A stretch of 43,485 nucleotides of DNA. Origin: a virus. The stretch spans positions 1 to 43,485 of IMG/VR virus record IMGVR_UViG_3300047586_000034; one strand, written 5' to 3'. Under the pieces are notes generated by a model. That model did no database searches. It saw only the letters and a program-made list of their open reading frames with translations, and was not told the DNA's origin. Positions 1 to 43,485 of the stretch are shown one piece after another. The position numbers and the translations under genes are program-made. Numbering within the stretch: the stretch's first letter is position 1; the number at the start of each line of letters is the position of its first letter.

Positions 1-127
1 TTAATACTTATTTTGCTGTCCTCATACGGCTGTTCATGCTTGCGCAGCCACTTCCAAATTGTGCTATAATGTTCCAAGCAATCCCACTGCTCGCAGGCTG
101 TCTTAAGGCAGCTGTAAACTGCCGTGG
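1..127. repeat. Terminal direct repeat, left copy (assembly overlap of a circular genome)
   Basis: These 127 bases are identical to the last 127 bases of the window (43359-43485). An exact repeat of this length at both contig ends is what a de Bruijn assembler run with k=127 leaves on a circular or circularly permuted molecule. It is therefore best read as one copy sequenced once, giving a unit genome of 43,358 bp. A coding frame continues through the join without interruption, which supports closure. A genuine 127-bp physical terminal repeat is possible but less likely. Confidence 0.95.
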
Positions 128-185
128 CGGTAACATCATCAAAGGCCGTAACCACATAAACTGGTTTCTGTTTTTTTGTTCCCAT
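1..185 (-). CDS. Small unknown protein, 5' part (gene crosses the circular join)
   Basis: ATG at 185 opens a frame that runs off position 1 and continues at 43358 to a TAA at 43313, giving a 76-residue protein on the closed circle. It starts MGTKKQKPVYVVTAFDD, has a Trp/Cys-containing middle (CEQWDCLEHYSTIWKWLRK) and ends in a basic tail. No family is recognised. The first 18 bases after the second codon (AACAAAAAAACAGAAACC) also occur at the start of the small gene at 34966-35130. It lies 11 bases after the gene at 197-337 and 1 base before the ATG of the next gene at 43311, so it is an early member of the replication operon. Confidence 0.7.
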   Translation of the reverse strand, partial: MGTKKQKPVYVVTAFDDVTATAVYSCLKTACEQWDCLEHYSTIWKWLRKHEQPYEDSKISI

Positions 186-196
186 TTGCTGGCGTG

Positions 197-337
197 TTAG
201 TTGAGTGATATATTAAAAATTATGGGCTTAAGTACAGCTGGCGCAGGCACAATGGCACAACGTACCACATGCTGCACCAGCCAACACTTAAAGTAATTAC
301 CACCGTGGGTAAACTGGTGGCGGCTGCAAAATATCAT
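197..337 (-). CDS. Possible small protein (46 aa), first gene after the operon promoter
   Basis: This open frame of 46 codons starts at ATG 337 and stops 11 bases before the next start at 185. It sits directly downstream of the promoter at 363-393, about 26 bases from the -7 box. It encodes three Cys and several His (starts MIFCSRHQFTHGGNYFKCW) and ends hydrophobic. No family is recognised. Position, tight spacing and promoter support it; its short length and lack of homology recall keep confidence low. If it is not translated, the stretch is a 5' leader of about 170 bases. Confidence 0.4.
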   Translation of the reverse strand: MIFCSRHQFTHGGNYFKCWLVQHVVRCAIVPAPAVLKPIIFNISLN

Positions 338-362
338 GTGTTTACTTAAGCGTATCATTGTG

Positions 363-393
363 CAAATATATCACACATTATTCACCTAACCAA
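363..393 (-). promoter_or_regulatory. Bacteroidota-type promoter for the replication operon
   Basis: Read on the minus strand, a TTG (393-391) is followed by a 20-bp spacer and TATATTTG (370-363). This matches the known Bacteroides sigma-ABfr pattern of a -33 TTG/TTTG and a -7 TAnnTTTG about 19-21 bp apart. It lies in the gap after the gene at 397-639 and before the small frame starting at 337. It should start the transcript that runs through the circular join into the nuclease, helicase-loader and PP-loop genes and stops at the 35985-36057 terminator. Confidence 0.65.
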
Positions 394-396
394 CAT

Positions 397-639
397 TTAT
401 TTTGTCAGCATTTCACCTGCAATTTGTTCCAACTCCCTGCGGCGTTCTGGTTTGCTTTCCCTTGCAACTGCCGTCATGCCGTTTACCAGCTTCCACAGCG
501 TTGGGCTGCCCTGCAAGCCATCGGCAGGGTTGTTTTGCATCAGCACCTTATTTACGGCCTCGGCCACTGGCTTACTGCGGCTGGTTAACGTGGCGTTAAG
601 CTTTGCAGTTAAAATACTAAGTTCATTTGCGTTTTTCAT
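397..639 (-). CDS. Hypothetical protein, 80 aa
   Basis: An 80-residue soluble, mostly helical protein (starts MKNANELSILTAKLNATLTS; basic, Glu-rich end ERRRELEQIAGEM). No family is recognised. The ATG at 639 is preceded by AACGAAG, a start context shared by several other genes of this phage, and lies 10 bases after the stop of the HNH gene. It is the last gene of the block that begins near 3976, just before the promoter of the next operon. Confidence 0.8.
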   Translation of the reverse strand: MKNANELSILTAKLNATLTSRSKPVAEAVNKVLMQNNPADGLQGSPTLWKLVNGMTAVARESKPERRRELEQIAGEMLTK

Positions 640-649
640 CTTCGTTTTT

Positions 650-1147
650 TTAGTTAATTATCTTTACTTTTTTAAAAGGGTATGCCCTGTACTTGCTTTT
701 CATTTCATCATAATTTTCAATGAAATAATCACGTGCAATACGTGCCTTTTCAATAGTTTCAAAACTGCCCAAATGATAACCTATTTTAAATCTCGTCACT
801 TGAACAGTCCATCTCTGGTGAACCTTAGTTATACCCCAATCAGGTTTTTTACTTCGATTAAGTAAGTTGTACCTGCGTGTAGTAAAGTGACAGTTTTGTG
901 GCGTGTAATTTCCGTCGTTATTTTCCCTGTCAATTTCAAGGTTCTTAGAGTAGCCGTTAGCCAGAGCCCAATCCCTAAATACAACAAATTGTCGCCATTC
1001 ATCACATACCGTGATGCCACGCCCGCCATAATATTTAAAATGCGGATGGTTGCAATTCGTGCATCTTTGAATCATTGAGCCCCATACTGCGTGAAGTGTG
1101 GTCTTTTGGCCTCTGATTGCTTCACCATGTTTAATATGTCCTGCCAT
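650..1147 (-). CDS. HNH homing-type endonuclease
   Basis: The 165-residue product shows the phage HNH/AP2-type free-standing endonuclease pattern: an N-terminal zinc-like segment (HAVWGSMIQRCTNCNHPHFKYYGGRGI), then CDEW, then LEIDRENNDGNYTPQNCHF, the usual D-x-x-N-x-x-G-x-Y-x-x-x-N-C signature of this family. The C-terminal part carries a short DNA-binding-like stretch (GYHLGSFETIEKARIARDYF). Such proteins nick or cut DNA to spread their own gene. ATG at 1147 is preferred over an in-frame TTG at 1153. The gene is more AT-rich than its neighbours, consistent with recent entry between the lysozyme-like gene and the gene at 397-639. Confidence 0.85.
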   Translation of the reverse strand: MAGHIKHGEAIRGQKTTLHAVWGSMIQRCTNCNHPHFKYYGGRGITVCDEWRQFVVFRDWALANGYSKNLEIDRENNDGNYTPQNCHFTTRRYNLLNRSKKPDWGITKVHQRWTVQVTRFKIGYHLGSFETIEKARIARDYFIENYDEMKSKYRAYPFKKVKIIN

Positions 1148-1180
1148 TGTCAATTATATAAAGCCCCGCCAGCAAATGGC

Positions 1181-1267
1181 TTACCGATCACACCCGTGGG
1201 GAGTTTTCGCATTTGCTTTTGGGGCAATTATAATTTTGGTTGGTTCATAGATGTAATCAGTAAGCAT
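1181..1267 (-). CDS. Possible 28-codon ORF coupled to the lysozyme-like gene
   Basis: The stop of the upstream gene and this ATG overlap as TAATG at 1269-1265, the same coupling used by accepted gene pairs in this genome. The frame encodes 28 residues (MLTDYIYEPTKIIIAPKANA...) and stops at 1181. A +1 shift at the CCCC tract near 1198 would let it run on as ...TPTGVIGKPFAGGALYN to a stop close to the HNH start, so it may be the shifted remains of a slightly longer protein. No family is recognised and it may be noise. Confidence 0.25.
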   Translation of the reverse strand: MLTDYIYEPTKIIIAPKANAKTPHGCDR

Positions 1268-1689
1268 TACAAAGTTGCTAAAATTTTCTCAACTTTCAAA
1301 TAATAATCCCTTGTAATTGCTATCCGCATCCCATTTTGTCCACCATTCCAACATCGGGCAGCGACTTCATAACTTTTTCCGTTACAATAATATAAGAACA
1401 CCTCCCGTGCCCTGTGGTAATCCATCATGTCGGCAAGGGTGTACTGTATGCCCGTGCGCTGGGCGTAATCCCGCAGGCGTATGGGGCGCACTTGAAAGTA
1501 CCCTGCTGCCTGTTCCTGTGGGTTGTATGCCAGCGTATCACCGCCGCTTTCAACCTGTCCAACTGCCCTGCATAGGCTGTCGTAATAGTTAAACACTGGC
1601 GGCGCTAAAATAATCAGCACCACCCTGTCTGGCGCTGCCGCCCTCGTTGTGATAAGCAGCAGCGCAAAAAGCATAATAAAGCTTTTCAC
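1267..1689 (-). CDS. Secreted lysozyme/transglycosylase-like protein
   Basis: The 140-residue product begins with a hydrophobic signal-like segment (residues 1-19, ending RAAA) and continues as a small lysozyme-superfamily (SLT-like) domain. A candidate catalytic Glu47 sits in GQVESGG, followed by AAGYFQVRP (62-69), the usual G-x-x-Q-(V/I) element, and ARCWNGG (111-117), the usual A-x-x-Y/W-N-G element. It should cut peptidoglycan outside the cytoplasm. The start is GTG at 1689, with GGAGG 7 bases upstream, and overlaps the upstream stop by 4 bases (GTGA). It is a second muralytic gene, separate from the lysis-block enzyme at 5159-5671, so a role in DNA entry or a backup lysin is possible. 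Confidence 0.75.
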   Translation of the reverse strand: MKSFIMLFALLLITTRAAAPDRVVLIILAPPVFNYYDSLCRAVGQVESGGDTLAYNPQEQAAGYFQVRPIRLRDYAQRTGIQYTLADMMDYHRAREVFLYYCNGKSYEVAARCWNGGQNGMRIAITRDYYLKVEKILATL

Positions 1690-2075
1690 CTGTAATCCTC
1701 CATGCCACAGTTATTGCACTTCCAGCCTATGGCCTCAACGTACAAGCCGTACTCGTTACGCCCCATACCGCCATCAATACTGGTGCGGTTACTGCTGCCG
1801 CAATCGGGGCACTCGCCATCGCCAACAATTACCAACTGCTTTACCCTTTCAACCATGGCGGGTAAGGTTACCCCAAACACATGCAGCGTCAAGCGCCTCA
1901 CTTCGTCATCACTTAAAAAGCTGTCCAGCTGCCAGCCGCACTGTACCTCATAGTGTTCTATCATACCAAAGCGTCTGTAAAGTGTTTCCATAACGGCCTC
2001 GCTTACATTGTGCCAGTACGTTGGGTTCTTTGCCCACCATTCTGGCTTTCTAATACTTAATTGCATAACTGCCAT
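1686..2075 (-). CDS. Zinc-ribbon hypothetical protein, 129 aa
   Basis: The product has no recognised N-terminal domain (starts MAVMQLSIRKPEWWAKNPTY) but ends in a clear four-Cys zinc ribbon: CPDCGS near residue 94 and WKCNNCGMEDYR at the C terminus. This suggests a metal-binding nucleic-acid or protein-contact module. It starts 2 bases after the stop of the TOPRIM gene and overlaps the next gene by 4 bases, so the three are co-translated. Function is unknown. Confidence 0.8.
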   Translation of the reverse strand: MAVMQLSIRKPEWWAKNPTYWHNVSEAVMETLYRRFGMIEHYEVQCGWQLDSFLSDDEVRRLTLHVFGVTLPAMVERVKQLVIVGDGECPDCGSSNRTSIDGGMGRNEYGLYVEAIGWKCNNCGMEDYR

Positions 2076-2077
2076 AA

Positions 2078-2950
2078 TTACAAGGTATTTACATAATCTT
2101 TTAACTGCTGTGTAAAATCCACCCGTTCCTCGGTTTCCCGTTCCTGTACTTCATCGTAAGTGCTTTGGTCAAACACACTTTCAATGGCTGCCGTAACCAT
2201 GCGCTGCAATACCTTTGGGTCTATTGCATCAAGTTCTACCTGCCCCAGCCCTTCCCATTTGGCGCTTCTGCTGTCACCCTCTTTTATTGGTGCTGGCGGT
2301 AAACCCATTTCCACAACCTGTGCCTCCATAAGTGCAATGCGCCTTACTTCAATATCTTCCAAGCCCATTCTGCGCAGGTTTTCTTCAATGCTGCGGGGTA
2401 TATCCTCGCCGCTTGGGTCGTAATCCCCAAAGTAAAGTATAATGGGGTGGCGGCCATCGTCAACGGCTGCCTGCATCCTGTCGTACGTATCACGTAAAAA
2501 GGTAAGGCTGGGGTAACCCTTGCAAGCGCCCAGTGCAACACCATGGCGGCTGGTTACGCTTTCAAATACGCCCTGCAATGCCTTTTTTTCTATAAAAACC
2601 TCGGGGTAATAATACTGCCCTTCCCACTTATTACGGTAATAGCTGGTCATCCATGCTTTTACCTGCCATTTGGCATCCCTTACTTTGGTTTCCAGTTCTA
2701 CATTTTCAAACCGTGTGAGGCCAATAATTTCACGGTCATTGTCGCTAAAGGCTGTAAAGTTTATAATGCCAGCCCAGCGGGCATCAATCATGGCATTAAC
2801 CACTCTTTTGTAATGGTTAATGGTGTTTGTCATGCCCCGTGCCACAAGCCTGTAATGCAGCCCCCTAATTGTTAAAATGCCAGCTTCGTACTCTTTTACA
2901 ATTTCCACGGCGTTTTCGGTAATCCATTTGTTCGTAAATTCATCTTTCAT
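2078..2950 (-). CDS. Spo11/topoisomerase VI A-like protein with TOPRIM domain
   Basis: The 290-residue protein has an N-terminal winged-helix region with LTIRGLHYRLVARG (Tyr33 in the position of the 5Y-CAP tyrosine of TopoVI-A/Spo11 relatives), followed by YKRVVNAMIDARWAG. The C-terminal half is a TOPRIM domain with Glu121 in FIEKKAL and GDYDPSGED (Asp176, Asp178). These are the metal-binding residues of topoisomerases. No partner B (GHKL ATPase) gene is present, so a DNA-binding or nicking role is likelier than a full topoisomerase. ATG at 2950, preceded by ACGAAG, is preferred to a GTG at 3115 whose extra 55 residues look non-coding. The 200 bases upstream hold no convincing gene. Confidence 0.8.
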   Translation of the reverse strand: MKDEFTNKWITENAVEIVKEYEAGILTIRGLHYRLVARGMTNTINHYKRVVNAMIDARWAGIINFTAFSDNDREIIGLTRFENVELETKVRDAKWQVKAWMTSYYRNKWEGQYYYPEVFIEKKALQGVFESVTSRHGVALGACKGYPSLTFLRDTYDRMQAAVDDGRHPIILYFGDYDPSGEDIPRSIEENLRRMGLEDIEVRRIALMEAQVVEMGLPPAPIKEGDSRSAKWEGLGQVELDAIDPKVLQRMVTAAIESVFDQSTYDEVQERETEERVDFTQQLKDYVNTL

Positions 2951-3150
2951 CTTCGTAAGTATTGTGTACCCTTGCTTTCTTTGGCGGGGTACGGTTAGTA
3001 ATAAAAAATAAGTGCAGCCAAGGGGAGGCCGTTTGATTGGGTGGTATGGTTCACCCGTTGCCTCCCTTTGTACAGCATTACTGCCAAGGCTGCACAGTGG
3101 CAGCCAGCGCCGCACTTACGGCATACGGTTACCCGTGCGCTGGCCTGTGT

Positions 3151-3309
3151 TCATTTAACTTTCGTTAACTTTTTTTCTGTGTACAGTGGTTTGCCTGCCT
3201 CCAATAGCTTGGTGCAAAGGTCAAAGCATATTGTCATATCGGCGTACGTGTCGTGCTTGCGCCCGCACAGCGGGCAAACGTGTTGCCCCTTGCGCCATTT
3301 AGCTGGCAT
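3151..3309 (-). CDS. Small zinc-finger protein, 52 aa
   Basis: ATG at 3309 overlaps the stop of the upstream gene by 11 bases. The 52-residue product carries CPLCGRKHD near residue 12 and CFDLC near residue 28, a possible four-Cys zinc site, and ends in a basic tail (TEKKLTKVK). No named family. It is the last gene before a 200-bp gap and is tightly linked to the gene at 3299-3781. Confidence 0.7.
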   Translation of the reverse strand: MPAKWRKGQHVCPLCGRKHDTYADMTICFDLCTKLLEAGKPLYTEKKLTKVK

Positions 3310-3781
3310 GTGTAAGGTATTTTTTTGCTTCCAGTGCTGCACAGTACCCAGTAAGCTTGGTTTCTTTTTTTATTACATCAACCGTTTCAACTTCGCACTT
3401 TTCAGTATTGCCAATCGTAAGTTCAAGCCGTGTACCTGTGGGGCACTGTTTTGCCCCGTTTTTTGGGTATAAGTAAAAGGTAAAATTTACAGTGTTTGTG
3501 CCAATAAGCTTCATCGGCTCGGTATCAAATGCCTTGGCCAATTTTGTGGCCAGCTTATCAAGGTCTGCCAGTGTTATTTTTTCATCCACTGCGTTAAAGT
3601 GTACCGCAGTGCCATAATAGTAAGGCTTTATTTCCCACCCTTTTGGCATAAGGTCTGCAATATTATCAGCCACCATGCGTGTAAGCATTATGCGGTAACT
3701 GGCATCCTTAAGCGCTGCCTGTGCTTTTTTAACGGCCTCTTTTGCATCATCCATGGCGTGTTTTAATTCTGCTGTTTTCAT
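3299..3781 (-). CDS. Hypothetical protein, 160 aa
   Basis: The first 35 residues form a charged helix (MKTAELKHAMDDAKEAVKKA...), suggesting a short coiled coil. The rest is a mixed alpha/beta region with KPYYYGTAVHF and FTFYLYPKNGAKQCP. No family is recognised. The ATG at 3781 is preceded by AACGAAAG, close to the recurring start context of this phage, and the gene lies 18 bases after the gene at 3800-3976. Confidence 0.8.
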   Translation of the reverse strand: MKTAELKHAMDDAKEAVKKAQAALKDASYRIMLTRMVADNIADLMPKGWEIKPYYYGTAVHFNAVDEKITLADLDKLATKLAKAFDTEPMKLIGTNTVNFTFYLYPKNGAKQCPTGTRLELTIGNTEKCEVETVDVIKKETKLTGYCAALEAKKYLTHAS

Positions 3782-3799
3782 CTTTCGTTTTTGTTAAGG

Positions 3800-3976
3800 T
3801 TAATAAATTTTGTGGTTTCTATGTCCGTACTTATAATTGCCAATCCAGTTGTCAAGGTCTGTGCCCCTACTAACTGCACTGCCCCTGTCTGTGGTAAGCC
3901 CTGCATTTTTTTCTTTAACTGCTGTTTCCAATGCTTTGTAAACTGCTGGCTTTAAAATGCTTTTCCATTCTGCCAT
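3800..3976 (-). CDS. Hypothetical protein, about 58 aa, start uncertain
   Basis: A short soluble protein (MAEWKSILKPAVYKALETAV..., ending YGHRNHKIY). The frame stays open upstream to 4021, and the upstream codons read like protein (RAFTDGLAYGASQ), but the only start there is a TTG at 3997. Either the real start is TTG 3997 or the 5' end was lost by a small shift near 4022-4024. No family is recognised. It is the first gene after the large non-coding region. Confidence 0.6.
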   Translation of the reverse strand: MAEWKSILKPAVYKALETAVKEKNAGLTTDRGSAVSRGTDLDNWIGNYKYGHRNHKIY

Positions 3977-4332
3977 TTGGCTTGCCCCGTAGGCCAAGCC
4001 GTCTGTAAATGCCCTTATGCATCACTTTCACCCTATCGGTTGTACTCGGCTGCTCACCCTTGCAGCGCCCAGTTGGCTTTCCAGAGGATGGTTTCACGCA
4101 TAGCCGCCGAAGCAGCCCCACTAACCTGTACTCGCCGTAATTTGCTGTGAATCATGCCAATGAGTGCTATCTGCCTGTTTCACAGTTCCTTACCAACCAC
4201 AGCCATTCAACGAACGCAGCACCAGTACGAAGTACGGTAATACGTTTGTGATGTGCAAACATTCAACCAATTATTTTACATACGCACATGTAAATAAATG
4301 TATCACGCTGACGTACAGCATGATGCAGGGGC

Positions 4333-4374
4333 GTAAAATTTCTATTTTACATAAAATAATGTTATGTAAAATAG
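4333..4374. repeat. Nested inverted repeats of GTAAAAT/ATTTTAC boxes
   Basis: CTATTTTACATAA (4342-4354) and TTATGTAAAATAG (4362-4374) form a perfect 13-bp inverted repeat around a 7-base loop. The left arm also pairs with GTAAAAT at 4333-4339. Related boxes occur at 4273-4279 (ATTTTAC, with ATGTAAAT 4288-4295) and 4449-4455 (GTAAAAT). A 15-mer, TTCTATTTTACATAA, is shared with 18487-18501 inside the iteron region. This looks like a protein-binding operator or origin element rather than a terminator, since no T tract follows. Confidence 0.7.
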
Positions 4375-4503
4375 GTGGCTGTAAGTATATGTGTATCAGC
4401 GAAAACCACGAACTATACCGCCAAGCTATTAGTATATGCGGAGAGGGGTAAAATACGACAAATCGCACGAAACAGGCCAATTTTGCGAAATGGGCAGAAA
4501 TGC

Positions 4504-4530
4504 AAAAAGGGCAGTCGATTAAAACTGCCC
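4504..4530 (-). terminator. Intrinsic terminator after the lysis block
   Basis: GGGCAGT (4509-4515) pairs perfectly with ACTGCCC (4524-4530) around an 8-base loop. On the minus strand the stem is followed by TTTTT. It lies about 40 bases after the stop of the spanin-like gene, where the long structural and lysis transcript would be expected to end. Confidence 0.8.
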
Positions 4531-4569
4531 TCCCCTGAATTACTAAACGAAGATGAAAACCAGTGAGGT

Positions 4570-5076
4570 TTACCGCCGCGAAGATAGATAAATCCCAATG
4601 ATAAAAAGCAAAATGAGTATTATACTTACAAACAGACATGCTTGATAAAAAACTGGAATATATTTCTTTTCCTGTATAACGGTCTTGGTAATTGTTACCG
4701 TTTTTTCCTTCAAAGTGGCTGCACTGTCGATGGCGAATGCCAAGGTCGTTTTATTAAGGCGCAGCTGTATTTTTAGTTTTTTGTTTACCACCCACGCACT
4801 GGCGCTGGCAAATTTATCTATAACATTTACCGTATCGCTTATGTAACCCTCCATGGTAACTGGCTCGGGTAAATTGAGCAATATTGCCAAACTGTCTGCC
4901 ACCGTATCTGCGGGCAGGGTTATGTATATGATCGTGTCCCTGTAACTCACTACTTGCTTAAAAACGGTATCGGCTGCCATGGGTGGCCACTTTTCCATAC
5001 ACCGTTTCTGTGTTGCGCAGCTTGGCAGTATTGCCAGCCACACTGCAAGGCATACGGCTGCTTTTACATATCGCAT
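4570..5076 (-). CDS. Spanin-like lipoprotein with C-terminal membrane anchor (u-spanin candidate)
   Basis: From ATG 5076 the product is 168 residues: a lipoprotein signal (MRYVKAAVCLAVWLAILPSC, Cys20 as lipidation site), a soluble beta/coiled middle, and a strong C-terminal transmembrane helix (VFYQACLFVSIILILLFIIGIYL). An outer-membrane lipid anchor plus inner-membrane helix in one chain is the layout of unimolecular spanins such as T1 gp11, which fuse the two membranes at lysis. It follows the muramidase gene and precedes a terminator. An in-frame ATG at 5148 would add 24 residues ahead of the signal, which would spoil it. Function is inferred from architecture, not from family match. Confidence 0.7.
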   Translation of the reverse strand: MRYVKAAVCLAVWLAILPSCATQKRCMEKWPPMAADTVFKQVVSYRDTIIYITLPADTVADSLAILLNLPEPVTMEGYISDTVNVIDKFASASAWVVNKKLKIQLRLNKTTLAFAIDSAATLKEKTVTITKTVIQEKKYIPVFYQACLFVSIILILLFIIGIYLSSRR

Positions 5077-5158
5077 CCTTTTTAAAGGGGTAGTACCGCC
5101 AGAGGGGGGAAGTGGCGCATTTAGCTTGAAAAGGGCAAATTTTGGCATTTCGCTGTTT

Positions 5159-5671
5159 CTAGGTAAAATACTCTTTATACTGGGCAGGTATTTGTTTAAG
5201 CAGTGCAGCCCTTATTTCTGCCTTTTCAATATCCCCGTCCTTGTCTATATCAAAAAGCGGGTTCTGCTTTGCCACAATGGCTGGGGTAATTACATACGTT
5301 TCGGGTTTGCCCACCGCAGCTGGCCAAAATATGCCGCAGTATAAGTCCACCCAATCCTTGTACCTGCCCTTAAATATGCCAAGGTGCTTTTTAACATAAT
5401 CCAACTGCTGCACGTTGCTCATGGCCGCCAGTGCCTCGCAGGTTGTGCCCAAAAAGCGGGCTGTGCTGGGCATAAACTGTATCAAACCTGTTGCCCCGCT
5501 TACCTTATTGCGGGCGGTGCTGTCCAGCGTGTGGCCAGTTTCAAACCACATGAGGAAAATTAAAGCGTTGGGGTCAACACCAAGATAAGCCGCAACACTT
5601 TTTACTTTAGCAATAAATGCAGCTTTGTTGACCTTTATTAAATCTTCAAAAATTAGTTTATCAGAATCCAT
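5159..5671 (-). CDS. Endolysin: lytic transglycosylase-like domain with EF-hand
   Basis: The 170-residue protein has a soluble lytic transglycosylase-like fold signature: Glu44 in FLMWFETGHT as candidate catalytic acid, then SGATGLIQFMPSTARFLG (59-75), typical of SLT/muramidase families. Residues 141-152 (DIDKDGDIEKAE) form a canonical EF-hand calcium loop. No signal peptide is present, so release would depend on the holin-like gene at 6391-6852. The gene overlaps the GIY-YIG gene by 19 bases. Its first 30 residues duplicate, with synonymous DNA changes, the remnant at 6263-6394, showing that this is a replaced 5' end. Confidence 0.85.
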   Translation of the reverse strand: MDSDKLIFEDLIKVNKAAFIAKVKSVAAYLGVDPNALIFLMWFETGHTLDSTARNKVSGATGLIQFMPSTARFLGTTCEALAAMSNVQQLDYVKKHLGIFKGRYKDWVDLYCGIFWPAAVGKPETYVITPAIVAKQNPLFDIDKDGDIEKAEIRAALLKQIPAQYKEYFT

Positions 5672-6285
5672 CCTTTTGATTTTTTAAGTTGCCCGCTACA
5701 TAACTGGGAAAGCATTGATTTTTTTAACTGGTATTTTGTTCTTAATTCAAACATTGTGCAAATTTCAATACCATAAGCGGCGTGGTAAAAGGTGTAAATG
5801 TCTTTTTTCTTGTGGCTTGAATTCTGCTTATTTCCCGTTATTATTTTTAGTATTGTCGTTTTGCTTAAATGGCTTCCCAGCCTATATTTGCGCATTTTTT
5901 TCTTTGTCGCATCTGACCTGCGCACGCCTTTATTTACTTTTCCTTTGTATTGTGCAGATCGTTCTTTTTTAAATTCCTCTGTACGCACGCAACCCAAACA
6001 GCTGCCAGCAGTTGGGGCACAATTAAAGAATGGCTGTAAGTTATCAATATGGAATTGTTCACGTGTTATGTTGAATTCTGGCAGGCAGGGTTCTAATATT
6101 GTAAATACCAAATCAGCCTCACCATATTTGTTGTAATGATTTTGCAGTTTTGGAGAGTGGTGTTTGTTTTCCCTTAAATCCTTTTTATGTCGTGCCCACC
6201 TGCTGCTTATGTTTACAGCACTACCAATATAAAAACGCTGTGGTTTTAACTGTGATTCAATCTTATAAATTCCGCTGAGTTGCAT
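5653..6285 (-). CDS. GIY-YIG homing endonuclease (copy 1, in endolysin gene)
   Basis: The 210-residue product starts with a GIY-YIG nuclease domain: GIY at residues 5-7, YIG at 19-21, Arg in SSRWARH, and the Glu-containing REQFHIDNLQPFFN. It is followed by a basic region with NUMOD-like DNA-binding repeats (RRSDATKKKMRKYRLGSHLS). ATG at 6285 matches the starts of the two paralogues; the longer TTG start at 6291 is less likely. It sits inside the 5' end of the endolysin gene and overlaps both the remnant and the rebuilt gene. AT-rich relative to its neighbours. It should cut a phage lacking the insert at the same place. Confidence 0.9.
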   Translation of the reverse strand: MQLSGIYKIESQLKPQRFYIGSAVNISSRWARHKKDLRENKHHSPKLQNHYNKYGEADLVFTILEPCLPEFNITREQFHIDNLQPFFNCAPTAGSCLGCVRTEEFKKERSAQYKGKVNKGVRRSDATKKKMRKYRLGSHLSKTTILKIITGNKQNSSHKKKDIYTFYHAAYGIEICTMFELRTKYQLKKSMLSQLCSGQLKKSKGWILIN

Positions 6286-6394
6286 ATCCAAAGGTACAAA
6301 ATATTAGCCACCGCACCCCCAAAAAAGCAGCCACGCTTATTACCTTGGCAATAAACGTGGTGCGGTTCTGTTGTATAAGTTCCTCGAAAATCAT
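6263..6394 (-). pseudogene. Truncated 5' remnant of the endolysin gene
   Basis: ATG at 6394 overlaps the stop of the holin-like gene as ATGA, the coupling expected for the original endolysin start. Its first 27 residues (IFEELIQQNRTTFIAKV, SVAAFLGV) match residues 7-32 of the intact endolysin (IFEDLIKVNKAAFIAKV, SVAAYLGV) closely in protein but much less in DNA. The match ends after LGV, and the frame then runs 16 unrelated codons to a stop inside the endonuclease gene. It is the cut-off beginning of the gene that the GIY-YIG element entered. Confidence 0.8.
6289..6323 (-). promoter_or_regulatory. Possible promoter of the GIY-YIG gene
   Basis: TACCTTTG (6296-6289) fits the Bacteroidota TAnnTTTG box and lies 3 bases from the ATG at 6285. 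A TTTG at 6323-6320 stands 23 bp upstream, slightly long for the -33 element. The two other GIY-YIG genes have similar boxes at the same distance (TACCTTTA before 7742, TATATTTA before 19899), so the element may carry its own promoter and give a nearly leaderless message. Confidence 0.4.
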
Positions 6395-6852
6395 TTACTT
6401 ACTGCCGCTTTTTGTTCAGCGACTTTGGGGTTAAATAGGGTTTCAATCCAATCCAGCGCACCTTTCATCCATGGTATGTTATATGCACCGTTTGCCGCCA
6501 GCCCTGCCGCAAAGCCGTGGATAACGGCCAAGAGGATAGGGAAACCAGCAGCATAACCAATCTTTAACAAATCGGTTGCAACCAGTATTACAATAGCCAC
6601 GCCCCAAGCTACCAGCTGGCGTGGCCAACGCTTAACTATCTTAAGCACGCCGTTTATAAATGTTGCCAAAAAGGCAATAAGCAGCGTAAATGCGCCAAAG
6701 TCTGCCAGCCACCTGTTTGGGTTAATAATTACATCAGCCCAGCTGGCGGGTGGTGCAGTTGGCGGGCTTGTGTCCTGTGCCATAAGCATTGGTGTAAAAA
6801 GTACTGCCGTAGCAAACAGCAGCAATACAAATTTTTTAGTTTCTCTTTTCAT
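6391..6852 (-). CDS. Holin-like membrane protein
   Basis: The 153-residue protein has an N-terminal hydrophobic segment that looks like a signal (residues 8-25, ending LMAQ), then three more hydrophobic helices (about 53-70, 80-98, 103-122) and a polar tail. The small size, several membrane helices and place just before the endolysin start (ATGA overlap with the original start) fit a holin. No named holin family is recognised, so this is inference from context. Confidence 0.7.
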   Translation of the reverse strand: MKRETKKFVLLLFATAVLFTPMLMAQDTSPPTAPPASWADVIINPNRWLADFGAFTLLIAFLATFINGVLKIVKRWPRQLVAWGVAIVILVATDLLKIGYAAGFPILLAVIHGFAAGLAANGAYNIPWMKGALDWIETLFNPKVAEQKAAVSK

Positions 6853-6881
6853 AGTGTTGAATTTAAGTTAATTGTGTGTAA

Positions 6882-7184
6882 CTATTTTATGCCCTGTACT
6901 TTTCTGATTATGTCGTCAATATCTTTCTTGTCCACCTTGATGCGCCCCAGCTCTTCACAGTCTAATTTTAACTTTTCAATATCGATGCCGTGTGTAGTCA
7001 CAGTGGCCTTGTATTCGTCAAGTTTTTTAAACATCTGACCCCACTGTTCCTCTACCACCCCAGATACGGAATGTATGACGATTGCAACCAATACCCTTTT
7101 TAACCACCTGCCACTAAAAATCAGCACTGGCGTTAAAATTATCATGATTACCCAAAACTGCAGGTCAAATATTTTTTCCATCAT
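6882..7184 (-). CDS. Small membrane-anchored protein, 100 aa
   Basis: An N-terminal transmembrane helix (FWVIMIILTPVLIFSGRWL) is followed by a charged helical region likely to form a coiled coil (residues 45-100). This is the layout of inner-membrane spanin subunits or accessory lysis proteins. The ATG at 7184 overlaps as ATGA with the stop of the remnant coding tail at 7181-7261, showing that before the endonuclease insertion it was coupled to the membrane gene at 7806-8210. Confidence 0.7.
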   Translation of the reverse strand: MMEKIFDLQFWVIMIILTPVLIFSGRWLKRVLVAIVIHSVSGVVEEQWGQMFKKLDEYKATVTTHGIDIEKLKLDCEELGRIKVDKKDIDDIIRKVQGIK

Positions 7185-7261
7185 TTCTTTTTTTTAAGGG
7201 GTGTTACTATTATGTTGTATTGCCGCTTGTAAATGCTATCACCCGTGATATTTTTTTCTGC
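7181..7261 (-). pseudogene. Orphan 3' remnant of the membrane gene interrupted by GIY-YIG copy 2
   Basis: In a frame different from the endonuclease, 26 codons read AEKNITGDSIYKRQYNIIVT then PLKKKK and stop at a TGA that overlaps the next ATG as ATGA. The tail resembles the -1 frame extension just before the endonuclease (VDSLKYNFDIRIQKVKK). It is therefore likely the old C-terminal end of the gene at 7806-8210, cut off by the insertion. The match is short, so this rests on context as much as on similarity. Confidence 0.5.
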
Positions 7262-7742
7262 TTACTTCCCTATAACTCCAAGCATCGTTCCCCTTCTTAG
7301 CCTTAGACATTTTCAATTTTGTATCGTCTGTCATTTTTAACTTGGAACTACTCATTTTTAATTTCGTATCATCTGAAAGAAAATGCTTTTTACCTTTTGC
7401 GTTCTGATTACCCTTCATTTTACTGATTGTCTCAATTGAGTGTTTTACCCCAATTCTACTCCCTGCCGTTAAACAGACATTGAAATATGGATTAAAAGCG
7501 TCAATAAAAAACTGCTCATTTCTAATCAGGTCGCACTTTTCACAACCGATAATTACTGAAAATATTAAATCTGATTCGCCGTATTTGTTAAAGTGGTTTT
7601 GGAGTTTGGGGTTGTAGTGTATTCCTTTTCTTAACTCACGTAAATGATCACGCCAGCGGCGTTGGATATTAACACCACTACCAACGTAAATTCTGTGTGG
7701 CTTTTTTAATGATTGAATTTTATATATACCGCTGATTTTCAT
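7239..7742 (-). CDS. GIY-YIG homing endonuclease (copy 2)
   Basis: A 167-residue protein with GIY (residues 5-7) and YVG (19-21), Arg in QRRWRDH, and NEQFFIDAFNPYFN carrying the usual Glu. The C-terminal half has NUMOD3-like repeats (SIETISKMK, DDTKLKM twice) for DNA binding. Strong similarity to copies 1 and 3 in the first 100 residues shows a common origin. It lies between the 3' end of the membrane gene and that gene's orphan tail. A TACCTTTA box stands 4 bases before the ATG. Confidence 0.9.
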   Translation of the reverse strand: MKISGIYKIQSLKKPHRIYVGSGVNIQRRWRDHLRELRKGIHYNPKLQNHFNKYGESDLIFSVIIGCEKCDLIRNEQFFIDAFNPYFNVCLTAGSRIGVKHSIETISKMKGNQNAKGKKHFLSDDTKLKMSSSKLKMTDDTKLKMSKAKKGNDAWSYREVSRKKYHG

Positions 7743-7805
7743 TACGTAAAGGTACTTATTTTTTAACCTTTTGGATCCTTATATCAAAGTTATATTTAAG
7801 CGAAT

Positions 7806-8210
7806 CTACTCGTTTTTTTTTAAAGCCTCCTGTAGTGCCTGAATCTTTTCGTCCTTATAATTACTCAATTCCTCGTTTGCCTTAAGTGTCTTTTCAAGTG
7901 TCCGAACATAACTCCGGTCAAGTACATAATATGCGCCCTGCAATGTATTTACGTTTGCCTTGGTTACCGTGTTTTCATCAGTAACCCCCTTTATTTTGCC
8001 ATCAATACCCTTCATCCATACCAGTATTGCCCTGTTCTGCACGCCCTGCTTGGCCAGTGTATCAAGCACTGCCTTATTGGCCTCCCCTGCCTTGTATTTG
8101 TTTACTGCCGTGGTGGCAATGAGTGTACCAATGGTAAGTATGGAAGTGCCCAGCCAGAAAAGTTCTTTGGCATTTTTAATAAAGCTGAATATGTTGGGCT
8201 TTTCTTCCAT
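7806..8210 (-). CDS. Single-pass membrane protein with coiled-coil tail
   Basis: One transmembrane helix (about residues 17-35, LFWLGTSILTIGTLIATTAV) and a long polar helical region (75-134) suggest an inner-membrane anchored coiled coil, possibly an i-spanin or holin partner. The start overlaps the tailspike stop as TAATG. The zero frame ends KKNE at 7806, right after a run of nine A containing an in-frame A AAA AAC slippery heptamer. A -1 shift there would extend it by about 20 residues to a TAA at 7756. This may be programmed, an indel or a sequencing error. Confidence 0.75.
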   Translation of the reverse strand: MEEKPNIFSFIKNAKELFWLGTSILTIGTLIATTAVNKYKAGEANKAVLDTLAKQGVQNRAILVWMKGIDGKIKGVTDENTVTKANVNTLQGAYYVLDRSYVRTLEKTLKANEELSNYKDEKIQALQEALKKNE

Positions 8211-10111
8211 TACACCACATTTAACTGTATTGGGCTTATAACTTCATACTGCATATTTATTGCAAAGTTTTGGTCAAGCGTGCCTTTAATAACTGGGGCG
8301 TTAAACTTAACTGTATCATCCCCATTACACCCATCAAAGGTATTGCCAAACACAACAATATTGCCAGTGGCGGTAATATCGCTTTCGGTGGGTTCTTGCG
8401 GCAGGTTGATAAACCTAAAATAATTACCTGTAACAATGACATTTTTTATATCAACCACACCCGTCCCTCCAATTTCCACGGCGTGATATTTGGTTGAAAA
8501 CATACAGCCCTGTGCATTTAAGGCGTTATTTTGTATAATCATATTTTCAACCTTGCCACTATAAAAGTCAATAACGGGGTTGGCGGTGGCTGTGCCAAAC
8601 TCATTATCCATGTTGTTATTCCTTATGATTAAGTTCTTAATAGGGAACTGGTTAGAGTAGCACATAAAAATTGGCACGTTCACACCACTTACGCTGTTTT
8701 TCTTAAATGTATTGCCCTCAATAACCAAGTTATCAATACCATCCGTTTCATCCCCTGCACCACCCACATGATAAGGGGCACTTAAAAAGAAAAAAGCAGA
8801 CATACCGCTTACAGTGTTATTCTTAATAATTACATTTTTATAATGCAATTTCAAATCAGCTGTAAGGCAAAAGGTTACGCCGCCTGTCTGTTCCGAAATA
8901 ATGGTATTGTCTTCAAAAATGAAAAAATCAGCCTCCCCAGCGTGGCTTAAATCAACCATATCCCCTGTTGTTACCCAACCTTTGGTCGTGAAAAATTTAT
9001 TGCCCTTAATTATTGTGTTTATGTTCCTTATGCCTGCACCTTGGTTGCAATAGTTATGCTCATAAAATATATATTCGGCTGGCGGGTGGGTTGACATTGC
9101 GTCGCCATGCGCTGCCCCAAGGCCATCAAAATCGGGCATCGTAAGGCACTCCCCATTAAGGCGGTTGTGGTGTATGTATATTTCACGGGTTGGAATCCAG
9201 TTGCCCGATGGGTCAAGGGCGTGCCTGCCGCCAACAATATCACAGCCCACAATTTCGCCCTTGGCACAGCCGTACATAATAATGCCGTAATTATTTCCTG
9301 TTCTGTTTTGCTGGTATGCAAAGTCACGGGTCGTAAAGTTTTCAACCTTGAACTGCACGGTATTGCAAAGGAACATTGTGGTTATGCCTGCGCCAACAAT
9401 GTTGCAATCGTACATAAATACATTTTTGCAATAGTTTGTAAACACTGCTGTGTTGCCGTGTACCTGTGAACCGTTATAACGAAAACCACGCAGGGTAAAT
9501 TCAAGGCAATTCATTTTTGTAACCCTCACACCCCCCACGTAATCCAGCCTTATTGGTTCATAAAGCGTTATCACGTTCGTGGTGGTATTTACCACATATA
9601 CCTCGGCATGTTCGCCGCCGACATTGCCCTGCTGCCCCTTCCAAAATGCGCCAGTACCGCCAACATCGGTGGAGGTGGTCATAATTAAGTTATCACCCTT
9701 TGCCAGCGTAAGTGCCAAGGCATGTGATACGGTAATTTGTATATCGCCACGGCTGGGCGTAATGCTTTCCCATGTGCCGATTGAGCCTTGGAAAACAAGA
9801 AAGTAATTGCCAGTAAAATTTAAGGCGTTTATCCGTGAACCGTTGATAAACTCAATGTGGATATTTTTTGTAACTGTGACAGTTTGGCTGCTTACATATA
9901 CATACTCGCCCTTTGAAAAAACTATTGTTGCGCCCACGGGCAGGGCTGCGAACATTACATTTAACTCGGTATGGCTAAAATTCACTCCAGCTGTTATGCC
10001 AAAGTCCTCTACAAAATAAAACATTTGCGGATTTACATTCGCAAAATTATAGTTAAGGTCTGCCACAAACTCCTCACCCGTCTGCCCTATTGCCAGCGTT
10101 TCTACACTCAT
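8210..10111 (-). CDS. Right-handed beta-helix tailspike / receptor-binding protein
   Basis: The 633-residue protein has a short N-terminal attachment region, then a pectate-lyase-like start (GATIVFSKGEYVYVSS...IHIEFINGSRINAL) and many regularly spaced beta-helix rungs with Asn/Val/Ile ladders (VIIKNNTVSG, LVIEGNTFKKN, LIIRNNNMDNE, VIVTGNYF). This is typical of phage tailspikes that bind or cut surface polysaccharide. No catalytic residues can be assigned by eye. It overlaps the FN3 fibre gene as ATGA and the next membrane gene as TAATG. Phage tailspikes usually act as trimers outside the cell. Confidence 0.85.
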   Translation of the reverse strand: MSVETLAIGQTGEEFVADLNYNFANVNPQMFYFVEDFGITAGVNFSHTELNVMFAALPVGATIVFSKGEYVYVSSQTVTVTKNIHIEFINGSRINALNFTGNYFLVFQGSIGTWESITPSRGDIQITVSHALALTLAKGDNLIMTTSTDVGGTGAFWKGQQGNVGGEHAEVYVVNTTTNVITLYEPIRLDYVGGVRVTKMNCLEFTLRGFRYNGSQVHGNTAVFTNYCKNVFMYDCNIVGAGITTMFLCNTVQFKVENFTTRDFAYQQNRTGNNYGIIMYGCAKGEIVGCDIVGGRHALDPSGNWIPTREIYIHHNRLNGECLTMPDFDGLGAAHGDAMSTHPPAEYIFYEHNYCNQGAGIRNINTIIKGNKFFTTKGWVTTGDMVDLSHAGEADFFIFEDNTIISEQTGGVTFCLTADLKLHYKNVIIKNNTVSGMSAFFFLSAPYHVGGAGDETDGIDNLVIEGNTFKKNSVSGVNVPIFMCYSNQFPIKNLIIRNNNMDNEFGTATANPVIDFYSGKVENMIIQNNALNAQGCMFSTKYHAVEIGGTGVVDIKNVIVTGNYFRFINLPQEPTESDITATGNIVVFGNTFDGCNGDDTVKFNAPVIKGTLDQNFAINMQYEVISPIQLNVV

Positions 10112-11541
10112 AAGCCATACTTGTTTTTCAAGTAATTATATATTGCCAATTCTTGTGCTGCACTGTCTTTTACATTGCGCACAATGACCTCTTTAAATTC
10201 GCTGTTGCCATTATACACCCCTGCACCACTTGCGCCAAGGGTTAAGCCCCCCATGTCGCCACTCGGGTTACTTGCCCACAAAGCGGGTGCAGCTGCATCT
10301 TTTGTTAATTTACCACCATTGGCAACACTGGTAATTAATACCCGTACTATCATCCAAGCATCAAGGGTAATAAGTTCATGGCCAGCACCATAAAGACAGG
10401 TGCAAGAAAGATACCCAGCTGCCATCTGACCCAATGCAGCTGTCTGGTATGTTTTACCATCAAGTGCCATATCGTAAAGCTGCGACCGTTTTATACGCAA
10501 AACTGCATAAATATACTCTGGTTGTACCAGTGTAAAAGTGGACTGCATAAGATCGTTTGAACCATCAAATAACACCCCATCGGCAGACCATAACGGTTTC
10601 GCCGTACCACTGCCTGTAAGGTTGTGCCCGCTGCCCAGTTTATCGTTCCACTGTGAAACATAGTTTGAACCATCCTTTGTTATTGTTGCCAAATCATCGG
10701 CAATATATTGGCCAACTGTTTGCCCATCACCTATAAGCGTTGAAACTGTCGTCCATGCGTTGGCAGTTGCATAATTAGTATAAAGCCCCTCCCTAACTGC
10801 CCGAACACGGTAATAATAATGCAGCCCAAGGGTAAGCCCCGTATTGGGGTAACTAACTGCGCCAGAGGCCGTGGCGTGTATTTCGGCAAAGGTAACGCTA
10901 TCGGTTGAGCGCTCAATGCTTATACCCTCCTCGTTATTGCTGCCATTCGCCCACGCAAGGTTTATCTGGGTGTCGGAAATAACGGTAAGCGTAAGTGCTG
11001 TACAGTTGCCGTTTGGTGCAACTGCCTCGGGTGTCCATAATGACTGCCCCGTCCTGTTGCTTTTTACCTGCCCGTAAGCATTAAGCGTACCAGCCCAGTA
11101 AATTGGCAGTAAAAACATTTTATGCAGTTCGTTTATTGCCTTGGCCGTAAGGGTTACGCCAGCTTTTAATATGCCAATTTTGCGCAGTAAGTTGGGCGCT
11201 GCCGCATCGTATTGCGTGGGTGTTCTTTGTAAATCCCAAGCCACCAGCGCTGCCTCACTGGCTGTACGCCATGTTGTGCCATCTTTCTTTATCCAAATAT
11301 AGTCAGTGTCGGCGTTTTTATAGGCTGCTGTCTGGGGGCACTGGAAGGTATAATTGCCAGCTGTGCCACCCACTGTAAGGTAATCCGTTTTGCCCCGCAC
11401 CTCGTTGTACAGCTTGCCGCCCGTTATGTTTGTGATAGTACCAAGGAATTCAAAAATGGATTCAATCATTGTACCATCAAAATATACATACGGCTGGCCT
11501 GTGCCAATGCGTGTCTTACCTATGCCTATGCGTATTGTCAT
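10108..11541 (-). CDS. Tail fibre-like protein with FN3 domain
   Basis: In the 477-residue product, residues 1-170 are an unknown virion-anchoring part. About residues 175-265 form a fibronectin type III domain (LTLTVISDTQINLAWANG, HYYYRVRAVREG). The C-terminal 190 residues look like a concanavalin/LamG-type jelly roll (DGVLFDGSNDLMQST, NSEFKEVIVRNV) ending in a conserved-looking QELAIYNYLKNKYGL. FN3 and LamG-like modules are common in phage appendages that touch carbohydrates. It precedes the tailspike gene, with which it overlaps by 4 bases. Confidence 0.75.
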   Translation of the reverse strand: MTIRIGIGKTRIGTGQPYVYFDGTMIESIFEFLGTITNITGGKLYNEVRGKTDYLTVGGTAGNYTFQCPQTAAYKNADTDYIWIKKDGTTWRTASEAALVAWDLQRTPTQYDAAAPNLLRKIGILKAGVTLTAKAINELHKMFLLPIYWAGTLNAYGQVKSNRTGQSLWTPEAVAPNGNCTALTLTVISDTQINLAWANGSNNEEGISIERSTDSVTFAEIHATASGAVSYPNTGLTLGLHYYYRVRAVREGLYTNYATANAWTTVSTLIGDGQTVGQYIADDLATITKDGSNYVSQWNDKLGSGHNLTGSGTAKPLWSADGVLFDGSNDLMQSTFTLVQPEYIYAVLRIKRSQLYDMALDGKTYQTAALGQMAAGYLSCTCLYGAGHELITLDAWMIVRVLITSVANGGKLTKDAAAPALWASNPSGDMGGLTLGASGAGVYNGNSEFKEVIVRNVKDSAAQELAIYNYLKNKYGL

Positions 11542-11544
11542 AGC

Positions 11545-11811
11545 TTAAATACCATAACCAACGTAAATACCTGTGGCGGTTGTACCGTCCTTTTTAATTT
11601 TTTTGCAAAGTACTGGGTCTGCAAAGTAAACCTGCGAATCAACTGTTTTGGTTACCGCCTCGCTGTCTTGGTTGTTTATGGGCACATAACAAATGTTGCC
11701 AGCGCCAGTGCTACGGATAAAAAAGCCATTGCCCGATTCATCAGTATAATCAACGCTGGCCACACTTACGGCCAATTCCCTTATTATGTTACCGACTGCT
11801 GTATTTTTCAT
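11545..11811 (-). CDS. Small structural protein, 88 aa
   Basis: A beta-rich 88-residue protein (DESGNGFFIRSTGAGNICYV, ending GTTATGIYVGYGI) between the connector gene and the fibre gene. Its size, beta content and place suggest a head decoration, head-tail joining or fibre-attachment protein. No family is recognised. It ends 3 bases before the ATG of the fibre gene. Confidence 0.75.
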   Translation of the reverse strand: MKNTAVGNIIRELAVSVASVDYTDESGNGFFIRSTGAGNICYVPINNQDSEAVTKTVDSQVYFADPVLCKKIKKDGTTATGIYVGYGI

Positions 11812-11825
11812 GGTATATTGTTTTT

Positions 11826-12356
11826 TTAATCTCCAATAACATTAAACGTGCGTGTCTGCCCGCCCATGCGGGTACACCTCAAAAGCGGGTAATCCTTGCT
11901 GTTACGGCGCAGGTACAAAGCAACTTCTTCCTTAATCGATGCACCCATAAGGGCTGCCTCCGTAGCCAGCCTTTGCACCGCTTTGTCGCTGGCTGGGGTG
12001 CTAAAGTCCGTATCCTTTACCGTAATGCCCGCAGCTGTATAGTTAAACGGCTGGCGGCTGGTGTAGCGGCCAAAGGCGTAATACATGATGCAGGCACGGA
12101 GGCCTTGGAAATATGCGGTGCGGTTTGAGTATGTGTATTTGCCACCATCCAGCAGTGCTTTGTTCTTATCGCTTAAGCTGGGCGGGCTGGTCTGTGCCTC
12201 ATCCATAATTTCTGCCAGCAGGGCATCCCCCAGCCATGCCTTGACGTCAAATAGCTGCGCCTCAATTACAAACTGCGGCCACACAATAGAATTCTTCACA
12301 CTGTCTGCAATGTGCTTATAGGCTGCCAAATCTGCTATGGTTACAAGTGGTATCAT
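11826..12356 (-). CDS. Head-tail connector-like protein
   Basis: A 176-residue, mostly helical protein (starts MIPLVTIADLAAYKHIADSV) whose length and pattern (AWLGDALLAEI, YFQGLRACIMYYAFGRY) fit the gp6-like/DUF6712-type connectors that follow portals in Bacteroidota phages. It overlaps the portal stop as ATGA. Assignment to the adaptor ring below the portal is inferred from position and helical content. Confidence 0.7.
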   Translation of the reverse strand: MIPLVTIADLAAYKHIADSVKNSIVWPQFVIEAQLFDVKAWLGDALLAEIMDEAQTSPPSLSDKNKALLDGGKYTYSNRTAYFQGLRACIMYYAFGRYTSRQPFNYTAAGITVKDTDFSTPASDKAVQRLATEAALMGASIKEEVALYLRRNSKDYPLLRCTRMGGQTRTFNVIGD

Positions 12357-13528
12357 ACTGGCGGTGTTGCTGGTGGGGTTGGTGCTGCGGGTGCTACAAT
12401 GTACGCAAGCTGCTGCAAACTGTAATCACTGAACTTTACAGGGTATAAGGCCATTAAATCCATAAATGCCACCTCCAGTACCCTGCGCTCGTCCTTGGTT
12501 ATGCTGTTCATAAAGTTAAAAGCATCGTTCATCAGATCGCTGCCAAACCCCTTGTTTCCTGTGTCAATACCCCGCAAAATTGGCGGGATAAAGGACATGC
12601 GGGCAATGTTTTCCTGTACCGTACCCTCTGTGTACTGGTACTGCTTGTCGTAATTCTTGGCATCAAAGGGTATAAACTGGGGTATTTCTTCATCCCCATC
12701 CACATCAACCACCCATATTTTGCTTGTATTGTTATCGCCCTGCATCCGTTTTATTTCGGCTGCACTGCTGGCCTGCTCTTGGTTGTACGGGTCGTCCTCA
12801 TCCAGCGTGCCATCATCGGTGGTCTTAAACTTTTTACCCTTGCGTACAAGTATACCGCTGGGCAGAAAATTAAATTTGGCGTTGCGGTGTTTTACCGTAC
12901 TTACGCTTTCCTCGGTAAGCATGTCCGTAATAACTGCATCAAAGGGGCATATCGGGTATTCCAAATCGCCATCGGCTGTGAAATACATAATCTGGCCAAG
13001 GTACTTTTCTGGGCTGCCAGCCTTTACCATTTCCTCGATGACGGTATCTGGGTTAAAGCGGTTGATATATTTTATGTCCGAGTTTTTGAACACCAGCCCC
13101 TTTATGCCTGTCCAGTCTGGGTGTACTGCGATGCGGCCTGTATACTGTTTGTTGCGGTCAATCTCAATGCGGCAATGTTCAAATGGCACGTTGTAATACT
13201 CGCACGGCTCTGCCAGCCCGTTGTATTTTACCAGCACTGCAAAGCCATTAAATTTACGTAAATCCTTGGCGCACTTGCGCAGCAGGCTGTTTGCCCTTTC
13301 CTTGCGCTCGTTCAGTACCATTTCACCCAGTACCGTGTCCCGCAGGCCAGCACCCACAATAAACTTCGTGTAAATATCCACGCACACCTTGCCCGTGCCG
13401 CTGGCATCCACAATATCAAGTACCTTTTGCGGGTAGTCGTTATTCTGGCCGTAAGCCTTTATGTTCTTGGACAGATTGTACTGGTTCTGCTCCACCCGCT
13501 GGTTGGTAACAGCTGCACTTACCCTCAT
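12353..13528 (-). CDS. Portal protein
   Basis: The 391-residue protein has the features of HK97-type/phage SPP1-like portals: KVCVDIYTKFIVGAGL near the N terminus, then a central domain with FNGFAVLVKYNG and YYNVPFEHCRI, a long helix region after ARMSFIPPILRGID, and a Pro-rich tail. The portal forms the dodecameric ring through which DNA enters the head. It is placed after the capsid gene here, the reverse of the usual terminase-portal-protease-capsid order. ATG at 13528 lies 3 bases after the preceding stop. Confidence 0.85.
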   Translation of the reverse strand: MRVSAAVTNQRVEQNQYNLSKNIKAYGQNNDYPQKVLDIVDASGTGKVCVDIYTKFIVGAGLRDTVLGEMVLNERKERANSLLRKCAKDLRKFNGFAVLVKYNGLAEPCEYYNVPFEHCRIEIDRNKQYTGRIAVHPDWTGIKGLVFKNSDIKYINRFNPDTVIEEMVKAGSPEKYLGQIMYFTADGDLEYPICPFDAVITDMLTEESVSTVKHRNAKFNFLPSGILVRKGKKFKTTDDGTLDEDDPYNQEQASSAAEIKRMQGDNNTSKIWVVDVDGDEEIPQFIPFDAKNYDKQYQYTEGTVQENIARMSFIPPILRGIDTGNKGFGSDLMNDAFNFMNSITKDERRVLEVAFMDLMALYPVKFSDYSLQQLAYIVAPAAPTPPATPPV

Positions 13529-13531
13529 GGC

Positions 13532-14092
13532 TTACTTACTTTTTTTTGGTGTGGCTGCTTTGTGGCTGCGGTTTTCTGTTGTGGTTGGTACAGTTTTTAC
13601 AGGCTGCTTGGCTGGTGCTGCACCTACCTTGCTGGCCTCTGGTAAATCGGCCTTGGCTGCCTCTGGTGCTTTGTCCGCCGCTGGCGCTGCGCCATTATTT
13701 GCTTCTTTATTTTCGGTACTGGCAGGCGGCACGATAGTAAGGTTACTATCCTGTTCCACTGGCTCTGGCATCACTGCAAACATGCTGGCGTTGGCCGTAT
13801 GGTCACGCAGTGCTTGCTCGGCTATTTCGTTGGTAAGATTGTCGTTGGTGACGATACCACCGCCGAAAGGCTGTATTATGTAGCCTTTCCTTAATCTGTA
13901 ATTACATGCTGGTTTGTCCATGTGTTTAAGTATTTTGAAAATCGCTTCAATGTAACACGTGTCGCAGCTGTGGTGGAAGCTCTCGCCCGTTATCTCCTCG
14001 TATGCCTCCCGTATTGCCTGCCTGCGCTCTGGTGTTTTTTGTCCATTTATATAGTCCCTTGCAAAGTTCTTAACTTCCTGTAAACGGCTCAT
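13532..14092 (-). CDS. Conserved phage protein with Cys motif and Ala/Pro-rich tail
   Basis: The first 110 residues are ordered, with RDYINGQKTPERRQAIREAY and SFHHSCDTCYIEAIFKIL, containing a CxxC pair. The last 75 residues are low-complexity Ala/Pro/Lys (PAADKAPEAAKADLPEASK), probably disordered. I recall similar proteins near head genes of Bacteroidota phages but know no function. It lies between a hairpin at 14100-14123 and the portal gene. Confidence 0.8.
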   Translation of the reverse strand: MSRLQEVKNFARDYINGQKTPERRQAIREAYEEITGESFHHSCDTCYIEAIFKILKHMDKPACNYRLRKGYIIQPFGGGIVTNDNLTNEIAEQALRDHTANASMFAVMPEPVEQDSNLTIVPPASTENKEANNGAAPAADKAPEAAKADLPEASKVGAAPAKQPVKTVPTTTENRSHKAATPKKSK

Positions 14093-14099
14093 AAGTAAG

Positions 14100-14123
14100 A
14101 AAGGGGCTGTGCGAAGCCCCTTT
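14100..14123 (-). terminator. Strong hairpin between head genes (terminator or processing site)
   Basis: AAAGGGGCT (14100-14108) and AGCCCCTTT (14115-14123) form a perfect 9-bp stem with a 6-base loop in the 39-bp gap after the gene at 14132-14731. On the minus strand it is followed by TTTCTTACTT, an imperfect T tract. It may end part of the transcripts from the highly expressed capsid genes, or protect their 3' ends. Confidence 0.65.
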
Positions 14124-14131
14124 ATTTAAGG

Positions 14132-14731
14132 TTAAAGAAGTGAGGCTATTGCTGCCCGTGTAGCGGTAATCGAACCGCCTGCAAAAAAGGCCAGCGGTGG
14201 CTTACTTTCCTTCAGCTGTTCACTGCATCCAGCCAGTATATTCCATCCACCTGCCAACTCGGCGTCTGCGGGTACACGTACGCATTCCTTGATCTCAAGA
14301 CCGAAGTCCCAGCCCAGTACCTCAAAAACGGTACGGCCAGCAGGTGAGGCCTCGCTGTAATAGTTGTTTTCAATTATTATCGCGAAGCGGCTCTTACTTG
14401 CCTTGTCCACCCATAGTTTCACCTCGGGCGTATTGTCGAAGATGCGAAAACGCAGGTTATGCTCCCAGCTGTTGTAATACGTGCTTTTTGCCAGCGCCGT
14501 ATCATGTTCATTGCTGTAATTATGCCCCTCCAGAGAGTGTGCCTTAGGCTCTGGGCTGCCGTTTTGAAGTACCAGCTGGGTAAGCAGCAGTGGGTTCGTC
14601 GGGTCAAATGCACATGCATCTTTGTCGATATCCTCGATGTTGATGAAGTACACAATGTTTTTTATCCCTGCCACCATGTTGGCGCAGTTATAAAGTATGT
14701 TCGCAGCTATTTTGCTGCATATTGCTCCCAT
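14132..14731 (-). CDS. Virion structural protein after capsid, 199 aa
   Basis: A 199-residue protein starting MGAICSKIAANILYNCANMV, with mixed alpha/beta content and KSRFAIIIENNYYSE. It lies directly after the major capsid gene and before the hairpin. Proteins of this size here in Bacteroidota phages are often tail-tube or head-completion proteins, but I cannot name a family. Expression with the capsid and its own strong downstream hairpin suggest an abundant virion part, perhaps the tail tube. Confidence 0.75.
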   Translation of the reverse strand: MGAICSKIAANILYNCANMVAGIKNIVYFINIEDIDKDACAFDPTNPLLLTQLVLQNGSPEPKAHSLEGHNYSNEHDTALAKSTYYNSWEHNLRFRIFDNTPEVKLWVDKASKSRFAIIIENNYYSEASPAGRTVFEVLGWDFGLEIKECVRVPADAELAGGWNILAGCSEQLKESKPPLAFFAGGSITATRAAIASLL

Positions 14732-14747
14732 GGTCGTACCCTCCAGA

Positions 14748-15818
14748 TTAAATTCCTACCTGTAAAAGATCGTCATTCAGAACTTTTACATCAAAAGCAT
14801 CACTGGTTTCAATGCGGTTAATCCTGCTTTTTTTGTCATAAAAGCTGTTAACATTATCGAACAGTGTCGTTCCTTCCATCCCGATGATAAGGTTGGACTT
14901 GGTGGTGTATACAATCCTGTGAGGGTTATTGTACTTCGTACCGTTGTTTTCATAAGCGGTTATCCAAGCATCCCACAACGGGTTACTGTACATCGGTATG
15001 CCATCCCATTCACCCAGCTGGAAGCCATTGGCCTGCAACTCAATTTTGTAGGCCAGACCTGCGGCCTGTAAGGCACGGTATGCACGTTTGAAAACGCTGT
15101 GTGTTACAATCAACACCCTGTCGGGCTGTATTGCCAACTCGGCTGGTGCATCATCCACCACATCGTTCAAGTTGGCCAGCATGGTGGCTGGTGTGGCAAC
15201 TGACTTTTGCAGTGCAGCGGTGGCCTGTGAGTTACCTGTCACAGCAGTTTTGCGGGCTGTGTCTGTGCCGTAGATAACGGCAAGCTGGTAGAAAAAGCCA
15301 TTTATGATGTTGAAATATGCAGGGTCAGTACCCGTGGTCAGCACGCCAGCTGGGCTGTGGGTGACGGTGGCAGCAGATTTGTTGCCAAACCATGCGTGGC
15401 GCAGTATCATCTTCGGGATGTCCACGCTCAGTATGTCCAGCAGAAATGCAAAATACTGGGTGTTCGTCAAATCGTTAACCTCAATACCAAGGTTACGGGC
15501 AAGCTTAATCATCACGCTTTCAATGTCGGTGGCGCACTGGTCGATTATGATCTCAATACGCTTGGGCGACCATGTTTTGAGTGATGCTGCCATGTTCGGT
15601 GTGTCAGCCACAGGGTCGCAGCCCTGTGCGGCCTTACCCACAAGGCCAAGAGTGCCAGGAACGATACCGATTTCGCGGTCGTTTTTAATGCCCGTGGCAA
15701 TGGTATGAAAGAGGGTAAGGTCGGGTGCTGTAAGCACTGCCTTTACCACCAGTTCATTCAGCTGCCGTAACTGGTCGGCACTGAAGGTTAACGCTGCTAA
15801 ATTGATTGTTGCTGCCAT
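14748..15818 (-). CDS. Major capsid protein (HK97-like fold)
   Basis: The 356-residue protein follows the ClpP-like protease gene by 6 bases. It shows an N-arm/E-loop-like start (DREIGIVPGTLGLVGKAAQG), a helical spine (QCATDIESVMIKLARNLGIEV) and P/A-domain strands (DRVLIVTHSVFKRAYRALQA; WDGIPMYSNPLWDAW; IVYTTKSNLIIGMEG), as in HK97-type capsids with mature N terminus. Identification rests on this pattern, the length and the gene next to it. It should build the icosahedral shell. Confidence 0.85.
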   Translation of the reverse strand: MAATINLAALTFSADQLRQLNELVVKAVLTAPDLTLFHTIATGIKNDREIGIVPGTLGLVGKAAQGCDPVADTPNMAASLKTWSPKRIEIIIDQCATDIESVMIKLARNLGIEVNDLTNTQYFAFLLDILSVDIPKMILRHAWFGNKSAATVTHSPAGVLTTGTDPAYFNIINGFFYQLAVIYGTDTARKTAVTGNSQATAALQKSVATPATMLANLNDVVDDAPAELAIQPDRVLIVTHSVFKRAYRALQAAGLAYKIELQANGFQLGEWDGIPMYSNPLWDAWITAYENNGTKYNNPHRIVYTTKSNLIIGMEGTTLFDNVNSFYDKKSRINRIETSDAFDVKVLNDDLLQVGI

Positions 15819-15824
15819 GATATT

Positions 15825-17006
15825 TTATTCAGTTTTAGTTTCCTTAATTTTTGCCTGTATAGCCTTTATCTCCTCTACATCAAAAGGCTCATCTGTGTTC
15901 TTGGCAACCTTTTTACCATTGGTATCAAGCCTTGCGCTGGGTTTCCATTCGTTTTTCAATGCCCTCAACTCACCAACCAATGCGGTGTAATTGGCTTTCT
16001 CGGCTGCCAAAGCTGTTTTTTCGGCTGCCATTGCGGCTGCTGCGGCTGTTTCAGCCTCGGTTTTTGCTGTGGCTGCCGTGGTGGCCTCTGCCAATTCCTG
16101 TGCCAGCCTTGCGTTTTCGGCCTTCAGTGTTTCCAACTCTGTGCCAGCTGCGGCGGCTGGTTCCTTAACCTCGGTTACCTTACCACCGCTTATGGTAATA
16201 GTTTTGCCGTCTGTCATAACAAAGCTGCCATCTGGGCTGCCTGTATCGCCAACGGCGGGCATACCGCTTGCCTTATCAATGGTAAACTTTTTACCATCCT
16301 TATCGGTCATTTCCATTGCACTCTCGGCGGGTAGCCGTGAGAGGCCTAAGGCTTTCATAGTGGCCGTAATTTTAGCCTCTACCTTGCCCCAGAATGTTGC
16401 TTCTTCCTGTGGTGTCATATTTAAGTGATTTTTTGGTTTAACGTAAGCGTAAGCCTTCACGGGCTCAACTATTTTGGTGGCAAAGCCCAGCGTAAGCATA
16501 TCCTCGGCTGAGAGTTTGGTTTCATCCTTCATGTAGCCAGCCAGTTTGTCCTTGGCCGTGCCAGTTTTCTCAGCGTAAAAGTCAAGTATTTTTTCTTCCT
16601 CCTGTTGCAGACCCTCTGCTATTTTCAACAGGTCGCCACTTTCATAAGCGCCCTCCAGTGTGTATGGAGGTATGTATGGGTTGTGTATGAGGCCATCAGC
16701 ATTATGCATCATCTCCCGTTCCGTGCCAGCCAAAAATATTATGGTTGCTATGCTGTAAATCTTACCCTCACCCCGTGTTATGATTTTTTTGCCGCAGGTG
16801 GTCAACAGGTCGTAAATGTTCCAGCCCTCCTGTACATCACCGCCACGGCTGTTTATCCGTACCAGTATTTCAGTGGCCGCCTTGTTTTCTTCAAGGAAAT
16901 CAGATACTTGCTTGCTTGAGATTGTGTCATCGACCATGCCAAACAATTCCATCATCTTGTCAGGTTCGCCGATGTCGCCGTACAGTTTAAGGGTTACTTT
17001 GGGCAT
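15825..17006 (-). CDS. ClpP-like prohead protease fused to scaffold domain
   Basis: Residues 1-185 form a ClpP/S49-like serine protease: RINSRGGDVQEG (50-61), Ser85 in GKIYSIATIIFLAG, His108 in GLIHNPY, and a candidate Asp161 in MKDETKLSAEDMLTLGFA. Residues 200-393 are an Ala/Glu-rich region with a long coiled coil (ELETLKAENARLAQEL, TAATAKTEAETAAAA), as in scaffold parts of phage protease-scaffold fusions. The protease should cut scaffold, and perhaps capsid, during head assembly. The 87 bases upstream, to the gene at 17094, hold no gene. Confidence 0.9.
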   Translation of the reverse strand: MPKVTLKLYGDIGEPDKMMELFGMVDDTISSKQVSDFLEENKAATEILVRINSRGGDVQEGWNIYDLLTTCGKKIITRGEGKIYSIATIIFLAGTEREMMHNADGLIHNPYIPPYTLEGAYESGDLLKIAEGLQQEEEKILDFYAEKTGTAKDKLAGYMKDETKLSAEDMLTLGFATKIVEPVKAYAYVKPKNHLNMTPQEEATFWGKVEAKITATMKALGLSRLPAESAMEMTDKDGKKFTIDKASGMPAVGDTGSPDGSFVMTDGKTITISGGKVTEVKEPAAAAGTELETLKAENARLAQELAEATTAATAKTEAETAAAAAMAAEKTALAAEKANYTALVGELRALKNEWKPSARLDTNGKKVAKNTDEPFDVEEIKAIQAKIKETKTE

Positions 17007-17093
17007 TTAGTTTTTCATTGGTTCGCGTGTGCCGTTTTTCGCTAAAAGCATCGACTGTAAAAATATGCAGTCTGTATGGATAAATTACTGAAC

Positions 17094-17642
17094 TTATTTG
17101 TTCAGTGACACAAGGATGCCATTGCCGTGTATCACAAGCGCACATCCCGCCTGCGCCAGCGCTGCCCGCAGGGTGGTGAAATGTTGTTTAATTCGGTCAC
17201 ATTGTTGCCCTTTTAAACTTTCATGTGTAAGCAAATCAACCCCAAAAACGTGTATTTCTGTTGCCCCAAGATACTTGAATGCAATGGCAGCAGCGACAAA
17301 GGGGCTGCAAAGGCTTTTCGGTACTGCTGGCGTGTTCAGTTGACAGACATAGTTTGGGTATTCATACTGTAACTCAATGTGTTCTATATCGTCACGGTCT
17401 GCCCAATCCTTTACCTCGGGGTGTTCCCATGTAGGGAAGATGCTATAAAATTTTTTAGGTCTGCACTGCTCGAGTACCTTAAGGCGTTCGGGTGTAAACC
17501 TGTCTTTCATATCCACACACACCACGTAATCGGTTTGTACCCAGCGCCATATATCATTAACGCCTATCGTGCAATCAAACCCATTCTGCTGGTATAACTT
17601 AAGGCTTTCACCCAGCCCCAGTACAGCCACTATCTTACCCAT
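17094..17642 (-). CDS. Sialyltransferase/DUF115-like glycosyltransferase-fold protein
   Basis: The 182-residue protein begins VAVLGLGESLKLY with a nucleotide-binding-like loop, followed by GVNDIWRWVQTDYVVCVD and, later, ATEIHVFGVDLLTHES and a C-terminal LVIHGNGILV. This order (G-x-G-x-S, GVND, D-x-x-x-F, F-x-V-x-F-G-x-D-h) resembles GT42 sialyltransferase/MptE-like DUF115 folds. It likely moves a sugar or similar group and is the last member of the glycan island. It overlaps the upstream glycosyltransferase by 13 bases. Confidence 0.6.
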   Translation of the reverse strand: MGKIVAVLGLGESLKLYQQNGFDCTIGVNDIWRWVQTDYVVCVDMKDRFTPERLKVLEQCRPKKFYSIFPTWEHPEVKDWADRDDIEHIELQYEYPNYVCQLNTPAVPKSLCSPFVAAAIAFKYLGATEIHVFGVDLLTHESLKGQQCDRIKQHFTTLRAALAQAGCALVIHGNGILVSLNK

Positions 17643-18316
17643 TGACCGTCAATTTCTTTTTCGCCACGCAATTTATTGGCCGTGCGTGTACCGCCAAAGT
17701 CATGTTGTATGTATTTGCTTGGTCGCCCCACCCAGTTTATGCCAGCGCCGCTGGTGTGCCCCGTGAGGCCATCGAACTGTTTGAGCATCTTTTCTGACAA
17801 ACCACGGCGGGCAATTTCTGCCATGGCCTTATATGCAGGTGCGCCATGGTGGACGAAGCGTGGAAATCGAAAATACTGTTGCACATTCAGCAGCATAAAA
17901 TACGGGTGCAGGTATGGTATCGGCGTTTTGTGTCCCCGCTCGGGCGTGCCAAAATCAAAACCATCCTCGCCCAACCAGTACACCCAGCCCACGCCGTATG
18001 TTTCGCTGTCCAGCATCGCCAGCATTTTGCTCACTGGGTTTTTAAGCATCACCGTATCGCTGTCAAACACCAGCGCCGTTTTTGTACCGCACCTTTCCAG
18101 TGCATAATCCATGCCCCGCCCGTGGCCAATGTTGTAACCCACTTGATAAACCGTGTTAAGCGGGCTGCGCAGGCTGGCAACATAGGCGGCGCAAGGATTT
18201 TTTGCCTCACTGCCATCGACTATTATGAGGGGCAGAAAAGGCAAATGCAGCCGCAGGCTTTCGTATGCCCGCTGGAACAATTCTTGGGTGTTATAAACTA
18301 CACAAATACCAGTCAT
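17630..18316 (-). CDS. GT-A type glycosyltransferase
   Basis: A 228-residue protein with an N-terminal GT2-like Rossmann region (ICVVYNTQELFQRAYESL, LPLIIVDGSE, YNIGHGRGMDYAL) and a metal-binding DxD motif in ALVFDSDTVML. The C-terminal half has IPYLHPYFMLLNVQQY and Trp/His-rich acceptor parts. It probably transfers sugar from a nucleotide donor to a virion or host glycan. It is the first gene downstream of the iteron region, which must therefore hold or adjoin its promoter. Confidence 0.8.
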   Translation of the reverse strand: MTGICVVYNTQELFQRAYESLRLHLPFLPLIIVDGSEAKNPCAAYVASLRSPLNTVYQVGYNIGHGRGMDYALERCGTKTALVFDSDTVMLKNPVSKMLAMLDSETYGVGWVYWLGEDGFDFGTPERGHKTPIPYLHPYFMLLNVQQYFRFPRFVHHGAPAYKAMAEIARRGLSEKMLKQFDGLTGHTSGAGINWVGRPSKYIQHDFGGTRTANKLRGEKEIDGQWVR

Positions 18317-18595
18317 TTTTTTGTAGTGTCATTTTTACCTTCATATTCTATTTATATTTATATTCTATTTATATTGTGTACAGGATACCCCCATCCTGTA
18401 CCCATCCTGTACCCATCCTGTGGTCACCCTGTCCCCATCCTGTATACAGGGTGTATGTTATGTCGCTGGTAATCAAATTATTAAAAATTCTATTTTACAT
18501 AATATTAGCTTTCATCCTGTGGGCATCCTGTACCCATCCTGTACCCATCCTGTACCCATCCTGTATACAGCGTGCCGCATCCTGTACCCACCATG
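18317..18595. other. Intergenic iteron region, candidate origin or partition site
   Basis: This 279-bp gap between two glycosyltransferase genes holds two phased arrays of an 11-bp repeat, separated by about 60 bp of AT-rich DNA, and a flanking AT-rich block (18341-18376) with the direct repeat ATATTCTATTTATATT at a 17-bp period. The AT-rich centre contains the 15-mer TTCTATTTTACATAA also found at 4341. No gene is supported. Origin of replication, centromere-like site or multi-operator are the best options. Confidence 0.7.
18376..18590. repeat. Phased 11-bp repeat arrays, unit CATCCTGTACC
   Basis: Array 1 has repeats starting at 18392, 18403, 18414, 18425 and 18436. Array 2 has repeats at 18513, 18524, 18535, 18546 and 18557, with another at 18578. 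Spacing is exactly 11 bp within arrays and 77 bp (7 x 11) between the last of array 1 and the first of array 2. The 18425 copy is degenerate. The fifth copy in each array continues into a near-palindrome CATCCTGTATACAG(G/C)GTG. An inverted half-site TACAGGAT stands at 18378. All sites thus face the same side of the DNA helix. Confidence 0.9.
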
Positions 18596-19306
18596 CTAAA
18601 GGTACAAATCTGCATCATTTCCTATTAACTCTCTGAGTTTCAATCCGTCAGCATCAGAAAGCATGTGAGGTATGAAACCATGCCCCGAGCCAATACCCTT
18701 GCGACCAGCCAGCCCTTTTATGCCAATCGACAGTTTTTTTTCAGTTTTGAACAAATTTACACTGCTGGCAAGGCGAAAAAATTCGTAATCGATAAATTTT
18801 TGTGTGTACAACATTTCAAAAAGAGGAAGTGCCGAAACTTTAAAAGCAGTTTGAAAAAGGCTTGACCACCCAGCATTTTGGTTTTCAATCCACCGCCGCA
18901 GACGTACGTTATAATAAATCGTGTGGGTTTCACCCCATATATCACAGCCGTTCATCCTGTCATACATCGCTTGCAGGTACTCTGGGCGGTAATAGTCGTC
19001 ATCCTCGATTATGTAAATAGCCTCAATCTGGCTGGGGTGGTAGGCCATGAGCAGAGCATCGATGCCAGCCTTCAGGTTACGTCCCTGTGTGTTTTGCCCC
19101 TCCACCCACATAGGCTCGGGATAAACCTTCAGTATATCCCACTGGTAATGAAATGCCCGTACAATAAAGTCGCTGCTGCGTGGTAGGGCATCATCAACAA
19201 TCACCCAGCACACATCACCTGTAAAACTTTGGCGGTGCATAAACTTGGCACATAAGCGCAGCTGTGCCTCCCTTGCCCCTGTTGGCGTGATAAGTGCTAT
19301 ACACAT
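18596..19306 (-). CDS. GT-A type glycosyltransferase, rebuilt 5' end
   Basis: A 236-residue protein: MCIALITPTGAREAQLRLC start, VCWVIVDDALPRSS, and EAIYIIEDDDYYRPEYLQAM with an acidic DDD motif as metal and nucleotide-sugar site, like GT2-family phage glycosyltransferases. The gene overlaps the GIY-YIG gene by 10 bases. Its first codons (IALITP) repeat the remnant at 19896-19940, so its present start came with, or survived, the endonuclease insertion. Confidence 0.8.
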   Translation of the reverse strand: MCIALITPTGAREAQLRLCAKFMHRQSFTGDVCWVIVDDALPRSSDFIVRAFHYQWDILKVYPEPMWVEGQNTQGRNLKAGIDALLMAYHPSQIEAIYIIEDDDYYRPEYLQAMYDRMNGCDIWGETHTIYYNVRLRRWIENQNAGWSSLFQTAFKVSALPLFEMLYTQKFIDYEFFRLASSVNLFKTEKKLSIGIKGLAGRKGIGSGHGFIPHMLSDADGLKLRELIGNDADLYL

Positions 19307-19899
19307 AAATTATTTTTTAACTGTTTCCTTACAATCCAAGCCTTTTTACCTGATTCACTCATTTTTTCTTTTGTTTTTTTAGTTGCTGGCTTATGTATAA
19401 TTTTTTTCTGTGCCTCACACATATTGTGCCTTGCACTTTCACTTCTCTTTTTTCCTAAATGACCTTTGCTTATATTCAGATTATGTTCTGGCGAGTGTTT
19501 TTTTCCAAGGTGAGCATCCCTGTTTAATTTTTTTGATTCCGCAGTGTGCTGTTTGCCAAAAAAATGATTTTTGTTTCCTTTTTTCGCTGCATTGACTGGG
19601 TTTTTACAACCAATGGAACTGCCAGCAACTTGGCAAATGTTAAAAAAAGGCTTATGCAAATCAATGAACTCCTGTTCTAATTTTAATAATTCTTCTTTCT
19701 TGCATTCAGTCAAAAGTCCAAACACCAAGTCGTCTTTGCCATACTTATAAAAGTGGTTTTGAAGTTTAATATTTTCATGCACCCCCTTGGTTAATCTTAT
19801 GGTGTGATCTTTCCACCTTCTTTCAATATTTACAGCCGCACCAATGTAAATGCGTGCTGGTTTTATAACGGATTGTATACAGTAAATGCCTGTTTTCAT
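19297..19899 (-). CDS. GIY-YIG homing endonuclease (copy 3, in glycosyltransferase gene)
   Basis: The 200-residue protein has GIY (residues 4-6) and YIG (18-20), Arg in ERRWKDH, and LEQEFIDLHKPFFN with the usual Glu. The C-terminal half is strongly basic with repeated NUMOD3-like motifs (HTAESKKLNRDAHLGKKHS, KRSESARHNM, KTKEKMSESGKKAW). ATG at 19899 fits the paralogues; an upstream in-frame ATG at 19914 is less likely. It sits between the cut-off start of a glycosyltransferase gene and its rebuilt start. A TATATTTA box stands 4 bases upstream of the ATG. Confidence 0.9.
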   Translation of the reverse strand: MKTGIYCIQSVIKPARIYIGAAVNIERRWKDHTIRLTKGVHENIKLQNHFYKYGKDDLVFGLLTECKKEELLKLEQEFIDLHKPFFNICQVAGSSIGCKNPVNAAKKGNKNHFFGKQHTAESKKLNRDAHLGKKHSPEHNLNISKGHLGKKRSESARHNMCEAQKKIIHKPATKKTKEKMSESGKKAWIVRKQLKNNLCV

Positions 19900-19940
19900 G
19901 GCATAAATATACAAAAATTAGGTGTAATTAGTGCAATCAT
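19896..19940 (-). pseudogene. Truncated start of the glycosyltransferase gene
   Basis: ATG at 19940 overlaps the epimerase stop as ATGA. The frame reads MIALITP and then diverges to a stop after 14 codons. The intact gene downstream of the endonuclease reads MCIALITPTG. The six shared residues IALITP use different codons at most third positions, so they are homologous but not a simple duplication. The short length limits certainty; the ATGA coupling and the parallel case at 6263-6394 strengthen it. Confidence 0.65.
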
Positions 19941-20848
19941 CTTACAAAGCTTTGGCCAAGGCGCTGGCGCACGGCACTGACCATGCGGCGCACGCCCTCG
20001 CGGGTAGTTATAAAATCGTTTATGCCCGTGAGTAGTATTTGCTTTTGCAGCGCTGGGCTTTTCGTTAGTGTCATCCTTGCTGGCAGGGGTGTCTCCACGA
20101 CATGCCGTTCGTAGTCAATCTCCAGAAGGTCGCAAATTTCCTCGGCCAGTGTCACAGTTTTTGTCACCTCTGGCGTGCCCACGTTTACCGTGTGGCAACC
20201 CTCAACGTGTGCCAGTTTTTCCAATACCCGTACGCCATCGTCCAAGTGCATCCAGCTGCGGGCGCTGCCACGGTGTACCGTGATGCATTCACCCTTTACC
20301 AGAGCCTCACAAAAACGTACCATGGCGCTGCGGTGGTCGCCAAAGGTTTCGTCCTCATGGTAGAACATAAACGGGCGCACGATGATTGCCTGCAAACCGC
20401 CACTTGTGGCATAATTCACCAGCACCTCGCCCATCAGTTTACTTACCCCATACAGGTTATTGGGGTGTATATCAAAGCGCTCTTCGTCCAACACCCCGCC
20501 GATGTTCCCGTATACTTCGCTGGTACTAAAAAATATCAGTTTTGCACCATACATACGACACAGCTGTATGAGGTTATTTGTGCCAGCAACATTGGTTTGT
20601 ATGGTAATGGCCTGTGCCACCTCACACGTTACACGGCTCACCATGGCCGCCATGTGGTAAACCACATCGGGTTCAAAGCTGCGGAACACCCAAGCAAGGT
20701 CAGTGGCACAGTTTATGTCAGCAGTTTTGTAGTTATCTCCAATACCCTGTACCAAATCAATTCCAAAAACGGTGTGCTTCATTTTACGCAGGTAAGGCAC
20801 AAGCACCTTGCCAATATTACCCTCGCTTCCTGTTACTAAAATCTTCAT
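19937..20848 (-). CDS. NAD-dependent epimerase/dehydratase (extended SDR)
   Basis: The 303-residue protein is an extended short-chain dehydrogenase: dinucleotide loop TGSEGNIG (6-13), Ser/Thr in FFSTSEVYG (107-114), and catalytic Tyr133/Lys137 in YGVSK, with RPFMFYH afterwards. Relatives epimerise, dehydrate or reduce nucleotide sugars in the cytoplasm. It would supply or change a sugar donor for the neighbouring glycosyltransferases. It overlaps the radical SAM gene by ATGA. Confidence 0.9.
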   Translation of the reverse strand: MKILVTGSEGNIGKVLVPYLRKMKHTVFGIDLVQGIGDNYKTADINCATDLAWVFRSFEPDVVYHMAAMVSRVTCEVAQAITIQTNVAGTNNLIQLCRMYGAKLIFFSTSEVYGNIGGVLDEERFDIHPNNLYGVSKLMGEVLVNYATSGGLQAIIVRPFMFYHEDETFGDHRSAMVRFCEALVKGECITVHRGSARSWMHLDDGVRVLEKLAHVEGCHTVNVGTPEVTKTVTLAEEICDLLEIDYERHVVETPLPARMTLTKSPALQKQILLTGINDFITTREGVRRMVSAVRQRLGQSFVR

Positions 20849-21957
20849 GCCATATTTATTTTATTGTTCCATTTCGTAAGCGTGCTAAAATCCTGTTCCA
20901 CAGTGTAATACGGTGCGCCCTTGTACAGGTATGCGCTATCATCAAAGCCGTGCAGCTTTGCCCGCAGGTATGCCTCCGTTTGCGGCAGTACCCACAGTAT
21001 GTTTGTGCCCTTGCGCCCGATGTTATTCTGGCGTATCACCCGTGCCGTTTCGTCTATATCTGCCTCGCTGTCGTCGGGCAGCCCAACGATGAACTGGCTC
21101 ATGGTTTCCAGCCCAGCTGCGTGGGCAATTTTAATGCCTGCAAGCATTTTTTCAACCGTAGTGCGTTTGCGGTTACGGTCAAGGGCGGGCTGGCTGAATG
21201 ATTCCACGCCCAGCCACACCGTATGGCAGCCAGCAGCCCGAAGATTCCAGCACAGTTCATCATCTGCCAGTGTTTCTGCCCTGCTGGCACACTGCCACTG
21301 CATACCACCCATTCGGCGCAGGCCGTCGCAAATCTCAATTACCCTGTGGCGGTTTACCGTAAAGTTATCATCCTCAAACATAAACAGTTTCACCGCCCTG
21401 CCTTCAATCTCTGCCAGCACATTATCTGCCGTACGCATCGTGCAGCGCCTATGCCAGAACTGGGATGAGGCACAGAAGGAACAGTCATAAACACAGCCCC
21501 GTGAACTGATCACAGGCAGTCCCATTGCGCCAGTGCTGCCAAAACCTGTGTAATCTGGCCATGGTATCTGGTCAATCGGTGTGCTTTCTCCCATTATCAG
21601 GTTGCTGCGGTCACCATTTATGATGCGCACAATGGCCGCCTCACCCTCGCCGATGACCACTTGGTCATATCCGAGGTCAAACATCTGCTGCGGCAGGGCG
21701 CTGGGGTGGTGGCCACCGCATACGAGGTGTGTACCATAAAACATACTGCGTACCTTTGCGGCGTTTTGTATACTGAAACTATGAAATGAGGCAGCCACCA
21801 AGTCCCATTTGGTGGCCACATCAGCCTCGTTTATGTCGGGTAAGTCCTTGGCTATCACCTCCCAATCGGTTTCACGCTTAAGGGTGGCTTGCAGGTAACC
21901 CAGTGAGGGGGGCGGGAAAACCTCGGCAGCCCATGGGTTTATAAGGAGGCAGCGCAT
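20845..21957 (-). CDS. B12-binding-type radical SAM enzyme
   Basis: The 370-residue protein has an N-terminal cobalamin-binding-like domain (residues 1-115, with VCGGHHPSALPQQM and VVIGEGEAAI, usual for this class) followed by a radical SAM domain with Cys155, Cys159 and Cys162 in RGCVYDCSFCAS as the 4Fe-4S site, then LFMFEDDNFTVN and GVESFSQPALD. Class B relatives methylate unactivated carbons or rearrange substrates. Its place among sugar genes suggests it modifies a sugar or lipid-linked glycan; substrate unknown. It overlaps the upstream glycosyltransferase by 19 bases. Confidence 0.9.
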   Translation of the reverse strand: MRCLLINPWAAEVFPPPSLGYLQATLKRETDWEVIAKDLPDINEADVATKWDLVAASFHSFSIQNAAKVRSMFYGTHLVCGGHHPSALPQQMFDLGYDQVVIGEGEAAIVRIINGDRSNLIMGESTPIDQIPWPDYTGFGSTGAMGLPVISSRGCVYDCSFCASSQFWHRRCTMRTADNVLAEIEGRAVKLFMFEDDNFTVNRHRVIEICDGLRRMGGMQWQCASRAETLADDELCWNLRAAGCHTVWLGVESFSQPALDRNRKRTTVEKMLAGIKIAHAAGLETMSQFIVGLPDDSEADIDETARVIRQNNIGRKGTNILWVLPQTEAYLRAKLHGFDDSAYLYKGAPYYTVEQDFSTLTKWNNKINMA

Positions 21958-22721
21958 AGGTCACGGGTGATGAGGTGAAAGGCTCTGGTTTCGCCACGCT
22001 TAAGCAGCTCTTCGTATACAAGTTTATTATGTTCAACCAGTTTCGCTTTGTTCTCTGGTACTGCCCCTCCATAGTGCCATTGGTGTACCACCAGTGGCGT
22101 GTCGGTAATGTCAACCCTGAGGCCAAGCATTTTGATGCGTGCCAGCAGGTAATCATCACCATATCCGCAGCCGTACGACAGGTGTTCGTCGTAACCATTC
22201 AGCCATACCATGTTATTTGTCGTTATGGCACTGCAAAAATCATATCCCATCGGCCTGTACTTTGGGTGGTTATACCATGCATTCTGTCCGTCATGGCTTG
22301 CCCCTATCGGGTTGGCCATCAGCACTGCCGTAATTTCGTGCGGGCTGAACGTGAGGCGTTTGTCGATACTGAAACAGCCAAATGAAATGTAGTTGTAATC
22401 GGTCACCTCGGCAGCCTTCGTGATCACATCGCCAACGTGGTAACACTCAGCGTTTTGCAGTATAAATATATCTGGGTTTTTAAGCATCCCCGCATACAGT
22501 CCCATGTTGTACGCTGGCTCTGGGTTCGTCCAGTCCTTGTTTATCGTCCGCAGCACCGTCACTGGGTACGGCTGGGGCGGCACGGTGAGTGTTTCACGGC
22601 TGCTGTCGTCCACGATGATTACCTCAAAATTTGGGTATTGCGACTTACTAATACTGTCAAGCGTGACAAGCAGCTGGTGCAGGCGCTCAAAATAGGTCAT
22701 CACAATTACTATTTTCTTCAT
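21939..22721 (-). CDS. Family 2-like glycosyltransferase
   Basis: A 260-residue GT-A protein with a classical GT2 start (VIVMTYFERLHQLLVTLDSI, FEVIIVDDSSRETL), a donor region (NPDIFILQNAECYHVGD), and an acceptor/catalytic half with DEHLSYGCGYGDDYLLARI, where the paired Asp may act as base. It should use a nucleotide-sugar donor in the cytoplasm. Overlaps the preceding gene by ATGA and the radical SAM gene by 19 bases. Confidence 0.9.
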   Translation of the reverse strand: MKKIVIVMTYFERLHQLLVTLDSISKSQYPNFEVIIVDDSSRETLTVPPQPYPVTVLRTINKDWTNPEPAYNMGLYAGMLKNPDIFILQNAECYHVGDVITKAAEVTDYNYISFGCFSIDKRLTFSPHEITAVLMANPIGASHDGQNAWYNHPKYRPMGYDFCSAITTNNMVWLNGYDEHLSYGCGYGDDYLLARIKMLGLRVDITDTPLVVHQWHYGGAVPENKAKLVEHNKLVYEELLKRGETRAFHLITRDLCAASL

Positions 22722-23362
22722 AGCAGAAGGCGTTTTTTGCCGCTGCTGCTGCCGCCAGCGGTGGTAAAATAATACTGTTCATCAGCTGGCAGGCTGGCCA
22801 TGTTTTTATAATACCATGGCACATGGCGGCAGGTGTATGGCCTGTTGGTACGTATAGCGCTGTGGCTGTAATGGAAAACCCCCTCACGGTACATGGCAAA
22901 CGTGGTGTCGGTTGGTGCATCAAAGTACTGTTCGTCAAGTGGTTTCGTCCACATCTTAACCTCAAACTGTGTGCGTACCAGTACACCCTCTGGCGTGTCG
23001 GGCAGGTCGTTCACCTCCAAACTAAGCCCGCACTTATCGTACTCGGGGTATTTATCCAGCCCTGCGCCCATGACCTTTAAAAAATCGGCTGGCACGTTGC
23101 TCAAATCCAGATCGGGGTCAGTCACAATGTACCTGTCCGTTATCTTAAGCGCCTCGGCAACGTGTAAATCCCAGACCACCGTATGCCCATAGTTCGCATT
23201 CATCCGCATCACCCTGTACGGCATGTCCCTGTAATACTGCAACAGTGGTGGGTAATCGCTGGCGTTATCAATAAAAATGGGTTCACACCCACGGGCTGCC
23301 ACCCAGTCTGCCATACGTGCTGGCAGCTGCACCCTGTTAAAGTTTATAATCAATACTTTCAT
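22718..23362 (-). CDS. Glycosyltransferase-like protein (GT-A fold)
   Basis: The 214-residue protein starts VLIINFNRVQLPARMADWV and EPIFIDNASDYPPLL, as in GT-A enzymes. It has a metal-binding region RYIVTDPDLDLSNVP (DxDxD) and a C-terminal part with FAMYREGVFHYSHSAIR and a basic, Leu-rich end. It opens the glycan island, overlapping the small gene before it as ATGA and the next glycosyltransferase as ATGA. Confidence 0.8.
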   Translation of the reverse strand: MKVLIINFNRVQLPARMADWVAARGCEPIFIDNASDYPPLLQYYRDMPYRVMRMNANYGHTVVWDLHVAEALKITDRYIVTDPDLDLSNVPADFLKVMGAGLDKYPEYDKCGLSLEVNDLPDTPEGVLVRTQFEVKMWTKPLDEQYFDAPTDTTFAMYREGVFHYSHSAIRTNRPYTCRHVPWYYKNMASLPADEQYYFTTAGGSSSGKKRLLL

Positions 23363-23589
23363 ACCTGCTGTTCCATCTTTTTAATTATCTTGTATACAAC
23401 CCTTTCGCTTACCCTCATGTCGCCGCTGGTGTTAAGCACTGCATCACACACCCCGCACCCCATCTTTTTATGCACATCATACCTGCTGTAAATTTCCCAG
23501 TGCCGCAGTATGCTGGTAGGCATTACGCCAAGGCGTGTTTCCCGTTTTACTCGGTCTAAATTTTCGTTAATATACCCGTACAGGTTCAT
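23359..23589 (-). CDS. Small protein after the tape measure, 76 aa
   Basis: ATG at 23589 follows the tape-measure stop with one base between (TAAGATG). The 76-residue product looks helical, with RETRLGVMPTSILRHWEIYS and a C-terminal RVSERVVYKIIKKMEQ, resembling a small helix-turn-helix or adaptor. It contains CGVC. No function known; position suggests either a tail-assembly helper or the first gene of the glycan island, with which it overlaps. Confidence 0.75.
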   Translation of the reverse strand: MNLYGYINENLDRVKRETRLGVMPTSILRHWEIYSRYDVHKKMGCGVCDAVLNTSGDMRVSERVVYKIIKKMEQQV

Positions 23590-23590
23590 C

Positions 23591-26020
23591 TTAAATCGTA
23601 GCACGTACTTTTACTTTACTCACCTCACTTGTTTTGGCGTTTATATCCTCCACCGTCACCACTGGCGCTGGCAGCCCCTTAAGCATCGCCTGCATACTTT
23701 CAGCCGTGAGCATATTGGCCATACTGGCTGCCGTGGCGGCAGCTGGCGCTTGGCTGGGCGATAGGCTGCTCGCCCCTGAGGCTGGCATGGCAACACGATG
23801 CAGCGCTGGGTTGTGGGGTATCGTTGTGCCGCCACCACTCTTACTGCCACCACTGCCAGTGTTGACAGCCAGTATGTTGCGCACATTGGCCAGCCCCGTG
23901 GCTATCACACTCACCATCAGTGCCACACGGGCAACGGTGCTGGGTACTGTTTTGTCGGCCAGTGCTTGGCTGGCTGCCACCCACGTATTTATTGTTGCCT
24001 CGGCTATGGCAAACACTTTGCCAAGGGCTGTCTGGTCGCCCACCGCCTTGCTCATTGCTCCCAGTGCGCCTGCCACGGCAGTTTTTTCATTCATCATGAT
24101 ACCGATACGGTTTTCAGCCAGTGCCTTCTTGGCATCCGTATACTGCTGGTCGATTACCAGTTTTTGGTTGGTGGTCATCTTCTCATACTCCACACTGGCC
24201 AGCATAGCGCCATACTCTTGGTCTAAAACTTGAGTGAGGGCATCGTTGGTTTGTAACCCCGTTTTGCCCTCCTGTGCTGCCTTCAGCTTTTGCAGTTCCC
24301 ACCCTGCGTCTATATCCTCCTTGGTCTGTTGCAGGTTGCGCTTGCGGTCTGCCTCCTTGCGCTCAATGGCCTTCTGTTGTGCCTCAAAGTCCAGTGCATC
24401 CACCGCCTCCAAGTACTGGGCGTGCAGTACCACCTTCTGGCTGTTCGTTAGTTTTTCATCCTTCATGTCGGCATCATACTTGATCTTCAGCAGTGCCTTT
24501 GCCCGTACCCTCTCGTCTGCATCCAGCTTGGCAATATCATCTTCGTACTTCATTTGCAGTTTTTCACGGGCAGCAAAGGATGTGCCCACCGTGTCCAGTT
24601 CCCTGTCCAGATCGGCCTTCAGCTGTGCCCTGCGTACCTTGCCTGCATCGGCCAGTATTTTGTTTCCAATCTCATAGTCCTTAACTTGGTTCTGTAAGTC
24701 CTGTAAGCGCTCCTTGCGTATTTCCTCCAGCAGTGTACTGATCTGTGTCTTAGCACGTTTGTTGTGTTCATAAAAGGAGGTATCGGCATCAGTTATTTTG
24801 GCATAACTTTCTTCCAGTGCCTTCACTCCCTCCACGCCCAGCAGGTTATATGCCTTCTGTAACTGGGCGCTGCCCTTCAGTGCTGCATCCTGTTTGTCGG
24901 CATCCATAGCCACCCAGTCAGCCAGTGTCTTGGCATCGATCTTACCCTTTAGGGCGGCATTCCCTGCGTCGATATCGAACTGGCGCTGGGCATATTTTAG
25001 TTCCTGTTCCGCTTGCAGGCTACTCAGCCGCATGGCTTCCTTCAGATAGTCCACCCGCTGTTTATCCAGCAGCGCACGGTCTTTACTCATGTATAAGTAT
25101 TTCTGTATCAGGTTGTTTTCCTTGGCCTCCTCCGAAACATGGAAGGCCATCTCGCGGGTCAACTGCGCCTGTGCCCGTGCGAATTCAGCGGCGGCATTGG
25201 CTGCATTTTTTATCTCGGCTGCAATGCCCGTAAATGCGGCCTTCATATCCTCGGCTGCCAGCTTAAACTCACCATGGAACAAATGATTAAAGGCATCGAT
25301 CACATTCACCAGCCGCTCACGCAGCACATTGAGCACGGCATGTATGCTGGCCATGACCTCCTTTAGTTTGTTTGCGCCCTCGGCAGTGCTTACAAATACC
25401 TTGTACAACCCAAAAAGTACAGCCACAATGGCTGCAATAATTGCCACTATCGGGTTGGCCAGCAGTGCCAGCAGTGACTTGCCAAACGACTTTACACCAC
25501 CCTCGGCAGCCTGCAGCGGTGCTGGCAACAGACCGAATGCCCCGCTGATGCTCTCTCCATACCGTCCCACGTTCAGTGTGCCATTGTTTATTTCCTTGTT
25601 GAAGTCAAGCAATGCCTGCTTGCCGTCTGCCACTATCTTGCTCTGTTTTATGTAGGCATCTGACAGTTTCAGTACGCCATCTTTGTTACGCACATACCCA
25701 TCGCCCATGAGTTTCAACTGTACCTCTGCCAGTTTTTGGCGGCGCAGCAGTTCTTCATAACTGTTTTTCTGGGCATTGTTTGCCTTTACAGCCTCCTGTA
25801 CCAGCTTGGTGGCATTGCGCTGTTCGCCCTCGGCCACCTTCAGTGCCGCATTACTGGCTTCTATCTGGGCAGCACTGGCCTTGCCACTATCAATCAGTTC
25901 CTTATTCGCGGCTTTTAGGTCGTTAACGGCCTTTTTTGCATCTGCTGCTCTTTGCGCATAAGCGGCAATGTTATCCTGAAAGTCTATTAAGTAAGTCTTT
26001 TTTTCCTGTGTATCTGCCAT
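23591..26020 (-). CDS. Tape measure protein
   Basis: The 809-residue protein is the longest in the genome. It has an N-terminal coiled coil (residues 20-150, Ala/Lys-rich), a hydrophobic membrane-like segment (about 195-220, ALLANPIVAIIAAIVAVLFGLY), further long coiled coils (300-600), a second weakly hydrophobic part and a low-complexity Ser/Ala-rich stretch near 740. This is the make-up of siphophage tape measures, which set tail length and help DNA cross the envelope. It is flanked by tail-tip genes upstream, and no tail-assembly chaperone frameshift pair is visible next to it. Confidence 0.9.
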   Translation of the reverse strand: MADTQEKKTYLIDFQDNIAAYAQRAADAKKAVNDLKAANKELIDSGKASAAQIEASNAALKVAEGEQRNATKLVQEAVKANNAQKNSYEELLRRQKLAEVQLKLMGDGYVRNKDGVLKLSDAYIKQSKIVADGKQALLDFNKEINNGTLNVGRYGESISGAFGLLPAPLQAAEGGVKSFGKSLLALLANPIVAIIAAIVAVLFGLYKVFVSTAEGANKLKEVMASIHAVLNVLRERLVNVIDAFNHLFHGEFKLAAEDMKAAFTGIAAEIKNAANAAAEFARAQAQLTREMAFHVSEEAKENNLIQKYLYMSKDRALLDKQRVDYLKEAMRLSSLQAEQELKYAQRQFDIDAGNAALKGKIDAKTLADWVAMDADKQDAALKGSAQLQKAYNLLGVEGVKALEESYAKITDADTSFYEHNKRAKTQISTLLEEIRKERLQDLQNQVKDYEIGNKILADAGKVRRAQLKADLDRELDTVGTSFAAREKLQMKYEDDIAKLDADERVRAKALLKIKYDADMKDEKLTNSQKVVLHAQYLEAVDALDFEAQQKAIERKEADRKRNLQQTKEDIDAGWELQKLKAAQEGKTGLQTNDALTQVLDQEYGAMLASVEYEKMTTNQKLVIDQQYTDAKKALAENRIGIMMNEKTAVAGALGAMSKAVGDQTALGKVFAIAEATINTWVAASQALADKTVPSTVARVALMVSVIATGLANVRNILAVNTGSGGSKSGGGTTIPHNPALHRVAMPASGASSLSPSQAPAAATAASMANMLTAESMQAMLKGLPAPVVTVEDINAKTSEVSKVKVRATI

Positions 26021-26023
26021 GGC

Positions 26024-28342
26024 CTAAAGTTTAAAAAGTTCTACGGTACAAAGCTGGCCGTTAACCCAGTTGCCAATAATGTTAACGTGGAAGTAAGCCT
26101 TATACTGGCTTAAATATACTGGTACATCGTGCTTAAAGCCACCCACCTCATACGCTGGCAGGTTAAACTTTGCACGCCGCAGGTTTGCCTTGTTAAGCAT
26201 TTTTGCCAGCGGTGCGTAATATGGTGCTAAAGTACTAAATGCAATAGGGTTGCTGCTGGCCTTTTTGGGGTTGGTCACATCGTAACTTGTGCCACCGCTG
26301 ACCAGCGTTCTGAATCCAAATGTTTTCTCATACGGCGGGCTGGCTGCCAAGTCCTCACGGGTGCGGTCGACGTATACCAGTCTTGGGGTGATGCTTTTGT
26401 TCTGGGTATAGCTGTCCGTCTTGGCATCATACATATTGAACGCTATACGGCTCACCACCACATCCCGCAGTATTACCACCTCGTCGCAGGTTGCAAGGGG
26501 CAGTTGTACAATGTCCTTTTCCAGTGGTAGCGTCTGGTCGTCAATGGCCAGTATGCCCGTGCCTGCGTCCACCTCCACATCGTCGCATTCCTTGTACCGC
26601 AGATAATTGCGCTGGGCATAGTCGCCAAACTGGAACTCGTTTTCGTCCTCCCGCTCCGACAGGTACGCCGACCAATCACGGGCACGGGGTATGTTGTCAA
26701 CGAGCAGTTGGTAGTTCCAGAACCGTATCTTGTGGTCACGTGGCACAGCATCGGGCACAAGGGCAAAGAGGTTGCAGATCATCTTCACAAAATCGGTTTG
26801 CAGCATGTCTGGCAGGTGGTTGGCCACCTGTACATTGCTCAAATAGTCTATCCTGAGGTCGGTAATGTCCACAATCTGAATGTCATAATAGGACAGACCG
26901 CACAGCGTAACCACCACCCGCAGCGTATCCAGTGCCGTGGTGGCATACGTCACCGTGTATGCCCGTATGTATGGGTTCACTGCATACGTGCCATCGTCCA
27001 TAAACTCGGCCACCTGTACCGCATCGTTATAGAGATAAACATGCGTTGGGACGTAGTTGCTGCCGCTGGTGGCCTTCAGTACAACCCTTATCTGGTACGT
27101 GCCTGCAAAGCGGGTGATGTACCGTCCATTCATATAAAAAAATGCATCACCAAGCGGGCAAGTAACGTCAGCACTCACGCAGTCGAGCGCATTATGGCTG
27201 GCATTCATCACCTTGTGATTTATGGCGTGCAGCGTATAGAGGAACGGTTTTATGTTTGCATTACTCAGCGCCAAATTACTGATGGGCATGAACAGCCGCA
27301 GCCACTTAACGTCCGTCAGTATTTCACCCGTGCAGGCATAGCCGCTGCCAGCAATTATCTCATCCCATATCGCCTTACACTTCACAAATGGCCATACCCA
27401 GCCGCCATACATTTCCACCCTGTCGCCATCGTCCGTCAGTGGTGCTATACCACCATCGTCGCTCGGCTCGCACAGTGGGTAAATATAGTCCAGTTCGCTG
27501 GCGTGGCTGGCCGCCTGTGTCACCGCTGCCCAGATATGATCGCATGAGGCGAGGCGCAGGTCTGACAGTTTCTTGCCCTCTATCGAGTTAAAGAAATTCA
27601 CATTGCCGCTGTATATGCTGATGTAATAGTACTGGTCATCGTTTTTCGTAAGTACCACATTGCCTGCCGTTATTATCTCAATGCCATCCTGTACCAGCCG
27701 TGCTGGGTGCTGGCGGTAGGGGAACACGGTATTTGCTCCCACTTCGCCGCTCAGTTCAAACAGCGCACGCATAGCACGTGTCTTGCACACCTTGAAGGTG
27801 GCAGTGTAATCCGATTGGCGGTCTTGCATTTCGGCAATGTCATTTACCTGTTTGTTCTGGGGTATTATCTCCGTGTCGTCCATATCGCACAGCGTATCAC
27901 CGATGTAAAGCAGCTGTGTTTTTTGGTATACTGCTGGCGTATTGGGCAGTTCCTTGCGGGTAACTTCGAACTGCAACTCATAGGCTGGCTCGCCTGCGTC
28001 CTGTATCGGGTGTGCGCCCCGTGTAATATCCACTTCGTACCACTTGCCGCCACTATACTCCTCCACCAGTTCAGCCAGCAAAAGGCCATTAAAGCCCTCA
28101 ATATTTGCACTACTCACACCCGTAACCACCACCGTATACGCATAGTCGGTCTGTATCTTCGTGGGGCGTTCAATTTTGCTGATGACGCTAAACACCTGCG
28201 TCACCTGTACGTCCAGTTGTGTGGTGCGCATCACCACCTCATATTCGTTCGTGAAACAGTAATAGTGCCAACCGTTAAACCACCAGCGCAAGTAAATGCC
28301 ATCGGTGCAGTGTACAATCGGTATTCGTATCAGTTTAATCAT
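26024..28342 (-). CDS. Large tail-tip protein with YLRWWxNGWHY module
   Basis: A 772-residue protein. Its first ~120 residues (GIYLRWWFNGWHYYCF, later SSANIEGFNGLLLAEL, GKWYEVDI) are related to the N-terminal module of the protein at 28345-30048 (GYYLRWWYNGWHYWQF). The rest is beta-rich, with repeated strand patterns and DLRIDYLSNVQVANHLPDM near residue 500. The gene precedes the tape measure by 3 bases. It probably forms part of the tail tip or distal tail complex; no enzymatic motif is visible. Confidence 0.75.
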   Translation of the reverse strand: MIKLIRIPIVHCTDGIYLRWWFNGWHYYCFTNEYEVVMRTTQLDVQVTQVFSVISKIERPTKIQTDYAYTVVVTGVSSANIEGFNGLLLAELVEEYSGGKWYEVDITRGAHPIQDAGEPAYELQFEVTRKELPNTPAVYQKTQLLYIGDTLCDMDDTEIIPQNKQVNDIAEMQDRQSDYTATFKVCKTRAMRALFELSGEVGANTVFPYRQHPARLVQDGIEIITAGNVVLTKNDDQYYYISIYSGNVNFFNSIEGKKLSDLRLASCDHIWAAVTQAASHASELDYIYPLCEPSDDGGIAPLTDDGDRVEMYGGWVWPFVKCKAIWDEIIAGSGYACTGEILTDVKWLRLFMPISNLALSNANIKPFLYTLHAINHKVMNASHNALDCVSADVTCPLGDAFFYMNGRYITRFAGTYQIRVVLKATSGSNYVPTHVYLYNDAVQVAEFMDDGTYAVNPYIRAYTVTYATTALDTLRVVVTLCGLSYYDIQIVDITDLRIDYLSNVQVANHLPDMLQTDFVKMICNLFALVPDAVPRDHKIRFWNYQLLVDNIPRARDWSAYLSEREDENEFQFGDYAQRNYLRYKECDDVEVDAGTGILAIDDQTLPLEKDIVQLPLATCDEVVILRDVVVSRIAFNMYDAKTDSYTQNKSITPRLVYVDRTREDLAASPPYEKTFGFRTLVSGGTSYDVTNPKKASSNPIAFSTLAPYYAPLAKMLNKANLRRAKFNLPAYEVGGFKHDVPVYLSQYKAYFHVNIIGNWVNGQLCTVELFKL

Positions 28343-28344
28343 GG

Positions 28345-30048
28345 CTAACAGGTTGTATATGCTGGTGTGCTGCTTATAGTTACATTTTCAAATGTTACAT
28401 CACCCTCCCCGCCATCGTTCCACGTACCGCCGCCGCCCAGCGTACCTGCACAATGGTAACCACTTGCATTGCTTATCGGCACATGGCTGGCAATTACTGT
28501 ACGCACGCCATTAAGCGTAATAACAATGTCGGCATAATCAAAGGCAACAAATCGTACGCCGCTGCCATATATGGCCTTGGCAAACACGTAAAAGTCATAA
28601 TACTGCCCCAAGTTCTGGGCAACACTTGCCACGGCACTGCAAACGGGTGTTGCGGCAAGGGCAAGGGCTGGGAAAATTGCGGTGTAACCACTGGGCGGGT
28701 ATGGTGTGTTAGTGTTTTTACCCACTGCCACTGGCGCACCTAAGTAATGTTGCTGCGTGCCCGTCCATGTGCATTTAAGTTCATTGGCTGCATTTGCAAC
28801 CCCCAGCTGGCATACATTGTTACCACTGCCCATATTAACATACTGCGCAGTAACATGTACCACCATGCCAGTTGTATAAACGCCGTTAGTAATTTCGTAT
28901 GTGTCGGTGGGGTCAAAAACAGCAATCGTAAAGCCGCTGTGCGTATATCCTGTGTAAAAATACCAGCGTGCCATTGCTGTTGTTACCGTAAAGCGCTGGG
29001 TTGTTAAAGCGTTCCATGCCCAGCCACCAGCTGGCGGGAAAATACTGCTGGTTTCATCGGGTGGCTCTACCACTGGCGGCTCAACTGGCGGGGTGTCCTT
29101 TATAAGCCGCACCGAAAAATAAGGCGTATATGCTGGGTTGGTTGCTGGTACAAATGGCAGCTGCAAAATTTCACCCGTATCGTATGCCATTACAAAGCAT
29201 GGCTGTACACCGCCTGCACCAGCAGCCCAGTGATAGCAATAGCGATAAAGGTTATGGTAACCCACGTTGGGCGTTAAATCCTCGGCCAGCACAACCATAT
29301 AAGCCCCTGCGCCAACGGCTGAAAAATCCCTTGCATCGGTTGCCCCTGTGTTGGGGTCTTCCCACTGTACAAAGCCAATTTTCTTAAGCACCCCACCTGC
29401 CACAGCATTGCCGCCGCAGTAATCAATAAGCGTTTGCCATTCTGCTGGCGTGGGCACATGGTAACCCGCTGGGCAAAAGCCTGCACTCATTACCTGTGCG
29501 TAAGTATACAGGCCTCCAAAGTATGGGCGGTTGGCCTCATCATCATTGTACACCCTGCTGGCTGGGTATGCTGCATCGTAGTTTTTGCACATCCAAACCT
29601 GTGTCCCTATTGTAACATCACACTGCGGGTCTGGCGGTATTATTACGGGCGGCTTTACTGGACTAAAAGCAAAGGCGGCAACACTTGGCGCACGGTTGCC
29701 AAGGTTTACGCCAACGGTCATTTCATATCCCCCAAATTTATTGTCATAAACCTTTACTGTGCCTGCATCCATCCTTACATTTGCCCAGCCCTTATCGGTG
29801 TACAGGTATACCTCCCTGCTGTTAAGTATTGTGCGCAGTCCCTCAACCTGTATTTGTGATAAAGAACCACTGTTTATTTCAATGGTTCTTGCGCTCCGTG
29901 TGCGGTAGTTGCCGCCCTCTGTTGTGCTGTTTATCCCGCCAGCCAAAAACTGCCAGTAATGCCAACCGTTGTACCACCAGCGCAGGTAATACCCGCTGGG
30001 GCGGCTGGTAATTATTACACGGCCAAGCTGGTATATATTTTGGCTCAT
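28345..30048 (-). CDS. Tail protein with FISUMP domain (putative adhesin)
   Basis: In 567 residues: a ~120-residue N-terminal module shared with the next gene (GYYLRWWYNGWHYWQF), a Pro-rich linker (PVKPPVIIPPDP), a FISUMP domain at about 143-325 (TIGTQVWMCKNY, GGLYTYAQVMS, FCPAGYHVPTPAEWQTLI, ARDFSAVGAGAY, FSVRLIKD), a second Pro-rich linker, and a beta-sandwich C-terminal half. FISUMP is known from Fibrobacter and Bacteroidota surface proteins and has a C-type-lectin-like pattern. It likely displays a binding domain at the tail tip. Overlaps its upstream neighbour by ATGA. Confidence 0.8.
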   Translation of the reverse strand: MSQNIYQLGRVIITSRPSGYYLRWWYNGWHYWQFLAGGINSTTEGGNYRTRSARTIEINSGSLSQIQVEGLRTILNSREVYLYTDKGWANVRMDAGTVKVYDNKFGGYEMTVGVNLGNRAPSVAAFAFSPVKPPVIIPPDPQCDVTIGTQVWMCKNYDAAYPASRVYNDDEANRPYFGGLYTYAQVMSAGFCPAGYHVPTPAEWQTLIDYCGGNAVAGGVLKKIGFVQWEDPNTGATDARDFSAVGAGAYMVVLAEDLTPNVGYHNLYRYCYHWAAGAGGVQPCFVMAYDTGEILQLPFVPATNPAYTPYFSVRLIKDTPPVEPPVVEPPDETSSIFPPAGGWAWNALTTQRFTVTTAMARWYFYTGYTHSGFTIAVFDPTDTYEITNGVYTTGMVVHVTAQYVNMGSGNNVCQLGVANAANELKCTWTGTQQHYLGAPVAVGKNTNTPYPPSGYTAIFPALALAATPVCSAVASVAQNLGQYYDFYVFAKAIYGSGVRFVAFDYADIVITLNGVRTVIASHVPISNASGYHCAGTLGGGGTWNDGGEGDVTFENVTISSTPAYTTC

Positions 30049-30995
30049 GGTGCTAATATTTCGGCAGTCATATAGGCTGCGGTTTCTTCTATTGTCGCGG
30101 GGTCAATGTTAAGCGAACATACACGGCCTTCCATTTGGCCTGTGCGTACCAGCGTGGTGGTGGTGCTTAACAGGGTGTTGGTTGAGTCGTAGCGGCGTAT
30201 AACCACTGTAAGGTCGGCTTCGGGTGAAACCAGCGGGCGCTCGGGTAACAAAAACGTAAGGTCAAAGGGCAGCCCCACAAATAAAACAGGCTGTGTAAAC
30301 ATGTTCAAAAACGGCGCATCGTACGCATCACATGCCACAAACTCCAACATATTGCTGCTTTGCTCTGCACTGCGTATGCCCTCCACGTAATACCATGTGT
30401 TCCCCTCTGCCGTATATGCCTCGGCACTGCCGTACCAACACCCACGGTAAGCAAAGGTAAATTTGCCGCCCTTGGTTGTTTCAGCTGCCAGCAGCGTTGT
30501 ATTGTCTGCACTTTTGCCAATGCTCGTTTGTATGCGCAGCACGCCGCTTACGTCAAGGTCTGCTTTGCCAAAGCTGTCGGGGCTGGCAATAATGGTAAGC
30601 GCCTGTACAATATCGTTAACCTTAAGCTGCCCCTCAAAGTAATACCCGCCATGCAGTGTGTTATCGTTTACATAATCAATCACTGCCCCTGCCTGCCATG
30701 GTATATCTGTCAGTATACTGGTTGCTGGGCTGGCCATGCTTACCACCTTGCCCAAAAGCATTGCACCTGTGGTGGCGTTATGGCACGCAATGGCATCACC
30801 CACGTTGCCCGTAAAGGGTGTGGTAAATTCAAGCCCAAACACAAAGGGGCTCATGCCCTCCATGGGGTTGGCCGTGGGTATAAAGTCACGCCGCCAGAGT
30901 TGGAAATTGTTGGGGCTTTCAGTGGCCAGCCAACGGCTTACAATCTGTGGGCTTACGTTTACAATACGTGCGGGGGATGCAATTAAGGTTATCAT
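30045..30995 (-). CDS. Tail structural protein, 316 aa
   Basis: A beta-rich protein (FVFGLEFTTPFTGNVGDAI, FTFAYRGCWYGSAEAY, PVLFVGLPFDLTFLLPE) with no catalytic motif. The gene order, before two large related tail proteins and the tape measure, suggests a distal tail or tail-tip component. The ATG at 30995 overlaps the previous small gene as ATGA and the stop overlaps the next start as ATGA, so it is co-translated with both. No named family is recognised. Confidence 0.75.
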   Translation of the reverse strand: MITLIASPARIVNVSPQIVSRWLATESPNNFQLWRRDFIPTANPMEGMSPFVFGLEFTTPFTGNVGDAIACHNATTGAMLLGKVVSMASPATSILTDIPWQAGAVIDYVNDNTLHGGYYFEGQLKVNDIVQALTIIASPDSFGKADLDVSGVLRIQTSIGKSADNTTLLAAETTKGGKFTFAYRGCWYGSAEAYTAEGNTWYYVEGIRSAEQSSNMLEFVACDAYDAPFLNMFTQPVLFVGLPFDLTFLLPERPLVSPEADLTVVIRRYDSTNTLLSTTTTLVRTGQMEGRVCSLNIDPATIEETAAYMTAEILAP

Positions 30996-31156
30996 TTCTT
31001 ACGTGCTTTTTTGCGTGGGTGTTCCGCACGGTTGCGGTTTTCCTGTTTTGAAGTTACCTGCGTAATGTATTCCCGCAGTGTGCCAGCGTATGACTGTTTA
31101 AAAAGGTTGCGGCTTTCAAGAAAAGCAAAAACACCTTTATCTTGCCTGTGTGCCAT
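30992..31156 (-). CDS. Small basic protein, 54 aa, doubly coupled
   Basis: A 54-residue basic protein (MAHRQDKGVFAFLESRNLFK start, RKKARKK end). The start overlaps the upstream stop as TAATG at 31156 and the stop overlaps the next start as ATGA at 30992-30995, so it fills the gap exactly and is very likely translated. No family recognised; the basic tail suggests nucleic-acid or membrane contact. Confidence 0.7.
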   Translation of the reverse strand: MAHRQDKGVFAFLESRNLFKQSYAGTLREYITQVTSKQENRNRAEHPRKKARKK

Positions 31157-31605
31157 TACATTATATCTTTGGTTATCTTATTGATTGCAAGGCCGTACTC
31201 GGCCATGACTTCCTTTTCGCACTGCTGCCGTGCCTGTTCGTATATGTCCACAAAGGCCTTGGCACGGAACTGTTTATTGCCATACTTGTTTATGTACCAC
31301 GTCATCCCCTTTGCCTCTGCCACTTTACCCTCGGCAGTGCGTGCCTTAAACATGCTGCGCTTTTCCATCCAGCCGTATATCTTCTTCCATAGTCCGCTGT
31401 CGGTTGTGCTTTTCCTTACCCCCCTACCACGCTGCAAAACACCCAACCAAAATGGCGCACTTACACCACCACCACCCGTGGCGTGTATTTCCACTTTTAT
31501 CATCGCCATCACGCTGGCAGGTATTTTGTTGCCGCTGTACATCGTACGGGTTGCAATGGTTTGTACCATGTGGTCAAGGGCGGGTTTAAGGTCTGGTACT
31601 GCCAT
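31156..31605 (-). CDS. Head-tail or tail-completion protein candidate, 149 aa
   Basis: A 149-residue protein with a Gly-rich segment (IHATGGGGVSAPFWLGV), a basic middle (LQRGRGVRKSTTDSGLWKKI) and a C-terminal long helix (AKAFVDIYEQARQQCEKEVM). HK97 gp10-like proteins of similar length often sit at this point after the terminase. I cannot confirm the family. Overlaps the upstream gene by 20 bases and the next by one base. Confidence 0.7.
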   Translation of the reverse strand: MAVPDLKPALDHMVQTIATRTMYSGNKIPASVMAMIKVEIHATGGGGVSAPFWLGVLQRGRGVRKSTTDSGLWKKIYGWMEKRSMFKARTAEGKVAEAKGMTWYINKYGNKQFRAKAFVDIYEQARQQCEKEVMAEYGLAINKITKDIM

Positions 31606-31798
31606 GGCATAGTTTCTTAAGTGCAGCCAATTCCACTGGTGGTATGTTCACATCAGAAAACACTTTTATTGCGGTGGTTTTTCTGGCTGGGTCAATGACA
31701 CAAAGCAAGTGGTATTCGTTAGCAAGGTGTTCCTCAATGTTCTTTGTGTCAGGCATTTGGAAGTTGTCTGGCGCTAAAATTACGATGATTGGTTTCAT
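31586..31798 (-). CDS. Hypothetical protein, 70 aa
   Basis: A 70-residue alpha/beta protein (MKPIIVILAPDNFQMPDTKN; EYHLLCVIDPARKT). No family recognised. It lies one base after the gene at 31800 and overlaps the next by 20 bases within a run of putative head-tail joining genes, so a small structural or assembly role is likely. Confidence 0.75.
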   Translation of the reverse strand: MKPIIVILAPDNFQMPDTKNIEEHLANEYHLLCVIDPARKTTAIKVFSDVNIPPVELAALKKLCHGSTRP

Positions 31799-31799
31799 A

Positions 31800-32231
31800 C
31801 TAACACTTTTTTTCGTTTAACACGGGTATCACATCCAGCGTCAGTGCCCAGCCTATGCAGCCAGCATCATAACGCTTCTCCGTAATCTTGGTGGCGGGTA
31901 TGCTGCCAACCTTCTGGAATGAACCCGATCTGACGAGGCTGTTGATAAATGCCTTGCAGGTGGTTAATAAGTTTTCAAGTATCGGTTCGTTGTGTATTGC
32001 CAAGTCCTCAACGGCCACCTGCCGTACTATTTCAACGATAGTGGGCGGGTAATGTTCCCTGTGGCTGTTGCCGCTGGGCTCAAATGTAATGGTGTCTGGC
32101 TCAAGTATTATGCCCACCGTTTCACCTGCCTTAATCGCATCGGCTGTTATGTTTGCCAGCTGTGCGCTTTCATACAGTATGCGGGTGCAGCCTGCTACCG
32201 TGAGGGCTGTTGTCAGTTGTGTACGTATCAT
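31800..32231 (-). CDS. Head-tail joining / tail terminator-like protein, 143 aa
   Basis: A 143-residue protein (MIRTQLTTALTVAGCTRILY start; TVGIILEPDTITFEPSG; WALTLDVIPVLNEKKC end) whose length and alpha-beta-beta-alpha-beta pattern fit tail terminator or head-tail joining proteins. Overlaps the gene before as ATGA. The function is inferred from position and size. Confidence 0.65.
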   Translation of the reverse strand: MIRTQLTTALTVAGCTRILYESAQLANITADAIKAGETVGIILEPDTITFEPSGNSHREHYPPTIVEIVRQVAVEDLAIHNEPILENLLTTCKAFINSLVRSGSFQKVGSIPATKITEKRYDAGCIGWALTLDVIPVLNEKKC

Positions 32232-32923
32232 TTCGTTGCCGTTTTTGGTTTGTTCATTATCGCCATCAGCCGCTCCCTGTACGCACCCTCCTCCTTGGCC
32301 AGCATGAACCTCACGAGGCAGTCATCGTATGGCAGAAGCATCACTTCGTCGGCTGTGCAGTGGAATTGTTCTTGTAAAAATATCAGTGATGTGAGGGTAG
32401 CAAACCTGTTAAGCGTTTCAACGCCAGCAGCCCTTTCTTCGGTCGTGGGCTCACGGTGTAACAGTGTGTGTTCACGTTTTGCCAGCTGTTCCATAAGGCT
32501 TACAAGGTGTATGGCCACGGGGTAAAGTGTAACCACTGGCGAAGATAGAATCTTTTTTCCAAACAGCAACGCCCTCCGTTCGTCCCAACGCTTTCCAGTA
32601 TATACAGGGTAAAAATATCCAGCCACGTACCGCAGTATGACACCCACATCGAAGGGTTCCTCGGTTGTCAAATACAGTTTTTGGCCGTAACACAGGTTGG
32701 CACAAAACACCTCCAAGTCCTCTGGCACTGGCATTGTGCGCCTGCCTATGCGCAGCACTGGTGGCACGGGTAAACTGCTCAGCCCCTCAACGATACCTGC
32801 GTACCGTTCGGGTGCAAACAGCACATGCCACAGCGTCAACTTGCGTACTGGTACGATGCCACCTGCCAGCATCACAGCCTTGGCAGCTTCCAGTTTCGTT
32901 ATCCATGTCCTTAACCATGCCAT
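32228..32923 (-). CDS. Hypothetical protein after large terminase, 231 aa
   Basis: A largely helical 231-residue protein. It has a Trp-rich start (MAWLRTWITKLEAAKAVM), a middle with YLTTEEPFDVGVILRYVAGY and a C-terminal YDDCLVRFMLAKEEGAYRER. It overlaps the terminase gene by 13 bases and the next gene as ATGA. It could be a tail-assembly chaperone or a structural adaptor; no family can be named. Confidence 0.75.
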   Translation of the reverse strand: MAWLRTWITKLEAAKAVMLAGGIVPVRKLTLWHVLFAPERYAGIVEGLSSLPVPPVLRIGRRTMPVPEDLEVFCANLCYGQKLYLTTEEPFDVGVILRYVAGYFYPVYTGKRWDERRALLFGKKILSSPVVTLYPVAIHLVSLMEQLAKREHTLLHREPTTEERAAGVETLNRFATLTSLIFLQEQFHCTADEVMLLPYDDCLVRFMLAKEEGAYRERLMAIMNKPKTATK

Positions 32924-34071
32924 TGATCGACGCCTCCCCCGCCCGTCTGTGTGTATTGGAAATAGTACCGCCCTGCATCTATCAGGTGGTTAAAGGCATC
33001 AATGGGTATGCCTGCCTTTTTGTCCGACCAGATATACTGGTTGAATTCCTTGGCCAGATTGGCACTGTCCTCGGTGACAATGAAGTCATATCCCTGCATG
33101 ATCTTAATGGCCTCGGGAACTGACCAGCCATCCTTCGCTTTGTTGGTACGTTTGATGTTGAAGTTTTTACCCAAATCCTTTATCATACGTGCGTCTGCAC
33201 TGTCGGCAATTATCAGATCGTGCCGCTTGCAGTGGTAGCCAATCAGTGTGCGTAAATCCTCTGTGCTGTTGCCGCTTTTGTACACCCGTTCATCCCAGTA
33301 CACCTTCAGCCCCTTATCATCCACCACCATACGCACCAGTGCATCGGGCGCATTGAAACCGAAGTCCAGCCCATGCCCATACGCCTTGCCTGTTGGCCAT
33401 TCGCCGTAATGCCAGTTGGGAAAGATACACCCCTCCAGTTTGCCCAGCTGCCCCAGCCCGTAAACCTTCCACCAGTTCTCAAAGCCCTCTTTATCCTTCT
33501 TTTGTTCTATGTTGAACCGTTCCGATTCTGGCAGCCACGGGTTGTCAAGGTACGTGCTGACGATTACGAAGTGTTTGAAGTTAGGCATCACCTTGGTAAA
33601 CAGCCAGAATTCTTGGTCTGGGTTGAAATCGACAAACACAGTGCCCTGTGTACGGCTGGCCAGCTGGTCGTATACTTCGTATGTGATCTTGCGGTTACAT
33701 TCGTTTATGTACAGTATGTCCCTGCGTATGCCGTGTGCCATGGCAATGTTGCCCTCTACCCCAAAAAATACCACGGTGGAGTTCCCGATGTAATACGTGC
33801 TGGTTGATATGTTTTTCATCAGTGAAGGTATCTCACCAAAACTTTGCAGTATGCGGTCGAAGTCGGCCATCGCCCCAGACTTCAGGTGTGGCAGGGCGTA
33901 ACTGACCACCCATATACGCAGGCCAGTTTTGCTGCGCCGTGCCAGCAGGTAAAGCAACTGAAGTATACTGTACGTTTTACTGCTTCCCTGCCCGCCTTGG
34001 TTGATGATCAACGGCTCGCCACGCTGGTACGCTTCAAGGTTTTTGAAAAAGGTTTTACTCAGGTTTGGCAT
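32911..34071 (-). CDS. terL: Terminase large subunit
   Basis: A 386-residue motor protein. The ATPase half has Walker A GGQGSSKT (26-33), Walker B DILYINECN (118-126, Glu124 catalytic) and a coupling-like VSTYLDNP. The nuclease half has the RNase H-like acids Asp236 (GLDFGFN), Asp290 (IIADSADARMI) and Asp365 (HLIDAGRY). It powers DNA packaging into the prohead and makes the cut. Overlaps the small subunit gene by 17 bases. Confidence 0.95.
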   Translation of the reverse strand: MPNLSKTFFKNLEAYQRGEPLIINQGGQGSSKTYSILQLLYLLARRSKTGLRIWVVSYALPHLKSGAMADFDRILQSFGEIPSLMKNISTSTYYIGNSTVVFFGVEGNIAMAHGIRRDILYINECNRKITYEVYDQLASRTQGTVFVDFNPDQEFWLFTKVMPNFKHFVIVSTYLDNPWLPESERFNIEQKKDKEGFENWWKVYGLGQLGKLEGCIFPNWHYGEWPTGKAYGHGLDFGFNAPDALVRMVVDDKGLKVYWDERVYKSGNSTEDLRTLIGYHCKRHDLIIADSADARMIKDLGKNFNIKRTNKAKDGWSVPEAIKIMQGYDFIVTEDSANLAKEFNQYIWSDKKAGIPIDAFNHLIDAGRYYFQYTQTGGGGVDQWHG

Positions 34072-34519
34072 CTTTGTCTTTTTCGGCGTTCAAAAAGTCC
34101 TTAAGCATTCTGGCTTCTTCTGGCGTGCTTACCTGTACCGTAATGTCCCATGGCAACTCACCCTCACGCTTTATTATGCTGCGCTCATCATAGCCCCTGT
34201 CCTTGTTTTTGGTCTTGTTATAAAAAATAATGCAGGCCGTGTCTGGCCTGCTTACCCACCCAATTAACTTACCTGCTGCATCTGTTTTGGGTATGCCCTT
34301 CATTAAGGTAAGCAGCTGGCTCTCGCCAAAATCCTTCATCGCCTCCCGTTCCTCCTCCACCGCATCACGGAAGCGTTTATCCTCTGGGTTGTTATACCAC
34401 TCATAAAACGCCGTGCGGCTGATGCCAAACGCTTTGCAGCTGCGGCTTACATCGGTGGCATTGCTGCGGAAAATGGGGATGAATGCCAGCCTTTCGTCAA
34501 TTGTATACTCCTGTGCCAT
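34055..34519 (-). CDS. terS: Terminase small subunit
   Basis: The 154-residue protein has a helix-turn-helix in the first 60 residues (NATDVSRSCKAFGISRTAFY), an oligomerisation-type helical middle, and a charged C terminus (DAKPE). It lies directly upstream of, and overlaps, the large subunit gene. It should bind the packaging start site and load the large subunit. The 123-bp gap before it holds an inverted repeat GTTGAG...CTCAAC. Confidence 0.9.
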   Translation of the reverse strand: MAQEYTIDERLAFIPIFRSNATDVSRSCKAFGISRTAFYEWYNNPEDKRFRDAVEEEREAMKDFGESQLLTLMKGIPKTDAAGKLIGWVSRPDTACIIFYNKTKNKDRGYDERSIIKREGELPWDITVQVSTPEEARMLKDFLNAEKDKDAKPE

Positions 34520-34566
34520 GGCTTTTTTATACGTGTGTCAACCGTGTAAAGTTGAGCCAAATTTTG

Positions 34567-34656
34567 TTAATCTGCAAACTCAACCATTTTCTGTTTGCCT
34601 TTTTGGTCAGCTGTGGTGGGTGCTTTGGCCTGTGGCCGCTGGTCATTCGTGGTCAT
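34567..34656 (-). CDS. Possible 29-residue ORF
   Basis: ATG at 34656 opens a 29-codon frame, overlapping the end of the frameshifted gene by 14 bases, and reads MTTNDQRPQAKAPTTADQKG then KQKMVEFAD. The composition (Gln/Lys/Thr-rich) is plausible for a disordered peptide, but nothing else supports it. It could equally be an alternative end of the gene at 34643-34959. Confidence 0.2.
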   Translation of the reverse strand: MTTNDQRPQAKAPTTADQKGKQKMVEFAD

Positions 34657-34959
34657 CAATATTGCAGGCAAGTGCGCTTTTAATTTTCTCCATGTACTTG
34701 CGTATGTCCCATGCCTGTACTGGTGCAACATTTAAGCTGGCAGCCCAGTGCTTTGCAATTTCCTCGGTCACGGGGTTATGGCATATATCGCACCACTGCC
34801 CAGAAAGCGGGTAAAGGGCGGGTGGCTTTCTGTCTCGGGTACATCAACCCGCAGCATGTTTGTACCTGCAATGTTCTGCTCGATACACTTGCCAGCAATC
34901 TGGTTGTGCCCGAACAGTTCAATAATTGCCCATGCTTCAAATTTCTCGGCTGTTTCCAT
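34643..34959 (-). CDS. Conserved small protein interrupted by a -1 frameshift
   Basis: The first frame (34959 to TGA at 34768) encodes 63 residues (METAEKFEAWAIIELFGHNQ...AIYAITP). The next codons in the -1 frame continue naturally as VTEEIAKHWAASLNVAPVQA, WDIRKYMEKIKSALACN, to a TGA at 34643, giving about 105 residues in all. The two frames join at a CCCC tract (near 34771-34774) if one base is read twice. I recall intact full-length relatives in other Bacteroidota phages, with the second part fused. Sequencing error, real indel or programmed shift are all possible. The start follows AACGAAA. Confidence 0.65.
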
Positions 34960-34965
34960 TTTCGT

Positions 34966-35130
34966 TTACATTTTATAGTCAATATTCCATTTCTGTTTTA
35001 CTGCCCTGCGTATACCCCGTGCGCTCAGGCCTTTTGCAGCCTGCTGGGCAACCCATATCTTTATTTCCTTAAACATTTCATCGCTCACTACCTGTGGCGG
35101 CACTTGGGGTTTCTGTTTTTTTGTTTCCAT
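34966..35130 (-). CDS. Small protein, 54 aa
   Basis: A 54-residue, lysine-rich protein (METKKQKPQVPPQVVSDEMF, ...GLSARGIRRAVKQKWNIDYK M). The second half could form a small helix-turn-helix. Its first coding bases share an 18-mer with the small gene crossing the circular join, and the palindrome CATCCTGTATACAGGATG lies 25 bases upstream. It precedes the frameshifted gene by 6 bases. No family is recognised. Confidence 0.6.
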   Translation of the reverse strand: METKKQKPQVPPQVVSDEMFKEIKIWVAQQAAKGLSARGIRRAVKQKWNIDYKM

Positions 35131-35155
35131 GATCGTATTTTTAGCACGCTGGGGT

Positions 35156-35173
35156 CATCCTGTATACAGGATG
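35156..35173. repeat. Perfect 18-bp palindrome, iteron consensus
   Basis: CATCCTGTATACAGGATG is its own reverse complement and is the perfect form of the near-palindromes that end both iteron arrays (18436-18453 and 18557-18574). It lies in the short gap between the chimera gene at 35194 and the small gene starting at 35130, so it could act as an operator for that gene, bound by the same protein as the arrays. Confidence 0.8.
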
Positions 35174-35193
35174 CATCCACCCAGCCAGTGCGG

Positions 35194-35448
35194 TTATGAG
35201 AAACGGGCTCTCAAAAGTACAGTGAAAGCGTGGAAAAAATCACGGTTGCAGCTGCTCAGTTCAACGTATGTGGTTTGCTCCTCTGGCCATGTGTGTATTG
35301 CAAAATGGCTCTCGGCCAGCAGGTATAGACAGGTGTAACCCTGTGGCTGCCATGGGAAGTCGGCCACAGAGGCCACCAGCTGCTTGAACTTGGCATCGGT
35401 GATATACCGTGGGTTGGCGTCGTTCAGCTTAATTTCTTCAATCTTCAT
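35194..35448 (-). CDS. ParB-like start fused to AdoMet-decarboxylase-like catalytic core
   Basis: The 84-residue product begins like ParB/sulfiredoxin-fold domains (MKIEEIKLNDANPRYITDAK, FKQLVASVADFP) and then switches to an AdoMet decarboxylase (SpeD) core: QPQGYTCLYLLAESHFAIHT then WPEEQ and VELSSC. Ser47 in the ESH self-cleavage site, His52 and Cys67 keep the +5 and +20 spacing of bacterial SpeD (Ser63, His68, Cys83). The SpeD N-terminal beta chain is missing and the C terminus is about 10-15 residues short. ATG at 35448 is used, since upstream codons look non-coding. It may be a deletion fusion of two genes. Activity is doubtful. Confidence 0.7.
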   Translation of the reverse strand: MKIEEIKLNDANPRYITDAKFKQLVASVADFPWQPQGYTCLYLLAESHFAIHTWPEEQTTYVELSSCNRDFFHAFTVLLRARFS

Positions 35449-35531
35449 ATTTCGTGTTATTGGTGTGTAACGTGCTGTTTGCGGGCATATCGCCCTTGGG
35501 CTGTACGTGCGTGCCTTTATGGCAGCGTTGG

Positions 35532-35972
35532 TCAGACAAATTTCAGCCTTGGGGCTGTTTCCACATACTCCAGCGGTGGTGCGCTCACTGGCAGTGTGCC
35601 GTTCATATAGTTCGTCAGGCACTCTCGGCCAGCTGCGAAGCCATTAACAAAAAAAGCGGCATACCCCAACTGGCGCAGCCGCATTATAATTTCAATCTGT
35701 TCCTTAAGGTGCTGGTCGGCACGCTGGCCGCCATCCTTGCGCAGTACCGTTTCCGTGGTAGCCTTGCACTCCAGCATTAAGCCGTAATACCCCGCCTGTG
35801 GCTTTAGTATTATCAAATCTGGTATGCCCCTGCTGCTTTTAAGTGGTTTAACCTTTTTGGCCAGCCCTATGGGCAGCCGTACCCCGCTTAAGTCACTGGT
35901 AAAAATAGCCTCGGGGTAGTTTGTGCGCAGGTAATTGCAGAGCAGCGCTTGTACATAATCTTCGTGTTTCAT
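35532..35972 (-). CDS. VRR-NUC domain nuclease
   Basis: From ATG 35972 the 146-residue protein is a PD-(D/E)XK nuclease of the VRR-NUC type: Asp52 in RGIPDLIILKP and Glu68-Cys-Lys70 in LMLECKATTE, followed by a Gln-rich helix (DQHLKEQIEIIMRLRQLGY) and a typical YAAFFVNG strand. Such stand-alone domains cut branched or structured DNA in phage replication or recombination. It is the first gene after the terminator at 35985-36057. A TTG start at 36026 is rejected because it would lie in the hairpin. Confidence 0.85.
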   Translation of the reverse strand: MKHEDYVQALLCNYLRTNYPEAIFTSDLSGVRLPIGLAKKVKPLKSSRGIPDLIILKPQAGYYGLMLECKATTETVLRKDGGQRADQHLKEQIEIIMRLRQLGYAAFFVNGFAAGRECLTNYMNGTLPVSAPPLEYVETAPRLKFV

Positions 35973-35984
35973 CTTGGCAGGTGT

Positions 35985-36057
35985 AAATAAAAAAAGCAGG
36001 CAATGTAAAGGCTGGTATACCGTCATGGGTTTCCAGCTTCATTACAAGCCTGCTTTT
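35985..36057 (-). terminator. Long intrinsic terminator after the replication operon
   Basis: An imperfect inverted repeat joins AAAAGCAGGC (35992-36001) with GCCTGCTTTT (36048-36057), and inside it AGGCTGG (36009-36015) with CCAGCTT (36033-36039), around a 17-base loop. On the minus strand the stem ends in seven T. It lies in the 153-bp gap after the PP-loop gene and should end the transcript that began at 363-393. Symmetry means it may also block readthrough on the other strand. Confidence 0.85.
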
Positions 36058-36125
36058 AGTAAAATTGGTCATGGGCAACAAAATACGTCATTATTTCCCT
36101 TACCAACAAATTAAGTTTCTAACAA

Positions 36126-37016
36126 CTAAAATACCTCACAACTTTCTGAGCAGCCATTGCTTGTATCAAGGTCAAAAAGCAATAACTGTTTGTCTGTTTC
36201 TGGTACTGTTTTGCTGTCATCTTCGGCCTTGTTAAAAGGCTGTTTTGCAAGTTCCACCAATTCCGCAATGCTCATATTATTACGGAAAAAGTGTATTGGC
36301 AGCTTAATGTTAAGGTTGTGCTTTTTATGCTCGGGCACAAAATACTCATACTTTTTTTCCATTGCCTGCCACCAATCAACTGCCTCTGGCCTTTCCTTAA
36401 TGCTGGTAAGCAGTTTGCGCAATGATTTTTTAAAGCACAAATCACAATTCCCCTCATACCCCTTAAGCTTTAAATCAAACGGGGCAGCCAACCAAAAGCG
36501 GTTAATATCAGCCTTTACAGTGCCCGCCTTTATAAGTGGGTATATATACCTTTCCTTCACCGCCCTCGGGCTTATCCTGTCAAACTCATCAGCCCTTATA
36601 CCAATGGCAGTAAAATACCCACGCCAACCAATTTGGCGGGCATAGTTTTTTATAGTTGCCCGCTTAAGTTCTATGGTACAAAATGGCGTTCTTACATTGC
36701 AAATACCAAACTTTTTAAACAGCAATTCAAAAGGCTCACCATTGCGGCTGGCGGTGGCGTTATTTACAACCTTTGCCCTAATGCCATGCCCTGCGCCAAA
36801 TTCAGTGCCCGTAATCCCCTCAATCCAAACGGTATTAAAGCCCAGTACGTCATCGCATTGTTGTATAAATTGCAGGGTTTCTTCGCGTTCTTTCCCTGTG
36901 TTTGCAAAAACTACAATCATTTCATACTGTTCTTTATATTCCCGTAAAAGTAATTGGGTCATAAAGGCACTGGTGCGCCCCCCGCTAAAGCTTATTAACA
37001 GCTTTGGCTTATTCAT
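36126..37016 (-). CDS. PAPS reductase/DndC-like PP-loop enzyme
   Basis: The 296-residue protein has a PP-loop ATP-binding motif SFSGGRTS (9-16), a VFANTGKEREETLQF strand-helix as in PAPS reductase and DndC-type enzymes, RTPFCTIELKRATI, and a CDLCFKKS Cys pair. Family members adenylate a substrate to move sulfur or other groups. In phages this could serve base or backbone modification. No other Dnd or modification gene is present, so its substrate is unknown. It overlaps the previous gene as ATGA and is the last before a terminator. Confidence 0.85.
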   Translation of the reverse strand: MNKPKLLISFSGGRTSAFMTQLLLREYKEQYEMIVVFANTGKEREETLQFIQQCDDVLGFNTVWIEGITGTEFGAGHGIRAKVVNNATASRNGEPFELLFKKFGICNVRTPFCTIELKRATIKNYARQIGWRGYFTAIGIRADEFDRISPRAVKERYIYPLIKAGTVKADINRFWLAAPFDLKLKGYEGNCDLCFKKSLRKLLTSIKERPEAVDWWQAMEKKYEYFVPEHKKHNLNIKLPIHFFRNNMSIAELVELAKQPFNKAEDDSKTVPETDKQLLLFDLDTSNGCSESCEVF

Positions 37017-37639
37017 TCCCCTTCCTCCTTATCCTTTTTGGCGTTTTTGCGCTTATTAAGGGGCTTGGCCTCTTTTACTGGGGGCTTGGGTTTCATGCCA
37101 CCATCAATCCACTCCTCGTTACCTGCCATCTGGTTCCAAATCTCCCCCTTTTCCAACTCGGGTATATCCCGTATGGCGCAAAGCTTAAGCTGTTTGTCCA
37201 TGTAGGTATAAAAGTAATACCGCCCTTTGTATGCCACCCTGTACGTGTACTTTTCGTCCAGTTCCATATCCTTAAGCCCCCGCTTAACAGCTGCGGCCAA
37301 ATTGTGGGCGTGCTGGGTGTTGGCGTTAAGTGCATCCTCGGCCTGCTTTTGTACCTTTTTGGCAGCAGCCAGTTTGTTTTCAGCATCCGAAAGTTCAGCC
37401 TCATAAATAGGCAGTTGATCTTCCAGCAGTGCCGTGTACTGGCCACGCATCTTGGCCTTTTCCGTATTATCCAGCAGCCGTGCCACTGGCAGGCGTTGGT
37501 TGGTACACGTAAGGTTTGCCATGTGCTTCTGTGCCTCCTCGGCTGTTGCAAACTCACCCAAATTTACTGGCATCTTACTGCCATCGTGGGTTACGTTAAA
37601 TTCAATGTTCACTGGTCTGTAAAATTCACTTGTTTCCAT
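37013..37639 (-). CDS. Coiled-coil hypothetical protein, 208 aa
   Basis: From ATG 37639, the protein begins METSEFYRPVNIEFNVTHDG, has a coiled coil at about 60-125 (QLPIYEAELSDAENKLAAAK, KVQKQAEDALNANTQHAH), then a compact YTYRVAYKGRYYFYTYMDKQ region and a lysine-rich tail. No family recognised. It is followed by the PP-loop gene with an ATGA overlap; a role in replication or recombination is only suggested by place. Confidence 0.75.
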   Translation of the reverse strand: METSEFYRPVNIEFNVTHDGSKMPVNLGEFATAEEAQKHMANLTCTNQRLPVARLLDNTEKAKMRGQYTALLEDQLPIYEAELSDAENKLAAAKKVQKQAEDALNANTQHAHNLAAAVKRGLKDMELDEKYTYRVAYKGRYYFYTYMDKQLKLCAIRDIPELEKGEIWNQMAGNEEWIDGGMKPKPPVKEAKPLNKRKNAKKDKEEGE

Positions 37640-37671
37640 AAGCAATTTGTTACTTGGTTTATACTAAAAAA

Positions 37672-38199
37672 TTAAAGTGGTTTATCGGCATTTTCTACCC
37701 TTTCCTTTTCGGCTGCATCTATTGCCGCCGTTTCCTTTTCTGCAATAGCCGCCATCGGTTCAATTAAGCGCTGTTCAATTTCGGTCACTTCCTTGCGCAG
37801 CTGCGGCTCGGTTTCCATAAGCAGGGCGCACTTAGTTTTACCAAATTGTACATTGTTGCGGTTATTACCAAGGGCATTGGCAATTTCATGCTGGCTGCCG
37901 TATTTAACGCTAAAGTACCAAATCACCTGCCGTACCCGTACCAGTTCTTTGTACCTGCGCTTACCCCGTACATCACCCAGCGCCACGCCATAATACTGTA
38001 CGGCCACCTGTTCAATTACCATAAGGCGTTCAATGCGTGCGCTGGTTTCACCCTCCACCTGTTTCCACTTAAGGAAACCAGCCAAAAGCTGCTCGGGGCT
38101 GTTCTCGGTGCGGTGTGCTGTAAAAAACTGGGCAAAGGCCAGCATTTCGTAATACGTGTACTGCCTTGCCCTCAGTGCTGTTCGCTGTGCTGCTGTCAT
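37672..38199 (-). CDS. DnaA domain IV-like DNA-binding protein
   Basis: The 175-residue protein carries, at about 65-135, a pattern close to the DnaA C-terminal DNA-binding domain: YYGVALGDVRGKRRYKEL, VRVRQVIWYFSVKYG, IANALGNNRNNVQFGKTKC, where DnaA has the R-x-x-x-v-x-x-R-q-v-a-m-y-l and R-D-H-T-T-V signatures. The ATPase domains are absent. It may bind the phage origin, such as the iteron region, and guide the helicase loader. The ATG overlaps the exonuclease stop as ATGA. Confidence 0.7.
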   Translation of the reverse strand: MTAAQRTALRARQYTYYEMLAFAQFFTAHRTENSPEQLLAGFLKWKQVEGETSARIERLMVIEQVAVQYYGVALGDVRGKRRYKELVRVRQVIWYFSVKYGSQHEIANALGNNRNNVQFGKTKCALLMETEPQLRKEVTEIEQRLIEPMAAIAEKETAAIDAAEKERVENADKPL

Positions 38200-38792
38200 A
38201 TCCCAATTATTTTACGGCGTTTCATTTCAAAAAAGCACTTGGCTGTTGCCTCTATATCGGCAGCTGCATTGTGCTGGTCTTCAAACTCGCACCCAAAAAG
38301 GGTGGTGTGCAGTTCCTTAAGCTTTGGCCATTTAAAGCCGTACTGTGTTTGTATTTTGCATACATCAACGCTGGCCAGCATGGTGCAAAAGTGCGGCTTA
38401 TCGTTTACATGGTTGGGCATTTCTTGCCGTATAAATTCAGCGCCAACAATTTTTTCATCAAAAGCCATGTTATGCGCCACCACCTTGTCAGCCCACTTAA
38501 TCATCATGGCAAAATCGCCCAGTACCATGCGCAGGTTCTTACCCTCCTCCATTGCCCTTGCTTGGGTTACCCCATGCAGCTTGGCCACTTCGTCTGGTAT
38601 TATAAAGCCATCGGGCTTAATTATCACGTTGCACCGTGCCCAGCTTTTTTCAATACCTCCAATATGGTTCTGTTCGTCATACGCCAGCCATGACAGTTGC
38701 ACCAGCCTTGGCCAGTTGTCAACGTCCGTCACAGGGGCTTTGTAATTCTTAGGCAGCCCCGTGGTTTCTGTGTCTAAAAATAGGTATCTCAT
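38196..38792 (-). CDS. DnaQ-like 3'-5' exonuclease
   Basis: The 198-residue protein shows all three DEDDh exonuclease motifs: Asp7 and Glu9 in FLDTETTG, HNMAFDEK (107-114, Asp112), and His174/Asp179 in HNAAADIEAT. It should remove nucleotides from 3' ends in proofreading or nucleotide scavenging. With no phage polymerase present it may act with the host replisome. Start and stop overlap both neighbours by four bases. Confidence 0.9.
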   Translation of the reverse strand: MRYLFLDTETTGLPKNYKAPVTDVDNWPRLVQLSWLAYDEQNHIGGIEKSWARCNVIIKPDGFIIPDEVAKLHGVTQARAMEEGKNLRMVLGDFAMMIKWADKVVAHNMAFDEKIVGAEFIRQEMPNHVNDKPHFCTMLASVDVCKIQTQYGFKWPKLKELHTTLFGCEFEDQHNAAADIEATAKCFFEMKRRKIIGI

Positions 38793-39232
38793 GGCATCAT
38801 GGATAATTTAACGGGCGGGTTAAACTTATTGCCGTACTGGCTTATAATGCAATTACAAGCCGTACAAACCACTGCCCCGTCATGGTATGGCTGTTGCTTT
38901 TCAGCTGGGTGTTGGCACTCGGGTACGTTTATATTTTCCGTAACCTCATCCTGTAATTTGCCCCGTTCCTTATACCTGCTGCCCCGTAATTCTGGGTGCA
39001 ACTCCTGTGCCTTGCGCCTTGCCCTTGTTATATCATCGGGGTTACTTATTTCCCTATTTTCAAGCGCCCGCAGCAGCTTTTCAGCGCTGCCCATAGTACA
39101 TACAAGGGGCTGTTCCCAACGCCAGTACCATGCAATAAGTACACGGTCGCTGTCCCTTGCCTCTGGCATACTGGTAAGTATCTCTACCACCTTGGCCAGT
39201 TTAGTTTTGATCTGTTTACTTTTTTCCATCAT
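38789..39232 (-). CDS. Hypothetical protein with C-terminal Cys motif, 147 aa
   Basis: Starting at the first of two adjacent ATGs (39232), the protein has SDRVLIAWYWRWEQPLVC, a helical SAEKLLRALENREISNPDDI, RARRKAQELHPELRG, and a C-terminal CQH...CTACNC cluster that may bind zinc. I recall similar small proteins beside replication genes in Bacteroidota phages, without function. It overlaps the gene before by 17 bases. Confidence 0.8.
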   Translation of the reverse strand: MMEKSKQIKTKLAKVVEILTSMPEARDSDRVLIAWYWRWEQPLVCTMGSAEKLLRALENREISNPDDITRARRKAQELHPELRGSRYKERGKLQDEVTENINVPECQHPAEKQQPYHDGAVVCTACNCIISQYGNKFNPPVKLSMMP

Positions 39233-39401
39233 CGTTCTTATTTTTAGTATAATTAGCATATCCACACCCAAGACATTTTTTAAATCCAGCCGTTTTATAG
39301 CCAGATTTATTTCTTGGGCACATAAAATATTTTCTGGGAATCATTGCTTTTGAGCATGTTACAAATTCCCCAGTTTTCTTGTTTACTGCTGATTTTCCCA
39401 T
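39216..39401 (-). CDS. Small Cys-containing protein, 61 aa, AT-rich
   Basis: ATG at 39401 overlaps the stop of the DnaC-like gene as TAATG. The 61-residue product has four Cys (FVTCSKAM, KYFMCPRNKS, KKCLGCGYANY) that could form a zinc ribbon. It is much more AT-rich than its neighbours, a sign of recent entry, and was probably inserted into the replication operon. Confidence 0.7.
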   Translation of the reverse strand: MGKSAVNKKTGEFVTCSKAMIPRKYFMCPRNKSGYKTAGFKKCLGCGYANYTKNKNDDGKK

Positions 39402-40024
39402 TAAATAATTCTTAAGTTTTTGCCCTTTACCTCTACCACGCTGCACATTTCTGCAAGGCGGCTGGCAACCCGTGTGCCATATTGTTCCTCCACCCACTGC
39501 AAATCGTGGTTGCTGGTAAAGTGTGTTGGTACGCCCTTGCGCTGCCACAGGTTATACCGTGCCGTAATTACTTCCACCATCGGGTACAGTTCGCTGCCGT
39601 ATAGTTTCACCATAAGCGGCTCGCTGCCCAAATCATCGTAATACGCTGGCTTTTCCCAAAGTATGTACTGCGCAAAGGCTTCTTCGCTGCGCACCAGCGC
39701 CACGGCGTTACAATCATACTGCCGCCACCAGTTGTCTGGCCAGCAGGTAACAGTCATGTGCCGTAGCGCTTCCAGCAATACACTTTTGCCCGTACCGCAC
39801 TTACCCCACAGGTACACCCCACGGGTAAGCGGGTACAGGGCATTGGCATTGCCGCTGGCATATAGCATTAAATTGCCCAGTATGGGGTATTGGTTCGGTA
39901 TATATTCACGGTTAAAAACTGCCTCAAATATTTCCGTATACCAACCCTTCCACTCCTCGGCATTTGCAGGGTACTGGGTAAGCTTGTACCGCTGGGGCGG
40001 GGTAAACGTAACAGGTTTATTCAT
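39401..40024 (-). CDS. DnaC/IstB-like helicase loader ATPase
   Basis: A 207-residue AAA+ protein with Walker A GKCGTGKS (74-81), Walker B AYYDDLGSE (127-135), sensor 1 in PTHFTSN (166-172) and box VII YGTRVASRL (182-190, with Arg189 as arginine finger candidate). Relatives load the replicative helicase on DNA. The initiator-like gene before it overlaps by 8 bases. No phage helicase is seen, so it may load the host DnaB. Confidence 0.9.
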   Translation of the reverse strand: MNKPVTFTPPQRYKLTQYPANAEEWKGWYTEIFEAVFNREYIPNQYPILGNLMLYASGNANALYPLTRGVYLWGKCGTGKSVLLEALRHMTVTCWPDNWWRQYDCNAVALVRSEEAFAQYILWEKPAYYDDLGSEPLMVKLYGSELYPMVEVITARYNLWQRKGVPTHFTSNHDLQWVEEQYGTRVASRLAEMCSVVEVKGKNLRII

Positions 40025-40676
40025 GGTATATACGGCCAGTTCCCTGCGCCTTACCTTTCATATCCCTGCTCGCCCATGTAGCCAGCCGCCCTGCCAGCTT
40101 CCATGTTGGTTGTAATTCCATCCGCATCTTACTGCCGCTGCGTGTAGGCTCTACCCAGTACGTGTAAAAGGCGTGCAGCATTGGCTTGCCAAATTTAACA
40201 GCGTGTTCCTGTGTAAATATGGTGGCTTTAAATGCCGCCTCCCTTTCTGCCAGCGTTTTGGGTGCTGGTGGCGCTTCGGTATCTGCCTTTTCTTCCAGCG
40301 GCAAAGTGGGTTCTGCCGTACCGTTTTTGTTATAAACCACCTTGGCATATTCTGGCAGGTTGGCCACAATGGCCTTGCGTGCCGCCTCCATGCTCGGGTT
40401 AAGCTTTTGGTTTTTGTGGTGGTTTACCAGTATTACATAATCCTCCGCACGCCGTACCTTACCAGCCGTGTTAAACTTGGCCAGCGTTTTGTTAATCATC
40501 TGCTCTTTCAAGCCCGTATCAAATACCATCTGCCGCAGGGTACACTCAAACACACCCGCAACATTACTTTGCGGGCAGGTAAGTAAGTATAAAAACAGCA
40601 GTTTTTCTTCTGGCGTTAGTTTGCTAATATAGCCATCCAGCCAAAAGTTCGTATTAACACTGCGCAGCCTACCCAT
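40017..40676 (-). CDS. Replication initiator / DnaD-like protein
   Basis: The 219-residue protein starts MGRLRSVNTNFWLDGYISKL then TPEEKLLFLYLLTCPQS, the N-terminal winged-helix pattern of phage replication initiators of the DnaD/O type, followed by QMVFDTGLKEQMINKTLAKF and, after a Pro/Ala linker, a C-terminal helical domain. ATG at 40676 overlaps the preceding gene by 8 bases and is preferred to a longer start at 40709. It likely recognises the origin and recruits the loader encoded next. Confidence 0.8.
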   Translation of the reverse strand: MGRLRSVNTNFWLDGYISKLTPEEKLLFLYLLTCPQSNVAGVFECTLRQMVFDTGLKEQMINKTLAKFNTAGKVRRAEDYVILVNHHKNQKLNPSMEAARKAIVANLPEYAKVVYNKNGTAEPTLPLEEKADTEAPPAPKTLAEREAAFKATIFTQEHAVKFGKPMLHAFYTYWVEPTRSGSKMRMELQPTWKLAGRLATWASRDMKGKAQGTGRIYHE

Positions 40677-41724
40677 TGGCCTGCCCCTCAATTTCATTCT
40701 TACGGTCAAGCCACAGCGTATTTAATGCTGTGCTTTCATCTTCCATAAACAGGCTGGGCTCAACGCTAAAAAGTTCCTGTAACTGCTGCACTGTTTTGCA
40801 GCGCTTTATCTGGGCGGCCACGTCTTGGTCATGTGTTGCCCCACCCGTGCCCAGTTCTGCGTTAAACTTTGCGCTTTTGGCCGCTGCATCCAGTGCCGTA
40901 CCTGCACGCTTTACATCAGCTGCCACAGCTTTGGTACTTAAGTCGGGTTCTTCTTCCACAGGCGTTGCCACTGCATCAATGGTATTGTGCTGCTGCAATG
41001 CCGTAAGCTTATCGGGATTAAGTATGCCTTGGCGCTTTATATCCAGCCCAGCTTCAAAAAATGCCCGCAGCTGTTCCATATTTTCGCTGCTTATGTTGGG
41101 CACTAACGTAATAACTGGGTACACACTTTTGGCCTCTGGCTTATTGCTGGTTACCTTTTTTACGCATAGGTCAAAAGGTATATTTACCACCGTGCCAGCC
41201 ATTTCCTTTATTTCATCAAAGGTGTTGCGTATTGCATTTATGCTGCTTTTATCGCCGCCCGTCTGTAACTGCCACACACCAAAAACACCCTTAATGGCAG
41301 GTATAACAAAGTTAATGGTAAGCAGCTGCCGCCATTTAACGGTATGCGCTTTGCTAAAGTCGGCCACCACCTGTTTATCATCCGTGGGTTCGTAACCCTC
41401 TTTGCCATACTGCCACAGCCAATATGCCTGGCCATCACTGTACCCAGCTTTGCGCCCTTCTTTATCGCGGCCATCCCACTCCTCAAAACAACTTTGGAAG
41501 TCATCATCGCTTATAAACACAATCTGTATTTTACTGGGCTTTTGGTACACCTCATCAAACTTGCTGGCGTATGCCCCAGTGGCTATAAAATAATCAAGGC
41601 TAACGGGGTATTCCTTACCACCGCTGCCCTGCTTTTTTTCGCCGCACCGTATCTTACCAATCAGTGGCAGGCGGGTGCTTTGTGCGGGTATGTTTGCCCG
41701 CAAAATTCTGCTTTTTCTTTCCAT
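40669..41724 (-). CDS. Gp3/RDF-like protein (recombination directionality factor family)
   Basis: The 351-residue product begins like the Gp3-type RDF family of phiC31-like phages: PLIGKIRCGEKK, EYPVSLDYFIATGAYASKF then EVYQKPSKIQIVFISDDD, and KAGYSDGQAYWLWQYG. This family controls integrase direction in phiC31, but many lytic and integrase-free phages carry relatives whose role is unclear, possibly DNA binding in recombination. Later parts (ELGTGGATHDQDVAAQIKR) are disordered-looking. No integrase gene is seen. ATG at 41724 follows AACGAAG. Confidence 0.6.
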   Translation of the reverse strand: MERKSRILRANIPAQSTRLPLIGKIRCGEKKQGSGGKEYPVSLDYFIATGAYASKFDEVYQKPSKIQIVFISDDDFQSCFEEWDGRDKEGRKAGYSDGQAYWLWQYGKEGYEPTDDKQVVADFSKAHTVKWRQLLTINFVIPAIKGVFGVWQLQTGGDKSSINAIRNTFDEIKEMAGTVVNIPFDLCVKKVTSNKPEAKSVYPVITLVPNISSENMEQLRAFFEAGLDIKRQGILNPDKLTALQQHNTIDAVATPVEEEPDLSTKAVAADVKRAGTALDAAAKSAKFNAELGTGGATHDQDVAAQIKRCKTVQQLQELFSVEPSLFMEDESTALNTLWLDRKNEIEGQANG

Positions 41725-41729
41725 CTTCG

Positions 41730-41951
41730 TTACATGTTACTTTTTACATAATTACTTCGTTCCTGTTTCAGCAGGTAAATGGCTGCCATATAAAAGCCAG
41801 CACTGTTGTACACCTTTACGCCTGCCGTTTCCAGCAGGGTAAAAGCTTGCGGGTTCTTTTCCGTTGCATCGTGTGCCAGCTGTAAGGCCAGCAAATCAGT
41901 ATCCCTGTGGCAATGCTCTAAAAGCCACTTATGGTAAGCTGTTAGTTCCAT
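41730..41951 (-). CDS. Small helical protein, 73 aa
   Basis: From ATG 41951 (MELTAYHKWLLEHCHRDTDL), the 73-residue product is all helical with QLAHDATEKNPQAFTLLETA and ends KQERSNYVKSNM. It overlaps the nuclease gene by 23 bases and precedes the RDF-like gene by 5. The longer frame starting at 42113 would run inside the nuclease gene and is not supported. No family is recognised. Confidence 0.7.
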   Translation of the reverse strand: MELTAYHKWLLEHCHRDTDLLALQLAHDATEKNPQAFTLLETAGVKVYNSAGFYMAAIYLLKQERSNYVKSNM

Positions 41952-43074
41952 CCTCTGGCTGGTTTTCGTCAAAGTAAGTATCGGTGTAATCGTACTGCTG
42001 CTGGGTAAATGCTGCATTGTCAATGGCCTGCTGTACCACCGCCTTAATAACTGGGGTGGCAAAGTTTGCAGGTGCTTCGCTTGGTACGCCATCGGCATCA
42101 ACTGGCTGGTCAAGGCTTATCGTGCCAAACATTTCCAGCATTGTTTTTTCTTCCACGTTGCTGTACATTTCCCCGTACATGCCAATAATGTGGTGCGCAG
42201 CGTTTTCGCTAAACCCATTGTTCTGGTCAACCAGTGTGTAAGTGGGGCGGGTGCGCCAATCTTTGGGATGCCAGTTGTAAAGCTTTATGTCTATGCCATT
42301 ATACTGCGGGTAAGCATCGTTAAGCAGCATACGCAGTAAGCGCAGCTGTGCGGCATTATGTACCCCGCCTGTGCTGTTGCGCCCACTCTTATTATCAATA
42401 ATGGCCAGCACCCTGCTGGTGCGTTTGCTTTCCTTGGGCTTGCCCTTGTTTTCGCAGCTTTTGTACTCCTCCCCAAAAAAGCCCTTTTCCGTGTAATCCA
42501 TTTCACAAAATATATCCAGCGTACCAGCCACGCCCAGCGCTGGGCTTACAAGGCTTAACTCAATGGCCAGCGGCTTAACATTGTAATCCGTGCAAAACTG
42601 TGCAAAGGCAAGCGTGTCCTGTCGTATATCATCTGCCCATGCGCCCTCGCCAGTTGTTAGCCCGTTTACCTTGCAGTAATTATGTACCACCTCCCCCATA
42701 AGGTCAAGGTTGCACACCCGCTTAATAAGCATGGTGGCAATAACAGTATGCAGCAGGCTGCCATAAAATGCCCGCAAATCACGGTATGCCCGTGCCTCCT
42801 CCCAGCCCTGCTCGGCAATCCACTTGGTTAAAAACTCATCGGCTGGTATTGTTTTGCGGGTAAGGGTGGTAACACCCACGGCAAAGCGCACCTTCGGTTT
42901 TTCCTCTGCACCACCCAGTACGGCTTCCCGCAGTGCTGCATCGGTATCTATGTAATAGTAAAAGCGGTCACCCTTAAAGTGGTATCTAAACAACTGGTAA
43001 GGGCTTAACATTAAAGCCTTGTCATCAAAGTACATGGCCTTAATTTCACTGATTGTCATTTCGTTTTTGTTCAT
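41929..43074 (-). CDS. PD-(D/E)XK nuclease, RecB/Cas4-like
   Basis: A 381-residue protein with the RecB/Cas4 nuclease order: YGSLLHTVIA (104-113, His109), IELSLVSPALGVAGTLDIF (171-189, Glu172 and Asp187), VLAIIDNKSG (222-231, Asp227 and Lys229) and AAQLRLLRML (241-250, Gln243). The Lys motif is D-N-K in place of E-x-K. It probably degrades DNA ends as an exonuclease, with the RDF-like or other proteins. ATG at 43074 follows AACGAAG. Confidence 0.85.
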   Translation of the reverse strand: MNKNEMTISEIKAMYFDDKALMLSPYQLFRYHFKGDRFYYYIDTDAALREAVLGGAEEKPKVRFAVGVTTLTRKTIPADEFLTKWIAEQGWEEARAYRDLRAFYGSLLHTVIATMLIKRVCNLDLMGEVVHNYCKVNGLTTGEGAWADDIRQDTLAFAQFCTDYNVKPLAIELSLVSPALGVAGTLDIFCEMDYTEKGFFGEEYKSCENKGKPKESKRTSRVLAIIDNKSGRNSTGGVHNAAQLRLLRMLLNDAYPQYNGIDIKLYNWHPKDWRTRPTYTLVDQNNGFSENAAHHIIGMYGEMYSNVEEKTMLEMFGTISLDQPVDADGVPSEAPANFATPVIKAVVQQAIDNAAFTQQQYDYTDTYFDENQPEDGTNSLP

Positions 43075-43080
43075 CTTCGT

Positions 43081-43311
43081 TTATTTAAGTTGCTTAAGTA
43101 AGTTCTGTAATCCACGGCCATCTTGTATGGTCGTGCCTGTTGCCCAGCCACTATAAGGGTACAGCGTAATGCGTGCGCCCTTGTAAGTAAACTGTAATTT
43201 GGTTGCCCCATGCTGCTCAACTGTGTAGCCAAGCTTTTCCAGTGCCTCTTTGGCCGCAGCCATGCGCACTGGTTCAAGCGCCTTTTGCCTTTCAACGTCT
43301 AAACGTGCCAT
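43081..43311 (-). CDS. Small hypothetical protein, 76 aa
   Basis: ATG at 43311 lies one base after the stop of the previous gene. The 76-residue product has a charged N-terminal helix (MARLDVERQKALEPVRMAAA) and a beta-alpha end with ATKLQFTYKGARITLYPYSG and IQDGRGLQNLLKQLK, which recalls small double-stranded-RNA-binding-like (HicA-like) folds; this is weak. Common beside phage recombination genes. Confidence 0.75.
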   Translation of the reverse strand: MARLDVERQKALEPVRMAAAKEALEKLGYTVEQHGATKLQFTYKGARITLYPYSGWATGTTIQDGRGLQNLLKQLK

Positions 43312-43312
43312 A

Positions 43313-43485
43313 TTACTTCGCTTTGCGCCGCACAATACTGCGTATAAGCAGGCATCTTTTAATACTTATTTTGCTGTCCTCATACGGCTGTTCATGCTTG
43401 CGCAGCCACTTCCAAATTGTGCTATAATGTTCCAAGCAATCCCACTGCTCGCAGGCTGTCTTAAGGCAGCTGTAAACTGCCGTGG
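43313..43485 (-). CDS. Small unknown protein, 3' part (same gene as 1-185)
   Basis: This is the same gene as at 1-185, seen again because the window end repeats the start. Here the frame enters at 43485 and ends at TAA 43313. The C-terminal residues beyond the repeat read KRCLLIRSIVRRKAK, a basic hydrophobic tail. On the circular genome there is one 76-codon gene. Confidence 0.7.
   Translation of the reverse strand, partial: TAVYSCLKTACEQWDCLEHYSTIWKWLRKHEQPYEDSKISIKRCLLIRSIVRRKAK
43359..43485. repeat. Terminal direct repeat, right copy
   Basis: Exact copy of bases 1-127. See the left copy; one of the two should be removed when the sequence is closed. Confidence 0.95.

Follow-up and report, generated by a model that had tools for sequence, protein, structure and literature searches.

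A 279-bp spacer between two glycosyltransferase genes of a tailed phage carries two regular arrays of a 9-bp repeat, next to the least stable DNA of the genome. We see about an even chance that an initiator encoded by the phage assembles on this spacer, as on iterons or DnaA boxes, and that the site works as an origin or in replication control.

Genome layout

The phage is IMG/VR virus record IMGVR_UViG_3300047586_000034, and its whole 43,485 bp make up the window analyzed here. Its host phylum is probably Bacteroidota, as inferred from the phage's relatives. All recognizable genes are on the minus strand. In coding order, they begin with an exonuclease, a Gp3-like factor, a replisome organizer, a DnaC-like loader and a DnaA domain-IV protein, and continue through a PAPS reductase, an S-adenosylmethionine (SAM) decarboxylase, the terminases, tail genes and glycan genes to a protease and the major capsid protein. 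The genes that matter here are as follows.

41929-43074, minus strand: exonuclease
40669-41724, minus strand: Gp3-like recombination-directionality-factor family protein (PF18897), adjoining the replication genes
40017-40709, minus strand: replisome organizer with DnaA-like/DnaD-like PHROGs, the alternative candidate binder
39401-40024, minus strand: DnaC-like helicase loader
37672-38199, minus strand: DnaA domain-IV-like DNA-binding protein with an NRNNV motif, the best candidate binder
36126-37016, minus strand: PAPS reductase-like gene, between the replication and packaging modules
35194-35622, minus strand: SAM decarboxylase-like gene, a GTG-initiated ORF, also between these modules
23591-26020, minus strand: tape measure, among the tail genes
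23362-17094, minus strand: glycan genes
18596-19306, minus strand: glycosyltransferase-like GTc, which lies upstream of the arrays and by itself scores below the Pfam GT2 cut-off
17630-18316, minus strand: family-2 glycosyltransferase GTd, the first gene downstream of the arrays

Pfam or PHROGs scans covered part of the window's ORFs and recognized no integrase among them. The N-terminal 53 residues of the decarboxylase ORF match a sequence in the related fragment L013 that overlaps the L013 nuclease gene in another frame, so the true start of the decarboxylase is probably downstream. Three GIY-YIG homing endonuclease genes (19297-19914, 7239-7742 and 5653-6291) are present, two of them with NUMOD3; one is inserted between the epimerase gene and GTc, next to the array, where the relatives L078, L072 and L082 lack it. 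Close to the low end of the record (650-1153 and 2078-3115) are HNH endonuclease and DNA topoisomerase-like genes.

Two arrays of a 9-mer at 11-bp steps

The spacer between GTc and GTd is organized as follows.

18317-18595: the 279-bp spacer holding both arrays
18316-18378: AT-rich stretch left of array 1, a candidate DNA-unwinding element
18379-18387, minus strand: inverted iteron TATCCTGTA, forming a hairpin with 12-nt arms with the first forward copy
18392-18444, plus strand: array 1, five 9-mers at 11-bp steps (18392, 18403, 18414, 18425, 18436)
18436-18453: head-to-head near-palindrome CATCCTGTATACAGGGTG ending array 1
18464-18512: AT-rich stretch between the arrays
18513-18565, plus strand: array 2, five 9-mers at 11-bp steps (18513, 18524, 18535, 18546, 18557)
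18557-18574: head-to-head near-palindrome CATCCTGTATACAGCGTG ending array 2
18578-18586, plus strand: additional forward 9-mer CATCCTGTA

The 9-mers are of the CATCCTGTA type and are separated by 2-bp spacers. Variant copies read CATCCTGTG at 18414 and 18513 and CACCCTGTC, with two mismatches, at 18425. From the last site of array 1 (18436) to the first site of array 2 (18513) is 77 bp, and the array starts fall at exact multiples of 11 bp. A preliminary description of this DNA had reported two sets of five repeats with this spacing, each closed by a near-palindrome, and this is confirmed. It had also placed every site on the same side of the helix, which is true only if one turn takes 11.0 bp. 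With 10.5 bp per turn, each step adds a drift of about 17 degrees, and array 2 comes to lie about 190 degrees around from array 1.

A chance origin of the arrays is excluded. The window contains 34 matches to the 9-mer with at most one mismatch, compared to 8.5 on average and at most 16 in 100 shuffled sequences, and two arrays of at least four copies at an 11-bp step, compared to none in 20 shuffled windows. Furthermore, the core of the 9-mer is conserved while the 2-bp spacers differ (CC, GG, TT, CG and GT), a combination that favors a bound site over recent slippage.

These same features bear on the idea that the arrays are a functionless repeat, produced by slippage or duplication, or a piece of an interspersed host repeat. 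The unit of array plus AT-rich DNA does have a duplicated look, the arrays are absent at the corresponding junctions of relatives, and a scan of genome contigs found similar 11-bp-step arrays of CATCCTGTA in four MAGs unrelated to one another, two of which have them dispersed. We nevertheless consider a functionless repeat unlikely: the core is kept as the spacers vary, the palindromes use the same half-site even 16.6 kb away, and a second phage, G322, has equivalent arrays of another 9-mer. The class was also missing from the Bacteroidota sampled: apart from the seed MAG, CATCCTGTA arrays with up to one mismatch occurred in none of 247 and 296 overlapping samples of this phylum, to which the seed MAG and, by inference, the phage's own host belong. 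An interspersed host repeat should recur many times across the host phylum, and these samples show no such recurrence. The four MAG arrays are compatible with independent origins as 11-bp tandem repeats. In an Anaerolineales MAG (G020) and an Opitutae MAG (G021), short 11-bp arrays with the core ATCCTGTA are dispersed genome-wide. An exact repeat search of IMG/VR returned no other contig.

AT-rich flanks

AT-rich DNA between and beside the arrays had been noted before, and both stretches turn out to be the lowest-stability 40-bp DNA of the genome. Ranked over the whole 43.5 kb, the 40-bp segment at 18336 is the least stable and that at 18469 the second; the 60-bp segment at 18315 likewise ranks first. 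The left stretch contains a 17-bp tandem repeat, ATTCTATTTATATT, at 18345 and 18362. AT-rich non-coding DNA is expected of promoters too.

GC skew does not change at 18.4 kb, one of the outcomes that the preliminary description had said would speak against its reading. The cumulative curve falls almost steadily, in a test that is weak here with all genes on one strand. Folding of the minus-strand RNA is only mildly unusual (z = -1.7). No Rfam family reached the gathering threshold, and no tRNA was found.

A distant palindrome and regulatory alternatives

The array 9-mer also occurs as a palindrome in another part of the window.

35156-35173: exact 18-bp palindrome CATCCTGTATACAGGATG of the array 9-mer, 16.6 kb from the arrays
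34966-35130, minus strand: 54-aa ORF immediately following the palindrome on its downstream side, with 90% identity in the related fragment L012

The palindrome is 25 bp upstream of the start of the 54-aa ORF and is a candidate dimer or operator site for the factor that would bind the arrays. The L012 sequence stops just short of the matching position. The ORF product is modeled as two helices and has no database family and no solid structural match.

An operator function could extend to the arrays themselves. A phage regulator bound to the arrays and to the distant palindrome would then switch downstream transcription, a possibility that we place well below an even chance. The genes switched would be the glycosyltransferase, protease and major capsid genes and, at 35.1 kb, the 54-aa ORF and terminase. 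A multi-operator promoter of this kind is the chief rival to an assembly site because every site precedes a gene and DnaA-like proteins also act as transcription regulators. The arrays and the palindrome lie between co-directed genes, each with a start codon downstream of it; the arrays of G322 adjoin start codons as well, and the AT-rich DNA is compatible with a promoter. Additionally, direct repeats combined with a palindrome of one half-site are typical of autoregulating initiators or repressors. However, sigma-70-like promoter matches are at chance level only, and the minus strand, read by eye, has no match to the Bacteroidota promoter consensus. Ten sites in two long arrays are also more than most operators have, and the tight operon of the relatives needs no promoter at this junction.

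The position of the palindrome about 0.64 kb upstream of the small terminase gene raises a further alternative, a packaging or recombination site for the small terminase or another phage DNA-binding protein. This seems highly improbable, as about 15.7 kb separate the arrays from that gene and the relatives have no such organization.

The glycosyltransferase junction in relatives

From tape measure to protease, the gene order in relatives is GTa-GTb-radical SAM-epimerase-GTc-GTd-g17094. This operon is complete in L078 and L082, and some of its genes are missing or undetected in L084, L089, G004, G005 and G013. GTc and GTd abut or overlap in L078, L082, L084, L089, G005 and G013; in G004, the gap between them seen by tblastn appears to be coding. 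Since most relatives in which the junction is visible leave no gap between the genes, we regard the 279-bp spacer as an addition in this phage. By sequence comparison, then, the glycan genes are a conserved core operon. The preliminary description had placed the arrays between two glycosyltransferase genes and away from the replication genes, which are indeed about 20 kb off, but the glycan "island" in which it set them is not variable: relatives keep the operon, and only the spacer is added.

Absence of the arrays from close relatives had been named in advance as evidence against an origin. The array is in fact absent from the GTc-GTd junction in every relative showing that junction. On the other hand, L072 carries a different repeated 9-mer there: at 876-965, an 88-bp AT-rich spacer holds four copies of ACTRTCGGA, two of them head-to-head, an arrangement matched by 6 of 500 shuffles. 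The junction may therefore host such elements repeatedly. Searches with GTc, GTd, the DnaA_C protein and the large terminase found no close relative spanning the array, and the closest fragments (L012, L013 and L077) do not extend to it.

Candidate binding proteins

Two proteins had been proposed as binders from the sequence of the window. The first, encoded at 37672-38199, has a DnaA domain-IV fold; the second, originally drawn at 40017-40676 and here extended to 40017-40709, is a DnaA/DnaD-like organizer. Both genes are 19-22 kb from the arrays, and neither holds an array. The 37672-38199 protein has 175 residues and matches PF08299 with E = 4.8e-7 and 30.2 bits, just under the cut-off of 31.5. 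Its structural model, built from two input sequences with a mean pLDDT of 68.5, matches 3pvp and 1j1v with a Foldseek probability of 1.00 and a TM score of 0.79 by target.

In E. coli DnaA, the helix from residue 434 reads the 3' part of the box, and Arg399 contacts the 5' part through the minor groove (PMC5742627). The phage protein retains the RxRQ stretch, with an arginine equivalent to Arg399. Unlike DnaA, it has NRNNV in place of the recognition motif DHTTV, and no AAA+ domain (domain III) was recognized in it. The motif is also altered in fragment L013 (NRNNI) and in G322 (KRDSV), and it is canonical in G004 and G014 (DHATI), G005 (DHSTI) and G016 (DHATV). No external array of at least four copies was found in the sequence examined from the latter four. 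Besides this phage, only G322 has lost DHxT[IV] and is of known array status. The pairing of motif change with external arrays compares two phages with four, which include a 17.7-kb fragment (G014), and gives about p = 0.07; at the level of sequence, this co-occurrence is suggestive only. Among known phages, homologues of the DnaA_C protein were limited to three weak, unannotated records, of which the one scanned (39.6 kb) has no array.

Repeats in replication genes of relatives and in G322

The replisome-organizer genes of lambda (O) and TP901-1 contain origin repeats. A periodic scan of near-complete relatives found 11- or 12-bp repeats inside the organizer gene in six of them: G016 and G009 (AAGGGGCTT), G014 (AGCAATGCT), G004 and G005 (TTGACC-type) and G018 (GCATTGCGG). 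Related repeat sequences are common to G016 and G009 and to G004 and G005. A repeat count blind to period did not separate organizer genes from shuffles, whereas the periodic scan does. Repeats at the protein level could account for part of such signals in coding sequence; the G014 repeat is one of DNA, as its word recurs in more than one reading frame. Further periodic repeats are present in some relatives, at 15 bp in G321 and several in G018.

The organizer gene of our phage has neither a periodic repeat nor a copy of the iteron. Its arrays resemble the organizer-gene repeats in being short, lineage-specific and spaced at 11 or 12 bp. They differ in lying about 21 kb outside the gene, in a glycosyltransferase operon, and in having more copies and palindromes.

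G322 provides a second case of external arrays. It has four copies of ATCATRTGT at 11-bp steps at each of two gene junctions, 28391-28432 and 33813-33854 (L099 8391-8432 and 13813-13854), where they touch or run into both the end of the preceding gene, at its stop, and the start of the following one. The least stable 40-bp segment of G322 is at 33802. The motif recurs in the G322 organizer-gene fragment at 56, 67 and 78, again at 11-bp steps. A search with the G322 terminase found no close relative of G322.

Comparison with known systems

In E. coli oriC, 9-mer sites lying 2 bp apart form two arrays of four (PMC6727663). The phage likewise has two arrays of co-oriented 9-mers with 2-bp spacers and an easily melted AT-rich neighbor (compare PMC6727663), and, as in the DnaA/oriC system, a DnaA domain-IV protein is encoded, in this case by the phage itself. 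Unlike oriC, it has five sites per array, and both arrays have the same orientation. The sites also differ, as CATCCTGTA has only ATCC in common with the DnaA box TTATCCACA. The window contains no exact copy of that canonical box and no cluster of it at one mismatch or fewer; among the other genomes, one loose pair was found, in G004 only.

Phage P4 has an auxiliary replication site, crr, with two blocks of type I iterons, direct repeats of about 10 bp away from the initiator gene, and uses the primase-helicase alpha. Our phage also has two blocks of direct iterons distant from its candidate initiator genes, with unrelated sequences. A crr-like region would repeat the iterons of the origin at a second cis site; bearing on this are the single palindrome at 35156 in the window and, in G322, the presence of one motif both in the organizer fragment and in the two arrays.

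In the plasmids F, R6K and pPS10, the Rep iterons and the Rep operator are direct repeats and palindromes built on one half-site. The direct repeats and palindromes of the phage have one common half-site as well, but the phage palindrome precedes the 54-aa ORF near terminase rather than a rep gene.

The parA promoter of plasmid R1 has direct repeats on either side, ten in all, and ParR requires a minimum of two 11-bp repeats (PMC9426499, citing Dam and Gerdes 1994). R1 parC has the layout seen here, two sets of five 11-bp direct repeats around a central AT-rich part, and a partition site had been proposed in the preliminary description. No ParM, TubZ or ParA-like NTPase and no ParR-like or other ribbon-helix-helix protein was recognized among the window genes scanned with Pfam or PHROGs, and the downstream gene is a glycosyltransferase. 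We regard a centromere-like site of the R1 parC type as very improbable.

A proposed assembly site for a phage initiator

Returning to the assembly site, we propose the following. Copies of a phage DNA-binding protein would sit side by side on the 9-mers at their 2-bp spacing and as head-to-head pairs at the palindromes. The binder would most likely be the DnaA-domain-IV protein (37672-38199) and less likely the organizer (40017-40709). The oligomer would strain the neighboring AT-rich DNA and open it, a step that would need partners because the protein has no recognized AAA+ domain. The organizer and the DnaC-like loader would then bring the helicase to the opened DNA. The site could thereby act as an origin or as an auxiliary replication-control site, by titration or handcuffing, and would have been added at a junction of otherwise tightly packed glycosyltransferase genes. 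We infer that the sites are bound, by which protein, that the DNA melts and that it works as an origin; what we observe are the sequence, its periodicity, the stability ranks, the lack of arrays at the relatives' junctions, the G322 arrays and the domain-IV fold.

The case for an origin, first raised in the preliminary description, has gained from the instability of the flanks, the top two of the genome, from the encoded domain-IV protein, organizer and loader, and from the repeats of relatives, both those in the organizer genes, which our phage lacks, and the external arrays of G322. It has lost from the steady GC skew, from the distance of about 20 kb to the replication genes and from the absence of the arrays at the junctions of relatives. 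Measured against iteron origins in general, the spacer has regular direct repeats near one helical turn and adjacent AT-rich DNA of low stability; it has no change in strand skew and no initiator gene that lies nearby or contains the iterons.

More tentatively, a stand-alone DnaA domain may have turned into an orthogonal initiator or regulator in this group. A rewriting of its recognition motif from DHxT[IV] to NRNNV or KRDSV would have gone along with a private 9-mer box, and oriC-like arrays with 2-bp spacing would have been placed outside the organizer gene at member-specific junctions. If this is true, these phages would provide protein-DNA pairs in which the DnaA motif and the box are both non-canonical, useful for the DnaA recognition code, as well as an example of replication-initiation sites located apart from the initiator gene.

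Follow-up and report, generated by a model that had tools for sequence, protein, structure and literature searches.

In fungal mitochondria, mobile ORFs that encode an endonuclease (mORFs) replace the ends of the genes they enter, as in atp6 of Allomyces macrogynus and in atp6, atp9, cox2 and nad3 of Glomus (PMC3630166). The native gene end is 91–98% identical to that of a close relative, compared with 64–81% for the inserted end (PMC3630166). It is the C-terminus that is replaced in these mitochondrial cases, and the nuclease in Glomus atp6 is of the LAGLIDADG type. In T4-like phages, the free-standing Seg and Mob nucleases are encoded by stand-alone genes, mostly lying between co-oriented genes and often with stop–start overlaps (PMC2988022). 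Most T4 Seg nucleases are GIY-YIG enzymes, seven of the free-standing nuclease genes of T4 are characterised as cassettes lacking promoters, and the presence of mobE or mobA inside a gene splits that gene into two coding regions (PMC2988022). The GIY-YIG catalytic domain is also that of I-TevI (1mk0, 1ln0), whose gene lies in a group I intron. As far as we found, the only genes so far described as having a terminus replaced are those of fungal mitochondria, at their ends; open-access papers, in which absence is weak evidence, were searched and yielded no account of a phage gene with a replaced start.

The DNA analysed here, called the window, is a 43,485-base phage record. Its terminase is nearest to the terminases of Bacteroides, Parabacteroides and Phocaeicola phages, and every gene treated here lies on the minus strand (Table 1). 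It is proposed, with a probability of roughly 0.8, that a free-standing GIY-YIG element inserted in the start of a glycosyltransferase gene, bringing a leader with a promoter box, the nuclease gene and a replacement start, and that this arrangement is the product of a homing cycle.

Like the mitochondrial mORFs, the locus combines an endonuclease gene inside a host gene with an apparently foreign replacement of the cut-off end. It differs from them in being a phage element, with a GIY-YIG nuclease and a promoter-like box, that replaces the N-terminus together with the start codon; because the start codon and not the C-terminus is replaced, the element is not filed among the mORFs. With the Seg and Mob genes it shares a stand-alone phage nuclease gene, but it carries a promoter-like box and gives its target a replacement start rather than splitting it. 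Gene splitting of the Aeh1 mobE/nrdA type yields two complementary fragments, whereas the target gene here is full-length. The catalytic domain resembles that of I-TevI, although no group I intron was detected at the locus.

Table 1. Positions of the genes, abandoned starts and promoter-like boxes discussed in the text.
Feature	Position	Strand	Remarks
Nucleotide-sugar epimerase gene, upstream of the insertion	19937..20848	minus	Pfam Epimerase, E 1.5e-36; PHROG nucleotide-sugar epimerase
Abandoned glycosyltransferase start, reads MIALITPNFCIFMP then stop	19896..19940	minus	Position and reading match the real start of insert-free relatives
Promoter-like -7 box TATATTTA, Bacteroidota TAnnTTTG type	19904..19911	minus	-12..-5 of the homing endonuclease ATG
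GIY-YIG homing endonuclease gene (HEG), 200 aa, intact	19297..19899	minus	Pfam GIY-YIG, E 4e-8; NUMOD3, E 1e-6
Glycosyltransferase-like gene, 236 aa, replacement start MCIALITPTG	18596..19306	minus	Homologues in about 80 viral loci
Third GIY-YIG HEG, same family	7239..7742	minus	Box TACCTTTA at 7754..7747
Abandoned start of lysozyme-like gene, MIFEELIQQNRTTFIAKVISVAAFLGVR, then WLIF after a 6-base gap	6301..6394	minus	83/97 bases identical to L020
Second GIY-YIG HEG of the window	5653..6285	minus	Box TACCTTTG at 6296..6289
Lysozyme-like (endolysin) gene, replacement start MDSDKLIFEDLIKVNKAAFIAKV	5159..5671	minus	Compared with L020

The TGA of the epimerase gene overlaps, as ATGA, the ATG of a short frame at 19940. 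This frame (19940..19896) is 14 codons long and ends in a TGA at 19898–19896, which overlaps the HEG ATG at 19899 in a second ATGA. Homology within the frame is limited to MIALITP, and the remainder is insert sequence. The HEG has a G+C content of 34%, against 48% for the window; its PHROG match is homing endonuclease, and the profile of its family matches the I-TevI catalytic domain (1mk0, E 2.6e-16). Its domains mark the nuclease as a typical GIY-YIG homing enzyme.

The ATG of the glycosyltransferase-like gene, at 19306, sits within the last codons of the HEG. This gene has no family match in Pfam or PHROG, but it aligns over its full length with its relatives and has not been left as two complementary fragments. 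The IALITP segment is common to both starts, with synonymous differences in five of its six codons. The earlier note on this DNA had described the order exactly as it stands: an epimerase stop overlapping a short MIALITP frame, a GIY-YIG gene, and an intact glycosyltransferase beginning MCIALITPTG in other codons. An 11-base tandem repeat, CCCATCCTGTA, forms two arrays (18390–18444 and 18513–18590) between this glycosyltransferase gene and a second one.

When the remnant was compared with 62 other gene starts before the window HEG, one of these scored equally (28 against a maximum of 28), so the seven-residue match by itself is no more than suggestive. What decides is where it lies, exactly at the real gene start of insert-free relatives. 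Single-sequence searches of viral contigs and GenBank phages found no close relatives of the glycosyltransferase, whereas a profile search succeeded and yielded 80 viral loci. At 41 of these, some of them near-copies of each other, the previous ORF overlaps the glycosyltransferase ATG in a 4-base ATGA, regardless of what the previous gene is. An epimerase homologue with more than 50% identity directly precedes the glycosyltransferase at 13 viral loci, none of which (0/13) has the insert. The most informative record, that behind loci L020, L100 and L102, has a radical-SAM gene, the epimerase, the glycosyltransferase and a second glycosyltransferase in the same order as the window, with an ATGA overlap and the glycosyltransferase start MIALITPTGARP. 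The prediction in the earlier note, that without the insert the epimerase would be followed directly by the glycosyltransferase with an ATGA overlap, is thus borne out. One insert-free locus, L006, has a related GIY-YIG nuclease gene at 9008–9544, about 2.4 kb downstream of its glycosyltransferase gene.

No insert-free glycosyltransferase locus contains a separate short frame, the pattern that the earlier note had named as contrary to an insertion. Correspondingly, it is highly improbable that the MIALITP frame has a function of its own, as a leader peptide or in coupling, with no insertion involved. The ATGA overlaps do join the frame to both the epimerase and the HEG, and the equivalent frame in a second phage contig (L121) is equally long, at 14 codons, with the same ending. 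However, the insert-free relatives have the full gene at this place, and the second half of the frame is the sequence of the insert, including the promoter box. The short frame may nevertheless aid coupling as a side effect.

Phage introns often carry GIY-YIG nucleases, and one alternative takes MIALITP as a first exon, spliced to the rest of the gene across a mobile group I intron or another splicing element. The downstream gene has a complete start of its own, so splicing would duplicate the peptide. Furthermore, the sequence outside the nuclease gene amounts to no more than about 20 bases, too short for an intron core, and an Rfam search of the window matched no family. On these three grounds a group I intron was ruled out, and a splicing element of any kind is very unlikely.

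The same insertion is present at the same site in L121, where the gene upstream is a different one. The TGA of that gene is followed by ATGATTACTTTAATAAC, a remnant reading MITLIT, and a MITLIT start also occurs in another locus of the glycosyltransferase family (L140). A short A/T-rich leader with a box follows the L121 remnant, and then a GIY-YIG gene of 184 aa. After this gene the sequence reads ATGTGTATTGCC, and the L121 glycosyltransferase begins ATGTGTATTGCCCTTATTACTCCGACAGGT, which encodes MCIALITPTG. If the homologous site is ignored, the six-codon L121 remnant is indistinguishable from chance. With the insert present in the window and L121 and absent from more than 40 glycosyltransferase loci, the site shows presence/absence variation.

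A third carrier, L132, is a contig end that opens with the same right junction, AAACAATAAATAATAAATTATGTGTATTGC. The DNA pattern of the replacement start matched only L121 and L132 in all of IMG/VR, from which the window's own record was possibly left out. In a tree built without their first residues, the three carrier glycosyltransferases do not form one clade, and their grouping was rejected (p-AU 0.0006). Because the gene bodies are not one clade, the start appears to have travelled with the HEG. Similarly, among the 69 HEGs surveyed below, that of L121 is the best match to the C-terminal half of the window HEG, the half that is normally the DNA-binding part of such nucleases. It is suggested, therefore, that start and nuclease move together between distant genes of the glycosyltransferase family. 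In codon-level identity over the first 12 codons (36 bases) of the glycosyltransferase, the window is not closest to L121.

All of these data are metagenome assemblies, which is what might raise the suspicion of an assembly artefact or chimera. Against this, contigs that are independent of one another show the same layout, as do genes with no relation to each other, and no ORF is broken, so that an artefact is barely credible.

The parallel with an endolysin gene of the same phage, drawn in the earlier note, is a real one: the lysozyme-like gene at 5159–5671 also has a stranded start, a HEG and a new start. The gene begins at 6394, breaks off about 30 codons in, and restarts at 5671 with MDSDKLIFEDLIKVNKAAFIAKVKS. 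A Pfam search of its product returned no match, and in PHROG it resembles baseplate hub, peptidase and transglycosylase profiles; given this mixture, the product may be a tail-associated or a free lysozyme-like protein. At this gene L020 is a close insert-free relative. Identity to L020 is 83/97 bases (86%) for the stranded start, 65/105 (62%) for the working start and 307/390 (79%) for the rest of the gene, and the lower identity of the working start is significant (p 2e-4 and 8e-4). Judged by this comparison, the gene's native start is the useless, stranded copy, and the start in use is foreign. The difference has the same sign as in the mitochondrial mORFs, with a native end close to the relative and a divergent inserted end. 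No donor lineage of the lysozyme-like start stood out among 33 relatives.

These identities bear on the alternative that needs no donor, in which the start became duplicated in place on arrival of the nuclease gene (template switching is one possible route) and its copies diverged afterwards by drift. A single event would suffice for this, the two copies encode nearly the same peptide, and at the glycosyltransferase there is no close relative by which the duplication could be separated from a donor origin. Drift after duplication fits poorly, however, with a lysozyme-like gene in which the useless copy is 86% like the nearest relative and the copy under selection only 62%. It also fits poorly with the recurrence of the MC start together with a HEG in three glycosyltransferase genes that fail to form a single clade. 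In-place duplication is consequently considered unlikely. A donor-derived replacement start, as the earlier note had proposed, is the reading supported here, and the two further phage contigs back the view that the start travels with the HEG. At the glycosyltransferase, the evidence for a donor is the ATGTGTAT(A/T)GC start common to three distant genes; how far the donor-derived stretch extends is not measurable there, as the searches yielded no insert-free relative close enough.

The third HEG of the family was considered as a further gene-start case and was ruled out by its position between genes: it splits no gene and duplicates no start, and L020 has an uninterrupted intergenic region at the corresponding place. 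An HNH endonuclease gene near the left end of the window (650–1153, minus strand; PHROG E 3e-39) is a probable fourth homing nuclease gene in this 43-kb phage.

A profile built from the window nucleases and that of L121 retrieved 80 viral loci, and a search of 84,980 bacterial and archaeal genomes gave no confirmed relative. The survey set consisted of 69 distinct nuclease genes (loci L182–L261 and the window, window copies included). In most of the 69, the ATG of the next gene lies at -23 to +7 bases from the nuclease stop. Stranded starts precede seven of the 69: the two window cases, L121, L261, L193, L223 and L216, of which the last four represent four further target genes. Their remnants are 29 codons long in L261, about 24 in L193, 11 in L223 and seven in L216. 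Scores against the maxima of null sets of mismatched pairs were 105 versus 27 for L261, 70 versus 21 for L193 and 87 versus 23 for the lysozyme-like gene. L223 (31 versus 23) and L216 (23 versus 18) are less secure, though still above their own nulls, and the glycosyltransferase cases in the window and L121 depend on the homologous site.

Most of the 69 HEGs have no detectable remnant. Weak survey matches at L206, L233, L220, L228 and others scored near the chance range or gave unconvincing alignments, and for this reason they were left out of the remnant count. Stranded and working copies share 58–72% DNA identity, and their longest exact runs do not exceed 9 bases. The remnant carriers are scattered across the nuclease tree, which is weakly resolved. 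In a mirror test for stranded gene ends at 60 HEG loci, no C-terminal case was significant, and all remnants are N-terminal. For the target genes of L261 and L193, the search for insert-free relatives found none.

The inserted A/T-rich leader of the window HEG spans about 19919..19900. A TAnnTTT box at -13 to -11 of the ATG is present in 24 of the 69 HEGs, in 21 of them at exactly -12, compared with 8 of 332 other ORFs of the same loci (Fisher p 4e-14). Among the 24 HEGs with a box, the A/T-rich block sets in abruptly near -22, roughly the point at which the stranded starts stop, and this boundary is taken to be the element's left end. The box is present in six of the seven remnant carriers, compared with 18 of the 62 other HEGs (p 0.006).

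The -7 element of the Flavobacterium sigma-A promoter reads T-12 A-11 H H T-8 T-7 T-6 G-5, counted from the transcript start (PMC6847099; PMC9723704). The 24 HEG boxes occupy the same positions counted from the ATG; G is absent at -10 and -9, which agrees with Flavobacterium, but A is more frequent than G at -5. As the positions from the ATG equal those from the transcript start in the sigma-A element, transcription is predicted to begin at the A of the ATG, and the HEG transcripts are predicted to be leaderless. Leaderless transcripts are rare in flavobacteria, at 5.5% (PMC9723704).

What the sequences show directly is the insertion, the empty sites, a second phage with the same insertion, replacement starts that diverge, and a box whose position is fixed; cutting, homing, protection of the new start, promoter activity and the leaderless transcript are inferred from them. 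Under the proposed insertion mechanism, the element would have entered just after the seventh codon of the glycosyltransferase gene. Three components would make it up: some 20 bases of A/T-rich leader that hold a promoter box of the Bacteroidota type, the nuclease gene itself, and a new beginning for the gene it enters (ATG TGT AT(A/T) GC...). The old start would thereby be stranded before the nuclease gene, and the rest of the gene would acquire a new start fused to the nuclease tail, so that the enzyme would still be made. Expression of the glycosyltransferase probably relies on translational coupling with the nuclease frame or on the element's own promoter. In a co-infecting phage, the nuclease would cut the conserved start of the insert-free gene, and repair from the donor would copy the leader, the nuclease gene and the rewritten start together. 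Being written in synonymous codons, the donor start should escape both cutting and recombination with the stranded copy.

More broadly, the survey raises the possibility, for which we judge the odds to be about even, of a family of phage homing elements specialised in gene starts, each combining a GIY-YIG nuclease with a Bacteroidota promoter for leaderless transcripts and with a rewritten start that resists cleavage, and retargeting to unrelated genes by acquiring a new replacement start. By bringing a new start, a selfish nuclease gene can occupy conserved coding sequence while the gene stays unbroken, without an intron or intein, and conserved gene starts become accessible targets for homing nucleases. 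The element would be hard to delete cleanly, because loss of the nuclease together with its start would break the gene. Each insertion leaves a readable fossil, and gene callers are likely to be misled by the stranded starts. The same solution at gene ends in fungal mitochondria and at gene starts in phages suggests convergence.
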